Of a DNA stretch of 34,947 bases, positions 1 to 34,947 are shown piece by piece. Below the pieces are notes generated by a model, which saw only the letters and a list, made by a program, of their open reading frames with translations, did not search any database and was not told the DNA's origin. How positions within the stretch are numbered: position 1 is the stretch's first letter; the number at the start of each line of letters is the position of its first letter. Origin of the DNA: Candidatus Woesearchaeota archaeon (GTDB lineage: Archaea; Nanobdellota; Nanobdellia; SCGC-AAA011-G17; GW2011-AR20); assembly GCA_018303025.1 (NCBI GenBank), contig JAGVYZ010000016.1, positions 1 to 34,947 of the forward strand, read 5' to 3'. Made by a program: the position numbers and the translations under genes.

Positions 1-249
1 TCCTTTTCTTGAACCTGTGCTGTTTCTTCTTCCCTTTCTTTTTTGCATTAATCTTTTTCTTACTCGAACTTTTGATTGTTCTGGCGCTCTTGATTTTGTG
101 ATTAATCCTTTTTGAATTAAAGCACGAACATCGTCTCTTGTTATTGCTTTTCCTATTTCATCTAATTCATCATTTTTGAAAGTTACTTTTTTCTCCCCTA
201 TGTTCATTAATGATGCTGCTAATCTTCTTTGTAAAATTAATTGTTTCAT
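1..249 (-). CDS. rpl19e: Ribosomal protein eL19, N-terminal part (cut by window edge)
   Basis: The 83 visible codons begin MKQLILQRRLAASLMNIGE and run open to base 1. The early QRRLAASLMNIGE segment, a central ITRDDVRALIQKGLI segment and a basic tail ending in GRRNSTGSRKG match archaeal eL19, a large-subunit protein that contacts 23S rRNA. The ATG at 249-247 overlaps the eL32 stop as ATGA, which fixes the start and implies translational coupling. Its place after eL32 is the usual archaeal spc order. The C-terminal half, normally a long basic helix, lies outside the window, so nothing can be said about its end. Confidence 0.95.
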   Translation of the reverse strand, partial: MKQLILQRRLAASLMNIGEKKVTFKNDELDEIGKAITRDDVRALIQKGLITKSRAPEQSKVRVRKRLMQKRKGRRNSTGSRKG

Positions 250-869
250 TTTTTACCCTCTAAAACTTGTTTTTTGAATTCTTTTTCTTTTTTTGCTTTT
301 TCTTCTTTTGATTCTTCATGTAAGGGTTTGGCACCCTTCACGAACCCGCTACTATCTTCATGTAAGGACTTGTCGTCCTTCACGAACCCGCCATCATTCT
401 TTACGAACCCGCTACTATCTTCATGTAAGGGTTTAGCACCCTTCACGAACCCGCCTTCATTCTGTTCTTCTTTTGAAGGTACTTTTTTTACCTCTTTCTT
501 TTCAACAACTGGTTTTTTAGCATGAGATTTTTTTCTTTTTTCAAATGATTCTTTTAATTTTTGAATTTCTTTTTGAACATCTTTTACATTTAATAATTTA
601 ATATCTGTTTTTGATATTTTTTCCAGGATTTCTATTCTTTTTTTATTTCCTATTGTTGAAGATAAAACAGCATCGCCTTTTATTTTTTGAACATCATTCA
701 TGTTTGCTATTACTGGGATAATTTTCTTTTCTGATCTTGAATAACCTATTGCGGGAGAGGCACCTTTTCCTCTTTTGCACCATCTCATTTTATTGTGAAT
801 TCCTTTAGGTCTTCTCCATTTAGTGCCTAATTGCTTGAATGTCTGACCGTCTGTTCTTACGAATTTCAT
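246..869 (-). CDS. rpl32e: Ribosomal protein eL32 with repeat-bearing C-terminal extension
   Basis: The first ~125 residues are a normal eL32 core, with the signature WRRPKGIHNKMRW near residues 18-30 and SPAIGYSRSEKK near 38-49. Archaeal eL32 is usually about 130 residues, but this one has 207. The extra ~80 residues are highly charged (EKRKKSHAKKPVVEKKEVKK) and then contain four SGFVK/GGFVK units encoded by family A repeats at 316-460, before a lysine-rich end. Both junctions (uL6 stop, eL19 start) are ATGA overlaps, so the extension is read through into eL19 translation. The tail is probably disordered and solvent exposed. That is an inference from composition. Confidence 0.95.
   Translation of the reverse strand: MKFVRTDGQTFKQLGTKWRRPKGIHNKMRWCKRGKGASPAIGYSRSEKKIIPVIANMNDVQKIKGDAVLSSTIGNKKRIEILEKISKTDIKLLNVKDVQKEIQKLKESFEKRKKSHAKKPVVEKKEVKKVPSKEEQNEGGFVKGAKPLHEDSSGFVKNDGGFVKDDKSLHEDSSGFVKGAKPLHEESKEEKAKKEKEFKKQVLEGKK
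316..460 (-). repeat. Family A hairpin repeat cluster inside eL32
   Basis: Four units in the mRNA sense begin GGCGGGTTCGTGAAG or close variants, spaced 42, 21 and 42 nt apart, so all stay in frame. Three carry a hairpin. The stem is AAGGGT..ACCCTT in two copies and AAGGAC..GTCCTT in the middle one, a paired change that keeps the stem. The encoded units read GGFVKGAKPLHEDS, SGFVKND, GGFVKDDKSLHEDS and SGFVKGAKPLHEES. Confidence 0.9.
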
Positions 870-1408
870 TTTAATTCCTTCCCTGCTTTTTCAATCATCC
901 AGATTCCATCCATGAAGACTCTTCTATCTTTATCTGTAATTCTTGTTGATGATTCTATATTTGCAGCTGTTTGCCCTGCTTTTTCCTTGTCTGATGATTC
1001 CAGGGTAATGATGTCTTTGTCTAGCCTGACTTTTACACCTGGTAAGATTAAAGCTCTTCTTGGTATTTTCTCACCTAAGAAATTTTTAACAACAATTTCA
1101 TTTTTGTCTATAGCTACATTCATTGGAAAATGGCCAGAACAAATTTTTAATTTGTAAACATAAATTTCTAAAACACCTTTAATCATGTTTTTTAGATGAG
1201 CTGCTATTGAATTAAGATTTTTCTTGAAATTTCTTGTTGTCTTTGCTGTTGAAAGAATTAATTGATTATTAGAATGCTCCAAGTTCATACCAATTAACTT
1301 AAAGATTCTTGAATTTTCACCATGAGGGCCTTTTATTTTTACTAAAGAACCTTCTATGTGAACATTAACTTCTGTTGGTACATCTATTATTTTTTTGATT
1401 TGTTTCAT
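866..1408 (-). CDS. rpl6: Ribosomal protein uL6
   Basis: This 180-residue protein begins MKQIKKIIDVPTEVNVHIEG, has the first-repeat motif VKIKGPHGENSRIF and the second-domain motif KNFLGEKIPRRALI, and ends with an archaeal-type tail (TRITDKDRRVFMDGIW). It binds 23S rRNA near the sarcin-ricin loop. I start it at the ATG at 1408. The frame stays open six codons further to a GTG, but those codons are part of a family A hairpin and are not conserved in the family. The stop overlaps the eL32 start as ATGA. The leader upstream is made of family A repeats rather than the short gaps seen elsewhere in the operon. Confidence 0.95.
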   Translation of the reverse strand: MKQIKKIIDVPTEVNVHIEGSLVKIKGPHGENSRIFKLIGMNLEHSNNQLILSTAKTTRNFKKNLNSIAAHLKNMIKGVLEIYVYKLKICSGHFPMNVAIDKNEIVVKNFLGEKIPRRALILPGVKVRLDKDIITLESSDKEKAGQTAANIESSTRITDKDRRVFMDGIWMIEKAGKELK

Positions 1409-1503
1409 TTTATATAGGGGTTGCACCCCTTATGACCCCGCTACTATTCTTCATGAACCCGCTACTATCCTTCATGAACCTGCTCAAACAGATTCTTGAA
1501 CCT
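1409..1503 (-). repeat. Family A repeat array in the uS8-uL6 gap
   Basis: Three head units (GCAGGTTCATGAAG type) are spaced exactly 21 nt apart, with a fourth diverged unit 22 nt away. The array ends next to uL6 in a hairpin whose stem is AGGGGT..ACCCCT. A TAAAATGAA string occurs on both sides of the array, once at the uS8 stop and once at the uL6 start. The array interrupts what would otherwise be an almost gapless gene junction. Confidence 0.85.
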
Positions 1504-1512
1504 GCCTTCATT

Positions 1513-1902
1513 TTAGTATACGAATGCTATTAATCTTCCACCCAATCCTTTTTCTCTAGATTGCAGATTGGTCATCATTCCTTTTGGTGTAGAAACGATT
1601 ACTATTCCAAATCCTTTAGCAGGAAGGAATCTTTTTTCATATTTTTCCAATGTTGATTTTTTGAATGCAAATCTTGGCTTTATAACCTTGCAGTTATTTA
1701 TTGCGTTAATTAAATTTATTTCAACATAACCAGCCCTGGCATCTTTAACAATCTTATAATCTCCAATGAATGAATTATCTTTCATTATTTCCAAGACTTT
1801 TTCCATTTGTTTTGAAACAGGTGAAATCAAGCAGGTTGTTTTTCCAGCTTTCTCGCTATTAAAAATCTTTGACATCAAGTTTGATAAGGTATCGTTTAAC
1901 AT
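1513..1902 (-). CDS. rps8: Ribosomal protein uS8
   Basis: At 129 residues this matches the usual archaeal length of about 130. It starts MLNDTLSNLMSKIFNSEKAG and ends with the conserved RNA-binding region VSTPKGMMTNLQSREKGLGGRLIAFVY, where STPKGMMT and GGRLIAFVY are family hallmarks. uS8 binds helix 21 of 16S rRNA in the small-subunit platform. The start lies one base after the uS14 stop, consistent with coupled translation. No oddities are visible in the protein. Downstream, a family A array separates it from uL6. Confidence 0.97.
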   Translation of the reverse strand: MLNDTLSNLMSKIFNSEKAGKTTCLISPVSKQMEKVLEIMKDNSFIGDYKIVKDARAGYVEINLINAINNCKVIKPRFAFKKSTLEKYEKRFLPAKGFGIVIVSTPKGMMTNLQSREKGLGGRLIAFVY

Positions 1903-1903
1903 T

Positions 1904-2134
1904 TTATGAATATTGTTTAAATCCTATTTTTCTGGCGTTAAGTCTAAAACACTGTCTGCATAATCCTATTCCATATTGCTGTAGATGAGCACCAACTCTT
2001 CCGCATAATTTGCATTTGTGCAATGCATCTCCGCAACTTCTTTTCTTTGAAAGATTATGTTTCTTGAATTTTTCAAGCTTTTTTGGTTTTACTTTTAATT
2101 GCTTAAAAACTTTAGTTGGATTACTGTAACTCAT
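1904..2134 (-). CDS. rps14: Ribosomal protein uS14, zinc-binding type
   Basis: Four cysteines (C41, C44, C59, C62) in CKLC...CRQC form the zinc knuckle of the archaeal/eukaryotic uS14 form. The C-terminal IGFKQYS is typical. Length is 76 residues against about 54 in many archaea, because a basic N-terminal stretch of about 22 residues ([19 protein letters not shown]) precedes the usual start region. There is no later ATG in frame, so the start at 2134 is the only good option and overlaps the end of uL5 by 14 nt. It belongs to the small-subunit head. Confidence 0.95.
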
Positions 2135-2651
2135 TTTCTTCTCCTCTTGTTATTATTTGTATTTTGAATTCTTCTTTTATGAATTTCATTGCTTCTTCTT
2201 TTGTTATTTTATGCTTATTGCTTATTTTTGAAGATGGTCTTCTTAATTTTACCCTGTAACCTGGTTTTTTTAATGTAACAGCTACGTCTAAACCAATGAT
2301 TCCGATTTCTGGCATATATTCTACGCCGGGAATATCAATATATTCTTTTACGCCAAAAGAAAAATTTCCATTTCTGTCAAATTTTCTTTCTGTAATCTTG
2401 TTTTCATTAGCTGCTAGTAATCTCTTTAAAATATCGAATGCTTTTTCATGCCTTAATGTTACTTTTGCAGCAATTGGTAATTTAGGGCGTAAGTTCCATG
2501 TAGGAATTCTTGCCATTGTTATTGTTTTAACTGGAGTGGAATTTGAAATTTTTTGAAGCAACTTAATAGCTTTGTTTAATTTATCTCCTGCTTCTCCTGC
2601 TCCTATATTTAATGTTACTTTATCTATTGTTATTTTCTGCATTGGATTCAT
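2121..2651 (-). CDS. rpl5: Ribosomal protein uL5
   Basis: The 176-residue protein has the family start [23 protein letters not shown], the central [21 protein letters not shown] segment and the [14 protein letters not shown] motif that faces 5S rRNA. The C-terminal part ([21 protein letters not shown]) is the archaeal form. It binds 5S rRNA in the central protuberance. The start overlaps the eS4 stop by 4 nt (ATGA) and its end overlaps uS14 by 14 nt, so it sits in a tightly packed stretch without repeat elements. Confidence 0.97.
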
Positions 2652-3334
2652 ATTATTTCCTCGTCGATAACGAAAGCATAATCTTTTTGTGTTTCATATA
2701 ATTTTTTTTCATGCTTGAATGAGATTTTATCAAATTTTGTTTTGCTTGACTGGATTTTTGTTTCTTCCAAAGTTCCTGTTAATCCTTTGTGCTTGCCACC
2801 TGTCAAATACACTTTTGCATTTTTTTCAAACTTTAATGTTTTTAATGGTTTATTTGTTTTCAAATCAAACAAAACAGTATCATTTACACTGTAATTATCC
2901 TTATCTAAAATTAAATTTTTTCCATCTGAAAAATTAATCTGAATTTTTTTATTTTTCATTATTCTTTTTCCTATAACTTTTGATGGTTTGATATTAGGAT
3001 GCTTTGCTTCTACTAGTATGAATTTGTTATTTTCATCCAACAATAATCTTCTTGGCTTTTCATTTTCTATTTCAATTATATCAAATAATCCTAATGGCAA
3101 TTTTTGATCATGAACAATTTTATTATTGACTTTTACTAATTTTCTTTGCAAAATATTTCTTGTTTCCCTAGCTGTTTTAATTAATTTTAATGTATTTCTC
3201 AATAATAATCCGACTGGAATACATTCTTGGATTGCATGAGGACCAGATGATGGCTTGATTGTCCATTTTGTTTCTTTTATTGAAATAGGCCAAGCTTTAG
3301 GTGCCAAATTTCTGCAAAGATGATTATTTACCAT
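2648..3334 (-). CDS. rps4e: Ribosomal protein eS4
   Basis: The 228 residues start MVNNHLCRNLAPKAWPISIKE, equivalent to the HLKRLAAPKSWPI signature. An S4-type RNA-binding stretch follows (IPVGLLLRNTLKLIKTARETRN, then the VNNKIVHDQKLPLGLFDIIEI loop), then a central eS4 domain and a C-terminal KOW-like segment (VYLTGGKHKGLTGTLEE). It is a small-subunit protein of archaea and eukaryotes. The start overlaps the repeat-derived C-terminus of uL24 by 11 nt, suggesting that uL24 was lengthened into it. The length is close to the archaeal norm of 230-240. Confidence 0.96.
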   Translation of the reverse strand: MVNNHLCRNLAPKAWPISIKETKWTIKPSSGPHAIQECIPVGLLLRNTLKLIKTARETRNILQRKLVKVNNKIVHDQKLPLGLFDIIEIENEKPRRLLLDENNKFILVEAKHPNIKPSKVIGKRIMKNKKIQINFSDGKNLILDKDNYSVNDTVLFDLKTNKPLKTLKFEKNAKVYLTGGKHKGLTGTLEETKIQSSKTKFDKISFKHEKKLYETQKDYAFVIDEEII

Positions 3335-3794
3335 TTTTTAAGCTCCTTGTAGGGATTGCATCCCTTACGACCCTGCTATTATTCTTCATGAACCTGCCTT
3401 CATTTACGACCCTACTATCTTTCACGAATTCGCTTTTTAAAATTCTTTTTTTATCTTCATACAAAGATGTTACTATTAAATTTGAAGGATCTAAGGGAAT
3501 AAAAGATGTTTTTCCTGTTTTATTGCTTTGAGTTATTCCTTCAATGTAAACTTTCATTTTATTTAACAAAACTTTTTCAATTTTTCCTGATTTACCTTTA
3601 TTACTTCCACGAACAATTTTAACTACATCATTTTTTCTTACAGGGATTGAGCGTCTATTATATTGTTTGATTAATTCTTTTGACAAATGAGAAGAAACCA
3701 TTTTATGCTTAACATGAAGAGGAGCATTCAATCTATACTTTCTCTGTTTTCGAGCTTTTTTGCTGCTTTTCCATTTTAGTGAAAAAAATTTCAT
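3324..3794 (-). CDS. rpl24: Ribosomal protein uL24 with repeat-derived C-terminus
   Basis: I start this at the ATG at 3794 (MKFFSLKWKSSKKARKQRKY), as in archaeal uL24. The four-codon TTG extension upstream overlaps the uL14 stop and is unlikely. The core has the HVKHKMVSSHLSKELIKQY stretch and a KOW motif (VRKNDVVKIVRGSNKGKSGKIEKV) that binds 23S rRNA near the tunnel exit. The last ~35 residues (SEFVKDSRVVNEGRFMKNN, then SRVVRDAIPTRSLKNGK) are encoded by family A units and do not look like the family. They run over the eS4 start by 11 nt. The core would end near residue 121 at SLYEDKKRILK. Confidence 0.94.
   Translation of the reverse strand: MKFFSLKWKSSKKARKQRKYRLNAPLHVKHKMVSSHLSKELIKQYNRRSIPVRKNDVVKIVRGSNKGKSGKIEKVLLNKMKVYIEGITQSNKTGKTSFIPLDPSNLIVTSLYEDKKRILKSEFVKDSRVVNEGRFMKNNSRVVRDAIPTRSLKNGK
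3346..3433 (-). repeat. Family A repeats forming the uL24 C-terminus
   Basis: One hairpin (stem GGGAT..ATCCC in the mRNA sense) and four head units spaced 21, 18 and 18 nt apart lie at the 3' end of the uL24 gene. All spacings are multiples of three and no stop occurs in the uL24 frame. The reading phase (GRFMK, SRVVRDA) is the same as in the other coding copies. Confidence 0.85.
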
Positions 3795-3798
3795 CTTC

Positions 3799-4200
3799 TT
3801 ATACAACTATAGATGCCAATTTTGTAATTGCTGGCCATCTTTCTCCTACTTCTTTGGCTATTGGACCCTTTAAAATAGTTCCCTTTGGGCTTCCTTTATC
3901 GTCTTTTAATACAACTGCTGCATTGTCTTCAAATCCTACTGACAATCCATTTTTTCTTTTGAATTCTTTTTTTTGTCTTACTATAACTGCGTAAACAACT
4001 TGTTTTCTTATTCCAAGCTTTCCCTCTACTACTGATGCCTGGATTAAATTACCAATTCCACCTGCTGCAATTCTTCCTTTTTTTGTTTTTATACCAATTA
4101 CAGAGATGATTCTAAGTGTTTTTGCACCTGAATTATCAGCTGCATTTATTCTTGCACCGAAATTTAATGATCGGATTATTTTTGTTGACATTGCTTTCAT
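3799..4200 (-). CDS. rpl14: Ribosomal protein uL14
   Basis: At 133 residues this is a standard archaeal uL14. It has the INAADNSGAKTLRIISVIG motif near residues 18-36, the YAVIVRQKKEFKRKNG segment and the C-terminal GPIAKEVGERWPAITKLASIVV. It sits at the subunit interface and contacts 23S rRNA and uL19/eL24 neighbours. The ATG at 4200 overlaps the uS17 stop as ATGA. A second ATG three codons later is possible but less well placed for coupling. Nothing unusual is seen in it. Confidence 0.97.
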   Translation of the reverse strand: MKAMSTKIIRSLNFGARINAADNSGAKTLRIISVIGIKTKKGRIAAGGIGNLIQASVVEGKLGIRKQVVYAVIVRQKKEFKRKNGLSVGFEDNAAVVLKDDKGSPKGTILKGPIAKEVGERWPAITKLASIVV

Positions 4201-4514
4201 TTTTCAAATCCTATAACTACAAAACTTTTTGTTTTTGATAATTTTCTACATTCGCCTATTACTACCTTATCTCCTGTTTTTATATCCAAACAAGGAGGAC
4301 AATGAGCATGAATTCTTGTTGTTCTTTTTTCATAACGTTCATATTTAGGCAGGAATTTCAATCTTGGAAATTCTATTGTTGTTGTTCTGAATACATCTAT
4401 TTTTTTTACTTTTCCTGAAAATATTCTACCTCTAACTCTTAATGAGCCGTGAAAAGGACATCTTTTATCCTGGCATTCTTTTTTTGGTTTTTCTATTTTT
4501 ATTCCTGGTTTCAT
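4197..4514 (-). CDS. rps17: Ribosomal protein uS17
   Basis: The 105-residue protein has the archaeal N-terminal motif CQDKRCPFHGSLRVRGRIFSG (equivalent to DPNCPFHG), the OB-fold strand VKKIDVFRTTTIEFPRLKFLPKYERYEKR, and the RIHAHCPPCLDIKTGDKVVIGECR region. It is a primary binder of 16S rRNA in the small-subunit body. It is preceded by a 40-nt gap after rnp1, one of the few non-repeat gaps in this operon, which might hold an internal promoter or processing site, though no convincing box is seen. Confidence 0.97.
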   Translation of the reverse strand: MKPGIKIEKPKKECQDKRCPFHGSLRVRGRIFSGKVKKIDVFRTTTIEFPRLKFLPKYERYEKRTTRIHAHCPPCLDIKTGDKVVIGECRKLSKTKSFVVIGFEK

Positions 4515-4554
4515 TTTTTTGTTTTTTCCTTTTGATTAAACTTTTTTTAAAAGT

Positions 4555-4782
4555 TTATTTTATCCTGTCTTCTGGTTTTTTGATTATTTCTTTACCATTT
4601 ATAATTTGACTACCTATCTTGAATTTAATCTGGGATTTTATCAGATGCTTTGTTTTATTTTTTGCTTTTAAAACAAGCATGTTTTTTGTTTCCCAAATTA
4701 CTTTTCCTTTAAGGCCAATCAAATTTTTGTTATCAGCTTCGATAATTTCAATCTCTTTGCCAATTATCTCTTGTTTTATCAT
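4555..4782 (-). CDS. rnp1: RNase P protein component 1 (Rpp29/Pop4 family)
   Basis: This short 75-residue protein has the Rpp29 Sm-like beta-barrel pattern: IIGKEIEIIEADNKNLIGLKG, then VIWETKNMLVLKAKNK and a final IINGKEIIKKPEDRIK, where PEDR is the family signature. It assists the RNase P RNA in 5' maturation of tRNAs. The position between aIF1 and uS17 is the conserved archaeal location and supports the call. The start overlaps the aIF1 stop by 4 nt. It is shorter than the usual 90-120 residues, with compact loops, as is common in reduced archaeal genomes. Confidence 0.92.
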   Translation of the reverse strand: MIKQEIIGKEIEIIEADNKNLIGLKGKVIWETKNMLVLKAKNKTKHLIKSQIKFKIGSQIINGKEIIKKPEDRIK

Positions 4783-5084
4783 TGAACACTGATTGTATCC
4801 TGGGGAAAGCCGAGTTTTATTAATTCTTGTTTTACTTTGGCTTTATGATCGCCTTGGAGTTCAATTTTGCCGTCCTTGACTGTACCGCCGCATGCAAATT
4901 TTTCTTTCAATGCTTTGGCAATATTTTTTAGGTCAATGTTTTTGTCCAAACCTTCAACTAATGTTGTAAGTTTGCCAAATCGTCTTTTGACAGCTGTTAT
5001 TGTTATCCTCTGATTCTCCTTTGCGATATTCTCCCAGCTACCTAATTCTTTTGGCAGGCCTGTGATCGGGTCTATGTTACCCAT
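4779..5084 (-). CDS. Translation initiation factor aIF1 (SUI1 family)
   Basis: The 101-residue protein shows the SUI1 fold: ITITAVKRRFGKLTTLVEGLD near residues 27-47, then LKEKFACGGTVKDGKIELQGDH with the hallmark FACGGTV, and the C-terminal KQELIKLGFPQDTISVQ. aIF1 helps the small subunit scan or discriminate start codons and keeps the complex in the open state. The gene follows uL29 by 4 nt and overlaps rnp1 by 4 nt. The N-terminal PITGLPKELGSW is typical of archaeal members. GC content is a little higher than in its neighbours. Confidence 0.96.
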   Translation of the reverse strand: MGNIDPITGLPKELGSWENIAKENQRITITAVKRRFGKLTTLVEGLDKNIDLKNIAKALKEKFACGGTVKDGKIELQGDHKAKVKQELIKLGFPQDTISVQ

Positions 5085-5088
5085 CTCT

Positions 5089-5286
5089 TTATTTTTTACC
5101 TCCTTCTTGTTGATTTAAAAAAGTTAATACTCTAGCGATTTCTCTTCTTAATTTTCTAATATTTCCTGGATTTTCCGGAGTAGTACCGGAACTTTTTTGA
5201 GAGTTTAGCTTCATTAATTCTTTTCTTAATTCAACTAATTTACTCTTTTGTTCTTCTTTGTTTCTTGGTTGTTGGTTTTTTTTCAT
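5089..5286 (-). CDS. rpl29: Ribosomal protein uL29
   Basis: At 65 residues it is the size of uL29. Two helices with KLVELRKELMKLNSQKSSGT and a following NPGNIRKLRREIARVLTFLNQQE hairpin match the family, including the conserved IRKLRREIARVLT near the end. It sits at the peptide tunnel exit of the large subunit next to uL23. The ATG at 5286 follows a family A element that fills the gap after uS3. The basic start MKKNQQPRNKEEQ is specific to this lineage. Confidence 0.93.
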   Translation of the reverse strand: MKKNQQPRNKEEQKSKLVELRKELMKLNSQKSSGTTPENPGNIRKLRREIARVLTFLNQQEGGKK

Positions 5287-5357
5287 TTTATATAAGGGCT
5301 GCGCCCTTCATGAACCTGCGCACGAACTTGTGTACGAACCTGCTAAAAAAGCAGTAT
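5287..5357 (-). repeat. Family A repeat in the uS3-uL29 gap
   Basis: In the mRNA sense this has three GCAGGTTCRT-like heads (one is decayed) and one hairpin with stem AAGGGC..GCCCTT and loop GCA, ending just before the uL29 ATG. The gap starts at the uS3 stop with ATGAATA, and uL29 starts ATGAAAA. An original ATGA overlap split and duplicated by the insertion would explain this, but the shared string is only five bases. Confidence 0.8.
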
Positions 5358-6101
5358 TCATGATGTTGCTGTTTCTCCTGTTTTAATTTCATTTACCTTC
5401 AAAGACTTTCTTTTCTTGACTTCTTTTTCTTTTTTTGTATCTTCTTCTATTTTTTCTTCTTTGATTTCTTCGATGATAACTTGAGGTTTTAAATCTTCTT
5501 TAGTTAATTTAAAACGAATGGTATCTGGCAAGATTACATCTGGATGAATTATTTTTACCTGGATACCTATTGCACCTGATTGCAAATGAGCTACTGTCAA
5601 TGCTTTATCTGTGAAACTTTGAGCAACATTTCCTGATTTTTTTAAGTGACCTGCCATAAATCTCCATCTTTTACTTCTGGAACCTGGAACACCTCTTCCT
5701 GAAATTACTATTTCTGCACCAATTGCACCTGCATCAATTATATCTTGGAGAGCTCTGTAACCTATTGATTTGAATCTTTTTGGACCGTATTTTTCAAATG
5801 TTGAAACAATTCTTTCTCCAATTCCTTTTGGATCTAAATTTGGTGATTCAACTTCTGCAACATCAATCTGAGGATTTTCCATTTTGAATTTTGTTTTTAA
5901 AACAGAAGTTAAACTTTGAATATTAGAACCTTTTTTTCCAACGATTAAACCAGGTCTTGAAGTATGAACAATTATTTTTTCACCTAATGGTGTTTTCTTT
6001 AATTCAATAAAACTATAGGAGCCTTTTGGCAATTGAGCTGTTAAATATTGCTCTATTAAAAATGAACGTCTTTTCATTGCTAATATTTCTTTTTCAATCA
6101 T
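5358..6101 (-). CDS. rps3: Ribosomal protein uS3
   Basis: The 247-residue protein has an N-terminal KH type II domain with the GXXG-containing segment RPGLIVGKKGSNIQSLTSVL near residues 49-68, then the C-terminal uS3 domain (SGRGVPGSRSKRWRFMAGHLKKSG and AVTVAHLQSGAIGIQVKI-like motifs). It lines the mRNA entry channel on the small-subunit head. The start overlaps the uL22 stop as ATGA. The last ~40 residues (EEIKEEKIEEDTKKEKEVKKRK) form a charged, probably disordered tail that is not built from the repeats. Confidence 0.97.
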   Translation of the reverse strand: MIEKEILAMKRRSFLIEQYLTAQLPKGSYSFIELKKTPLGEKIIVHTSRPGLIVGKKGSNIQSLTSVLKTKFKMENPQIDVAEVESPNLDPKGIGERIVSTFEKYGPKRFKSIGYRALQDIIDAGAIGAEIVISGRGVPGSRSKRWRFMAGHLKKSGNVAQSFTDKALTVAHLQSGAIGIQVKIIHPDVILPDTIRFKLTKEDLKPQVIIEEIKEEKIEEDTKKEKEVKKRKSLKVNEIKTGETATS

Positions 6102-6604
6102 TTTTTAGTTACCTTCTTTTCTGCAGTAAGGGTTGCACCCTTCACGAACCTGCTTTTATTTTCATTTACTTCTTTTAATATAATCTGGATATGTGTATTT
6201 TTCATTCGTCTTCTTTTTTGCCTTCCTGGATGCCATTGCATTGGACCTTTATTGACTATTATTGAAGAAATGTATAAATTCTGGTTTAAACCAATATTTT
6301 TTGCATTTGCTTCTGCTCCTTTTATTAATCTTAAAATTTCCATACAAGCATTTATTGGAAATTTACCAGGACCTATTGCTGTTTTATGAGCAACTTCCCT
6401 GTCAAATCTTCTATATGGGACTGCTTTTTTCAATGAAATTACTTCTTCTAACATTATTTTAGCTCTCGCTGTTTTTTTATTTCTAATCATATTTGCAATT
6501 TCAACTGAATTTTTAGTTGAGATAGTCAAATTCTTTGCATTAACAACTGCTTGTTTAGTAAGGGTTGCACCCTTCACGAACCCGCTAATATTTTTATCTT
6601 CCAT
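6098..6604 (-). CDS. rpl22: Ribosomal protein uL22 carrying repeat peptides near both ends
   Basis: The core is clear: LTISTKNSVEIANMIRNKKTARAKIMLEEV, then AHKTAIGPGKFPINACMEILRLI and the C-terminal hairpin region MQWHPGRQKRRRMKNTHIQIILKE, which in this family extends into the exit tunnel. Two copies of nearly the same peptide are grafted on: SGFVKGATLT at residues 7-16 and SRFVKGATLT near residues 154-163, both encoded by family A hairpins. Length is 168 against about 150-155 usually. The N-terminal copy follows the ATG by only six codons, so the ancestral start might lie after it. The stop overlaps uS3 as ATGA. Confidence 0.95.
   Translation of the reverse strand: MEDKNISGFVKGATLTKQAVVNAKNLTISTKNSVEIANMIRNKKTARAKIMLEEVISLKKAVPYRRFDREVAHKTAIGPGKFPINACMEILRLIKGAEANAKNIGLNQNLYISSIIVNKGPMQWHPGRQKRRRMKNTHIQIILKEVNENKSRFVKGATLTAEKKVTKK
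6121..6154 (-). repeat. Family A hairpin inside the uL22 C-terminus
   Basis: In the mRNA sense this has the head GCAGGTTCGTGAAGGG, loop TGCAA and return arm CCCTTAC, encoding SRFVKGATLT. It lies after the last conserved uL22 strand (IQIILKE) and about ten codons before the stop, in the same frame as the other coding copies. Confidence 0.92.
6557..6592 (-). repeat. Family A hairpin inside the uL22 N-terminus
   Basis: It starts with GCGGGTTCGTGAAGGG and closes with CCCTTAC, coding SGFVKGATLT directly before the conserved uL22 start region. It is nearly identical at DNA level to the copy at the other end of the same gene and to the copy before uL23. Confidence 0.92.
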
Positions 6605-6678
6605 TTTATATAAGGGCTCCGCCCTTCATGAACCTGGAAAAGCCCTTCATGAACCTGAAATTATTTTTAGTTTCCATT
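6605..6678 (-). repeat. Family A repeat and duplicated start region in the uS19-uL22 gap
   Basis: Two CAGGTTCATGAAGGG heads occur, one followed by a hairpin with stem AAGGGC..GCCCTT and loop GGA. The gap begins right after the uS19 stop with ATGGAAACTAAAAATAATT. uL22 itself begins ATGGAAGATAAAAATATTA. The two stretches match at 15 of 19 positions, so the gap seems to contain a decayed copy of the uL22 start. Confidence 0.82.
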
Positions 6679-7077
6679 TTATCTAGCTGATACTGCTCCA
6701 CTTGATTTTGTAGCGCCTAGACCAGGAGCTGAATGTTCTACTTTTCTTCTTGTCATTGAAAATTCACCTAATCTCATTCCTAACATTTCTGGTTCTATTA
6801 AGACAGGAGAAAATTCCTTTCCATTGTGAATCTGAATTGTTAGACCTACCATTTTTGGTAAAACAATCATATCACGACAATGAGTTTTAACTGGTTTTTT
6901 CCTTACACCTTTTAAGGCTAAATCTATTTTTACTAACAATGCTTTTTGAGCATCTGAAAAACCATGCAATAAAGCTCTTCTGGTTCTACTTGGAACTAAT
7001 TTCATAAACTCTTTAATATCTAATTCTTTTAGTTCTTCTATTGTTTTTCCTCTATATGTAAATTTCTTTAATGCCAT
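6679..7077 (-). CDS. rps19: Ribosomal protein uS19
   Basis: The 132-residue archaeal form has FTYRGKTIEELKELDIKEFMKLVPSRTRRAL at the N-terminus, the RNA-binding KTHCRDMIVLPKMVGLTIQIHNGKEF segment, and EMLGMRLGEFSMTRRKVEHSAPGLGATKSS. uS19 lies on the small-subunit head close to the A-site finger. The ATG at 7077 is one base after the uL2 stop. The tail SSGAVSAR ends at a stop followed by the family A element before uL22. Confidence 0.97.
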   Translation of the reverse strand: MALKKFTYRGKTIEELKELDIKEFMKLVPSRTRRALLHGFSDAQKALLVKIDLALKGVRKKPVKTHCRDMIVLPKMVGLTIQIHNGKEFSPVLIEPEMLGMRLGEFSMTRRKVEHSAPGLGATKSSGAVSAR

Positions 7078-7078
7078 T

Positions 7079-7795
7079 TTACTTTTTCTTACCTCTACCT
7101 GTTCTCTTTGCTCTTATTAATCCAACCTTTCTTCCTGGAGGAGCATTTCTTGGTGCAGTAGCTGGTTTACCCATATGTCTACCTCTACCTGAACCGAATG
7201 GATGGTCTACTGCATTCATTGCAACTCCTGAAACAACTGGATATAATTTATTTTTAGCCTGCATGATGTGGTGCATTTTTCCTGCTTTTAATATTGGTTT
7301 TTCTCTTTTACCTGCACCTGCGATTATTCCTACAACTGCGCGACAATTATCTGGAAATTTCTTTTGTTTTTTTGATGGGAATTCGATTGTAACTTCATTA
7401 TTTAATTTTGAAAGAACTCTTGCTGAACTTCCTGCTGTTCTGCAGAAAATTGGACCTGAACCTGGCAATTTTTCAATTGCACAAATATTTGTATTGTCTG
7501 GAATTTGTGATAATTCCATTATATTTCCTGGTTTTGCTGTATCTAAACCTAATGTAACAAAAGTTCCTTCTCTTACTCCTAATGGAGCTGGAATTACTGC
7601 TTGTGCTCCATTTTCATATTTTATGATTGCTAATGGAGCTGATTTTGAAACATCCCTAACTAAAGTGATTATTTTTCCTACAATTGGATTTTGTTCTGTT
7701 TTTGGGAAATTAAAGAAATATTTAAATCTATGAACCTGCGATCTATAGCGCATTGTTCCTCTTCCCCTTCTCTGACTAATAATATTTTTTCCCAT
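7079..7795 (-). CDS. rpl2: Ribosomal protein uL2
   Basis: The 238-residue protein has the archaeal start MGKNIISQRRGRGTMRYRSQVHRFKYF, the OB-like and SH3-like domains with LPGSGPIFCRTAGSSARVLSK, and the near-C-terminal VSGVAMNAVDHPFGSGRGRHMGKPATAPRNAPPGRKVG. The conserved histidine in AVDHPFGSG needed for peptidyl transfer-centre assembly is present. The gene sits two bases after uL23 (stop at 7797) and one base before uS19. No repeat insertion is seen in this long, highly conserved protein. Confidence 0.98.
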   Translation of the reverse strand: MGKNIISQRRGRGTMRYRSQVHRFKYFFNFPKTEQNPIVGKIITLVRDVSKSAPLAIIKYENGAQAVIPAPLGVREGTFVTLGLDTAKPGNIMELSQIPDNTNICAIEKLPGSGPIFCRTAGSSARVLSKLNNEVTIEFPSKKQKKFPDNCRAVVGIIAGAGKREKPILKAGKMHHIMQAKNKLYPVVSGVAMNAVDHPFGSGRGRHMGKPATAPRNAPPGRKVGLIRAKRTGRGKKK

Positions 7796-7796
7796 C

Positions 7797-8048
7797 TTAC
7801 ATGAAACCTAATTTTGTAGCTACATCAATAGCTGGATTTTCTTTTGATAATTTAGCGTAAACTTTTTTATGTCCTGAATGAGTAATTAATGAATTTATTT
7901 TTTCAATTTTCACATTTAATAATTCTTCTAATGCTTTTTTTACTTCTTCTTTTGTTGCTTTTCTATCTACTATAAATGTTAATTTGTTTTCTGTCTGCAT
8001 TAAGCGGACTGCTTTTTCTGTTGTTATTGGATGTTTTATTGCTTCCAT
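7797..8048 (-). CDS. rpl23: Ribosomal protein uL23
   Basis: From the ATG at 8048 the protein is 83 residues: MEAIKHPITTEKAVRLMQTEN, then LTFIVDRKATKEEVKKALEELLNVKIEKINSLI and the short archaeal end AIDVATKLGFM. This agrees with the family length of about 80-85. An upstream GTG in frame at 8069 would add MKGATLT, but those codons are the family A hairpin, so I reject it as the ancestral start. It could still be used. uL23 sits at the tunnel exit where SRP and other factors dock. Confidence 0.95.
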   Translation of the reverse strand: MEAIKHPITTEKAVRLMQTENKLTFIVDRKATKEEVKKALEELLNVKIEKINSLITHSGHKKVYAKLSKENPAIDVATKLGFM

Positions 8049-8169
8049 TGTAAGGGTTGCACCCTTCACGAACCTGCTATCATTGACAAACTTGCCATCA
8101 TTGACGAACCTGCCAAAAATGCACTGTTCCTGAAGTTACTTAAACCTCCATTTTATTATTGCTTCCATT
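8036..8169 (-). repeat. Family A insertion between uL4 and uL23, flanked by a 14-nt duplication
   Basis: The sequence AATGGAAGCAATAA (mRNA sense) occurs twice: at 8169-8156, directly after the uL4 stop, and at 8049-8036, where it is the true uL23 start. Between them are decayed head units, a clean head GCAGGTTCGTGAAGGG and hairpin AAGGG..CCCTT. Removing one copy plus the middle would leave a one-base gap between uL4 and uL23, the normal spacing in this operon. This is the clearest insertion footprint of family A in the window. Confidence 0.85.
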
Positions 8170-8967
8170 TTACATGAATAATTTTTCCTTTTCTAATTTT
8201 TCAATTGCTGATTCTGAATATATTGTTAATCTTCCTGCTTGTGTACCTGGAGCTAATAATTCTGCATTGATTTTATTTATTGAAACTATTTCCAAACCCT
8301 GAATATTTGAAACTGCTTTTACTAATGGGCAGTTTTTTGAAACTACAAACAAAGGACCTTTTTTTATTCTATATTTTCTTCCTCTGAATTTTCCTTTACC
8401 TGGGCGAATTTTTTTACTTTCTGTTCTTGCTATTTCATCTTTTAATCCTAATTTATTTAAGACTAGCATGACTTCACTTGTTTTCTTTAAGTCTTCTATT
8501 GCTGGAATTACTATTAATGGGAAATTTGTAAATCTATGATTTCTTAATTTAACTAAAGTTTCATTTAATGTAGCGGATAATGCTGAGCGAATTGCTTTTC
8601 TGTTTTCTTTTACATTTACTTTTACTTTTCTATTTTTACTTGCTTTAGGTGGATGAGCTTTTCTACCGCCTTTGGTACCTGGAACAAAAGCACCTTCCCA
8701 TGCAAATTGAGAACCTCTATGCCACATTGTTTTTCTAGCTACTCTGGACATTCCTTTACCATAAGAACCTTTGTAATCTTTTCTTCTTCTTGAAATGTCA
8801 ACTGCTTGTCTTTTACCTGCTTCTGGATATGCTCCATAAGGCTGTCTTTTGTTTTCTCTTATTGCTAAAACAGCTCGTTTAATTAAATTAGGATGATATG
8901 GCTCATTGAATTGCTCTGGTGTTTTTATTTCTTTTACTTTATTACCTTGTAAATCTAAGACTTTCAT
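8170..8967 (-). CDS. rpl4: Ribosomal protein uL4
   Basis: From the ATG at 8967 there are 265 residues, the archaeal length. Motifs are MKVLDLQGNKVKEIKTPEQF at the start, KRQAVDISRRRKDYKGSYGKGMSRVARKTMWHRGSQFAWEG with the RGS tunnel-loop region, GGRKAHPPKASKNRKVKVN, and C-terminal LLAPGTQAGRLTIYSESAIEKL. A longer frame begins at 8985 with MESLLK, but that ATG is inside a family A hairpin. uL4 reaches the exit tunnel and in some organisms regulates the operon. No such site can be shown here. Confidence 0.96.
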   Translation of the reverse strand: MKVLDLQGNKVKEIKTPEQFNEPYHPNLIKRAVLAIRENKRQPYGAYPEAGKRQAVDISRRRKDYKGSYGKGMSRVARKTMWHRGSQFAWEGAFVPGTKGGRKAHPPKASKNRKVKVNVKENRKAIRSALSATLNETLVKLRNHRFTNFPLIVIPAIEDLKKTSEVMLVLNKLGLKDEIARTESKKIRPGKGKFRGRKYRIKKGPLFVVSKNCPLVKAVSNIQGLEIVSINKINAELLAPGTQAGRLTIYSESAIEKLEKEKLFM

Positions 8968-9047
8968 TTTAAGTAAGGATTCCATCCTTTACGAACCTGG
9001 TACGAACCTGCAACCATGTTCTTTTTTTGTTTTTATTTAATTTCATT
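8968..9047 (-). repeat. Family A repeat in the uL3-uL4 gap
   Basis: Two head units (GCAGGTTCGTA and CAGGTTCGTAAAGG) and a hairpin with stem AAGGAT..ATCCTT and loop GGA end 5 nt before the uL4 ATG. The string TTAAAATGAAA is present at both ends of the gap, once just after the uL3 stop and once at the uL4 start, resembling the start-site duplication seen before uL23. Confidence 0.82.
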
Positions 9048-9998
9048 TTAAAAAATAACCTCATTTAACTTTGTTTTACCGTCACTGCTTCTTCTCATTG
9101 CTGGTGTAAATATAATTAATCTTTTTGCTGGACCTGGAATTGAACCTTTCATTACTAAATACTGGTTTTTTATCAAGCCATATTTTGGGAAACCTGAAGA
9201 TGGATTTATTTTTTGGTCATTTCCAATTTTCATTATTAATTTATTGTATTCTGTTCTTTTATGAAAACCATGCTGACCTGCCTGGGCTACTGTGAAATGT
9301 ACTCTTTCATCTCCCTGAGCACCCAGATTACCAGGTGTTCTTGTTGATTTTTCTGATTTTTTTTGCCTTAAACTAATATGAAATCTTCTTACTGGACCTT
9401 GCAAACCATGACCTCGTGTTATTGCGTGAGCATCAACAAACATATTGTCTCTGAAAATTTCATTTACTAATATTTCTTTTTTCTCTAAAAATGTTTTTGC
9501 TTCTGCTAATGGCAAATTTAATCTTAATTCAAGAACTTCTGGTTTCTTTTTTCCTATTGTTGTTAGTTTTGGCTGAGTATATATTGCTAATCTTAATTCA
9601 TCATAAGGGCTGTCGCCCTTCATGAACCCACTTTCTTCTTTATGCTTTTTTGCTATGATTATTTTTCTTTCTAATTCTTTATCGAGATTTTTATTTTGAA
9701 TTTCTCCAATGCATTTTAAACCATCTATTGTTTTTTTATAGAATCTTAATGCCAATGGTTTTACTGGAGGACATTCAATTATTGTAACAGGAGTTATTAT
9801 TGCTTCCTTGTTTTTTCTGTTTGTATCTGCATCATGATATTCTGCCCGAGCCATGCCTACTTTATATCCTAGAAAACCCATTAATGAACTGGTTTTTGAT
9901 TTTACTGAATATGATTTCACATTTGAGTAAATTCTCTTGGCTCTTTTTCTTGGCCAATACTGCAAACTACCTGAATGTGACTTGTGTGCTCTTGCCAT
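9048..9998 (-). CDS. rpl3: Ribosomal protein uL3 with an internal repeat peptide
   Basis: The ATG at 9998 gives 316 residues starting MARAHKSHSGSLQYWPRKRAKR, the conserved archaeal start. The frame stays open upstream to 10154, but that part lies in repeat DNA before the promoter. Family motifs: LMGFLGYKVGMARAEY near residue 40, FVDAHAITRGHGLQGPVRRF, and a final KRLIIFTPAMRRSSDGKTKLNEV. uL3 nucleates large-subunit assembly near the peptidyl transferase centre. A family A copy at 9603-9632 inserts SGFMKGDSPYDE before the conserved LRLAIYTQP strand. The TATA box at 10023-10032 suggests a leaderless mRNA, making this the first gene of the operon. Confidence 0.95.
   Translation of the reverse strand: MARAHKSHSGSLQYWPRKRAKRIYSNVKSYSVKSKTSSLMGFLGYKVGMARAEYHDADTNRKNKEAIITPVTIIECPPVKPLALRFYKKTIDGLKCIGEIQNKNLDKELERKIIIAKKHKEESGFMKGDSPYDELRLAIYTQPKLTTIGKKKPEVLELRLNLPLAEAKTFLEKKEILVNEIFRDNMFVDAHAITRGHGLQGPVRRFHISLRQKKSEKSTRTPGNLGAQGDERVHFTVAQAGQHGFHKRTEYNKLIMKIGNDQKINPSSGFPKYGLIKNQYLVMKGSIPGPAKRLIIFTPAMRRSSDGKTKLNEVIF
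9600..9634 (-). repeat. Family A hairpin inside uL3
   Basis: Mid-gene copy in the mRNA sense: GTGGGTTCATGAAGGGC, then loop and GCCCTTATG. The stem is AAGGGC..GCCCTT with loop GACA. It codes SGFMKGDSPYDE between a charged loop (AKKHKEE) and the conserved strand LRLAIYTQP. It is the only copy in the window placed in the middle of a protein rather than at an end or in a gap. Confidence 0.9.
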
Positions 9999-10022
9999 GT
10001 TAATTAAAATTCTTGAAAAGGG

Positions 10023-10032
10023 CTTTATAAAG
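10023..10032 (-). promoter_or_regulatory. TATA box for the uL3 operon
   Basis: CTTTATAAAG is centred about 29 nt before the uL3 ATG at 9998, the archaeal spacing for a leaderless or nearly leaderless transcript. It is a self-complementary box, so orientation cannot be read from it. The position suits the minus-strand operon. Confidence 0.6.
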
Positions 10033-10041
10033 GTTTTGAAG

Positions 10042-10140
10042 GAAGCTTTCTTTTTGCGAAAAGAAAGCTTCAGCAAAGAAAAAGCTGAATGGAAAACCTT
10101 CAGGAAAAAGAACATTTTGGAAAGAAAACACTTAGAAAAG
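10042..10140 (+). repeat. Family B hairpin repeat between uL3 and histone promoters
   Basis: A perfect 13-bp inverted repeat (arm GAAGCTTTCTTTT, loop TGCG) at 10042-10071 is followed by AAAACCTTCAGGAAAAAG and further AAAGAAAA runs. The same layout of hairpin, CCTTMRGG and A-rich AAAGAAA occurs in the tRNA-Glu introns, the tRNA-Gly intron, before rsmA and elsewhere. It fills the divergent intergenic region between two TATA boxes. Confidence 0.85.
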
Positions 10141-10158
10141 GATATAACTAACAAAACA

Positions 10159-10168
10159 TTTATATTAT
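10159..10168 (+). promoter_or_regulatory. TATA box for the histone gene
   Basis: TTTATATTAT is centred about 25 nt before the histone ATG at 10188, implying transcription start at or within a few bases of the start codon. Confidence 0.55.
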
Positions 10169-10187
10169 AGGGAAATATTACTATTAT

Positions 10188-10397
10188 ATGGCTGAAACAA
10201 CACTAGCTTTGGCTGCTATGGAGAAATTATTGAGAAAAGCAGGCGCTGAACGAGTTTCTGATACTGGGAAGGCTGCTTTGAGAGAAGTATTGGAAGACTA
10301 TTCTAAGATTATTGGAGAGAAAGCTATTAGGTTTGCAAAACATTCTGGAAGAAAAACAATAAAGGCAGAAGATGTTAAATTAGCTGCTAAAAGTTAG
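10188..10397 (+). CDS. Archaeal histone
   Basis: This 69-residue single histone fold begins with a short lead MAETTLALAAMEKLLRKAGAERVS (helix 1), continues with DTGKAALREVLEDYSKIIGEKAIRFAKHSGRKTIKAEDVKLA (helices 2 and 3), and has the RKTIKAEDV turn typical of HMf-like proteins. It dimerises and wraps DNA into chromatin-like filaments. The length equals classical archaeal histones and there is no tail. The acidic start and the AERVS loop contain the conserved arginine that enters the minor groove. The stop is directly abutted by the convergent HAD-like gene. A TATA box about 25 nt upstream suggests a leaderless mRNA. Confidence 0.97.
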   Translation: MAETTLALAAMEKLLRKAGAERVSDTGKAALREVLEDYSKIIGEKAIRFAKHSGRKTIKAEDVKLAAKS

Positions 10398-10925
10398 TTA
10401 TAATTTTCCTATTAGAGATTCAAAAGAAAATAGATTATCTGGATTATCGTATTCTACAAAACTATCTTTATCATCTGAATAGGGAATATTGGTTCTAAAT
10501 TGCGGTACCCGAATAAATCTTATTTTGTTTAACTCTGCGGATTTAATGTCTCTACCATGAAAATTGTCACCAATATAAATTGCACTTCTTTTTGGAATAG
10601 AAAAATCTTTACATACTCTCCCCAAATCTTTTACATTGCCCCTTAATCTCATTGCAGCTTTTCTTAATACAGGTGAATGAAGATGTTTATATCTTAATTC
10701 TGAAACCAGATGTTCACTATGATAAACTCCATCAAATTTTCCTGTTAATCCTGAAACTTGCAGGTCTGCTGTAATTCTTTCTAAATCAGCATCTGTAAAA
10801 ACAACGATTTTAGCAGGTCTATAAAAATCCATAAACTGTTCTAAACCTGGGCGTACTGCTCCATCCAATCTTCCATCTGATTTTAAAATAGTTCCATATA
10901 CATCTAAGATTATTAATTTTACCAT
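10398..10925 (-). CDS. HAD-superfamily hydrolase
   Basis: The 175-residue protein has HAD motif I near the N-terminus (LIILDVYGTIL, nucleophile D8, with Tyr at the +2 place as in haloacid-dehalogenase-like DAYGT forms rather than DxD), motif II threonine in VVFTDAD, and motif IV in IYIGDNFHGRDIKSA with GD and a following D. Between them is a small cap-like helical part. HAD enzymes hydrolyse phosphate esters or halogen bonds. The DxY pattern leaves open either a dehalogenase-like enzyme or a phosphatase with an altered acid/base. The substrate is unknown. It is convergent with the histone gene with no gap. Confidence 0.75.
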   Translation of the reverse strand: MVKLIILDVYGTILKSDGRLDGAVRPGLEQFMDFYRPAKIVVFTDADLERITADLQVSGLTGKFDGVYHSEHLVSELRYKHLHSPVLRKAAMRLRGNVKDLGRVCKDFSIPKRSAIYIGDNFHGRDIKSAELNKIRFIRVPQFRTNIPYSDDKDSFVEYDNPDNLFSFESLIGKL

Positions 10926-10970
10926 AAATTTTTATAGAATTGATGTTATTTAAATGTTACTACTCTAGAA

Positions 10971-11633
10971 TTAAATTGTAAATTCTTTCTTGTTTTCTAC
11001 TTTCTTACCATCAACTTCTAAGATTCTTAAAATGGTTCCTTTCCTTTTTGCATTGATTCTTGCTAGTTCTACATTGTGCTTGAATTCTTCTGGGATTACT
11101 ATCTCATTAATATTATAAATATGCTTAATTATTACTTTCTTGAAATCTTCTTTGTAGTCAAATAATAAGTCATGTAAGAATTCTTTTGGTAAACTAGCTG
11201 AACAAAAATTTTCTTTTAATTTCTTTCCAGGCTTAGGAAGCTTTATTCCTGATTTTAATTTAAATGAACCATATTCAAAGCTTAATAGAATATTCTGTGA
11301 TTTATATTTCTCATAAATTTCTTTTAATTTTTCAGGTGAGAAATTTTCATTTATATCTGCTTCATATAATTTTTGCTTCTTTTTTACATGTTCAAAATCT
11401 GTTATTGGCTCGTTTGAGACTATCAAACCAGTGACCTGGACTGGCTCTTTTAAATTCTGGATTAACATATGAAATAAATCATTTGAAAATTCATAACTTG
11501 ATTTTATGTTTAGGTTCTTTCCATTACTTATGGTTAAGGCAGCTCTTTCATATTCACCTTTGCCGAATCTTCTGAACTGTCTTTTAATGTATTCATCTGC
11601 TTCGTTGTTGAATATTTTTTTCATGAAGTTCAT
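10971..11633 (-). CDS. Conserved-looking protein of unknown function
   Basis: I do not recognise this 220-residue protein. It is soluble, with no signal peptide or membrane segment, starting MNFMKKIFNNEADEYIKRQFRRFGKGEYERA. It is rich in lysine and aromatic residues, with an apparent alternating beta pattern (VQVTGLIVSNEPI, NILLSFEYGSFKLKSG) and a lysine-rich end. It has the look of a protein restricted to related archaea, which is only an impression. An ATG three codons later is an alternative start. Its promoter may be shared with the divergent gene at 11684. Confidence 0.6.
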   Translation of the reverse strand: MNFMKKIFNNEADEYIKRQFRRFGKGEYERAALTISNGKNLNIKSSYEFSNDLFHMLIQNLKEPVQVTGLIVSNEPITDFEHVKKKQKLYEADINENFSPEKLKEIYEKYKSQNILLSFEYGSFKLKSGIKLPKPGKKLKENFCSASLPKEFLHDLLFDYKEDFKKVIIKHIYNINEIVIPEEFKHNVELARINAKRKGTILRILEVDGKKVENKKEFTI

Positions 11634-11653
11634 ATATTTTTAATATTGGTATG

Positions 11654-11662
11654 CTTTAAAAA
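11654..11662. promoter_or_regulatory. Possible shared TATA box of two divergent genes
   Basis: CTTTAAAAA lies almost exactly midway between the minus-strand start at 11633 and the plus-strand start at 11684, about 25-26 nt from each. Because TTTAAA is palindromic, one box could serve both leaderless transcripts. The call rests only on position and composition. Confidence 0.35.
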
Positions 11663-11683
11663 TCTTTTTTATGATTTATTTTT

Positions 11684-12001
11684 ATGTTTGGATTTTTAAC
11701 TAACAAAAGAAGAATCGAATTTAGTGATATTAGCAGGATACTGGAAGGAATAAAAGTTGTTAAAATTAGAAGCTGTACTGGCTTATTTTGCACTTATTTT
11801 AATTTGAAAGATGAAAATTTAAGTTATAACGAGATAATGGCGCTAATATCTAATTCTTTGGGTTTAAGGCCTAATATTATTTCTGAATTTGTTGAAGGAG
11901 AATATAGGGAAATTGGGCTAAATGGAGAAAGAGAATATAGGCTAGATTTGAGTTTTGGAAGAGGTTTTAGAAGAGCAACTATTTATGGAGTAAACAAATA
12001 A
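11684..12001 (+). CDS. Small protein of unknown function
   Basis: The 105 residues start MFGFLTNKRRIEFSDISRILEGIKVVKIRSC. I do not recognise a family. It is a mixed alpha/beta soluble protein. A polar first half has two cysteines (SCTGLFCTYF), and a basic, aromatic end (YRLDLSFGRGFRRATIYGVNK) could bind nucleic acid. It is divergent from the gene at 10971-11633, possibly sharing a TATA box, and is followed 34 nt later by tRNA-Gln. Confidence 0.55.
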   Translation: MFGFLTNKRRIEFSDISRILEGIKVVKIRSCTGLFCTYFNLKDENLSYNEIMALISNSLGLRPNIISEFVEGEYREIGLNGEREYRLDLSFGRGFRRATIYGVNK

Positions 12002-12035
12002 TCTTTTAAAAAGAAACTTTCTTTTAATTATTAAT

Positions 12036-12131
12036 AGCCCCATAGTCTAGTGGTCAAGGACGTGGCCCTCTGGAGGCTGAGACCCAGGAGCATAAGTAAA
12101 TATGCTGGGAATTCGAATCCTGGTGGGGCTA
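12036..12131 (+). tRNA. tRNA-Gln(CTG) with one non-canonical intron
   Basis: The acceptor AGCCCCA pairs with TGGGGCT and the discriminator is A. The anticodon stem TGGCC/GGCTG closes loop CTCTGGA, anticodon CTG. The T stem CCAGG/CCTGG with loop TTCGAAT forms only after removing 12089-12111. The mature molecule is 73 nt without encoded CCA. The anticodon loop is not interrupted. Its last 12 bases are repeated at 13362-13375 behind the next gene. Confidence 0.93.
12089..12111 (+). other. tRNA-Gln intron, position 53/54 (T-stem/T-loop border)
   Basis: The 23-nt insert folds into an ideal bulge-helix-bulge: central helix CCCA:TGGG, 3-nt bulges GGA and AAT cut as GG^A and AA^T, inner hairpin GCATA:TATGC. 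Excision yields a normal 7-nt T loop. Confidence 0.9.
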
Positions 12132-12184
12132 TTAAATTTGTTCCAAGAACAATAATCTTTAGAGTTAAAAAACCTTAAATTAAC

Positions 12185-13219
12185 ATGAAAAAACCAGAAA
12201 TAAAAACCTTTAATGGAAATTTCTTTGAGATTGGAAAACAAGAGGGTGAGATATATAAAAAGAATGGAATGAATATAGCGAATTTTAAATTTGATTCAGA
12301 TATTTATAAGAAACAGTTAGAGATATATAAGAAATTTTATCCAAAAATGTTGGAAGAACTAAGAGGAATTGCAATAGGGTTAAAATTAGATGAAGAAAAA
12401 GTAATTAGTTTCTTTATTTCCAATGAAATAGAATTCTTTAAAAAATTTATTTCAGGAAAAGCATGCACAATATTTGGTTTTAAGACTAAAAAATCTTTAT
12501 ATGTTGGAAGAAATTATGATTGGATTCCTAAGACTGAAGATGTATTTCAGATTTACAAAGTTGATAATCCTCAAAAAAATTCATTTATTGCCGTGACCGA
12601 TGGTGCTTATGGTGGTGAAGCTGGACTTGATGTAAAGAACTTCTATTATAATGTAGATGATGCTATAAATGATAAAGGATTGTTTATAGGATTAACTTTT
12701 GCTTATGCTAATGAATGGTCTTATGGACTTACATGCATTCATATGACTAAACTTATAGCTGAAACTTGTACAACAGTTGAAGATGCTATAAAAGTTTTTG
12801 AGAAAGTTCCATTATGTTGCCCAAAGAATTTTTTTATTGCAGACAAAAAAGGCAATATGGCAATAGTTGAACATACTTCAAAGAAATTTAAAGTCATTTA
12901 CCCAAAGGATAACCTTTTGATACAAACAAACCATTATGTAGATAAAGAACTTGAAATAGAAGATACTGTACTCAAAAGAGTCCCTTATCATAACACTTTT
13001 TTAAGATATTATGAAACCTTACAAGGAATTAATTTTAATAAAGAAAAGTTTAGTTATGATAATATCATGAAGATTTTAGGAAGAAAGGGTTCTTATACCT
13101 GCCAGAATTTTCCTGGAGTTAAGACTATATGGTCTTTGGCTTTAGATATGCAGAAACAAAAATATATATTGTTTTATGACCTCTTTGGGGAAAGAAAACA
13201 GATTAAACTTGAAATATAA
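12185..13219 (+). CDS. C45-type autoproteolytic acyltransferase/hydrolase
   Basis: The 344-residue protein has the family hallmark of a candidate nucleophile Cys in GKACTIFGF (C94), followed by YVGRNYDW (residues 106-113), GLFIGLTFAYANEW and AIVEHTSKKFKVI. This matches the acyl-CoA:6-aminopenicillanate acyltransferase-like / choloylglycine-hydrolase-like Ntn fold, in which cleavage before the Cys makes the N-terminal nucleophile. Such enzymes hydrolyse or transfer amide-linked acyl groups. The substrate here is unknown. There is no signal peptide, so it is probably cytoplasmic. The gene lies alone between tRNA-Gln and a 14-nt copy of that tRNA's 3' end, which suggests acquisition by integration. 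Confidence 0.8.
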   Translation: MKKPEIKTFNGNFFEIGKQEGEIYKKNGMNIANFKFDSDIYKKQLEIYKKFYPKMLEELRGIAIGLKLDEEKVISFFISNEIEFFKKFISGKACTIFGFKTKKSLYVGRNYDWIPKTEDVFQIYKVDNPQKNSFIAVTDGAYGGEAGLDVKNFYYNVDDAINDKGLFIGLTFAYANEWSYGLTCIHMTKLIAETCTTVEDAIKVFEKVPLCCPKNFFIADKKGNMAIVEHTSKKFKVIYPKDNLLIQTNHYVDKELEIEDTVLKRVPYHNTFLRYYETLQGINFNKEKFSYDNIMKILGRKGSYTCQNFPGVKTIWSLALDMQKQKYILFYDLFGERKQIKLEI

Positions 13220-13361
13220 CATTATTACTAAAAAAGGAACAAAAGATTCATATTGGTATAAACCATAACATATATTTCCTAGACTTAAAATAATTTATGT
13301 AATTATGCCTTTATCAGCCTGTTTTAAGCAAAAAAGCCTAAAATAACTTTTAGTTATAAAG

Positions 13362-13375
13362 CTGGTGGGGCTATT
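13362..13375 (+). repeat. 14-nt direct repeat of the tRNA-Gln 3' end (att-like)
   Basis: CTGGTGGGGCTATT here equals 12120-12133, which spans the end of the T stem, the acceptor 3' strand, the discriminator and two flanking bases of tRNA-Gln. The two copies bracket the C45 hydrolase gene, and the right copy touches the end of pyrB. The layout is that of attL/attR at a tRNA gene, but no integrase gene is present. Confidence 0.6.
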
Positions 13376-14295
13376 TATTTTAATAAATGATGGAGTAATG
13401 CCATTCTAATATATAATCCATTTTCAGCCTGCCTAAAATAAGCAACTCTTTTGTCTTCTTGTTCTATATGCAAGGGTAAAGAAATTTCTTCTACATGGGG
13501 CAAGGGATGCATGATTCTTGCATCTTGTTTTATTAAATGCAAGTTATTCTCATTTATTATATACTTTCCTTTTGCTTCTTCGTAGTCTTCTTTTGATATT
13601 CTTTCTTTTTGAATTCTTGTCATATAAATTATATCTGCTATTGGGAGAACTTTATTTAGGTCTGTTTCTTCTTTAAATTCAATATTGTGCCTTATTAAAT
13701 ATGCCTTAATATCTTCTCCTATTTTTAGGTTTTCAGGCGAGACAAAAATTATTTTAATATTTTCAAATTTACCCAAAAGATAAGATAATGAACGGACTGT
13801 TCTTCCTGAAGCTAAATCACCAACAAAAATTATGGTAAAATCTTTTATTCTATTAATTTCCTTGTAAATTGTAAACATATCTAATAATGCTTGAGTTGGA
13901 TGCTGGCCTTTGCCGTCTCCTGCATTTATTATTGGGACTTTTGAAATCTGGGATGCTAACTCTGCTGCACCTTGTTCATAATGCCTAATAACAATTGCAT
14001 CTGCATAAGAAGAAACTATTCTTATGGTATCCTGAATACTTTCTCCTTTAACTGCTGATGAAAATTCTTTTGCATTTTCTGTTGAAATTACTGAACCGCC
14101 TAATTTTAACATTGCTGACTCAAAACTTAATCTTGTTCTTGTACTTGGTTCATAAAATAGTGTTGCTAAAACTTTTTCATTTAAAGCTGAAGAATAAAAC
14201 TTTGGATTTTGTTTCATATGTTCTGCATTCTGAAATAAAGAAAAAAGAAGCTCTGGAGAAAATTGTTGAGATTCGTATAAATGGTTTAATTTCAT
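13375..14295 (-). CDS. pyrB: Aspartate carbamoyltransferase catalytic subunit
   Basis: This catalyses carbamoyl phosphate plus aspartate to carbamoyl aspartate in pyrimidine synthesis. The 306 residues are the expected length. The carbamoyl-phosphate loop EPSTRTRLSFES (51-55 core), K83 and R104 positions, GDGKGQHPTQALLDM (H132, Q135), GRTVRSL and the aspartate-site MTRIQKER are all present. One change is seen: the usual MHPLPR is MHPLPH here, altering a residue beside the active-site loop. No regulatory subunit (pyrI) gene is adjacent, so the enzyme may act as an unregulated trimer. The stop overlaps the att-like repeat. Confidence 0.95.
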   Translation of the reverse strand: MKLNHLYESQQFSPELLFSLFQNAEHMKQNPKFYSSALNEKVLATLFYEPSTRTRLSFESAMLKLGGSVISTENAKEFSSAVKGESIQDTIRIVSSYADAIVIRHYEQGAAELASQISKVPIINAGDGKGQHPTQALLDMFTIYKEINRIKDFTIIFVGDLASGRTVRSLSYLLGKFENIKIIFVSPENLKIGEDIKAYLIRHNIEFKEETDLNKVLPIADIIYMTRIQKERISKEDYEEAKGKYIINENNLHLIKQDARIMHPLPHVEEISLPLHIEQEDKRVAYFRQAENGLYIRMALLHHLLK

Positions 14296-14351
14296 TCCAA
14301 TCTTTTTTAGATTAGTTCTTTATTTTATAAACATTTTCAGGTTTAATAATA

Positions 14352-14783
14352 CTAATTCAAGGCAATGATTATTGCACCTACTGTAATTAAAATTATTCCA
14401 ATTATAGAATACAAATTTAATTTTTCACCTAAGAAAATTGCTGCGAAGACTAATGCAAATACGATGCTCAACCGGTCTATTGGAACTACCTGCCTTACTG
14501 TTCCAAATTTTAAAGCCAGGAAATAAAATAACCAGGATAATGCTCCTGCTACTCCGCTTAAAACAATAAAGTATAATGCTTTTGAATTTGCAAAAATACT
14601 TGATATTTCATTGAACTTTTTCTGGCTAAATACAATTATTGTTAAAAATAATGCCATTACTATTGAACGAATTGCTGTTGCTGTTGTTGAATCAATGTTT
14701 TGCAAACCTATTTTTCCAAAGATTGCTACTAATGCTGCTGTTAATGCTGACAATAAAGCAAAGATTATCCAGAGATATTCCAT
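14352..14783 (-). CDS. EamA-family half transporter
   Basis: The 143 residues contain about five hydrophobic segments: IIFALLSALTAALVAIFGKIG, ATAIRSIVMALFLTIIVFS, ALYFIVLSGVAGALSWLFYF, LSIVFALVFAAIFLG and the last SIIGIILITVGAIIIA. The pattern with GEKLNLYSIIGIILI is that of a single EamA domain of the drug/metabolite transporter superfamily. Full-size members have two such domains in ten helices, so this short form probably dimerises. The substrate is not predictable. It follows the channel homologue on the same strand with a 35-nt gap. Confidence 0.85.
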   Translation of the reverse strand: MEYLWIIFALLSALTAALVAIFGKIGLQNIDSTTATAIRSIVMALFLTIIVFSQKKFNEISSIFANSKALYFIVLSGVAGALSWLFYFLALKFGTVRQVVPIDRLSIVFALVFAAIFLGEKLNLYSIIGIILITVGAIIIALN

Positions 14784-14818
14784 TTTATTTTAATATTTGT
14801 TTAGTTTATAAAATTAAT

Positions 14819-15706
14819 TTACATTAAGAAAATTAAAAGCAAGGCATATAATATTACAACAATGAAAATCATTGAATATTCTGTAACTTTGTGAATTTTA
14901 TCAACTAATTCATTCTTTTTTCTTTCTAACAAATCAAGCATTAATACATTTAAGATGAAACTTGCCAAAAGCACAAAATAAGTCAAAATCATGAATTTAT
15001 CTGCAAAGGTCAAGTAACCGACTGGTGGAATCTGGTTGGTAATCGATACGTGGAACATTACTGAAGCGACTAATGCTGAGCCAACCATTCCTAATCTTGT
15101 TGTTATTTTATCTGGATCTAAAAAGAAACTTAATAGTGCTATTAAGACTATGAATATTACTGGAAGAAATGTTTTGAAAAATGCATTTATTGAAGGCCTT
15201 GAGATATCTATTGTGAAAACATATTGAGAATATGTTTCTTCATATGCTGGATAATAATGCTCTTTTGCTTCTGCATTCCAACCATCTAAATCCCAGCCTA
15301 TGAAAATTATTGAATCATCTAATCCTGATTCTTCTAATTTTGGGACATAGATTAAATCTTCTATTGGTGTTATTTTATCTTCTATTATAATCTCCATCTT
15401 TTGCTTGTCAAATGGAAATTGCTTTAGATTAACAGGAGAGTTTAAACTTGCCTGAATTCTGTAAAACTTTTCATTTTTTTCATCTATAATCTTATCTATT
15501 GATGTTGCTCTTCCGTTCATAAATTCGAAGTTTGAATTACATTCTGTATCACATTTCATGGATAAATAAAAATCAGCTGTGAATGTTCCTGTTGCTACAT
15601 CAAATTTGCCCAAGTTTAAGATGTAAACTGAGGTTTCTATTTCCTGAGCTAAAGCTATGGGGGTGAATAATAAAAGTATAAATAACAATAAAAATATCTT
15701 TTTCAT
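14819..15706 (-). CDS. Pentameric ligand-gated ion channel homologue (Cys-loop/GLIC-like)
   Basis: The 295 residues have a signal peptide (1-20, ending ALA), then a beta-rich extracellular domain with the pLGIC signature QFPFDKQKMEI (96-106). Four membrane helices follow. M1 has the conserved proline (FFKTFLPVIFIVLIALLSFFL, ~177-196). M2 lines the pore (TTRLGMVGSALVASVMFHVSI, ~202-222). M3 is FADKFMILTYFVLLASFIL and M4 is at the C-terminus. The short M3-M4 loop and lack of the loop-flanking cysteine pair are as in prokaryotic GLIC/ELIC. Two cysteines (52, 56) sit earlier in the domain. Ligand and ion selectivity cannot be read. It would be an outward-facing receptor channel in the cell membrane. 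Confidence 0.9.
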   Translation of the reverse strand: MKKIFLLLFILLLFTPIALAQEIETSVYILNLGKFDVATGTFTADFYLSMKCDTECNSNFEFMNGRATSIDKIIDEKNEKFYRIQASLNSPVNLKQFPFDKQKMEIIIEDKITPIEDLIYVPKLEESGLDDSIIFIGWDLDGWNAEAKEHYYPAYEETYSQYVFTIDISRPSINAFFKTFLPVIFIVLIALLSFFLDPDKITTRLGMVGSALVASVMFHVSITNQIPPVGYLTFADKFMILTYFVLLASFILNVLMLDLLERKKNELVDKIHKVTEYSMIFIVVILYALLLIFLM

Positions 15707-15825
15707 GTTTCCTTTTAATTAACGATGGGTTTAAATGTTTTTTTATTTGATTTTTTCATAATACAAAAATTTATAATTGGTTTTTTTAATCTGTTATTAA
15801 TGCTCCTGTAGTGTAGCTCGGTCAA

Positions 15826-15902
15826 ATAAGCTTTCTTTCTGTAGAAAGAAACCTTAAGGAAAGAAAGACCGAATGACTTAAGGAAGAAAGAGCTTAGACC
15901 AT
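15826..15902 (+). other. tRNA-Glu intron 1, D loop (position ~21/22)
   Basis: The central helix GGTC:GACC is flanked by bulges AAA (cut AA^A) and ATT (cut AT^T), with inner helix TAAGC:GCTTA. The body has the family B hairpin TTTCTTTC-TGTA-GAAAGAAA followed by ACCTTAAGGAAAGAAAG. Excision restores a D loop of the expected length. Confidence 0.85.
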
Positions 15903-15939
15903 TCACTCGACCCTCTCACGGTCGAAACCTGGGTTCAAA

Positions 15940-16008
15940 AGAAGCCTTTTCTTGTAAGAAAAGCCTTCGGGGAAAAGAACACCTTGAAGAAAGAAAAGCT
16001 TCTGGAAG
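15940..16008 (+). other. tRNA-Glu intron 2, T loop (position ~59/60)
   Basis: The central helix TTCA:TGGA (one G.U) has bulges AAA (AA^A) and AGT (AG^T) and inner helix GAAGC:GCTTC. The first ~40 nt align with the repeat before rsmA: AGAAGCCTTTTCTTGTAAGA here against AGAAGCCTTTCTTTTGTAAA there. Excision leaves loop TTCAAAT. Confidence 0.88.
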
Positions 16009-16029
16009 TCCCAGCAGGAGCAGTACTTT

Positions 16030-16140
16030 TTCTTTCTGTAGAAAGAAAACCTACGCTAAAAGAAAGACACAAGAAAAAACCTACACTAAAAAAGAAGCAA
16101 TTAGAAAACCTACACTAAAGAAAACACTTGAAAGAAAATA
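16030..16140 (+). repeat. Family B copy with tandem CCTACACTAAA units
   Basis: The hairpin TTTTCTTTC-TGTA-GAAAGAAAA is followed by three copies of AAACCTACRCTAAA separated by A-rich spacers, directly behind tRNA-Glu and before the PAP2 gene. The CCTACRCTAA core replaces the CCTTMAGG core of other copies, suggesting local duplication and drift. Confidence 0.75.
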
Positions 16141-16169
16141 TTAAATAACCTTAATTCTTCAAACTTTTA

Positions 16170-16742
16170 ATGAAAAAAGAGTATTTAATAAAAGGAATCT
16201 GGTTTTTTGCAATATTTCTTTTAATTTATACTATTGTTAATATGCTTTCAATTGGAAGAAGTTATTTTCATTTTGCCTTTGCTTTTGAGGAAACTATGAA
16301 GGTTATTCCTGTATTTTTGATATTTTATGTTTCGTCTTATATCATAATTGCAATGCCTTTTTTTGTTTTGAAAAGAAGCTATGAAATAAGGAAATTAGTT
16401 TATGTTTATTGGACAATTGCCATTATTTCCTTTATTATTTTTTTATTGATTCCTGCGAAAGTTGTAAGACCTGTTGTTATTGATGGATTTTTTGCATGGG
16501 TGCTTAATACCTTCTGGACTTATTTTGATTTGCCTTATAACTCATTGCCTTCTTTGCATATTTCTTTGAGTTTTGCTGCTGCTTATTTAATGAGAAAACA
16601 TCTTAATTTTGTTTATTTACTCTTATGGGTTTTACTAATTGCTATTTCAACCATACTAACTAAACAACATTATATCTTAGATATTGTTACTGGATTAGCT
16701 TTAAGTATTCTTGTTTTAAGCCTCTTTAGAAAAGAGCCTTAA
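16170..16742 (+). CDS. PAP2-superfamily membrane phosphatase
   Basis: The 190 residues have about six membrane helices. The PAP2 catalytic motifs are visible late in the protein: YNSLPSLHISLS (the PSxH motif, with the acid/base histidine) and STILTKQHYILDIVTG (the final H..D motif with the nucleophile histidine). The first motif, K..RP, is represented by AKVVRPVVIDG. These enzymes dephosphorylate lipid or isoprenoid phosphates at the membrane. A polyprenyl-phosphate or phosphatidyl substrate is possible but not shown. The stop lies 23 nt before the first duplicated start of rsmA. Confidence 0.85.
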   Translation: MKKEYLIKGIWFFAIFLLIYTIVNMLSIGRSYFHFAFAFEETMKVIPVFLIFYVSSYIIIAMPFFVLKRSYEIRKLVYVYWTIAIISFIIFLLIPAKVVRPVVIDGFFAWVLNTFWTYFDLPYNSLPSLHISLSFAAAYLMRKHLNFVYLLLWVLLIAISTILTKQHYILDIVTGLALSILVLSLFRKEP

Positions 16743-16763
16743 GGGAGAAAAATAATTTAATCA

Positions 16764-16849
16764 AAATGATAAAATATGACCATCAGAAGCCTTTCTTTTG
16801 TAAAAGAAAACCTTCAGGGAAAGAAAACAGAAATGATAAAATATGACCA
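16764..16849 (+). repeat. Family B insert bracketed by a 19-nt direct duplication at the rsmA start
   Basis: AAATGATAAAATATGACCA occurs at 16764-16782 and again at 16831-16849, where it is the true rsmA start. The 48 nt between are a family B copy (AGAAGCCTTTCTTTTG, hairpin, CCTTCAGGGAAAGAAAA). The first ATG (16766) opens a 26-codon reading frame that runs through the element and stops inside the second copy. Confidence 0.9.
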
Positions 16850-17534
16850 GCATTTTATGATTGATGAAGAACTAATTAAAAGAATTGTTAGCTACTTAGA
16901 TATTCAACAAAATGAAAGTGTTATTGAAATTGGTGCTGGAAATGGAGCTTTATCTTCTGAATTATATACTAAAACTAAAAATTTAAATTTAGTTGAAATT
17001 GATAAGGAATTGATTTCTGGATTAAAAGAGAAGTTTAAAGATGTAAAAATTCTTAATAAAAATGTTTTAAACATGGAGTTGAAGTATGACAAGATAGTTG
17101 GTAATATTCCTTATAACATTTCTGAACCTCTGTTTAATAAATTATTAAAAAGTAATTTTAAGAAAGCTATATTTACTGTTCCTAATAATTTTTTAATTTC
17201 ACCTCTTTTGAATAAACTAATGAATACATTTTTTAAAATTGAAACTTTGGAGATCGTGGATAAAGATAAGTTTAAACCTAAACCCAGAGTTTTATCTAAA
17301 GTTATTTCTGTTGAGCATAAAAAATTAAATGACAATGAAAGAATATTGAAAGAGGTTTATATTAACCAGACTAAGAAATTAATGAATGCTTTTGAAGATG
17401 CTTATTTTCATGTTTTGAAATTATCTAAAAAACAAACTAAAGAGAAAATTCCTGCTTTTGAATTTTTAGAAAAAAGAGTTTACATGTTGAATACTAAAGA
17501 GATGAGTAAAATTGTTGAGTTCTTGAATATTTGA
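16833..17534 (+). CDS. rsmA: 16S rRNA dimethyladenosine transferase RsmA/KsgA/Dim1
   Basis: From the ATG at 16833 the protein is 233 residues: MIKYDQHFMIDEELIKRIVSYL (the QHF.ID start typical of the family), SAM motif I VIEIGAGNGALSSEL, acidic VEIDKELI, motif IV NIPYNISEPL, and FTVPNNFL. It dimethylates two adenosines in the 3' hairpin of 16S rRNA during small-subunit maturation. An earlier in-frame start at 16776 would prepend residues from the inserted repeat and is rejected. The length is short against the usual 260-280, with a trimmed C-terminal domain. The duplicated start upstream leaves a decoy ATG. Confidence 0.94.
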   Translation: MIKYDQHFMIDEELIKRIVSYLDIQQNESVIEIGAGNGALSSELYTKTKNLNLVEIDKELISGLKEKFKDVKILNKNVLNMELKYDKIVGNIPYNISEPLFNKLLKSNFKKAIFTVPNNFLISPLLNKLMNTFFKIETLEIVDKDKFKPKPRVLSKVISVEHKKLNDNERILKEVYINQTKKLMNAFEDAYFHVLKLSKKQTKEKIPAFEFLEKRVYMLNTKEMSKIVEFLNI

Positions 17535-17588
17535 TTATATATTTAAGATTATAATTTTGCTTTTAAATTGTGAAAGTTTACTTTTTTC

Positions 17589-17993
17589 ATGGAAACAATA
17601 AAAGATTCTCCCATATCTGGAACCCTTAAGGGTTTGTATATGGAAACACCACATAGCGACTTGGACATGACACCTGAACAATTTACAGATGCTGTTGCTA
17701 ATTATAGCTTTTATACTTACAGCAGAGCAAATACTTCTTTTGCTGAAGGTTTTAATGATTTAATTGCTAGAGAAACACATTATCATCTGGAAGATAGAGG
17801 CTATTGCTTCAATGGAATATTCTTTAAGGGATTATCTACTGAAGATTATGAAAAAGCAAGAGGTACAATACTTCAAGCATTTGTTAATCGTACTATAGAA
17901 ATCTTAGAAAGAAAAAGAAGATTAGATAATCATTGCTTAGAAGTCAATTTAAGACGCCATATTAAACCTGTTAAATCAGTTGAAACTGTTTAA
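17589..17993 (+). CDS. Protein of unknown function
   Basis: I do not recognise this 134-residue protein. It is soluble, with a polar N-terminus (METIKDSPISGTLKGLYMET), an aromatic central part (NYSFYTYSRANTSFAEGFNDL) and a helical, basic C-terminus (AFVNRTIEILERKRRLDNHCLEVNLRRHIK). No signal peptide or membrane segment is seen. It lies on the same strand as rsmA with a 54-nt gap, so a separate promoter is possible. A T-rich tract after the stop may end transcription before tRNA-Val. Confidence 0.5.
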   Translation: METIKDSPISGTLKGLYMETPHSDLDMTPEQFTDAVANYSFYTYSRANTSFAEGFNDLIARETHYHLEDRGYCFNGIFFKGLSTEDYEKARGTILQAFVNRTIEILERKRRLDNHCLEVNLRRHIKPVKSVETV

Positions 17994-18043
17994 TTTTTCT
18001 TTTTTTGATATTTTTATAAAGTCTGATTTTTTAGTTTTCTTAT

Positions 18044-18115
18044 GAGCTCGTGGTCTATTGGTATGATTTGACCCTCACACGGTCAAGGTAGCAGGTTCGA
18101 TTCCTGCCGGGCTCA
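18044..18115 (+). tRNA. tRNA-Val(CAC)
   Basis: The acceptor GAGCTCG pairs with CGGGCTC (one G.U) and the discriminator is A. The anticodon stem TGACC/GGTCA closes loop CTCACAC, anticodon CAC. The T arm is GCAGG-TTCGATT-CCTGC. It has no intron. It is one of only two uninterrupted tRNA genes in the window. Confidence 0.95.
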
Positions 18116-18117
18116 AG

Positions 18118-18124
18118 TTTTTTT
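18118..18124 (+). terminator. Oligo-T terminator after tRNA-Val
   Basis: Seven T residues start three bases after the tRNA-Val end, as expected for archaeal termination. It also separates the gene from the convergent tRNA-Gly. Confidence 0.45.
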
Positions 18125-18157
18125 ATAAATCCTCTTGATGAAAGAAAAAAGATTAAA

Positions 18158-18283
18158 TGCGCCAGCCGGGACTTTCGCAGCTTTGTTCTCTTTTCCGAAG
18201 TTTTCTCTTGTAAGAGAAAAGCTCATTCGAACCCGGGCCGCAGCCTTGGGAAGGCCGCATAATAACCACTATACTACTAGCGC
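18158..18283 (-). tRNA. tRNA-Gly(CCC) with one T-loop intron
   Basis: On the minus strand the acceptor GCGCTAG pairs with CTGGCGC (one G.U) and the discriminator is A. The anticodon stem CGGCC/GGCTG closes loop TTCCCAA, anticodon CCC. The T stem CCGGG/CCCGG with loop TTCGAAT forms after removal of 54 nt. It is convergent with tRNA-Val. Confidence 0.93.
18172..18225 (-). other. tRNA-Gly intron, T loop, family B type
   Basis: The central helix TTCG:CGAA has bulges AAT (AA^T) and AGT (AG^T) and inner helix AGCTTT:AAAGCT, with one G.G mismatch at its base. The body has the hairpin TTTTCTCT-TACA-AGAGAAAA followed by CTTCGGAAAAGAGAACA, the same order as in tRNA-Glu intron 2 and at the same site. 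Confidence 0.87.
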
Positions 18284-18336
18284 TTCTAATTAATAAGAAA
18301 AAGAATGTTTTTAAACTTGATTTTTATTTAATTTTC

Positions 18337-19803
18337 ATGGTAAAAAATAAATTTTATGTCACAACACCGATTTATTATGTAAACTCAGAACCCCATATAG
18401 GTTCTGCTTATACAACTATATTGGCAGATGTATTTGCTAGATGGCATAGATTAAAAGAAGAGAATGTTTTTTTCTTAACTGGGACAGATGAGCATGGCCA
18501 AAAAATACAGCAAATTGCCAAAGAAAATAAAACAGAGCCAAAAGAATTTGTAGATAAGATAGCTAAAAAATTTCAAGAGACATTTAAATTATTAAATATT
18601 TCAAATGATTTTTTTATAAGAACTACTAATCCCAAACATGAGGAAGAAGTTTCTAAAATATTACAAGAACTTTATGATAAAAAATTTATTTACAAAGGAG
18701 AATACGAGGCTCTTTATTGCGTTGGCTGTGAACAATATTTAAATAAAAGTGATTTAGTTGATGGAAAATGTCCTTTACATAAAAAGGAACCCGAAATAAT
18801 AAAAGAAGAAGCATATATGTTTAAATTATCTGCTTTTCAAGATAAACTTTTAAAATTAATTGAAACAGGAGAATTTGAAATTCTTCCAATGAAAAGAAGA
18901 AATGAAGTAGTTTCTTTTCTTAAAACAGGATTACAGGATATTTCAATTTCCAGAAAAAAAGAAAAAGTTAGTTGGGGTATTGAATTACCTTTTGATAAAA
19001 ACCATAGTTGCTATGTCTGGATTGAGGCTCTTCTTAACTATGTAACTGGACTAAAAATTAATAATAAGTTTAAGGATTATTGGCCTTGTGATTTACAATT
19101 AATGGCTAATGATATATTAAGAATACATGCTACTATATGGCCAGCTTTGCTTTTAGCATTAAAATATAAGTTACCTAAAACATTGTATATCCATGGATAT
19201 TTTACTGTTAATGGGCAGAAAATGAGTAAATCTTTAGGCAATGCAGTTTCTCCTGTTTATTTAGCTGAAAAATATGGGGTAGATGCAATCAGATATTTCT
19301 TAATTAGAGAGATTCCTTTCGGGGATGATGGTGATTTTAATGAGAATGCACTAAAAGAAAGATTGAATAATGAATTAGCCAATGAACTTGGAAATTTAGT
19401 TTCTAGAACATTAAATTTGGTAGAAAAATTTGGAGAAGTTAAAAAAGAGAAACAAGAATTGAAATTTGAAATTTCTAATATTGACAAATTAATTTTGGAT
19501 TTGAAAATAAACCAGGCATTAAATGAAATCTGGAGATTAGTACAAGATTGCAACAGGTATGTTAATGAAAAAAAGCCATGGGAATTAAATGGAAAAGAAA
19601 AAGAAATTGTTTTATATAATTTATTAGAAGGATTAAGAATAGTTTCTATTTTATTATATCCTTTTATACCTGAAACCTGCGAAAAAATAAACAAACAACT
19701 TGGAATTAAAAACGGAAATTTAAAAGAATGCGAATTTGGTTTAATAAAAAGCTATAAATCTAAGAAAGGAGAAATACTTTTTAGAAAAATAGAAAATAAA
19801 TAA
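18337..19803 (+). CDS. metG: Methionyl-tRNA synthetase, catalytic subunit
   Basis: This charges tRNA-Met with methionine. The 488 residues have the class I signature PHIGSAYTT (19-27), a zinc knuckle in the connective peptide (C128, C131, C145, H148), and KMSKS at 295-299 (GQKMSKSLGN), then an anticodon-binding helical domain. The sequence style (FYVTTPIYYVNSEPHIGSAYT) is bacterial-like. The dimerising tRNA-binding domain found at the C-terminus of many MetRS is not fused but encoded by the next gene, one base after the stop. A TTTTTAAAC box about 28 nt upstream suggests a leaderless mRNA. Confidence 0.97.
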   Translation: MVKNKFYVTTPIYYVNSEPHIGSAYTTILADVFARWHRLKEENVFFLTGTDEHGQKIQQIAKENKTEPKEFVDKIAKKFQETFKLLNISNDFFIRTTNPKHEEEVSKILQELYDKKFIYKGEYEALYCVGCEQYLNKSDLVDGKCPLHKKEPEIIKEEAYMFKLSAFQDKLLKLIETGEFEILPMKRRNEVVSFLKTGLQDISISRKKEKVSWGIELPFDKNHSCYVWIEALLNYVTGLKINNKFKDYWPCDLQLMANDILRIHATIWPALLLALKYKLPKTLYIHGYFTVNGQKMSKSLGNAVSPVYLAEKYGVDAIRYFLIREIPFGDDGDFNENALKERLNNELANELGNLVSRTLNLVEKFGEVKKEKQELKFEISNIDKLILDLKINQALNEIWRLVQDCNRYVNEKKPWELNGKEKEIVLYNLLEGLRIVSILLYPFIPETCEKINKQLGIKNGNLKECEFGLIKSYKSKKGEILFRKIENK

Positions 19804-19804
19804 A

Positions 19805-20125
19805 ATGGTTACTATAGAAGAATTCCAAAAATTGGATTTGAGAACTGCAAAAATTTTAGAAGTAGAGGAACATCCAAATGCTTCTAAATTATATGTTTTA
19901 AAAATTTCTTTTGGTGATGAAGAAAGACAGATTGTTGCTGGAATAAGACCTTATTATTCTAAAGAAGATTTAATTGGAAGAACAATAATTGTTGTCAAGA
20001 ATTTAGAGCCTGCTGTTTTAAGAGGGGTAATATCAGAAGGAATGTTGTTAGCTGCTTCTGATGACAAAAATGTTATTTTATTGACAACTGAAAAAGAAAT
20101 AAAAGAAAATGCAAAAATAAAATAA
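19805..20125 (+). CDS. MetRS tRNA-binding (beta) subunit, Arc1p/EMAP-II-like
   Basis: This 106-residue OB-fold protein has LDLRTAKILEVEEHPNASKLYVLKI, then RQIVAGIRPYYSKEDLIGRTIIVVKNLEPAVLRGVISEGMLLAA, the classic signature of the C-terminal domain of MetRS and of Arc1p-type proteins. It binds tRNA outside the anticodon and mediates dimerisation. Placement one base after the catalytic subunit gives a split MetRS like that known in Aquifex. Stoichiometric coupling is likely. No start other than the ATG at 19805 is sensible. Confidence 0.93.
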   Translation: MVTIEEFQKLDLRTAKILEVEEHPNASKLYVLKISFGDEERQIVAGIRPYYSKEDLIGRTIIVVKNLEPAVLRGVISEGMLLAASDDKNVILLTTEKEIKENAKIK

Positions 20126-20323
20126 TTAACAGCACATTATCATTTTCTTTAAGCCTTTTACTACAAGATATATTGCTAATGCAATTTCTACTGTCATTGG
20201 TTGCCAGAAAACTAATAAAACGCCGGTTACTGCATAAATTAAACCAGATGCTAGTTTCATCATCATTACTGATTTTGGAACTGAACAACAATCTCCTACT
20301 GGCATTGATTTTATTCTCTTCAT
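20126..20323 (-). CDS. Small two-helix membrane protein, unknown
   Basis: The 65 residues have an N-terminal cysteine pair (MPVGDCCSVPKS), two likely membrane helices (MKLASGLIYAVTGVLLVFW and VEIALAIYLVVKGLKKMI) and a terminal CC. I do not recognise a family. The cysteine pairs at both ends could bind metal or form disulfides, which is speculation. It is convergent with the MetRS beta gene, with stops directly adjacent, and 44 nt after galU on the same strand. Confidence 0.55.
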   Translation of the reverse strand: MKRIKSMPVGDCCSVPKSVMMMKLASGLIYAVTGVLLVFWQPMTVEIALAIYLVVKGLKKMIMCC

Positions 20324-20367
20324 TAAAACATCACCTCTAAATAAACATAGATTTTGGAATATATAAA

Positions 20368-21240
20368 TTATTCCCCTATTGTTTTTAAGAATTCTTTTAC
20401 TGTTTTTGATAATTCTGGGTCTTTTAAGGCAAAATGCAATGTTGTTTTTATCATGTTTAATGGGTCACCTGTTGTTAATACTTTTCCTTTTATTTCATGA
20501 ATGTAAACTTTACTTGTTTTTGCTAATTCCTGAATTCCGTCTGTAGTCCATAATTCATTGTCTTTTCCTAGCTTATTTATGTTTAAATGATTGAAGACTT
20601 CATATGTAAAAACATACCTGCCACAAGAAGCTAACAAAGAAGGTGTTTTATCTGGATGAGGTTTTTCTACCATGAAATCTAGTTCATCTTGAGTATTATC
20701 TTTTATTTTAACTGCACCATGTTTTGATATTGTCTCGCGAGTTTTTAATTGAACACCTAAAATACAAGATGCATCTTTTTTTTCATTGAATTTTTCTATT
20801 AATTCTTTTGTTGCTGGTGAGATGTCTGAAACATCATCTGCATATAAATATGCAAATGCTTCATCTTTATTCAGGAAAGGTTTTGCTGCTAATAAAGGAG
20901 AAGCATTTCCATAGGGCAATGATTTACTCTGTCTTATGTAAGAAATATTTGCTTTTTCAAAAACTTCATAAAATTTCTTCATTCTTTCTTCTTTGTTATT
21001 TTTTTTGAGAAATTCTTCTATTTCATAATGCCTGTCAAAATAATCTTCAATTGCATTATTTCCTTCTCTTGTTACAATAATAATATCTTTTATTCCAGAA
21101 TCAATACATTCTTTTACAACATAATGAATTATTGGAGTGTCTATTAGAGGAAGCATTTCTTTAGGAACGTTTTTAGTTGCTGGAAGAAATCTTGTTCCAT
21201 AACCTGCTGCTGAAATTATTGCCTTTGTTACCTTTTGCAT
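20368..21240 (-). CDS. galU: UTP-glucose-1-phosphate uridylyltransferase
   Basis: This makes UDP-glucose for surface polysaccharides and glycolipids. The 290 residues begin with the nucleotidyltransferase motif ISAAGYGTRFLPATKNVPKEMLPL, followed by PIIHYVVKECIDSGIKDIIIV, the uridine-binding region AYLYADDVSD and the sugar-binding MVEKPHPDKTP. The C-terminal part (LTTGDPLNMIKTTLHFALKDPE) is typical of bacterial-type GalU. Length is normal. It is followed by a small membrane protein gene and preceded on the same strand by tRNA-Ile. Confidence 0.95.
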   Translation of the reverse strand: MQKVTKAIISAAGYGTRFLPATKNVPKEMLPLIDTPIIHYVVKECIDSGIKDIIIVTREGNNAIEDYFDRHYEIEEFLKKNNKEERMKKFYEVFEKANISYIRQSKSLPYGNASPLLAAKPFLNKDEAFAYLYADDVSDISPATKELIEKFNEKKDASCILGVQLKTRETISKHGAVKIKDNTQDELDFMVEKPHPDKTPSLLASCGRYVFTYEVFNHLNINKLGKDNELWTTDGIQELAKTSKVYIHEIKGKVLTTGDPLNMIKTTLHFALKDPELSKTVKEFLKTIGE

Positions 21241-21263
21241 TTAATCCTCTTGACAAATAAATA

Positions 21264-21337
21264 TGGGCTCGACAGGATTTGAACCTGCGACCCCCACCTT
21301 ATCAGAGTGGTGCTATACCAGGCTAAGCCACGAGCCC
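21264..21337 (-). tRNA. tRNA-Ile(GAT)
   Basis: On the minus strand the acceptor GGGCTCG pairs with CGAGCCC and the discriminator is A. The anticodon stem CCACT/GGTGG closes loop CTGATAA, anticodon GAT. The T arm is GCAGG-TTCAAAT-CCTGT. It has no intron. The ORF6N gene lies upstream on the same strand. Confidence 0.95.
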
Positions 21338-21406
21338 ATAGAATAACCAAAAATACCTTGTTTATAAAATTTTGCAGTTGTAGTTTTTAAGTTGTTTAAT
21401 GGTTAG

Positions 21407-22297
21407 TTATTTCAATCCTAACTTATCAAGCAGATTAAATGCTTCTTTGTCAAATTTTGAGAATGCAAACCATTTTTTGCCTAAATCTTTTAATGAAGCT
21501 CCAATGTGATATACTTCTCTATTGTCAATTATGAGAAACCTGTCGTGAGACTGCTGAAATTCTTTTACCTCAATAAGTGGATATTGCGAATTGTATTTAG
21601 CCAAGTCAAGTGATAATTGTTTAGAAATTTCCTTAGTAAATATTGTAACCTGCACATTTTTATTTCTTTTGCTAAATAGCGTCAAAACTGAATCATCTAT
21701 GTAATTGTCAATAAGAACTATGGATTTATCAGCAGTTCTAATGATGTCAGAAAGAAATTTATAAGAGTCAAATATCTGTCCATCAAAAAATATTCCTTTT
21801 TCTGGCTTGATGTCCTTGTTTTGTATTGCATCAAATATCTCCTCAAATTTTTTATCGTATTCAATTTGCTTTTTTTCTATAACATCCAATCTGTAAAATA
21901 TTTGAGCATTTGATGAAATAAATTTTCTCATAGTTACAAATGCACTCATTATTTGAATGCTTATTCTTATAGCTGTATTGCTTTTTAAAATTCCTGAGAG
22001 CATTGCTACTCCCTGCTCTGTAAAAACATAGGGTAAATTTCTTCTACCACCCCACCTTGAGGTCACAATTTGTGACCTCAAGTTATCAAACTCCACTGGT
22101 GATATTTGAAACATAAAATCAATAGGAAATCGCTCACTATTTCTCTTAACTGCTTGATTTAATGCTTTTGTTTTCACATTATAAAGCTCGGCTAAATCTT
22201 TATCAAGCATTACATGTATACCTCTTATTGTATAAATTTTACTTTTTATTTTATCTGTGCTTAATATTAAATGATTTTTTGTCATTATGCCATCCAT
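21407..22297 (-). CDS. ORF6N-domain DNA-binding protein with PLD-like C-terminus
   Basis: The N-terminal ~130 residues are an ORF6N domain (IYTIRGIHVMLDKDLAELYNV, NSERFPIDFMFQIS, LPYVFTEQGVAML), a KilA-N-related DNA-binding module common in phages and mobile regions of bacteria. A short coiled-coil segment (DVIEKKQIEYDKKFEEIFDAI) follows, then a domain with IDNYIDDSVLTLF and SHDRFLIIDNREVYHIGASLKDLG, which resembles a half phospholipase-D fold with an H-x4-I-x-D/GAS pattern. Catalytic activity is uncertain. Position 70 nt upstream of tRNA-Ile and the family's bacterial distribution suggest horizontal gain. A perfect palindrome sits in the conserved LRSQIVTS codons. Confidence 0.85.
   Translation of the reverse strand: MDGIMTKNHLILSTDKIKSKIYTIRGIHVMLDKDLAELYNVKTKALNQAVKRNSERFPIDFMFQISPVEFDNLRSQIVTSRWGGRRNLPYVFTEQGVAMLSGILKSNTAIRISIQIMSAFVTMRKFISSNAQIFYRLDVIEKKQIEYDKKFEEIFDAIQNKDIKPEKGIFFDGQIFDSYKFLSDIIRTADKSIVLIDNYIDDSVLTLFSKRNKNVQVTIFTKEISKQLSLDLAKYNSQYPLIEVKEFQQSHDRFLIIDNREVYHIGASLKDLGKKWFAFSKFDKEAFNLLDKLGLK
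22056..22082. repeat. Perfect 27-nt palindrome inside the ORF6N gene
   Basis: The arms CTTGAGGTCACAA and TTGTGACCTCAAG (13 bp each) flank a single T. The sequence codes the conserved NLRSQIVTSR part of the ORF6N domain. As DNA it is a strong cruciform or operator-like site. As mRNA it is a hairpin. Confidence 0.8.
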
Positions 22298-22397
22298 GTT
22301 AAATCTTAATGTTTTTTATTTATAAACTTTCTAAGGGTGTTTGTCCTGTAAACCTACCTTTTAATATATAGATTGAAGAATATAATTGTAAGAAAAG

Positions 22398-22405
22398 TAT
22401 AAAAA
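22398..22405 (+). promoter_or_regulatory. TATA box for rubrerythrin
   Basis: TATAAAAA lies about 26 nt before the ATG at 22427, which fits a leaderless mRNA and favours that ATG over the one at 22418. Confidence 0.55.
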
Positions 22406-22426
22406 CCTGAGAAGAATATGTTTTTT

Positions 22427-22999
22427 ATGAACTTAAAAGGAAGCTTAACTGAAAAGAATTTATTGAAAGCATTTGCTGGTGAAAGCCAGGCTAGAAACAG
22501 GTATACTTTTTTTGGAAGTGTTGCTAAAAAAGAGGGATTTGAGCAGATTTCATCTATATTTTTGGAGACTGCGGACAATGAAAAAGAACATGCTAAAGTA
22601 TTTTTTCAATATTTACAAGGTGGAGATTTAGAGATTACTGCTAAATATCCTGCTGGAAGAATAGGAACTACATCTGAAAACTTATTAGAATCTGATAATG
22701 GTGAGAAAATGGAATATTCTGTTTTGTATCCTGAATTTGAAAAAACAGCTAGAAAAGAAGGATTTAATGCTATTGCTGATTCTTTCAAAGAAATTGGTGA
22801 AGTTGAAGAGAAACATGAAGAAAGATATAGAAAGTTATTAGAGAATGTTACTAAAGGAAAAGTTTTCAAAAAAGATAAAATTGTAAAATGGAAATGCAGA
22901 AACTGCGGTTATGTTCATGAAGGAAAAGATGCACCTGCATCATGTCCTGCCTGCAAACATCCGCAAGCTTATTATGAAGTTTTAGAAGAGAATTATTGA
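22427..22999 (+). CDS. Rubrerythrin
   Basis: This is a peroxide-reducing diiron protein. From the ATG at 22427 it has 190 residues: a ferritin-like four-helix domain with FAGESQARNRYTFF and ETADNEKEHAKVFF, and the second helix pair with FEKTARKEGFNAIADSFKEIGEVEEKHEERY, supplying the Glu/His iron ligands. A C-terminal rubredoxin domain follows, with C157, C160, C173 and C176 (CRNC...CPAC). The start MNLKGSLTEKNLLKAF is the usual one. The ATG nine bases upstream would put the TATA box too close. It is convergent with arsM with a 7-nt overlap. It probably protects against oxidative stress in an anaerobe. Confidence 0.95.
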   Translation: MNLKGSLTEKNLLKAFAGESQARNRYTFFGSVAKKEGFEQISSIFLETADNEKEHAKVFFQYLQGGDLEITAKYPAGRIGTTSENLLESDNGEKMEYSVLYPEFEKTARKEGFNAIADSFKEIGEVEEKHEERYRKLLENVTKGKVFKKDKIVKWKCRNCGYVHEGKDAPASCPACKHPQAYYEVLEENY

Positions 23000-23736
23000 T
23001 TCTTTATTGCTTCTATTTTAATACTTTCAAGATTTATACCTTGATATTGCTTTTTTGAAATTTCTTTGTCTTCATTTAAGATATTATGTTTAAATCCTGC
23101 TTTTTTTATTAAACTAAGATAATCATCTTTTTTGACTGCACCTGCTACACAACCTGCTATTAAGTCTGGATTGTTTTTTTGCTCATTTGTTAAATCTCCC
23201 AACAAAACAATATCTGAAACATACATTTTTCCTTGTTTTTTTAGAACCCTATATGCTTCTTTGAAAACTTTTAATTTATCTGGAGATAAATTGATAACAC
23301 AGTTACTGATAATTATATCAATTGTTTCATCTTCTATTGGCAAATCTTCAATATGTCCTAATTTAAATTCAACATTAGAAAAAGAATGTTTTTTTGCATT
23401 TGACTTTGCTCTTTCAATCATTTCAGGAGTCATGTCTACACCTATTACTTTGCCTAACTTGCCAACTTTTTTTGATGCTAAAAAACAATCAAAACCAGCT
23501 CCTGAACCTAAGTCCAAAACAACATCTCCTTCTTTTATTTTGCTTATTGCTATTGGATTTCCGCAGCCTAAACCAAGATTGCCTGGTGTTTTTAATTCTT
23601 CATTGGAATAACCAATCATTTTTGCTATTTTTTCCTGCTCATTTTTTTTACAACTACAAGTACAACAAGAAGATTCATTTTTAGCGATTTTACTGTAACT
23701 TTCTTTTACAATGTTTTTGATTTCTTCTGATTTCAT
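22993..23736 (-). CDS. arsM: Arsenite S-adenosylmethionine methyltransferase
   Basis: The 247-residue class I methyltransferase has SAM motif VLDLGSGAGFDCF (~73-85) after LGLGCGNPIAISKI. The three cysteines needed for As(III) binding in ArsM are present at C58 (GLGCGNP), C146 (SNCVINLSPDK) and C196 (IAGCVAGA). A cysteine cluster near the N-terminus (ESSCCTCSCKK) is an extra metal-binding candidate. It methylates arsenite, giving detoxified or volatile forms. No arsR or transporter lies next to it, so regulation is unclear. A TTTAAAT box about 26 nt before the ATG suggests its own promoter. Confidence 0.92.
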   Translation of the reverse strand: MKSEEIKNIVKESYSKIAKNESSCCTCSCKKNEQEKIAKMIGYSNEELKTPGNLGLGCGNPIAISKIKEGDVVLDLGSGAGFDCFLASKKVGKLGKVIGVDMTPEMIERAKSNAKKHSFSNVEFKLGHIEDLPIEDETIDIIISNCVINLSPDKLKVFKEAYRVLKKQGKMYVSDIVLLGDLTNEQKNNPDLIAGCVAGAVKKDDYLSLIKKAGFKHNILNEDKEISKKQYQGINLESIKIEAIKNQ

Positions 23737-23833
23737 ATTTTTGTAAAAGATGAATAGAATTTAAAGTTAATGTGTAGGAAGTATATCTTTTCATTAACAT
23801 CAAGTTTATTAAATCTAAAGTCTTTGATTTATT

Positions 23834-24709
23834 GTGGTAACCACTATTGAAGAAAACCTAAGAAAAAAAGTTTCTAAGGAACGAAATTTAGAGATGAGAA
23901 AATATGGAAGAATAAGAACTTATGATAAAATAGCTACTTTTCTAGATGGAAACAAGAAAATAGCTTTTTCCTTGGTTAATCATGCTTTAGCTATCATAGA
24001 TGACGAGGTTGATACGAATGCAAACATAACCCAATTAGACAGAGCAAAACAAATATTAAATGATTCTTTCAATAACCGAAAAAGTTCAATAAAACTAGGT
24101 TGGGAAAAAAATATATTTGAATTAGGAGCAATATTATTAAAATTAAAAAAAGAAAATTTTGAATATACCACAGATTTCTTTAATGAAGTTATAAACTATT
24201 GGGATATTGAAAAACAAAACCTTAAGAGAAAAGATAAAATTCTTAATTCTTATGATCTGGACAAATTAAATTCAAAAATTGGAAAATCTGTAGGAATTCA
24301 ATTTCTTTATCTTTTATGTCCTGAATTAGACAAAAAAACTATAAATTCGATTGCTTATTCTTATGGATTTGCTATTAAACTTGCAGATAATGTTTCAGAT
24401 TTAAATGAAGATTTAAATAATGGGTTTATAAATATTTCAAAAGAAAATATCAAGAAATATAATTTAGACTTAAAGAACTTAACTGAAGAAAAGCTTAATC
24501 CTTATATTCAAGATGAGCTTAATAGAATTAAAGATTATTATAAAAAGGGTGATGAAGAATTAAATTTAGTTTTAGTAAAATATCCTTCTTCTAGGACTGG
24601 TGTTTTATTATTTAAAGAAATTGCATATTCTTGGTTTAAGCAGGTTTTAGAGGTTTATAAAAAAATAAAACGCCTGGAGAGGGACTCGAACCCACGACCC
24701 CATGGTTAA
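23834..24709 (+). CDS. Squalene/phytoene-synthase-like isoprenoid enzyme
   Basis: The protein has two aspartate-rich regions in the class I isoprenoid synthase arrangement: NHALAIIDDEVDT near residues 49-61 and YGFAIKLADNVSDLNEDLNNGFINIS near 184-209, the latter like the LANxxRDxxED..GR.Y segment of squalene/phytoene synthases. I infer head-to-head prenyl condensation or a related prenyl reaction. The substrate is unknown. The start appears to be GTG (23834). No ATG suits until codon 21. The last 13 codons (RLERDSNPRPHG*) are the antisense of the tRNA-Asn 3' end, so the C-terminus is borrowed from the tRNA gene. Confidence 0.7.
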   Translation: MVTTIEENLRKKVSKERNLEMRKYGRIRTYDKIATFLDGNKKIAFSLVNHALAIIDDEVDTNANITQLDRAKQILNDSFNNRKSSIKLGWEKNIFELGAILLKLKKENFEYTTDFFNEVINYWDIEKQNLKRKDKILNSYDLDKLNSKIGKSVGIQFLYLLCPELDKKTINSIAYSYGFAIKLADNVSDLNEDLNNGFINISKENIKKYNLDLKNLTEEKLNPYIQDELNRIKDYYKKGDEELNLVLVKYPSSRTGVLLFKEIAYSWFKQVLEVYKKIKRLERDSNPRPHG

Positions 24710-24774
24710 CAGCTTCACATTTCCTGAGGAAATCCTCAAAAAAACATGTGCTCTACCAACTGAGCTACCCAGGC
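24671..24774 (-). tRNA. tRNA-Asn(GTT) with one intron at position 30/31
   Basis: On the minus strand the acceptor GCCTGGG pairs with TCCAGGC (one G.U) and the discriminator is G. After excision the anticodon stem is CATGG/CCATG with loop CTGTTAA, anticodon GTT. The T loop is TTCGAGT. Without excision the fifth stem pair is missing. Its 3' half overlaps the end of the convergent isoprenoid-synthase-like gene. Confidence 0.94.
24714..24744 (-). other. tRNA-Asn intron, anticodon stem 30/31
   Basis: This 31-nt insert is a textbook bulge-helix-bulge: central helix CACA:TGTG, bulges TGT (TG^T) and AAG (AA^G), inner helix of six U-A/U.G pairs plus GAGG:CCTC with loop ATTT. It is unrelated in sequence to family B. 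Confidence 0.9.
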
Positions 24775-24820
24775 ACTAATATTTAAGCTAAGAATTAATT
24801 TAAAAGAGTTTTCTTTTGAG

Positions 24821-24848
24821 GTAAGGGCTCCGTCCTTCACGAACCTGC
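24821..24848 (-). repeat. Family A copy outside the ribosomal operon
   Basis: The head GCAGGTTCGTGAAGG and an imperfect hairpin (AAGGAC, loop GGA, GCCCTT with one mismatch) lie between tRNA-Asn and the unknown gene at 24894. It has the same strand orientation as its neighbours, here downstream of the 24894-25622 gene rather than in a leader. A short A-rich tail like family B follows at 24850-24880. Confidence 0.8.
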
Positions 24849-24893
24849 TAAAGAAAGGAAAGAAGAACCTTAAAAACATCATAAAATGATAGA

Positions 24894-25622
24894 CTATTTA
24901 TTCCACAAAGAAAAAAAGTCATGCAATTCTGCTTCTGGAATTTCTCCTTGTTCTAATCTTGAGATTAAACTTTGGGCAGAAGGAAGATTTGTTCTTGGAA
25001 CATTTAATTTTCCAAGATGTATTTCCTGCATTTGTATTTTTCTTATTAAATCAGGAATTTCTCCTTTTTTTCCTTTCTTAATTCTTTCAATGCATTCATA
25101 ATATGCTCTTGAATGTAAAACAATTAAAGAATCAATTTGAGCTATTTTATTTTCTGTTTTGTCAGAGTAAACTGTTTCATGACCAAATAATATTGAATTT
25201 CTTCTTTGTTCTATTATTAATTCAACTGAAATTCTGTCATTCCAGTAGATTCTGGCTTTAAAATCTAATGAGGTTCTTGCTTCTAATGCTTCTGTTGTAT
25301 CATAATTATCTCTTACCAAATGAGAGCTTGCAGTATACATTTGAACTCCAACCAATAATTGATGGGTTCCATCCCAAAATGGAAGCAAATGTTCTCCTGC
25401 ATTAAAATAAGGAGTAAATTTTCTTAATTCTCTATTAAAGACTTTTGCACGAAATAATGGCTTGTCCTGAAATTGATAAACTAAGCTAATAAAAGGAGTA
25501 TTAGAATTTACATTGTAAGGAGAATTTTTTGTATATTTTCCTTTAAAATCTCTCCATTCCTGTTGATATTTCTCATATTCTTCTGGTGTTAAAATATCTT
25601 TTGCCGATTTCATTTTAATCAC
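24894..25622 (-). CDS. Protein of unknown function, probable target of the adjacent regulator
   Basis: I do not recognise this 242-residue soluble protein. It is rich in aromatic residues and beta-like stretches (FISLVYQFQDKPLFRAKVF, LLVGVQMYTASSHLVRDNY, RISVELIIEQRRNSILFGHE). A helical C-terminus has IRKIQMQEIHLGKLNVPRTN and SRLEQGEIPEAELHDFFSLW, suggesting a ligand-binding barrel with a helical end. The start may be the ATG at 25622 or 25613. A TATA-like TATAAAC at 25657-25651 is preceded directly by a palindrome matching the one at the regulator's own start, so the two genes probably form a small regulon. Confidence 0.55.
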   Translation of the reverse strand: MIKMKSAKDILTPEEYEKYQQEWRDFKGKYTKNSPYNVNSNTPFISLVYQFQDKPLFRAKVFNRELRKFTPYFNAGEHLLPFWDGTHQLLVGVQMYTASSHLVRDNYDTTEALEARTSLDFKARIYWNDRISVELIIEQRRNSILFGHETVYSDKTENKIAQIDSLIVLHSRAYYECIERIKKGKKGEIPDLIRKIQMQEIHLGKLNVPRTNLPSAQSLISRLEQGEIPEAELHDFFSLWNK

Positions 25623-25658
25623 TATAAAATGATTATAGAAATTAGTTAAAGTTTATAG

Positions 25659-25670
25659 CGATATATATCG
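25659..25670. promoter_or_regulatory. Operator-like palindrome upstream of the 24894-25622 gene
   Basis: CGATATATATCG is a perfect 12-bp palindrome abutting the upstream edge of a TATAAAC box. It matches the core of the palindrome at the start of the HTH gene (CGATATGTATCG) at 11 of 12 positions. Its position before the TATA box suits an activator or a TFB-site competitor. Confidence 0.55.
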
Positions 25671-25679
25671 TGTTTTCTT

Positions 25680-26324
25680 TTATTTGTTGAAGAAAAATGG
25701 AAGAAGTTTCTGCTCTGCTTTTCTCAAATGAGCATGATAAGTTGAGAAAGACAACTTTGAAATCTTGGCTAAATTTTTTATTGAAGTTTTTCTTGGATAT
25801 TCATAGTAACCATTTTTAATTGCAAGCTCCATTGCTTGTTTTTGCTTGTCTGTTAGCTCTGGATTTTGCTGCAATATTGAAATATTTTTTACTTTTTCTT
25901 GTTTTAAAAAATGTAGTTTTATTTCATAATTTTTTCTTAATGTTTTTAAAAAATCTTCAATTATTTTTTTATTAAAGGAAGATATGTATAATGTTTCCCA
26001 GCCATTCTCATCAATTAAAGCGGGTGAAAGGTGAATTATATCTTTGTTGTAGATTGTTTTTGCAAATATGGGCTCTTTAATAGTTGCTATAAAAAAATCT
26101 TTATTAAATTCAATATTGATTAATCTTCCTGAATTTTTCCAGTCTTTTTCAAAATCTTTCTTGTTTTTTTCAGAACCTAAAATAATTCCTGTAAGATTTA
26201 CTATTACCCAGTTTTTTTCATAATAATAAGAAAGAGGAAAAACAAACAAATTTACTTTATGCTTTAATGTCCTGCTTCCTATTAAAGCCGATTTTCCATT
26301 GAGAGAAACTTTTAATGTCCACAT
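25680..26324 (-). CDS. Bat-type HTH transcription regulator
   Basis: The C-terminal ~55 residues match the HTH_10 bacterio-opsin-activator domain: LTDKQKQAMELAIKNGYYEYPRKTSIKNLAKISKLSFSTYHAHLRKAEQKL. LTxxQ and GYYExPRxxS are hallmarks, and the last helix would be the recognition helix. The first ~150 residues are a sensor region with beta strands (WTLKVSLNGKSALIG, GWETLYISSFNK) of unknown ligand. The palindrome two bases before its ATG lies between a TTTAAATT box and the expected leaderless start, suggesting autorepression. The related site at 25659 suggests control of the downstream gene. Confidence 0.88.
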   Translation of the reverse strand: MWTLKVSLNGKSALIGSRTLKHKVNLFVFPLSYYYEKNWVIVNLTGIILGSEKNKKDFEKDWKNSGRLINIEFNKDFFIATIKEPIFAKTIYNKDIIHLSPALIDENGWETLYISSFNKKIIEDFLKTLRKNYEIKLHFLKQEKVKNISILQQNPELTDKQKQAMELAIKNGYYEYPRKTSIKNLAKISKLSFSTYHAHLRKAEQKLLPFFFNK

Positions 26325-26325
26325 G

Positions 26326-26343
26326 ATACGATATGTATCGTAT
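26326..26343. promoter_or_regulatory. Operator-like palindrome at the HTH gene start
   Basis: This is a perfect inverted repeat, ATACGATA-TG-TATCGTAT, ending two bases from the ATG at 26324. A TTTAAATT box at 26347-26354 gives a leaderless start at about 26324, so the palindrome fills the space between TATA and transcription start, a position that would block polymerase loading. Confidence 0.6.
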
Positions 26344-26363
26344 TGATTTAAATTCTTTTTTAT

Positions 26364-26421
26364 TAAGCTTTTTCTTTAGAAAAGAAAAACCTTAAGGAAA
26401 AAGAAAATTAACTAAGAAAAC
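26364..26421 (+). repeat. Family B copy between the HTH gene and top6A
   Basis: AAGCTTTTTCTTTAGAAAAG forms a hairpin and is followed by AAAAACCTTAAGGAAAAAG, the hairpin-plus-CCTTAAGG layout of the tRNA-Glu D-loop intron, then an A-rich AACTAAGAAAAC. It lies upstream of the HTH gene promoter and downstream of the top6A stop. Confidence 0.75.
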
Positions 26422-26423
26422 TT

Positions 26424-27509
26424 TTACTCTAAAAATTCCTTGTTTTTTATCTTTTCAGGAAGATAGTGTTCTGAAATGAATGAAATGCCTTTTGCTGATA
26501 AGGACTGAATTTCTACTTTTCCATTTAATTCTTTCATTATTTTAAACTGGCGCTGCCATTCCTTGTTGTCTTTAAACCAATCGTATTCTGTTACTTGCTT
26601 TATTCTTGCTATATCCTGCTCTGTTAATTTGATTAAGTGCCTTTTCAAATCATATTTAATAACATCATCCATTGTTATTCCAATATATTTAACACTTGGA
26701 ATTGTCAATCTTTCTGATGCATGAGCTAATGCTATTGAACCATATTTAACAACTGAATAAATATATGCTCCGTAGACATCACCATCACATAGAACATAAA
26801 TTGGAAGAGATTCTTCTTCTGCTAATCTTTGAAGTAATCTTCTTATTCCTCTAGTTGTCTGGCCTTGTGAAGTAACTAAGATGCAATTATTTTTTTGCCA
26901 GAATTTATCTTCATTTAATCTTTCAAAAATAGCTGCTTTCTCCATGTATAAAACGTATTTTGCACTTACTTTTTTTAATTCTAGTTCATCTGTAATTGAA
27001 GGAATGGAGTAACCACCTTTTCCTAATTTTGAGCAATCTATAACATCTCCTGAATCTCCTAAAATAACATTGCCAACCATGCTACCCATTTTATTTGCTG
27101 ATACATGAAGCTCTTCTCTTGAAAGTCCTGTAATAACTTCTAAATCTTCTATTGCTTTATCAGTTTCTGTTTGTTCATCTACTAAATTTACATTTGTTTT
27201 AGGGATAGTTCTTTTAGTCATATAGAAAACACCTCTAAGATGCTCGTGTTTTCCTGATTCTAAAAGTTCTTTTTTAATTACAGAAGCGACTTCTACTGTT
27301 TGGAGAAATTTTTTTGCATGAGCTAAATTAAAGAAACTTCTTGAAGATGTTTTATCTCCTAATTTCAATGTTCTTGTTTTTTTATCATAAATTATATTTG
27401 TTAAATTTCTTAATCTAAAAACTATTTCCGGGTTTTTTCCTTTTTTTACCTGGTCAACTAGTTTTTTACCTAAGTTTTCCAATACTTCTTTTTGATTTGA
27501 TTTTGTCAT
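26424..27509 (-). CDS. top6A: DNA topoisomerase VI subunit A (Spo11-like)
   Basis: This is the DNA-cleaving subunit of the archaeal type IIB topoisomerase. Its 361 residues have a winged-helix CAP domain with the catalytic tyrosine in LRGVFYMTKR (Y96), then the Toprim domain with acidic residues in LYMEKAAIFERL (E190) and VLCDGDVYGAYIY (D242, D244) and the LVTSQGQTTRGIRRLLQRL segment. Length is normal. The ATG overlaps the top6B stop by 4 nt, the conserved B-then-A order, so the two chains are co-translated. It decatenates and relaxes DNA in an ATP-dependent A2B2 complex. Confidence 0.97.
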   Translation of the reverse strand: MTKSNQKEVLENLGKKLVDQVKKGKNPEIVFRLRNLTNIIYDKKTRTLKLGDKTSSRSFFNLAHAKKFLQTVEVASVIKKELLESGKHEHLRGVFYMTKRTIPKTNVNLVDEQTETDKAIEDLEVITGLSREELHVSANKMGSMVGNVILGDSGDVIDCSKLGKGGYSIPSITDELELKKVSAKYVLYMEKAAIFERLNEDKFWQKNNCILVTSQGQTTRGIRRLLQRLAEEESLPIYVLCDGDVYGAYIYSVVKYGSIALAHASERLTIPSVKYIGITMDDVIKYDLKRHLIKLTEQDIARIKQVTEYDWFKDNKEWQRQFKIMKELNGKVEIQSLSAKGISFISEHYLPEKIKNKEFLE

Positions 27510-30500
27510 TCTATTTCATCCATTATTTTTTCTTTTTGCTCTTTTGCTGGCTTAGCTTCTATGTTATTTTCTAATAATAAATCTTTAAGACCTTTCTTTA
27601 GTATTTTTTCTAGATTTTCTTCTATTTCTGATTTTTTTTCATTGCTTAAATTGCTTAATGCATTTGCTAATTCTGGAATATATTTTTCAAACAAATCAAT
27701 TTTTTCTCTTTGTTCTTTTGCCCTTACATTTTTTCTTATAAAAGAACCGAGTTCTCTTCCTGCATCCTGCAAGGCAAGTTTAATTTCTTTTATTATTTCT
27801 GGATATTGGGCTATTGCTTCTTTACTTTCTGATGTAAATGGAACCCAGACAGATGTAATTTCAATTAACAAAACCAAAGGACCTACTGGCAATGCTCCTC
27901 TACTCTGGCTTAAGCCATAATTAACCCATTTTGTTTTTACAACTGAATTTGTTGTTGCACATGCTGATTGCTGATATAATAAAGGAACTCTATTTGCAAA
28001 TCTCATTAAATCTACTGGTTCATCTTTTGGAATATTTCCACCATAAGCCAAGCCAACTTCTATAATGAATGGATTTCCTCTATAGACTGATGTTGGCCTT
28101 GTAACTGCTGTATAAAAATCAGCTTGGATTTCTTTTTTCAATCCTTTCAGTATTAATTCTTCTCCTAATGGAATAACTGAATCAGTAGGAGGAGACATTA
28201 TTTTTGTTGCATTAATTGCTTTGTATAATGCATCTGCTTCTTCTCTTGCTATTCTATCTGGATGTGATTTTTCATATAATCCTGCTGTCTGACAAATTTC
28301 ATGGGCTACTTTTGATGAAACCCTGCAAAAATCTGTTTCTAAAAATGATTGGAGTGTTTTTGCACTTGTTTCTCTAAGCATTTTTATTAAAATGCCTAAT
28401 TCTATTCCATGAGGATGAGGTTTGATTTCTTTTGATTCTTTTGGTAATTGATTAGTAGCTCGAGGAAATTCTTTAATTTCATTTTCTGGATTTTTGTAAA
28501 TTAAAAATAAATGAGGATTTACTATTGCTGTTTGCTCTAAATATTCATCTATAGATTGCCTTCCTTTCTGGTATTTTGCCTGGAGTTCAATTTCAATCCT
28601 TGTTCCATGCTCTTTTTCCCAATCAATTATTCTTTCTGCTGCTATTTCTGGCTCGTTCTTTTTTGTGTCTAAATGAAGTTCGAAATAATGAGCTGGCTTG
28701 TTTTTTCCTGTTTTAGAAATAATTTTTATTGGCTTTCCTGTTGTCAACTGACCGTACATTGCTGATGCTGAAATTCCTATTCCTTGCTGGCCTCTTGAAA
28801 CTCTTAGTCTATGAAATTTGCTACCATACAATAATTTTCCAAAAATTTTTGGAATCTGCTCTTTAACTATTCCGGGACCATTATCTTCTACTACTATTAT
28901 GAACCTGTCTTCTGTGACTGGATTTACCTCTACTTTTATATCTGGCAATATTTTTGATTCTTCACATGCATCTAAAGAATTATGACAAAGTATTGCTCCA
29001 ACACCTGCAACAAAGTTTTCACAGTTAGGTACTGAAACATCATATACCCATTCATGATTATATTGAATCTCTTCTATGCTTTTAACTCGCAAAATACCAA
29101 GGTCACTTTCCAAAAGAGTTTCTACTCCTTTGTAAATGTTTATGCTTTGAGCGCATAATCCATTTTGCAAGACTTTGAAAGAAATATTATTTTGATTGCT
29201 TCTATTTATAGAATAGCTGATTTTTGAATCTGATGTGTTAATTATTGTATCTTTAATTGGCAGTAAGTTCAAATGACTACTTTCACGATTTGTATAGATA
29301 TATATTTGATAACTTTTTCCATACAATGTTTTAATATTGTTAATTACTCGTGGTTTTTCTTTTGTCATGCCTGTGCTATAACTAAAACCCATGGAAGATA
29401 ATAAGTATTGTAAATCAGTAAATAGCTGAAAACTTGCTGTAGCGCAAGTTATTTTCTTTGCATCGATTTCATCCAATGTTAAATCATTTTTTAATATTTC
29501 AAATAATTTCTTACTTGGATAACCATCGCCAGCAAGATATGCCAATAGGAATGAATATCTGAGATTATAACTAAAATTATGCACAATATCCGGTATTCTC
29601 TTGGAGTTTGCGTAATCTCCTACTTTAAAAATGTGCTTAAAAATAAAACAAATTATGCTGGAATTAGCAATAATATTATATGCTGTACTATGGGCTTTTT
29701 TGATTTTCGGAGAAACTTTAAAAATCTTTTCGAATGAATCAGACAAATAATCTACTATTTCTTTTTCATGAATGCCAAAGGAAAAATGAATTCTGTTTAA
29801 TGATTTTAACATAGACCCTTCTGATACATAAAATCCAAGTAATTCTGCGAATTTATTATTTACTTTTATGATTACTGGTATTTTATGAGGACTATATAAA
29901 TAACCCAACTTGGAATCTGAAAGTTTATTAATATCTATTTTAAGTTTCCTAAGAACATTAAATGGAATATAATTGAATCTTCTAAAATCATTAATTCTGT
30001 ATCTGGATTCTGAAAAAAGCTCTTTTAATTGATTATTTATATCATCTGTAAAAATATTATTAATTCCATGGAGAAATATTTTTTTAGTGAGATTTGGATC
30101 AAGCATTAAAAGTTCTTCAATTAAATTTATTTCATTTGTATCATAATTACTGTTCCAGCTTTTTCTTGGGACAATTATCGGAGTACCAACTTTAATGGCA
30201 GATGTTGGAATAGAAATTATTTCTCCCTGGTTTATTGTAAATATTGAATGATAAGCAGTAAGGTCTATATATCTTCCTGAAGTGAGCTTTATCCTATAGA
30301 TTTTGCTATTTACTTTATGCCTAAATAATGTTGAAACAGGATGAAGAGACAATTTTAATGTTTTTTTATCAAAAGCCAAGACTTCGATAGTTTCCTGTAC
30401 TGGAAGTTTTTCTAAATTACCTTTTCGTAATGTATAAACCTTATTTTGAGCTTTTTCTAGTTCAGTGTCGATAAGTTCTCCTATCTTTGTTAGTAATATT

Positions 30501-30685
30501 TTTCCTTTTTTTCTGATAAGAATGGGCATATCATATGTCAAGCTATTATCTACTGCTTCTTTTATTGTTGTTAACAATGCTTTTCTTGGATTATCAAAAC
30601 CGAGCAAATGCTTATTTTTTACAAAAAATTCTGAGATTGAAATTTCTCTTTGTGATTTTGCCAGGTCTTCTGCTGTTAATGACAT
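27506..30685 (-). CDS. top6B: DNA topoisomerase VI subunit B interrupted by an intein
   Basis: This is the ATP-driven clamp subunit of topoisomerase VI. The precursor has 1059 residues. Removing residues 48-569 leaves 537, the normal size. The host has the GHKL Bergerat fold: N box EAVDN directly joined to SLDACEES after splicing, then VVEDNGPGIVKEQIPKIFGKLLYGSKFH and GQQGIGISASAMYGQ. An H2TH domain, a transducer domain (GNPFIIEVGLAYGG) and a C-terminal helix follow. The intein splits the catalytic N box between Asn47 and Ser570, so the unspliced protein cannot bind ATP. The stop overlaps top6A by 4 nt. A TTTATAAAC box sits about 27 nt before the ATG. Confidence 0.96.
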   Translation of the reverse strand: MSLTAEDLAKSQREISISEFFVKNKHLLGFDNPRKALLTTIKEAVDNSLTYDMPILIRKKGKILLTKIGELIDTELEKAQNKVYTLRKGNLEKLPVQETIEVLAFDKKTLKLSLHPVSTLFRHKVNSKIYRIKLTSGRYIDLTAYHSIFTINQGEIISIPTSAIKVGTPIIVPRKSWNSNYDTNEINLIEELLMLDPNLTKKIFLHGINNIFTDDINNQLKELFSESRYRINDFRRFNYIPFNVLRKLKIDINKLSDSKLGYLYSPHKIPVIIKVNNKFAELLGFYVSEGSMLKSLNRIHFSFGIHEKEIVDYLSDSFEKIFKVSPKIKKAHSTAYNIIANSSIICFIFKHIFKVGDYANSKRIPDIVHNFSYNLRYSFLLAYLAGDGYPSKKLFEILKNDLTLDEIDAKKITCATASFQLFTDLQYLLSSMGFSYSTGMTKEKPRVINNIKTLYGKSYQIYIYTNRESSHLNLLPIKDTIINTSDSKISYSINRSNQNNISFKVLQNGLCAQSINIYKGVETLLESDLGILRVKSIEEIQYNHEWVYDVSVPNCENFVAGVGAILCHNSLDACEESKILPDIKVEVNPVTEDRFIIVVEDNGPGIVKEQIPKIFGKLLYGSKFHRLRVSRGQQGIGISASAMYGQLTTGKPIKIISKTGKNKPAHYFELHLDTKKNEPEIAAERIIDWEKEHGTRIEIELQAKYQKGRQSIDEYLEQTAIVNPHLFLIYKNPENEIKEFPRATNQLPKESKEIKPHPHGIELGILIKMLRETSAKTLQSFLETDFCRVSSKVAHEICQTAGLYEKSHPDRIAREEADALYKAINATKIMSPPTDSVIPLGEELILKGLKKEIQADFYTAVTRPTSVYRGNPFIIEVGLAYGGNIPKDEPVDLMRFANRVPLLYQQSACATTNSVVKTKWVNYGLSQSRGALPVGPLVLLIEITSVWVPFTSESKEAIAQYPEIIKEIKLALQDAGRELGSFIRKNVRAKEQREKIDLFEKYIPELANALSNLSNEKKSEIEENLEKILKKGLKDLLLENNIEAKPAKEQKEKIMDEIE
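28979..30544 (-). mobile_element. Intein with LAGLIDADG homing endonuclease in Top6B
   Basis: The 522-residue element begins SLTYDMPILIRKKGK (Ser1 nucleophile, splicing block A) and ends VAGVGAILCHN, with the terminal His-Asn of block G followed by host Ser570. The block F-like segment EWVYDVSVPNCENFVAGVG is clear. Two dodecapeptides, LLGFYVSEGSML and LLAYLAGDGYPS, mark a two-motif homing endonuclease. A block B-like TAYHS is present. All splicing residues seem intact, so it should be active. Endonuclease acidic residues (E in VSEG, D in AGDG) are also present. Confidence 0.95.
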
Positions 30686-30705
30686 ACTTAGAAATTTAAG
30701 ATTGG

Positions 30706-30716
30706 GGTTTATAAAT
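30706..30716 (-). promoter_or_regulatory. TATA box for the top6B-top6A operon
   Basis: TTTATAAAC on the minus strand is centred about 26 nt before the top6B ATG, consistent with a leaderless transcript covering both subunits. Confidence 0.5.
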
Positions 30717-30771
30717 TTTTATAATGTTTTTTAATCAATAAGTTTAATAATTTTTCTTATTAAAAATTTAT

Positions 30772-31302
30772 ATGAAGCGACTAATACGGGGCTTGGATGA
30801 TTTATGCAGGCAAGGAGAAACTGGAATTTTTGTCATTGATATGCAACCTGATTTTTTAGACCAAGTTTTTTTCTTTACAGAATTGATGTTGCATTCTAAT
30901 ATAAGATGCGTTTTAGATTATGCTATTGATAATGATATTCCTTTGATTGAGGTGCAAACTGAAACCGAAGTGGATAATTATGGTGAAACTATTGGTCCAG
31001 TGAGAAGAAAAATATTGGAAGCACCAAGGCATTTCCTATTTACTAAAAGTAAGGATGATGCATTATCTAATCCTGATGTACTTAGACAAGTAAGCAAATT
31101 AAATTTATCTCGAATTTTTTTAATGGGAATATATGCTAAGTTTTGTGTTTATGCAACTGCACGATCTTTATTCTATAATGGATATAAAGTTTTTACATCA
31201 AATCAAGTTTTAGGAGAATGTAAATGGGGTTATTTGAATCTTGAAAGTAAGGAAAGAAGAGAAAGACAAAGATGGTATAGAAAGAATGTTGATTTTATTT
31301 AA
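30772..31302 (+). CDS. Isochorismatase-family cysteine hydrolase
   Basis: The 176-residue alpha/beta hydrolase has the catalytic triad of the family: Asp in GIFVIDMQPDFLD, Lys in FLFTKSKDDAL and Cys in LMGIYAKFCVYATARSLFYNGY. Members hydrolyse amides or vinyl ethers (nicotinamide, N-carbamoyl compounds, isochorismate). The substrate cannot be told from these motifs. The usual GVxTDxCV is GIYAKFCV here, which may alter substrate choice. It is divergent from top6B, with starts 86 nt apart. No signal peptide, so cytoplasmic. Confidence 0.85.
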   Translation: MKRLIRGLDDLCRQGETGIFVIDMQPDFLDQVFFFTELMLHSNIRCVLDYAIDNDIPLIEVQTETEVDNYGETIGPVRRKILEAPRHFLFTKSKDDALSNPDVLRQVSKLNLSRIFLMGIYAKFCVYATARSLFYNGYKVFTSNQVLGECKWGYLNLESKERRERQRWYRKNVDFI

Positions 31303-31312
31303 TTAGTTTTTA

Positions 31313-31765
31313 TCAAGAAAATAGTTTTATGAAAAAACTTTGGATTGATTCAAAAAAATTGTTCTTTTTTACTATTTTTAACTCATCTTGGTTTAGAACA
31401 CTATTTGAAGTTGCTATTATGCTGTTTGTATAATTGTTTTGAATAATTTCTATTTTTGGATTCTCTATTTTTTTAGGTTCTATTGGAATCATTCCAACTC
31501 TTAATGAATTTGATTCTTCAGGACTAATTACTATTGCTGGGGGATTTGAAATAATTACATTATTATCCTGCTGAACTACTTCTGGCATTTCTCCATTAAT
31601 TTCTGTGTTACTTGGAATGTCTACTACAATATTTTGCTCTGGTATTGGCAGTTCTATTCGATTTGGTGCTGGGTCAACTGGTGTAGGTATACCAATGAAT
31701 TCTGATGCATCTGCATTAAATACAGATAATAAAAAAAATAGTGCTAAAATGTAACTGATTTTCAT
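31313..31765 (-). CDS. Secreted or surface-attached protein, unknown
   Basis: The 150 residues have an N-terminal signal peptide (MKISYILALFFLLSVFNADA), then a proline-, asparagine- and isoleucine-rich low-complexity part (PTPVDPAPNRIELPIPEQN, NNVIISNPPAIVISPEESN) and an amphipathic or hydrophobic end (FFESIQSFFIKLFS). I do not recognise a family. An extended extracellular linker or surface protein fits the composition. It is convergent with the isochorismatase gene and downstream of the KH gene. Confidence 0.55.
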   Translation of the reverse strand: MKISYILALFFLLSVFNADASEFIGIPTPVDPAPNRIELPIPEQNIVVDIPSNTEINGEMPEVVQQDNNVIISNPPAIVISPEESNSLRVGMIPIEPKKIENPKIEIIQNNYTNSIIATSNSVLNQDELKIVKKNNFFESIQSFFIKLFS

Positions 31766-31795
31766 GTTTTAATAAATATAGATTAATATTTAAAA

Positions 31796-32329
31796 TTATT
31801 CTTTTGCTTTGATTTCTTCTTCATCTAATGACTTTTTTCTTTTATCAATAAAAGCATAAACATTTCCATGCTTGCTTCCCATTATTAAGTTGATTAATGC
31901 CTGCTTTGCAATTTCTGCTTTTTCTATTTCTCCAATAATTGCAACTGTTTTTCCATAAACTGAGATATTTGAAAATGTTAAACTTTCAATTGACCTTCTT
32001 GCTTTTCCTCCAGTACCAATTAATCTTGACCTGGCTGTTAAAATCTTTTTTTTGTTATTGCCGAGATAATCTTCCATATTGATTATTTCTAGAATATTTT
32101 CTTCATTTAGCAATCTTAATGCTATTTTTGGATTAAAACCACGGCCAATTGCTTTTATAATATTTAAAGTAATAAAACACTTTAATTCATCACCTTCTAT
32201 TAATACATCGCCTTCGTCTGAATCAACTCTTATTTTTGTTCCTGTTTTTGTTTCTAGTTCTCTTTTGGTAGAGCCCTCTTTACCTAATAACATAGCGATT
32301 CTTTCTTGTGGTATTTTTAATTCTTGCAT
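31796..32329 (-). CDS. KH-domain ribosome-biogenesis protein (Pno1/Dim2 family)
   Basis: The 177 residues start with a first KH domain (IPQERIAMLLGKEGSTKRELETKTGTKIRVD, with the GKEG loop). A second KH-like domain follows, LTARSRLIGTGGKARRSIESLTFSNISVYGKTVAIIG (GTGG loop), and the end has MGSKHGNVYAFIDKRKK. This is the archaeal Pno1/Dim2 form, which binds the 3' end of pre-16S rRNA with RsmA/Dim1 and the Nob1 nuclease. It follows aIF1A on the same strand, as in many archaea, but the RIO1 kinase gene usually found between them is absent. A family A hairpin forms its immediate leader. Confidence 0.9.
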   Translation of the reverse strand: MQELKIPQERIAMLLGKEGSTKRELETKTGTKIRVDSDEGDVLIEGDELKCFITLNIIKAIGRGFNPKIALRLLNEENILEIINMEDYLGNNKKKILTARSRLIGTGGKARRSIESLTFSNISVYGKTVAIIGEIEKAEIAKQALINLIMGSKHGNVYAFIDKRKKSLDEEEIKAKE

Positions 32330-32360
32330 AGTAGGGATTGCATCCCTTACGACCCTGCGT
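32330..32360 (-). repeat. Family A hairpin in the KH-gene leader
   Basis: In the mRNA sense the head GCAGGGTCGTAAGGG and stem GGGAT..ATCCC end four bases before the ATG of the KH gene. It resembles the uL24-internal copy more than the uL22 copies. Confidence 0.82.
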
Positions 32361-32383
32361 AAGATGCTTTAACTTAATTTTTT

Positions 32384-32716
32384 TTAAAACTCTTCTGTTG
32401 ATTCCAATGTCTTCAACATGCCTTTTTTCTTTAACCACTCAACCTGGTTTGGACGATATTTGAAAATAATATCTCCTTTTGTTTCAGGAATATACTCCCA
32501 TGGTTCAACTATTACAACATCATTTTCTCTTATCCAGAGTTTTCTTTTTAATCTTCCTGGAATTCTGCAGTTTCTTACTTTTCCATCAAAACAGCGAACT
32601 AACATTCTAGAACCACCTACTCTTTGCTCTACTATTCCTAAAGATTGCTTTCCTTTTGGCGTAGGAACTCTGGTTACTATTTCTTCTTCCTGAACATATT
32701 GTTTTTTTCTTTCCAT
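32384..32716 (-). CDS. Translation initiation factor aIF1A
   Basis: The 110-residue OB-fold protein starts MERKKQYVQEEEIVTRVPTPK and has GIVEQRVGGSRMLVRCFDGKVRNCRIPGRLKRKLWIRENDVVIVEPW, the core of the IF1/eIF1A family, then a C-terminal helix with GDIIFKYRPNQVEWLKKKGML as in archaeal aIF1A. It binds the A site of the small subunit during initiation and cooperates with aIF1, encoded in the ribosomal operon of this window. A family A hairpin lies between it and the NMD3-like gene upstream. Confidence 0.97.
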   Translation of the reverse strand: MERKKQYVQEEEIVTRVPTPKGKQSLGIVEQRVGGSRMLVRCFDGKVRNCRIPGRLKRKLWIRENDVVIVEPWEYIPETKGDIIFKYRPNQVEWLKKKGMLKTLESTEEF

Positions 32717-32756
32717 TTGAATTTTTAGTTGTTATTTATGTTTTTTAATGCTTCCT

Positions 32757-32787
32757 ATGTAAGGGTTGCACCCTTTACGAACCTGCT
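32757..32787 (-). repeat. Family A hairpin upstream of aIF1A
   Basis: In the mRNA sense, GCAGGTTCGTAAAGGG, loop TGCAA and CCCTTAC form the clean hairpin AAGGG..CCCTT, located 41-71 nt before the aIF1A ATG. It is nearly identical to copies in the ribosomal operon. Confidence 0.88.
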
Positions 32788-32798
32788 ACTCTTACTTT

Positions 32799-33116
32799 TT
32801 AATCTTCTCTTCGTTTTCTTTCTAATCTAAACAAAACTGTCAATCTATAAACTCTTCTTCCGTCTTTCATTCCAAATAATGTTGTTGAAAACAATGGTTT
32901 AACTTTGAATCTTTCTTTTACTAAAGGTGCTAATTTCTTTGCAAATTTGAGCGAGTTTATATACAAATCTATGCCATATTTTTTTGTTTCTTCTTTTGAG
33001 ATAAAAACATAATCATTTTTTTCTATCTGATTTTTTATAAATGTCTCTAACTCTTTGTCTTTTGGACGAATTTGGATTATAGCTTCATAGTATTGGTTAT
33101 CTGTGTATAGTGTCAT
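32799..33116 (-). CDS. NMD3-like protein lacking the zinc-finger region
   Basis: The 105 residues match the middle domain of archaeal NMD3: YYEAIIQIRPKDKELETFIKNQIEKN, then DYVFISKEETKKYGIDLYINSLKFAKKLAPLVKERF and VKPLFSTTLFGMKDGRRVYRLTVLFRL. NMD3 binds the large subunit (in eukaryotes as a 60S export adaptor). The usual N-terminal zinc-binding cysteine motifs are missing, and no cysteine is present at all. The ATG overlaps the DUF424 stop by 4 nt, so truncation by a misplaced start is unlikely. Either a reduced lineage form or loss of the fingers explains it. Confidence 0.75.
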   Translation of the reverse strand: MTLYTDNQYYEAIIQIRPKDKELETFIKNQIEKNDYVFISKEETKKYGIDLYINSLKFAKKLAPLVKERFKVKPLFSTTLFGMKDGRRVYRLTVLFRLERKRRED

Positions 33117-33391
33117 ATTAAAAATAATTGAACATGCGGAATTTTATCATAATATTTTATGTCTTCTTTTGTTATTATTTTATGTTTTAATAATAATTCT
33201 ATTGATTCTTTTCCTAATGCATTAATATTTTGAGCTTCTTTTAATACTTTTAAATATTTTTCTTCATATTTCTCACCTTCATAAAAAGCTTTGCTTATAG
33301 TTATATTGAATAATTTTTCCCCAATCAAATCACTATCGCACAAGGTCAAGATTTCTGTATGTTCTGATGAATGAATTTTTATTAATATCAT
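33113..33391 (-). CDS. DUF424-family protein
   Basis: I start this at the ATG at 33391, which overlaps the aIF2-beta stop as ATGA and gives 92 residues: MILIKIHSSEHTEILTLCDSD, then LIGEKLFNITISKAFYEGEKYEEKYLKVLKEA, with GKESIELLLKHKII later. The F-x-GEK-like segment and small size agree with the archaeal DUF424 family, which recurs beside aIF2-beta and NMD3. The function is not known. The neighbourhood suggests a translation role. An earlier in-frame ATG at 33487 lies inside aIF2-beta and is rejected. Confidence 0.8.
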   Translation of the reverse strand: MILIKIHSSEHTEILTLCDSDLIGEKLFNITISKAFYEGEKYEEKYLKVLKEAQNINALGKESIELLLKHKIITKEDIKYYDKIPHVQLFLI

Positions 33392-33795
33392 ATTTTTGTT
33401 TTTATAGGATGTTTTGCACCGCAGACCATGCATTTTATGATTGTAATGCCATTTTCTTTTTCTAGCTTTGTATCTGGTTTCTTGCATTCACTGCATAAAA
33501 CAGCTTCTTTGCAATATTGTTCTATTTTTGCATTAATCAAAGAAGCGCTTAACTTTCTTCCAAAGACTAATCTTGGGCCATCTATTATTGCTGGTGTTGC
33601 TAGTTCTCTCTGCAAATATTTCAATAAGTGGTCCTGGCTTCTGTTGAAAATATCACAAATCTGAACAAAATTTGAAATTACTGTTTTATTTCCCTGAATA
33701 TGACCTAATGCTTTAGGGATTTCAAATCTTTCTGTTGTAATTTTTCTTTCTGGAAGCTTTCCATAAGCTTGTTTTAACATTTCTTCGTAATTCAT
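33388..33795 (-). CDS. Translation initiation factor aIF2 beta subunit
   Basis: The 135 residues have an N-terminal helix (MNYEEMLKQAYGKLP), the central alpha-beta domain (VISNFVQICDIFNRSQDHLLKYLQREL, then GPRLVFGRKLSASLINAKIEQYCKEAVLC) and a C-terminal zinc ribbon with C101, C104, C122 and C125 (CSEC...CMVC). It is a subunit of the heterotrimer that brings Met-tRNAi to the small subunit. It is followed by DUF424 and NMD3-like genes with 4-nt overlaps, so the three form one operon. The promoter contains a duplicated 18-nt unit. Confidence 0.96.
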   Translation of the reverse strand: MNYEEMLKQAYGKLPERKITTERFEIPKALGHIQGNKTVISNFVQICDIFNRSQDHLLKYLQRELATPAIIDGPRLVFGRKLSASLINAKIEQYCKEAVLCSECKKPDTKLEKENGITIIKCMVCGAKHPIKTKI

Positions 33796-33796
33796 A

Positions 33797-33832
33797 ATAT
33801 ATATTCGAGAAGTAATATATATTCGAGAAGCT
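33797..33832 (-). promoter_or_regulatory. Tandem 18-nt duplication holding the aIF2-beta TATA box
   Basis: TAATATATATTCGAGAAG occurs twice in tandem at 33797-33814 and 33815-33832, immediately upstream of the aIF2-beta ATG. The distal copy puts a TATATATT box about 25-30 nt before the ATG, right for a leaderless mRNA. The proximal copy overlaps the start region. Confidence 0.65.
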
Positions 33833-33840
33833 TGATTTAA

Positions 33841-33901
33841 AAGAGTTTTCTTTTTACAAAAAGAAACCTCGTAAAGAAAATAACCTCGTAAAGAAAAAAG
33901 T
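33841..33901 (+). repeat. Family B copy between aIF2-beta and the gene at 33941
   Basis: The hairpin TTTTCTTTTTACAAAAAGAAA (approximate arms TTTCTTTT and AAAAGAAA, loop TACA) is followed by two copies of AACCTCGTAAAGAAAA in tandem. The CCTCGTAAAG core is a variant of the CCTTMAGG core in other copies. Confidence 0.75.
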
Positions 33902-33940
33902 TTTAGATAAGAATTTAAGGTTTTATGTTCATCTTTATAG

Positions 33941-34264
33941 ATGCAGTATAACCCGCCTAGACCTGAAAGAATTATTTCGGAAGCTGAAAAATTTTATTGC
34001 AGTGCGAGAACAATTTTTGCTTCTTATTTTGGATATGAGAAATTTAGGACTTCAGAAATTACTATTGAAATTAGAAGAAGAGCTATTAAAGATACTTTAG
34101 TACAATTTATTGAAGCAGCTAAGTTAGATTCAGAATATGATGTAAAAGGAATTCCATCTTTAGAAGAGGTTGCAACTCTTTCTCCTGATAGAATACATCA
34201 GGTATATGGGCTGTTTTTAGATATGTTTGCTTTTGGTTTGTGGAAAGTAAAAAATTATGATTAA
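33941..34264 (+). CDS. Protein of unknown function
   Basis: The 107 residues are largely helical: MQYNPPRPERIISEAEKFYCS, then ARTIFASYFGYEKFRTSEI, EIRRRAIKDTLVQFIEAAKLD and HQVYGLFLDMFAFGLWK. I do not recognise a family. Soluble, no signal peptide. The stop is directly adjacent to the convergent RPA-family gene's stop. A family B element lies upstream. Confidence 0.5.
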   Translation: MQYNPPRPERIISEAEKFYCSARTIFASYFGYEKFRTSEITIEIRRRAIKDTLVQFIEAAKLDSEYDVKGIPSLEEVATLSPDRIHQVYGLFLDMFAFGLWKVKNYD

Positions 34265-34912
34265 TTATTTTAAAACTTTATATCTTCCAGGAAGAATTTC
34301 AAATATTTGACCTTCCATTAATAAGTTTTTAATTGAAGGCATTATATCTCCTTCTGATTTACTTAAACTTCTGCAAATTTCTTCTATTTCAATGCCGTTG
34401 TCATTTGAAGAATCAATTATTGAGATAATTTGCAATTGTAGGTTTGAAGGGGACATTTCTGCAATTGTTTCTGTAAATTCTTCATTTCTGAAATCTTTTG
34501 TTGAGATTACAGGCAATCCTCTTTCTTTTGTTAATTCTAATCTTCTGACTAGTTCCCAGTTTAAATTAACTTTTTTTACAACTTCTGGAATAATATACAT
34601 TTCATTGTTATATTCTCTTAATTTTCCAATAATTAGGGCTGTATCTGCTATTGAGACATTATCTAATATTTTTACGTCTTCTCTCCAGGCTTTAACTCTT
34701 ATTTGGGATGTTGAATCATCTAATGTCAGGAAACCATAAGCTTCTGTTATATTTTTATTAACTATTGTTGCTATTACATTTACTCTTGATATTTTTTTAT
34801 CTTTTACTAAAAAATAACTTGGCTCGAATTCTTTTGAAGATTTGACAAAAGTAGAATCATCTAATTCAGATAACCATATCTTGAATGCTGTTTGTCTTTG
34901 AATATCTGGCAT
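34265..34912 (-). CDS. RPA-family single-strand DNA-binding protein (RPA32-like)
   Basis: The 215 residues have an OB fold (SRVNVIATIVNKNITEAYGFLTLDDSTSQIRVKAW, DTALIIGKLREYNNEMYIIPEVV) and a C-terminal winged-helix-like part (NLQLQIISIIDSSNDNGIEIEEICRSLSKSEGDIMPSIKNLLMEGQIFEILPGRYKVLK). That is the layout of RPA32 and archaeal RPA-associated proteins. It should bind single-stranded DNA or a larger RPA subunit in replication and repair. The partner RPA gene, often adjacent, would be beyond the window edge if present. Confidence 0.85.
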   Translation of the reverse strand: MPDIQRQTAFKIWLSELDDSTFVKSSKEFEPSYFLVKDKKISRVNVIATIVNKNITEAYGFLTLDDSTSQIRVKAWREDVKILDNVSIADTALIIGKLREYNNEMYIIPEVVKKVNLNWELVRRLELTKERGLPVISTKDFRNEEFTETIAEMSPSNLQLQIISIIDSSNDNGIEIEEICRSLSKSEGDIMPSIKNLLMEGQIFEILPGRYKVLK

Positions 34913-34930
34913 GAAAATAAGCTTTGTTTT

Positions 34931-34941
34931 TTATTTATATA
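34931..34941 (-). promoter_or_regulatory. TATA box for the RPA-family gene
   Basis: TATATAAAT on the minus strand lies about 22-28 nt before the ATG at 34912, suggesting a leaderless mRNA. Confidence 0.5.
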
Positions 34942-34947
34942 GGTTTA

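Follow-up and report, generated by a model that had tools for sequence, protein, structure and literature searches.

How does a repeat that lies scattered between genes also come to sit, as an intron, inside tRNA genes? The question is raised by a 34,947-nt stretch of DNA, called the window here, which is one contig (C28) of a genome of 1.06 Mb with 30% G+C. An earlier note on this DNA had proposed a common architecture for both introns of a tRNA-Glu gene, the intron of a tRNA-Gly gene and copies at 10042, 16030, 16783, 26364 and 33841; all of these are real, a further copy at 16722 can be added, and the case for the observation is stronger than had been stated. The reading which we favour, with a probability of roughly 0.6, is that this repeat, family B, is a gene-less mobile DNA repeat family which is tolerated in tRNA genes through splicing and which is so far confined to Woesearchaeota and Pacearchaeota. 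The features in and beside the two tRNA genes are as follows.

15802–16022, plus strand: tRNA-Glu(CTC) gene with two introns; predicted spliced product 75 nt
15826–15902, plus strand: tRNA-Glu D-loop intron, 77 nt, with a triplex motif at about 15828–15867
15940–16008, plus strand: tRNA-Glu T-loop (59/60) intron, 69 nt, with a triplex motif at about 15941–15978
16023–16066, plus strand: trailer-subtype triplex motif (GTACT-Y-R-CCTACGCT-R'), directly after the tRNA-Glu 3' end
18158–18283, minus strand: tRNA-Gly(CCC) gene with one intron; predicted spliced product 72 nt
18172–18225, minus strand: tRNA-Gly T-loop (59/60) intron, 54 nt, almost wholly triplex motif (18187–18220)

The copy listed at 16030 is thus a member of the family, as had been claimed, though one of the tRNA-trailer subtype (GTACT...CCTACGCT), and decayed units follow it to about 16130. 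Elsewhere in the window (27506–30685, minus strand) there is an ORF of 1059 amino acids resembling topoisomerase VI subunit B which, by eye, contains an apparent intein.

A motif with three co-varying arms

Copies of family B are roughly 35–45 nt long and run in the order KAAGC, Y arm, 3/4-nt loop, R arm, CCTTMRGG and R' arm, with R being the reverse complement of Y and R' mirroring R; the opening bases pair with the linker as well (GAAG/CTTC, TAAG/CTTA, CAAG/CTTG). The sequences of the arms vary from copy to copy with R' tracking R, and the AAAGAAA with which the repeat had been said to end, whilst present, is not fixed: it mirrors the right hairpin arm and co-varies with it, a relationship that had been missed. 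In those copies where the two can be distinguished, a mirrored third arm outnumbers a directly repeated one by 27 to 3, and by 9 to 0 where the arms contain at least two G, which rules out a plain direct repeat forming a two-state RNA hairpin.

This is the arrangement of a class II (purine-motif) intrastrand triplex, Y-R-R', a pyrimidine arm being followed by a purine arm and then by the mirror image of the latter. With stems of 6–15 nt and short loops, the copies qualify as potential intrastrand triplex (PIT/TM) motifs, with the proviso that the second loop (the linker) is usually 6–8 nt, slightly above the 1–6 nt limit of the published PIT finder; folding into an actual triplex is predicted. 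As purine-motif triplexes are formed by DNA and not by RNA (Holder et al., 2015; PMC4666352), the third arm would most simply be a DNA-level feature, and the co-variation of three arms in a triplex-type motif suggests that selection or copying acts on a DNA strand in its folded form.

Introns in tRNA genes

The tRNA introns examined have a good bulge-helix-bulge (BHB) splice site, with a 4-bp central helix and 3-nt junction bulges. In the D-loop intron of tRNA-Glu this consists of a GGTC/GACC helix, bulges AAA and ATT and an intron helix TAAGC/GCTTA, and it also appears in the predicted fold; removal of the intron would join GGTCAA to TCAC, as in the paralogous tRNA-Glu(TTC). The T-loop intron of the same gene is bounded by the T-stem CTGGG/CCCAG, a bulge AGT, the helix TTCA/TGGA, a bulge AAA and GAAGC/GCTTC, and that of tRNA-Gly by a TTCG/CGAA central helix paired at all four positions and a 6-bp intron helix, its mirror arm pair being AGAGAAAA/AAAAGAGA. 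Taking out both introns restores a normal tRNA-Glu sequence on the predicted splicing, and at the T-loop junction the intron-free form agrees with the intronless tRNA-Glu found upstream of rsmA in a relative (G001), to which part of the 3' exon, AACCTGGGTTCAAATCCCAGCAGGAGCA, is identical. The proposal of a shared tRNA site holds for the two T-loop introns, the first intron of tRNA-Glu being in the D-loop.

Across the genome, T-loop (59/60) introns bearing the motif are found in 13 tRNA genes (Glu twice, Gly three times, Leu three times with one gene lacking its 3' exon, Ser, Trp, Lys, Ala and Val), with near-identical introns common to the Glu, Ser, Leu, Ala and Val tRNAs. Motifs also lie inside the anticodon-loop introns of tRNA-Asp, tRNA-Glu(TTC) and tRNA-Ser, and motifs of the trailer subtype come directly after at least five other tRNA genes of the sample. 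This bears out the earlier observation that the repeat is both intergenic and intronic; its intron sites are the D-loop, the anticodon and the T-loop. The central helix is complete in nine of 12 T-loop introns of this genome, complete in two more after a one-base shift of the boundary, and paired at three of four positions in one; it agrees with the exon, TTCA occurring with TGAA or TGGA and TTCG with CGAA. A splicing endonuclease gene was found in this genome. Two genes show gaps: a tRNA-Leu has no 3' exon after its T-loop intron (L053 6100–6260) and a tRNA-Ser has neither the 5' half of the T-stem nor a motif (L049 18600–18920), for which deletion, a split tRNA or an assembly that skipped the folded motif may account.

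Copies outside tRNA genes

The remaining features in the window are intergenic copies and the sequences that flank the copy at rsmA.

10042–10082, plus strand: intergenic triplex motif, upstream of an L3-type gene and antisense to it
16718–16750, plus strand: short triplex motif, TAAGC CTCTTT aga AAAGAG CCTTAAGG GAGAAA, overlapping the stop of the upstream ORF
16764–16785, plus strand: 22-nt direct repeat, left copy, flanking the element upstream of rsmA
16786–16826, plus strand: triplex motif inserted at the rsmA start
16831–16852, plus strand: 22-nt direct repeat, right copy, holding the native start codon of rsmA, an ATG at 16833
26364–26406, plus strand: intergenic triplex motif, TAAGC TTTTTCTTT aga AAAGAAAAA CCTTAAGG AAAAAGAAA
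33843–33880, plus strand: intergenic triplex motif, TTTCTTTT taca AAAAGAAA cctcgt AAAGAAAA

Copies outside tRNA genes that adjoin a stop codon are in the sense orientation in 12 cases and antisense in 2, and those adjoining a start codon in 4 and 0. Such a bias, together with the occurrence of one subtype directly 3' of tRNA ends and stop codons, is what would be expected if the motif were a functional nucleic-acid signal (a terminator, a 3'-end processing site or a 5'-leader) selected at the ends and starts of genes, with the introns and trailers being simply transcribed spacers. We consider this unlikely, however, as copies also lie upstream of the last exon within tRNA genes, where termination would be harmful, relatives of the same family manage without the motif, and a mirrored third arm is unexpected in an RNA signal. 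The mobile repeat which we favour does, for its part, need an added assumption to account for the sense orientation of most copies.

Empty sites and older introns in relatives

The check for empty sites which the earlier note had recommended was informative. In seven relatives rsmA has a single start and no motif, and the right-hand repeat of the window matches the ATG...GACCAGCA start of these relatives; the orthologous initiator tRNA genes of two genomes of one genus (G028 and G043) differ by exactly one 40-nt T-loop motif intron. These differences between relatives indicate insertion. A scan of the genome contigs for close relatives of rsmA confirmed none. Nine relatives of the same family have an uninterrupted T-arm in their matched tRNA-Glu genes, and the Glu T-loop intron thus looks like a gain.

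Not every intron began in this way. Short T-loop introns (12–38 nt) free of the motif are present in the tRNA-Ala, Cys, Lys, Arg, Leu and Ser genes of same-family relatives; the short-gap pattern by which they were sought is noisy, controls being as frequent as matches, and only cases with a predicted spliced tRNA were therefore counted. Two relatives have 12-nt T-loop introns, in tRNA-Cys and tRNA-Arg, that comprise little beyond the splice motif (L140, L146). An Asp-Lys tRNA pair upstream of a gene resembling RNA polymerase subunit H looks syntenic by inspection; here the tRNA-Lys T-loop intron is 63 nt with a motif, compared with 26–31 nt in the relatives, and the tRNA-Asp intron holds a motif, compared with about 13 nt. 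Motif-free short introns are ancestral in the family in some tRNAs, the syntenic tRNA-Lys being among those that have them, so that some copies of family B colonised existing introns whilst others are probably new gains.

These older introns lend something to a scheme without any mobility, in which A/G-rich spacers and introns that are already there acquire and lengthen the motif in place through strand slippage and template switching. T-loop introns are already present in the tRNA-Lys, Ala, Cys and Arg of relatives, tandem forms occur (L008, L213, L233), decayed arrays lie downstream of many copies and the flanking duplications vary in length, all of which would suit such growth. Nevertheless it is improbable: a mirror repeat cannot come from DNA copying, the linker and ends are the same (KAAGC, CCTTMRGG) in different species, and the motif is precisely missing at orthologous sites. 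A gene-end signal and in-place A/G growth are the main rivals, and neither jointly explains the mirror arm, the consensus across species and the precise empty sites.

The recurrence across species extends beyond the family of the source genome, as family B is also present in other families of the same order, in G043 (mainly in T-loop introns) and in G053. Among 84,980 prokaryote species, a strict 26-base consensus matched 10 stretches, all from Woesearchaeota or Pacearchaeota (DPANN) and occupying T-loop and D-loop tRNA introns and spacers, and the closest named carriers of the element are Woesearchaeota. From these carriers, and from the order which the genome of the window shares with G043, whose contigs are among the matches, a place for the window in DPANN would follow. 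Carriage by viruses was rejected, as no exact match turned up in 2.9 million viral contigs. G039 was dropped as an independent carrier, as its contig is 99.1% identical to one from G043 (L214 and L218) although the two genomes are placed in different families, which is probably the result of mixed binning.

Flanking duplications and the probable level of mobility

The two 22-nt sequences at rsmA (16764–16785 and 16831–16852) are identical at 21 of 22 bases, and direct repeats also abut copies in L008 (41 nt), L006 (12), L052 (12) and L002 (13). Flanking repeats with a score of at least 12 were found at 5 of 78 elements, compared with about 0.9 expected from re-paired flanks. The duplications range from 12 to 41 nt and flank a minority of copies, and so do not have the fixed length that marks transposon targets; no terminal inverted repeats were seen at the family B elements examined.

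The duplications at some intergenic copies do, even so, indicate a DNA-level event and are not expected from reverse splicing, which the earlier note had offered as one of two routes, with excised introns reverse-splicing into other RNAs and then being copied back into DNA. The near-identical introns at position 59/60 of different tRNAs, the sense orientation of most copies and the existence of a reverse transcriptase gene in the genome would all suit such a route. The sole reverse transcriptase adjoins a gene which, by eye, resembles a diversity-generating target (L189, G000 C52:26311–26928, the likeness lying in the C-terminus of the neighbouring ORF), and, taken with the duplications, this leaves RNA-level mobility very unlikely. 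The other route, a small transposable element surviving because it is spliced out, fits most of the data, with the amendment that some copies entered old introns.

Abundance compared with chance

Motif densities were computed on a 403-kb sample of the genome, in which perfect three-arm motifs number 54; dinucleotide shuffles contain 2, and the reversed (class I) arrangement occurs 4 times. By contrast, 399 kb from ten same-family relatives yielded 1, with 3 in their shuffles. A strict pattern search of the whole genome, of the kind that had been called for, returned 24 copies and none for the reversed pattern; the same pattern had no matches in 12 same-family genomes. Within the window, arms scoring at least 7 mark 9 sites, compared with about 0.15 per dinucleotide shuffle, and the likeness of tRNA-Glu intron 2 to the rsmA copy, which the earlier note had pointed out, survives shuffling, with a local alignment score of 26 where the best of 500 shuffles reached 15. 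The idea that family B consists of A/T-rich hairpins arising by chance, which a genome of only 30% G+C might invite, is refuted, since shuffles, reversed patterns, the class I control and similarly A/T-rich relatives yield almost no copies.

Comparison with known systems

Short dispersed hairpin repeats near genes are familiar from the REP/RAYT and Rickettsia palindromic elements, which family B resembles in this respect. To our knowledge, neither of these has a mirror arm or occurs as a spliced intron.

The closest structural counterpart is TM_ECO (BoxC), a set of potential intrastrand triplex elements of E. coli and other Proteobacteria (PMC4666352; Hoyne and Maher cited therein), which likewise has the class II order Y-R-R' and short loops, occurs in dozens of dispersed copies and is patchily distributed between close relatives. 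TM_ECO is, however, G/C-rich and is described as always intergenic, with no strand bias and no link to mobility (PMC4666352), whereas family B has A/G arms, a sense bias and a place in archaeal tRNA introns; its arms of T/C and A/G, with few G, do not match the TM_ECO sequence CCCTCNCCC...GGGNGAGGG...GGGNGAGGG, and tRNA goes unmentioned in Holder et al. (2015; PMC4666352).

With the archaeal BHB introns at non-canonical tRNA positions, including 59/60, family B shares position, BHB geometry and the splicing endonuclease, but it differs from those introns (reviewed in PMC4090602) in that the intron body is a repeat also found outside tRNA genes. The tRNA intron transposition of Thermoproteales (Fujishima et al., 2010, cited in PMC4090602) is alike in placing near-identical introns at the same site of different tRNAs, although it concerns a different phylum and, as far as we know, an unrelated intron sequence, and no intergenic counterpart appears in the account used here. 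In Caldiarchaeum tRNA-Thr (PMC3293823) intron gain is likewise linked to insertion, but of a 1.8-kb recombinase-coding unit, whereas family B is of about 40 nt and has no genes.

A probable mobile repeat tolerated by splicing

On the mobile-repeat reading, new copies would enter DNA through an event in which the folded single strand is recognised or exploited and a little target DNA is duplicated. Those in tRNA genes may owe their survival to excision by the tRNA splicing endonuclease, having either landed in an existing intron or brought BHB-compatible ends, and intron copies could then spread among tRNA genes at the same T-loop site. Against this stand the lack of a clear flanking duplication at most copies, the varying length of the duplications, and motif-free T-loop introns that are ancestral in some tRNAs. 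A single Y1 transposase and a single reverse transcriptase are encoded in this genome, neither of which could be linked to family B; the Y1 transposase is unsupported as the mobiliser, being present in one copy with no motif in the roughly 2-kb locus examined.

A second repeat, family A (GTAAGGGTTGCACCCTTCACGAACCTGC and its reverse complement), lies at 295–9021, 24805–24847 and 32331–32793 of the window, mostly with its sense on the minus strand. The 403-kb sample of this genome contains 30 copies of it, the 399 kb from relatives none. It is positioned at the starts of ribosomal-protein genes, sometimes in frame (GFVKGATL). It also forms the anticodon-loop introns of tRNA-Trp and tRNA-Gly(GCC) (L055 40–130; L063 2300–2400), so that this genome has tRNA introns made of two repeat families which look unrelated.

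Where tRNA introns come from has long been asked, and for those which archaea have newly gained the source is mostly unknown. As the body of the intron is here also a free-standing repeat, and as its presence or absence differs within a genus, the birth of introns can be traced site by site. It may be, although we put this forward tentatively and at somewhat under even odds, that family B represents a new class of mobile element, one which has no genes, moves as a DNA strand folded into three arms and doubles as a spliceable archaeal tRNA intron, thereby making and spreading new introns in DPANN archaea. Family B offers one of the rare views of the way in which new introns may come about and multiply.

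Follow-up and report, generated by a model that had tools for sequence, protein, structure and literature searches.

A family B palindromic element between two copies of the rsmA start in a woesearchaeal genome

How did rsmA come to have two beginnings? In the window considered here (the whole of a 34,947-nt stretch of DNA from a Candidatus Woesearchaeota archaeon), direct reading finds AAATGATAAAATATGACCA twice at the start of this gene, without a mismatch and with 48 nt of a palindromic repeat, which we call family B, between the copies (Table 1). These are the only exact matches in the whole genome (a 1.06 Mb draft in 55 contigs), and just one further match, with two mismatches, was found elsewhere. 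The initial annotation had seen in this 19-nt repeat, which proved exact, a target-site duplication of a length ill suited to a classical transposase, and had supposed that a decoy ATG in the first copy might lower the translation of RsmA. Here we consider how far these suggestions hold, and what the other copies of the element imply about its movement.

Table 1. Features of the window discussed in the text
Feature	Position	Strand	Remarks
Family A hairpins between two gene-start copies (AAATGGAAACTAAAAAT and AAATGGAAGATAAAAAT)	6600–6679	-	Same arrangement as at rsmA, with the other hairpin family
tRNA-Glu (CTC)	15802–16022	+	Family B in D arm and T-loop; third hairpin just 3' of the gene
Family B copy as predicted T-loop intron of tRNA-Glu	15940–16008	+	Full bulge-helix-bulge motif
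Second family-B-like hairpin, with tail	16717–16751	+	3' end of upstream PAP2-type gene; direct reading
Copy 1 of 19-nt duplication	16764–16782	+	Derived; holds ATG 16766 and ATG 16776; single start in relatives
Out-of-frame short ORF from copy 1	16766–16846	+	26 codons; stop TGA 16844–16846 within copy 2
rsmA/ksgA ORF	16776–17534	+	Conserved protein from residue 20 (16833); residues 1–19 from copy 1 and element
Family B insert	16783–16830	+	Hairpin 16786–16815 (GAAGCCTTTCTTTTGTAAAAGAAAACCTTC), then purine tail 16816–16830
Copy 2 of 19-nt duplication	16831–16849	+	Conserved RsmA start, ATG 16833

The start of rsmA and its reading frames

One of the two ATG codons of copy 1 shares the reading frame of rsmA, which stays open across the element and gives an ORF of 252 residues (MTIRSLSFVKENLQGKKTE-MIKYDQHF...). 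As the match to the RsmA family sets in at residue 22 of this ORF, the conserved start is the one in copy 2, as had been proposed. The decoy frame of 26 codons does exist, but the in-frame ATG of copy 1 had been overlooked. No clear ribosome-binding site could be discerned by eye in the context of either ATG. As judged from the sequence, RsmA is probably made from ATG 16833, and some may be made from ATG 16776 as an N-terminally extended form; a lowering of RsmA expression by the insert is possible, and production of the extended protein equally so.

The gene upstream of rsmA is of the PAP2 type (PF14378 match), and its stop codon sits in the 3' foot of a second hairpin resembling family B. 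When folded as RNA, the 48-nt insert forms the hairpin listed in Table 1 (-7.9 kcal/mol), which is no more stable than those of shuffled sequences, and fold stability is therefore left out of the evidence.

Form, distribution and orientation of family B

Family B elements comprise a palindromic hairpin of about 30 nt followed by a purine-rich tail, with the rough consensus [G/T]AAG-C-[C/T]TTTCTTT...AAAGAAA[A/G]-C-CTT[C/A]-RGG-RAAAAGAA. The hairpin consists of a stem, a pyrimidine mismatch and a foot in which one side covaries with the other (GAAG/CTTC, TAAG/CTTA, TTAG/CTAA, GTAG/CTAC). In a scripted scan of the hairpins, pairing within the foot reached a score of 211, where 2000 shuffles gave 187 at most; this figure is indicative only, as overlapping matches of one copy were counted repeatedly. 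In the genome, a loose form of the pattern gave 74 matches (8 for a reversed control) and a strict form 29 (none for the control). The strict form is carried by 5 of 371 genomes of the phylum, among them G026, a genome of another family, with 10 copies. Two Micrarchaeota MAGs can be named as carriers, of which one is GC-rich at the locus, and the five copies inspected there are all in tRNA genes. Viral contigs yielded three pattern matches and no hairpins, which we attribute to chance. We found no description of family B in the literature searched, of which our coverage was incomplete.

The elements have a marked orientation. Outside tRNA genes, 36 gene relations are sense and 5 antisense, and all ten of the copies inside ORFs are sense. 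Several unrelated protein genes contain the palindrome in frame (as in a ppsA-like gene at L034 and in the in-frame extensions of ribosomal protein genes in G026). Such a bias could come from an RNA route of spread, or from selection against T-rich antisense copies that might end transcription.

The ancestral state and empty sites

In ten relatives of the same family, RsmA begins directly at M-x-x-[D/E]QHF, with neither element nor second copy, and relatives at the level of the order agree on a single start wherever the start is readable. Copy 2 is therefore the ancestral one, and copy 1 is derived. No relative was seen with both copies but without the element, a finding from which the initial annotation would have deduced a simple tandem duplication. 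Gene order upstream of rsmA is not conserved in relatives, and the PAP2-type gene is not beside rsmA there, so that the empty site of rsmA, which it had been suggested might be found in relatives, is known at the level of the gene only.

Closer views of the empty state, in which the target is single and uninterrupted, came from other loci. In G026, some 110 nt of family B material at cdc48 are flanked on either side by GAAAAATGGAAGCCAAA (17 nt), whereas in G087 the same upstream gene is followed by an orthologue (88% identity across 200 compared residues) that has one start and lacks the element. (An intein-like sequence, CLTGDTEVLTNPNGR..., lies within the Cdc48-type ATPase at L161 in G026 and interrupts it downstream of the cdc48 start.) Two gene junctions in the genome studied here tell a similar story. 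The gap between the DP1 and DP2 genes is +41 nt with the element, whereas it lies between -26 and +4 nt among the 15 relatives in which both genes are adjacent and the start is callable, and that between tldD and tldE is +118, compared with -4 to +1 in 13 relatives. At DP1–DP2 the left copy of the target keeps the upstream stop and the right copy the downstream start; both survive, and the duplication has therefore kept both genes.

Duplications at other gene starts, and copies without them

The left and right flanks of 73 family B copies were compared, with flanks re-paired between copies (6000 trials) as the null. The observed score at rsmA is 19; scores of at least 10 arose in 56 of the 6000 null trials, and the only two above 14 (both 41) are ascribed to overlapping neighbouring copies. 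Four cases with unique flanks stand above the permuted null: rsmA itself, tldE (GGAAAACAAAATGAAGAC[A/T]CTAAAAGA, 27 nt with one mismatch), sufS (AAAATGAA[C/T]AAAG, 13 nt with one mismatch) and DP2 (ATGAATGAA, 9 nt exact, with a longer imperfect match besides). In all four, the start codon is inside the duplication. Shorter repeats, ATGA(A), flank the copies at L058, L066 and L076, and are not long enough to serve as evidence by themselves. The duplications at L054 and L047 were set aside as growth of local repeat arrays.

Most copies are otherwise. As many as 57 of the 73, including near-consensus copies and copies in tRNA genes, score 6 or less, the same as unrelated flanks, and at near-consensus intergenic copies (for example L131, L037 and L042) the flank match is not beyond chance. 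Comparison of a ribosomal protein operon in G026 with that of G087 gives the same impression: one insertion at the 3' end of a gene replaced a few codons with no long duplication, and another, between a stop and a start, has at most 4–5 nt duplicated. Duplication is thus variable rather than obligatory, its length ranging from about 5 to 27 nt where it occurs at all. The original proposal of insertion with target duplication is therefore largely right for the rsmA site, where single-start relatives and the parallel cases at other starts reinforce it, and does not hold as a mark of family B as a whole; the flanking duplications expected at other copies are real at tldE, sufS and DP2 and absent from the majority.

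In the same operon of G026 (L224, on contig C75), several family B copies give ribosomal proteins C-terminal extensions, and extra genes of about 0.4–0.8 kb, absent from G087, lie between the ribosomal genes. A second hairpin family (family A, GTAAGGGTTGCACCCTTCACGAACCTGC) recurs at or near minus-strand gene starts in the window (310–9632, 24809 and 32319–32787), some hairpins being in frame and one being associated with a duplicated gene start (Table 1).

Family B in tRNA genes

The tRNA-Glu gene a short way upstream of rsmA (Table 1) was missed by both ARAGORN and Rfam (at the gathering threshold). The copy in its T-loop is among six T-loop copies of family B that pass a strict test for the bulge-helix-bulge splicing motif, and the central helix of the T-loop copies varies in step on its two sides (TTCA/TGGA, TTCA/TGAA, TTCG/CGAA). 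A sister tRNA-Glu at L142 reads GGTCAATCACTCGG, which by our own, unscored reading is the product expected on removal of the D-arm insert.

Two further tRNA genes in the window have insertions, one in the T-loop (12036–12131, plus strand) and one in the anticodon loop (24671–24774, minus strand). A distinct hairpin subtype (AGTACTTTTTCTTT...AAAGAAAACCTACGCT) is found directly 3' of several tRNA genes (L041, L055, L075, L081, L142 and, in the window, 16022–16053).

How the duplication may have arisen

The history that we consider quite likely is that a family B element inserted within the first codons of rsmA, directly after ATGATAAAATATGACCA, and that the insertion copied 19 nt of the target to the other side of the element. 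The gene would have remained unbroken because, downstream of the element, it kept its original start in full. The duplication would have arisen in the insertion itself, with no fixed stagger; templated filling of a staggered break, template switching and an RNA-mediated route are candidate means. Insertion with target duplication is well supported by the two copies with the element between them, the single-start relatives, the variable length and the recurrence of such start duplications in two lineages and two hairpin families. Long duplications are confined to starts and overlapping stop/start junctions, we infer, because only insertions that restore both genes survive there, others having destroyed genes and been lost.

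Might the duplicated start instead have been selected as a leader, with initiation on copy 1, a stop near copy 2 and re-initiation tuning RsmA, by decoy or by coupling? The frame from the first ATG does end at the true start, or no more than a few bases from it, in tldE, sufS, the glycosyltransferase gene at L076, DP2 and the family A case; at rsmA, the stop of the short frame begins 11 nt past the true ATG. A purine-rich, T-poor tail would, however, put the first stop near the next ATG without any selection, and the stop positions differ at rsmA and cdc48, so that we think this explanation unlikely.

That the gene start was duplicated in tandem or by replication slippage, with the element adjacent merely by chance, seems decidedly unlikely. 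Hairpins promote slippage, and local repeats have indeed grown in some arrays of this genome (L054 and L047); but such duplications are seen at a number of gene starts that are unrelated, each time with a hairpin separating the copies, and at cdc48 element and second copy are present together (G026) or absent together (G087).

A DDE-type transposase making classical duplications of fixed length could account for the exact direct repeats at rsmA, and is nevertheless very improbable. To the initial annotation, 19 nt had already seemed long for such an enzyme; there is no fixed-length signature, since lengths vary from site to site and most near-consensus copies have no duplication, and a search for Y1 transposases in five genomes tied no transposase gene to the hairpins. 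That search revealed no autonomous element with matching terminal inverted repeats, and the one well-matched IS200-type TnpA has no family A or B hairpins flanking it and is not supported as the mover.

The perfect motifs of the T-loop copies raise the question of whether the insert is cut from rsmA mRNA as a bulge-helix-bulge intron, particularly as cutting out exactly 67 nt would leave the gene with a single start. The motif sought was two 3-nt bulges 4 bp apart, at any offset that restores the start, with a maximum score of 14. No start-restoring offset fitted: the best score was 9 at rsmA and at most 10 at tldE, sufS, DP2 and cdc48, against 14 for the tRNA control. We therefore reject such splicing for the copies in protein genes, and give it almost no credence at rsmA. 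Finally, although the genome is a draft in 55 contigs, an assembly artefact is scarcely believable, given similar cases that are independent of this one, at other loci and in a second genome, some with diverged duplication copies.

Returning to insertion with target duplication, we may ask what kind of element inserts in this way. It is conceivable, though improbable on present indications, that family B is a mobile element of DPANN archaea with an origin in RNA. Excised tRNA introns would be its source, and copies would reach transcribed genes, in sense orientation, by way of RNA and DNA repair, producing target duplications of variable length.

Comparison with known systems and wider significance

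Rickettsia palindromic elements (RPEs) are dispersed palindromic repeats, present both outside protein genes and, in frame, within them (review PMC10969869). Family B is likewise dispersed, palindromic and found in ORFs, a likeness of form. It differs in being archaeal, in its sequence and its size (about 30–50 nt against about 150 nt for RPEs), and in also forming predicted bulge-helix-bulge tRNA introns and inserting at stop/start junctions with duplication. REP sequences, associated with Y1 transposases (RAYTs) of the IS200/IS605 type, resemble it as short imperfect hairpins, in its case with a conserved internal mismatch and a covarying foot; in contrast to them, it lies inside genes and tRNAs with a sense bias, and has no co-resident Y1 transposase flanked by its hairpins, the sole well-matched TnpA being without them. 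Target duplication is not known for IS200-type transposition. Like MITEs, family B is dispersed and non-autonomous, with direct repeats at some sites, but these have no fixed length, and the search for Y1 transposases revealed no parent transposon.

With archaeal bulge-helix-bulge tRNA introns, the T-loop copies share the full motif, with a covarying central helix, whereas the rsmA copy fails the motif; ordinary tRNA introns are not known to be dispersed repeats that also occur in protein-gene regions. The introner elements of eukaryotes are mobile repeat families that serve as introns and have target duplications. Family B resembles them as a moving repeat that is also a predicted intron and has target duplications, and departs from them in that no splicing is predicted at rsmA.

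As a rule, the movement of small palindromic repeats goes unrecorded. Here, insertion points and duplication lengths can be read because insertions at starts and junctions keep the duplicated target and one relative keeps the empty site. The same family supplies predicted tRNA introns in distantly related archaea, and so bears on the origin of archaeal tRNA introns. If the improbable RNA-born origin were true, family B would be an archaeal counterpart of introners, seeding tRNA introns as well as new protein and leader sequence.

As a separate observation, a GC-rich Micrarchaeota contig (L119, JAHFEC010000061.1; GC 59%) contains the same AT-rich element together with a tRNA-trailing hairpin, which suggests either transfer or strong conservation.
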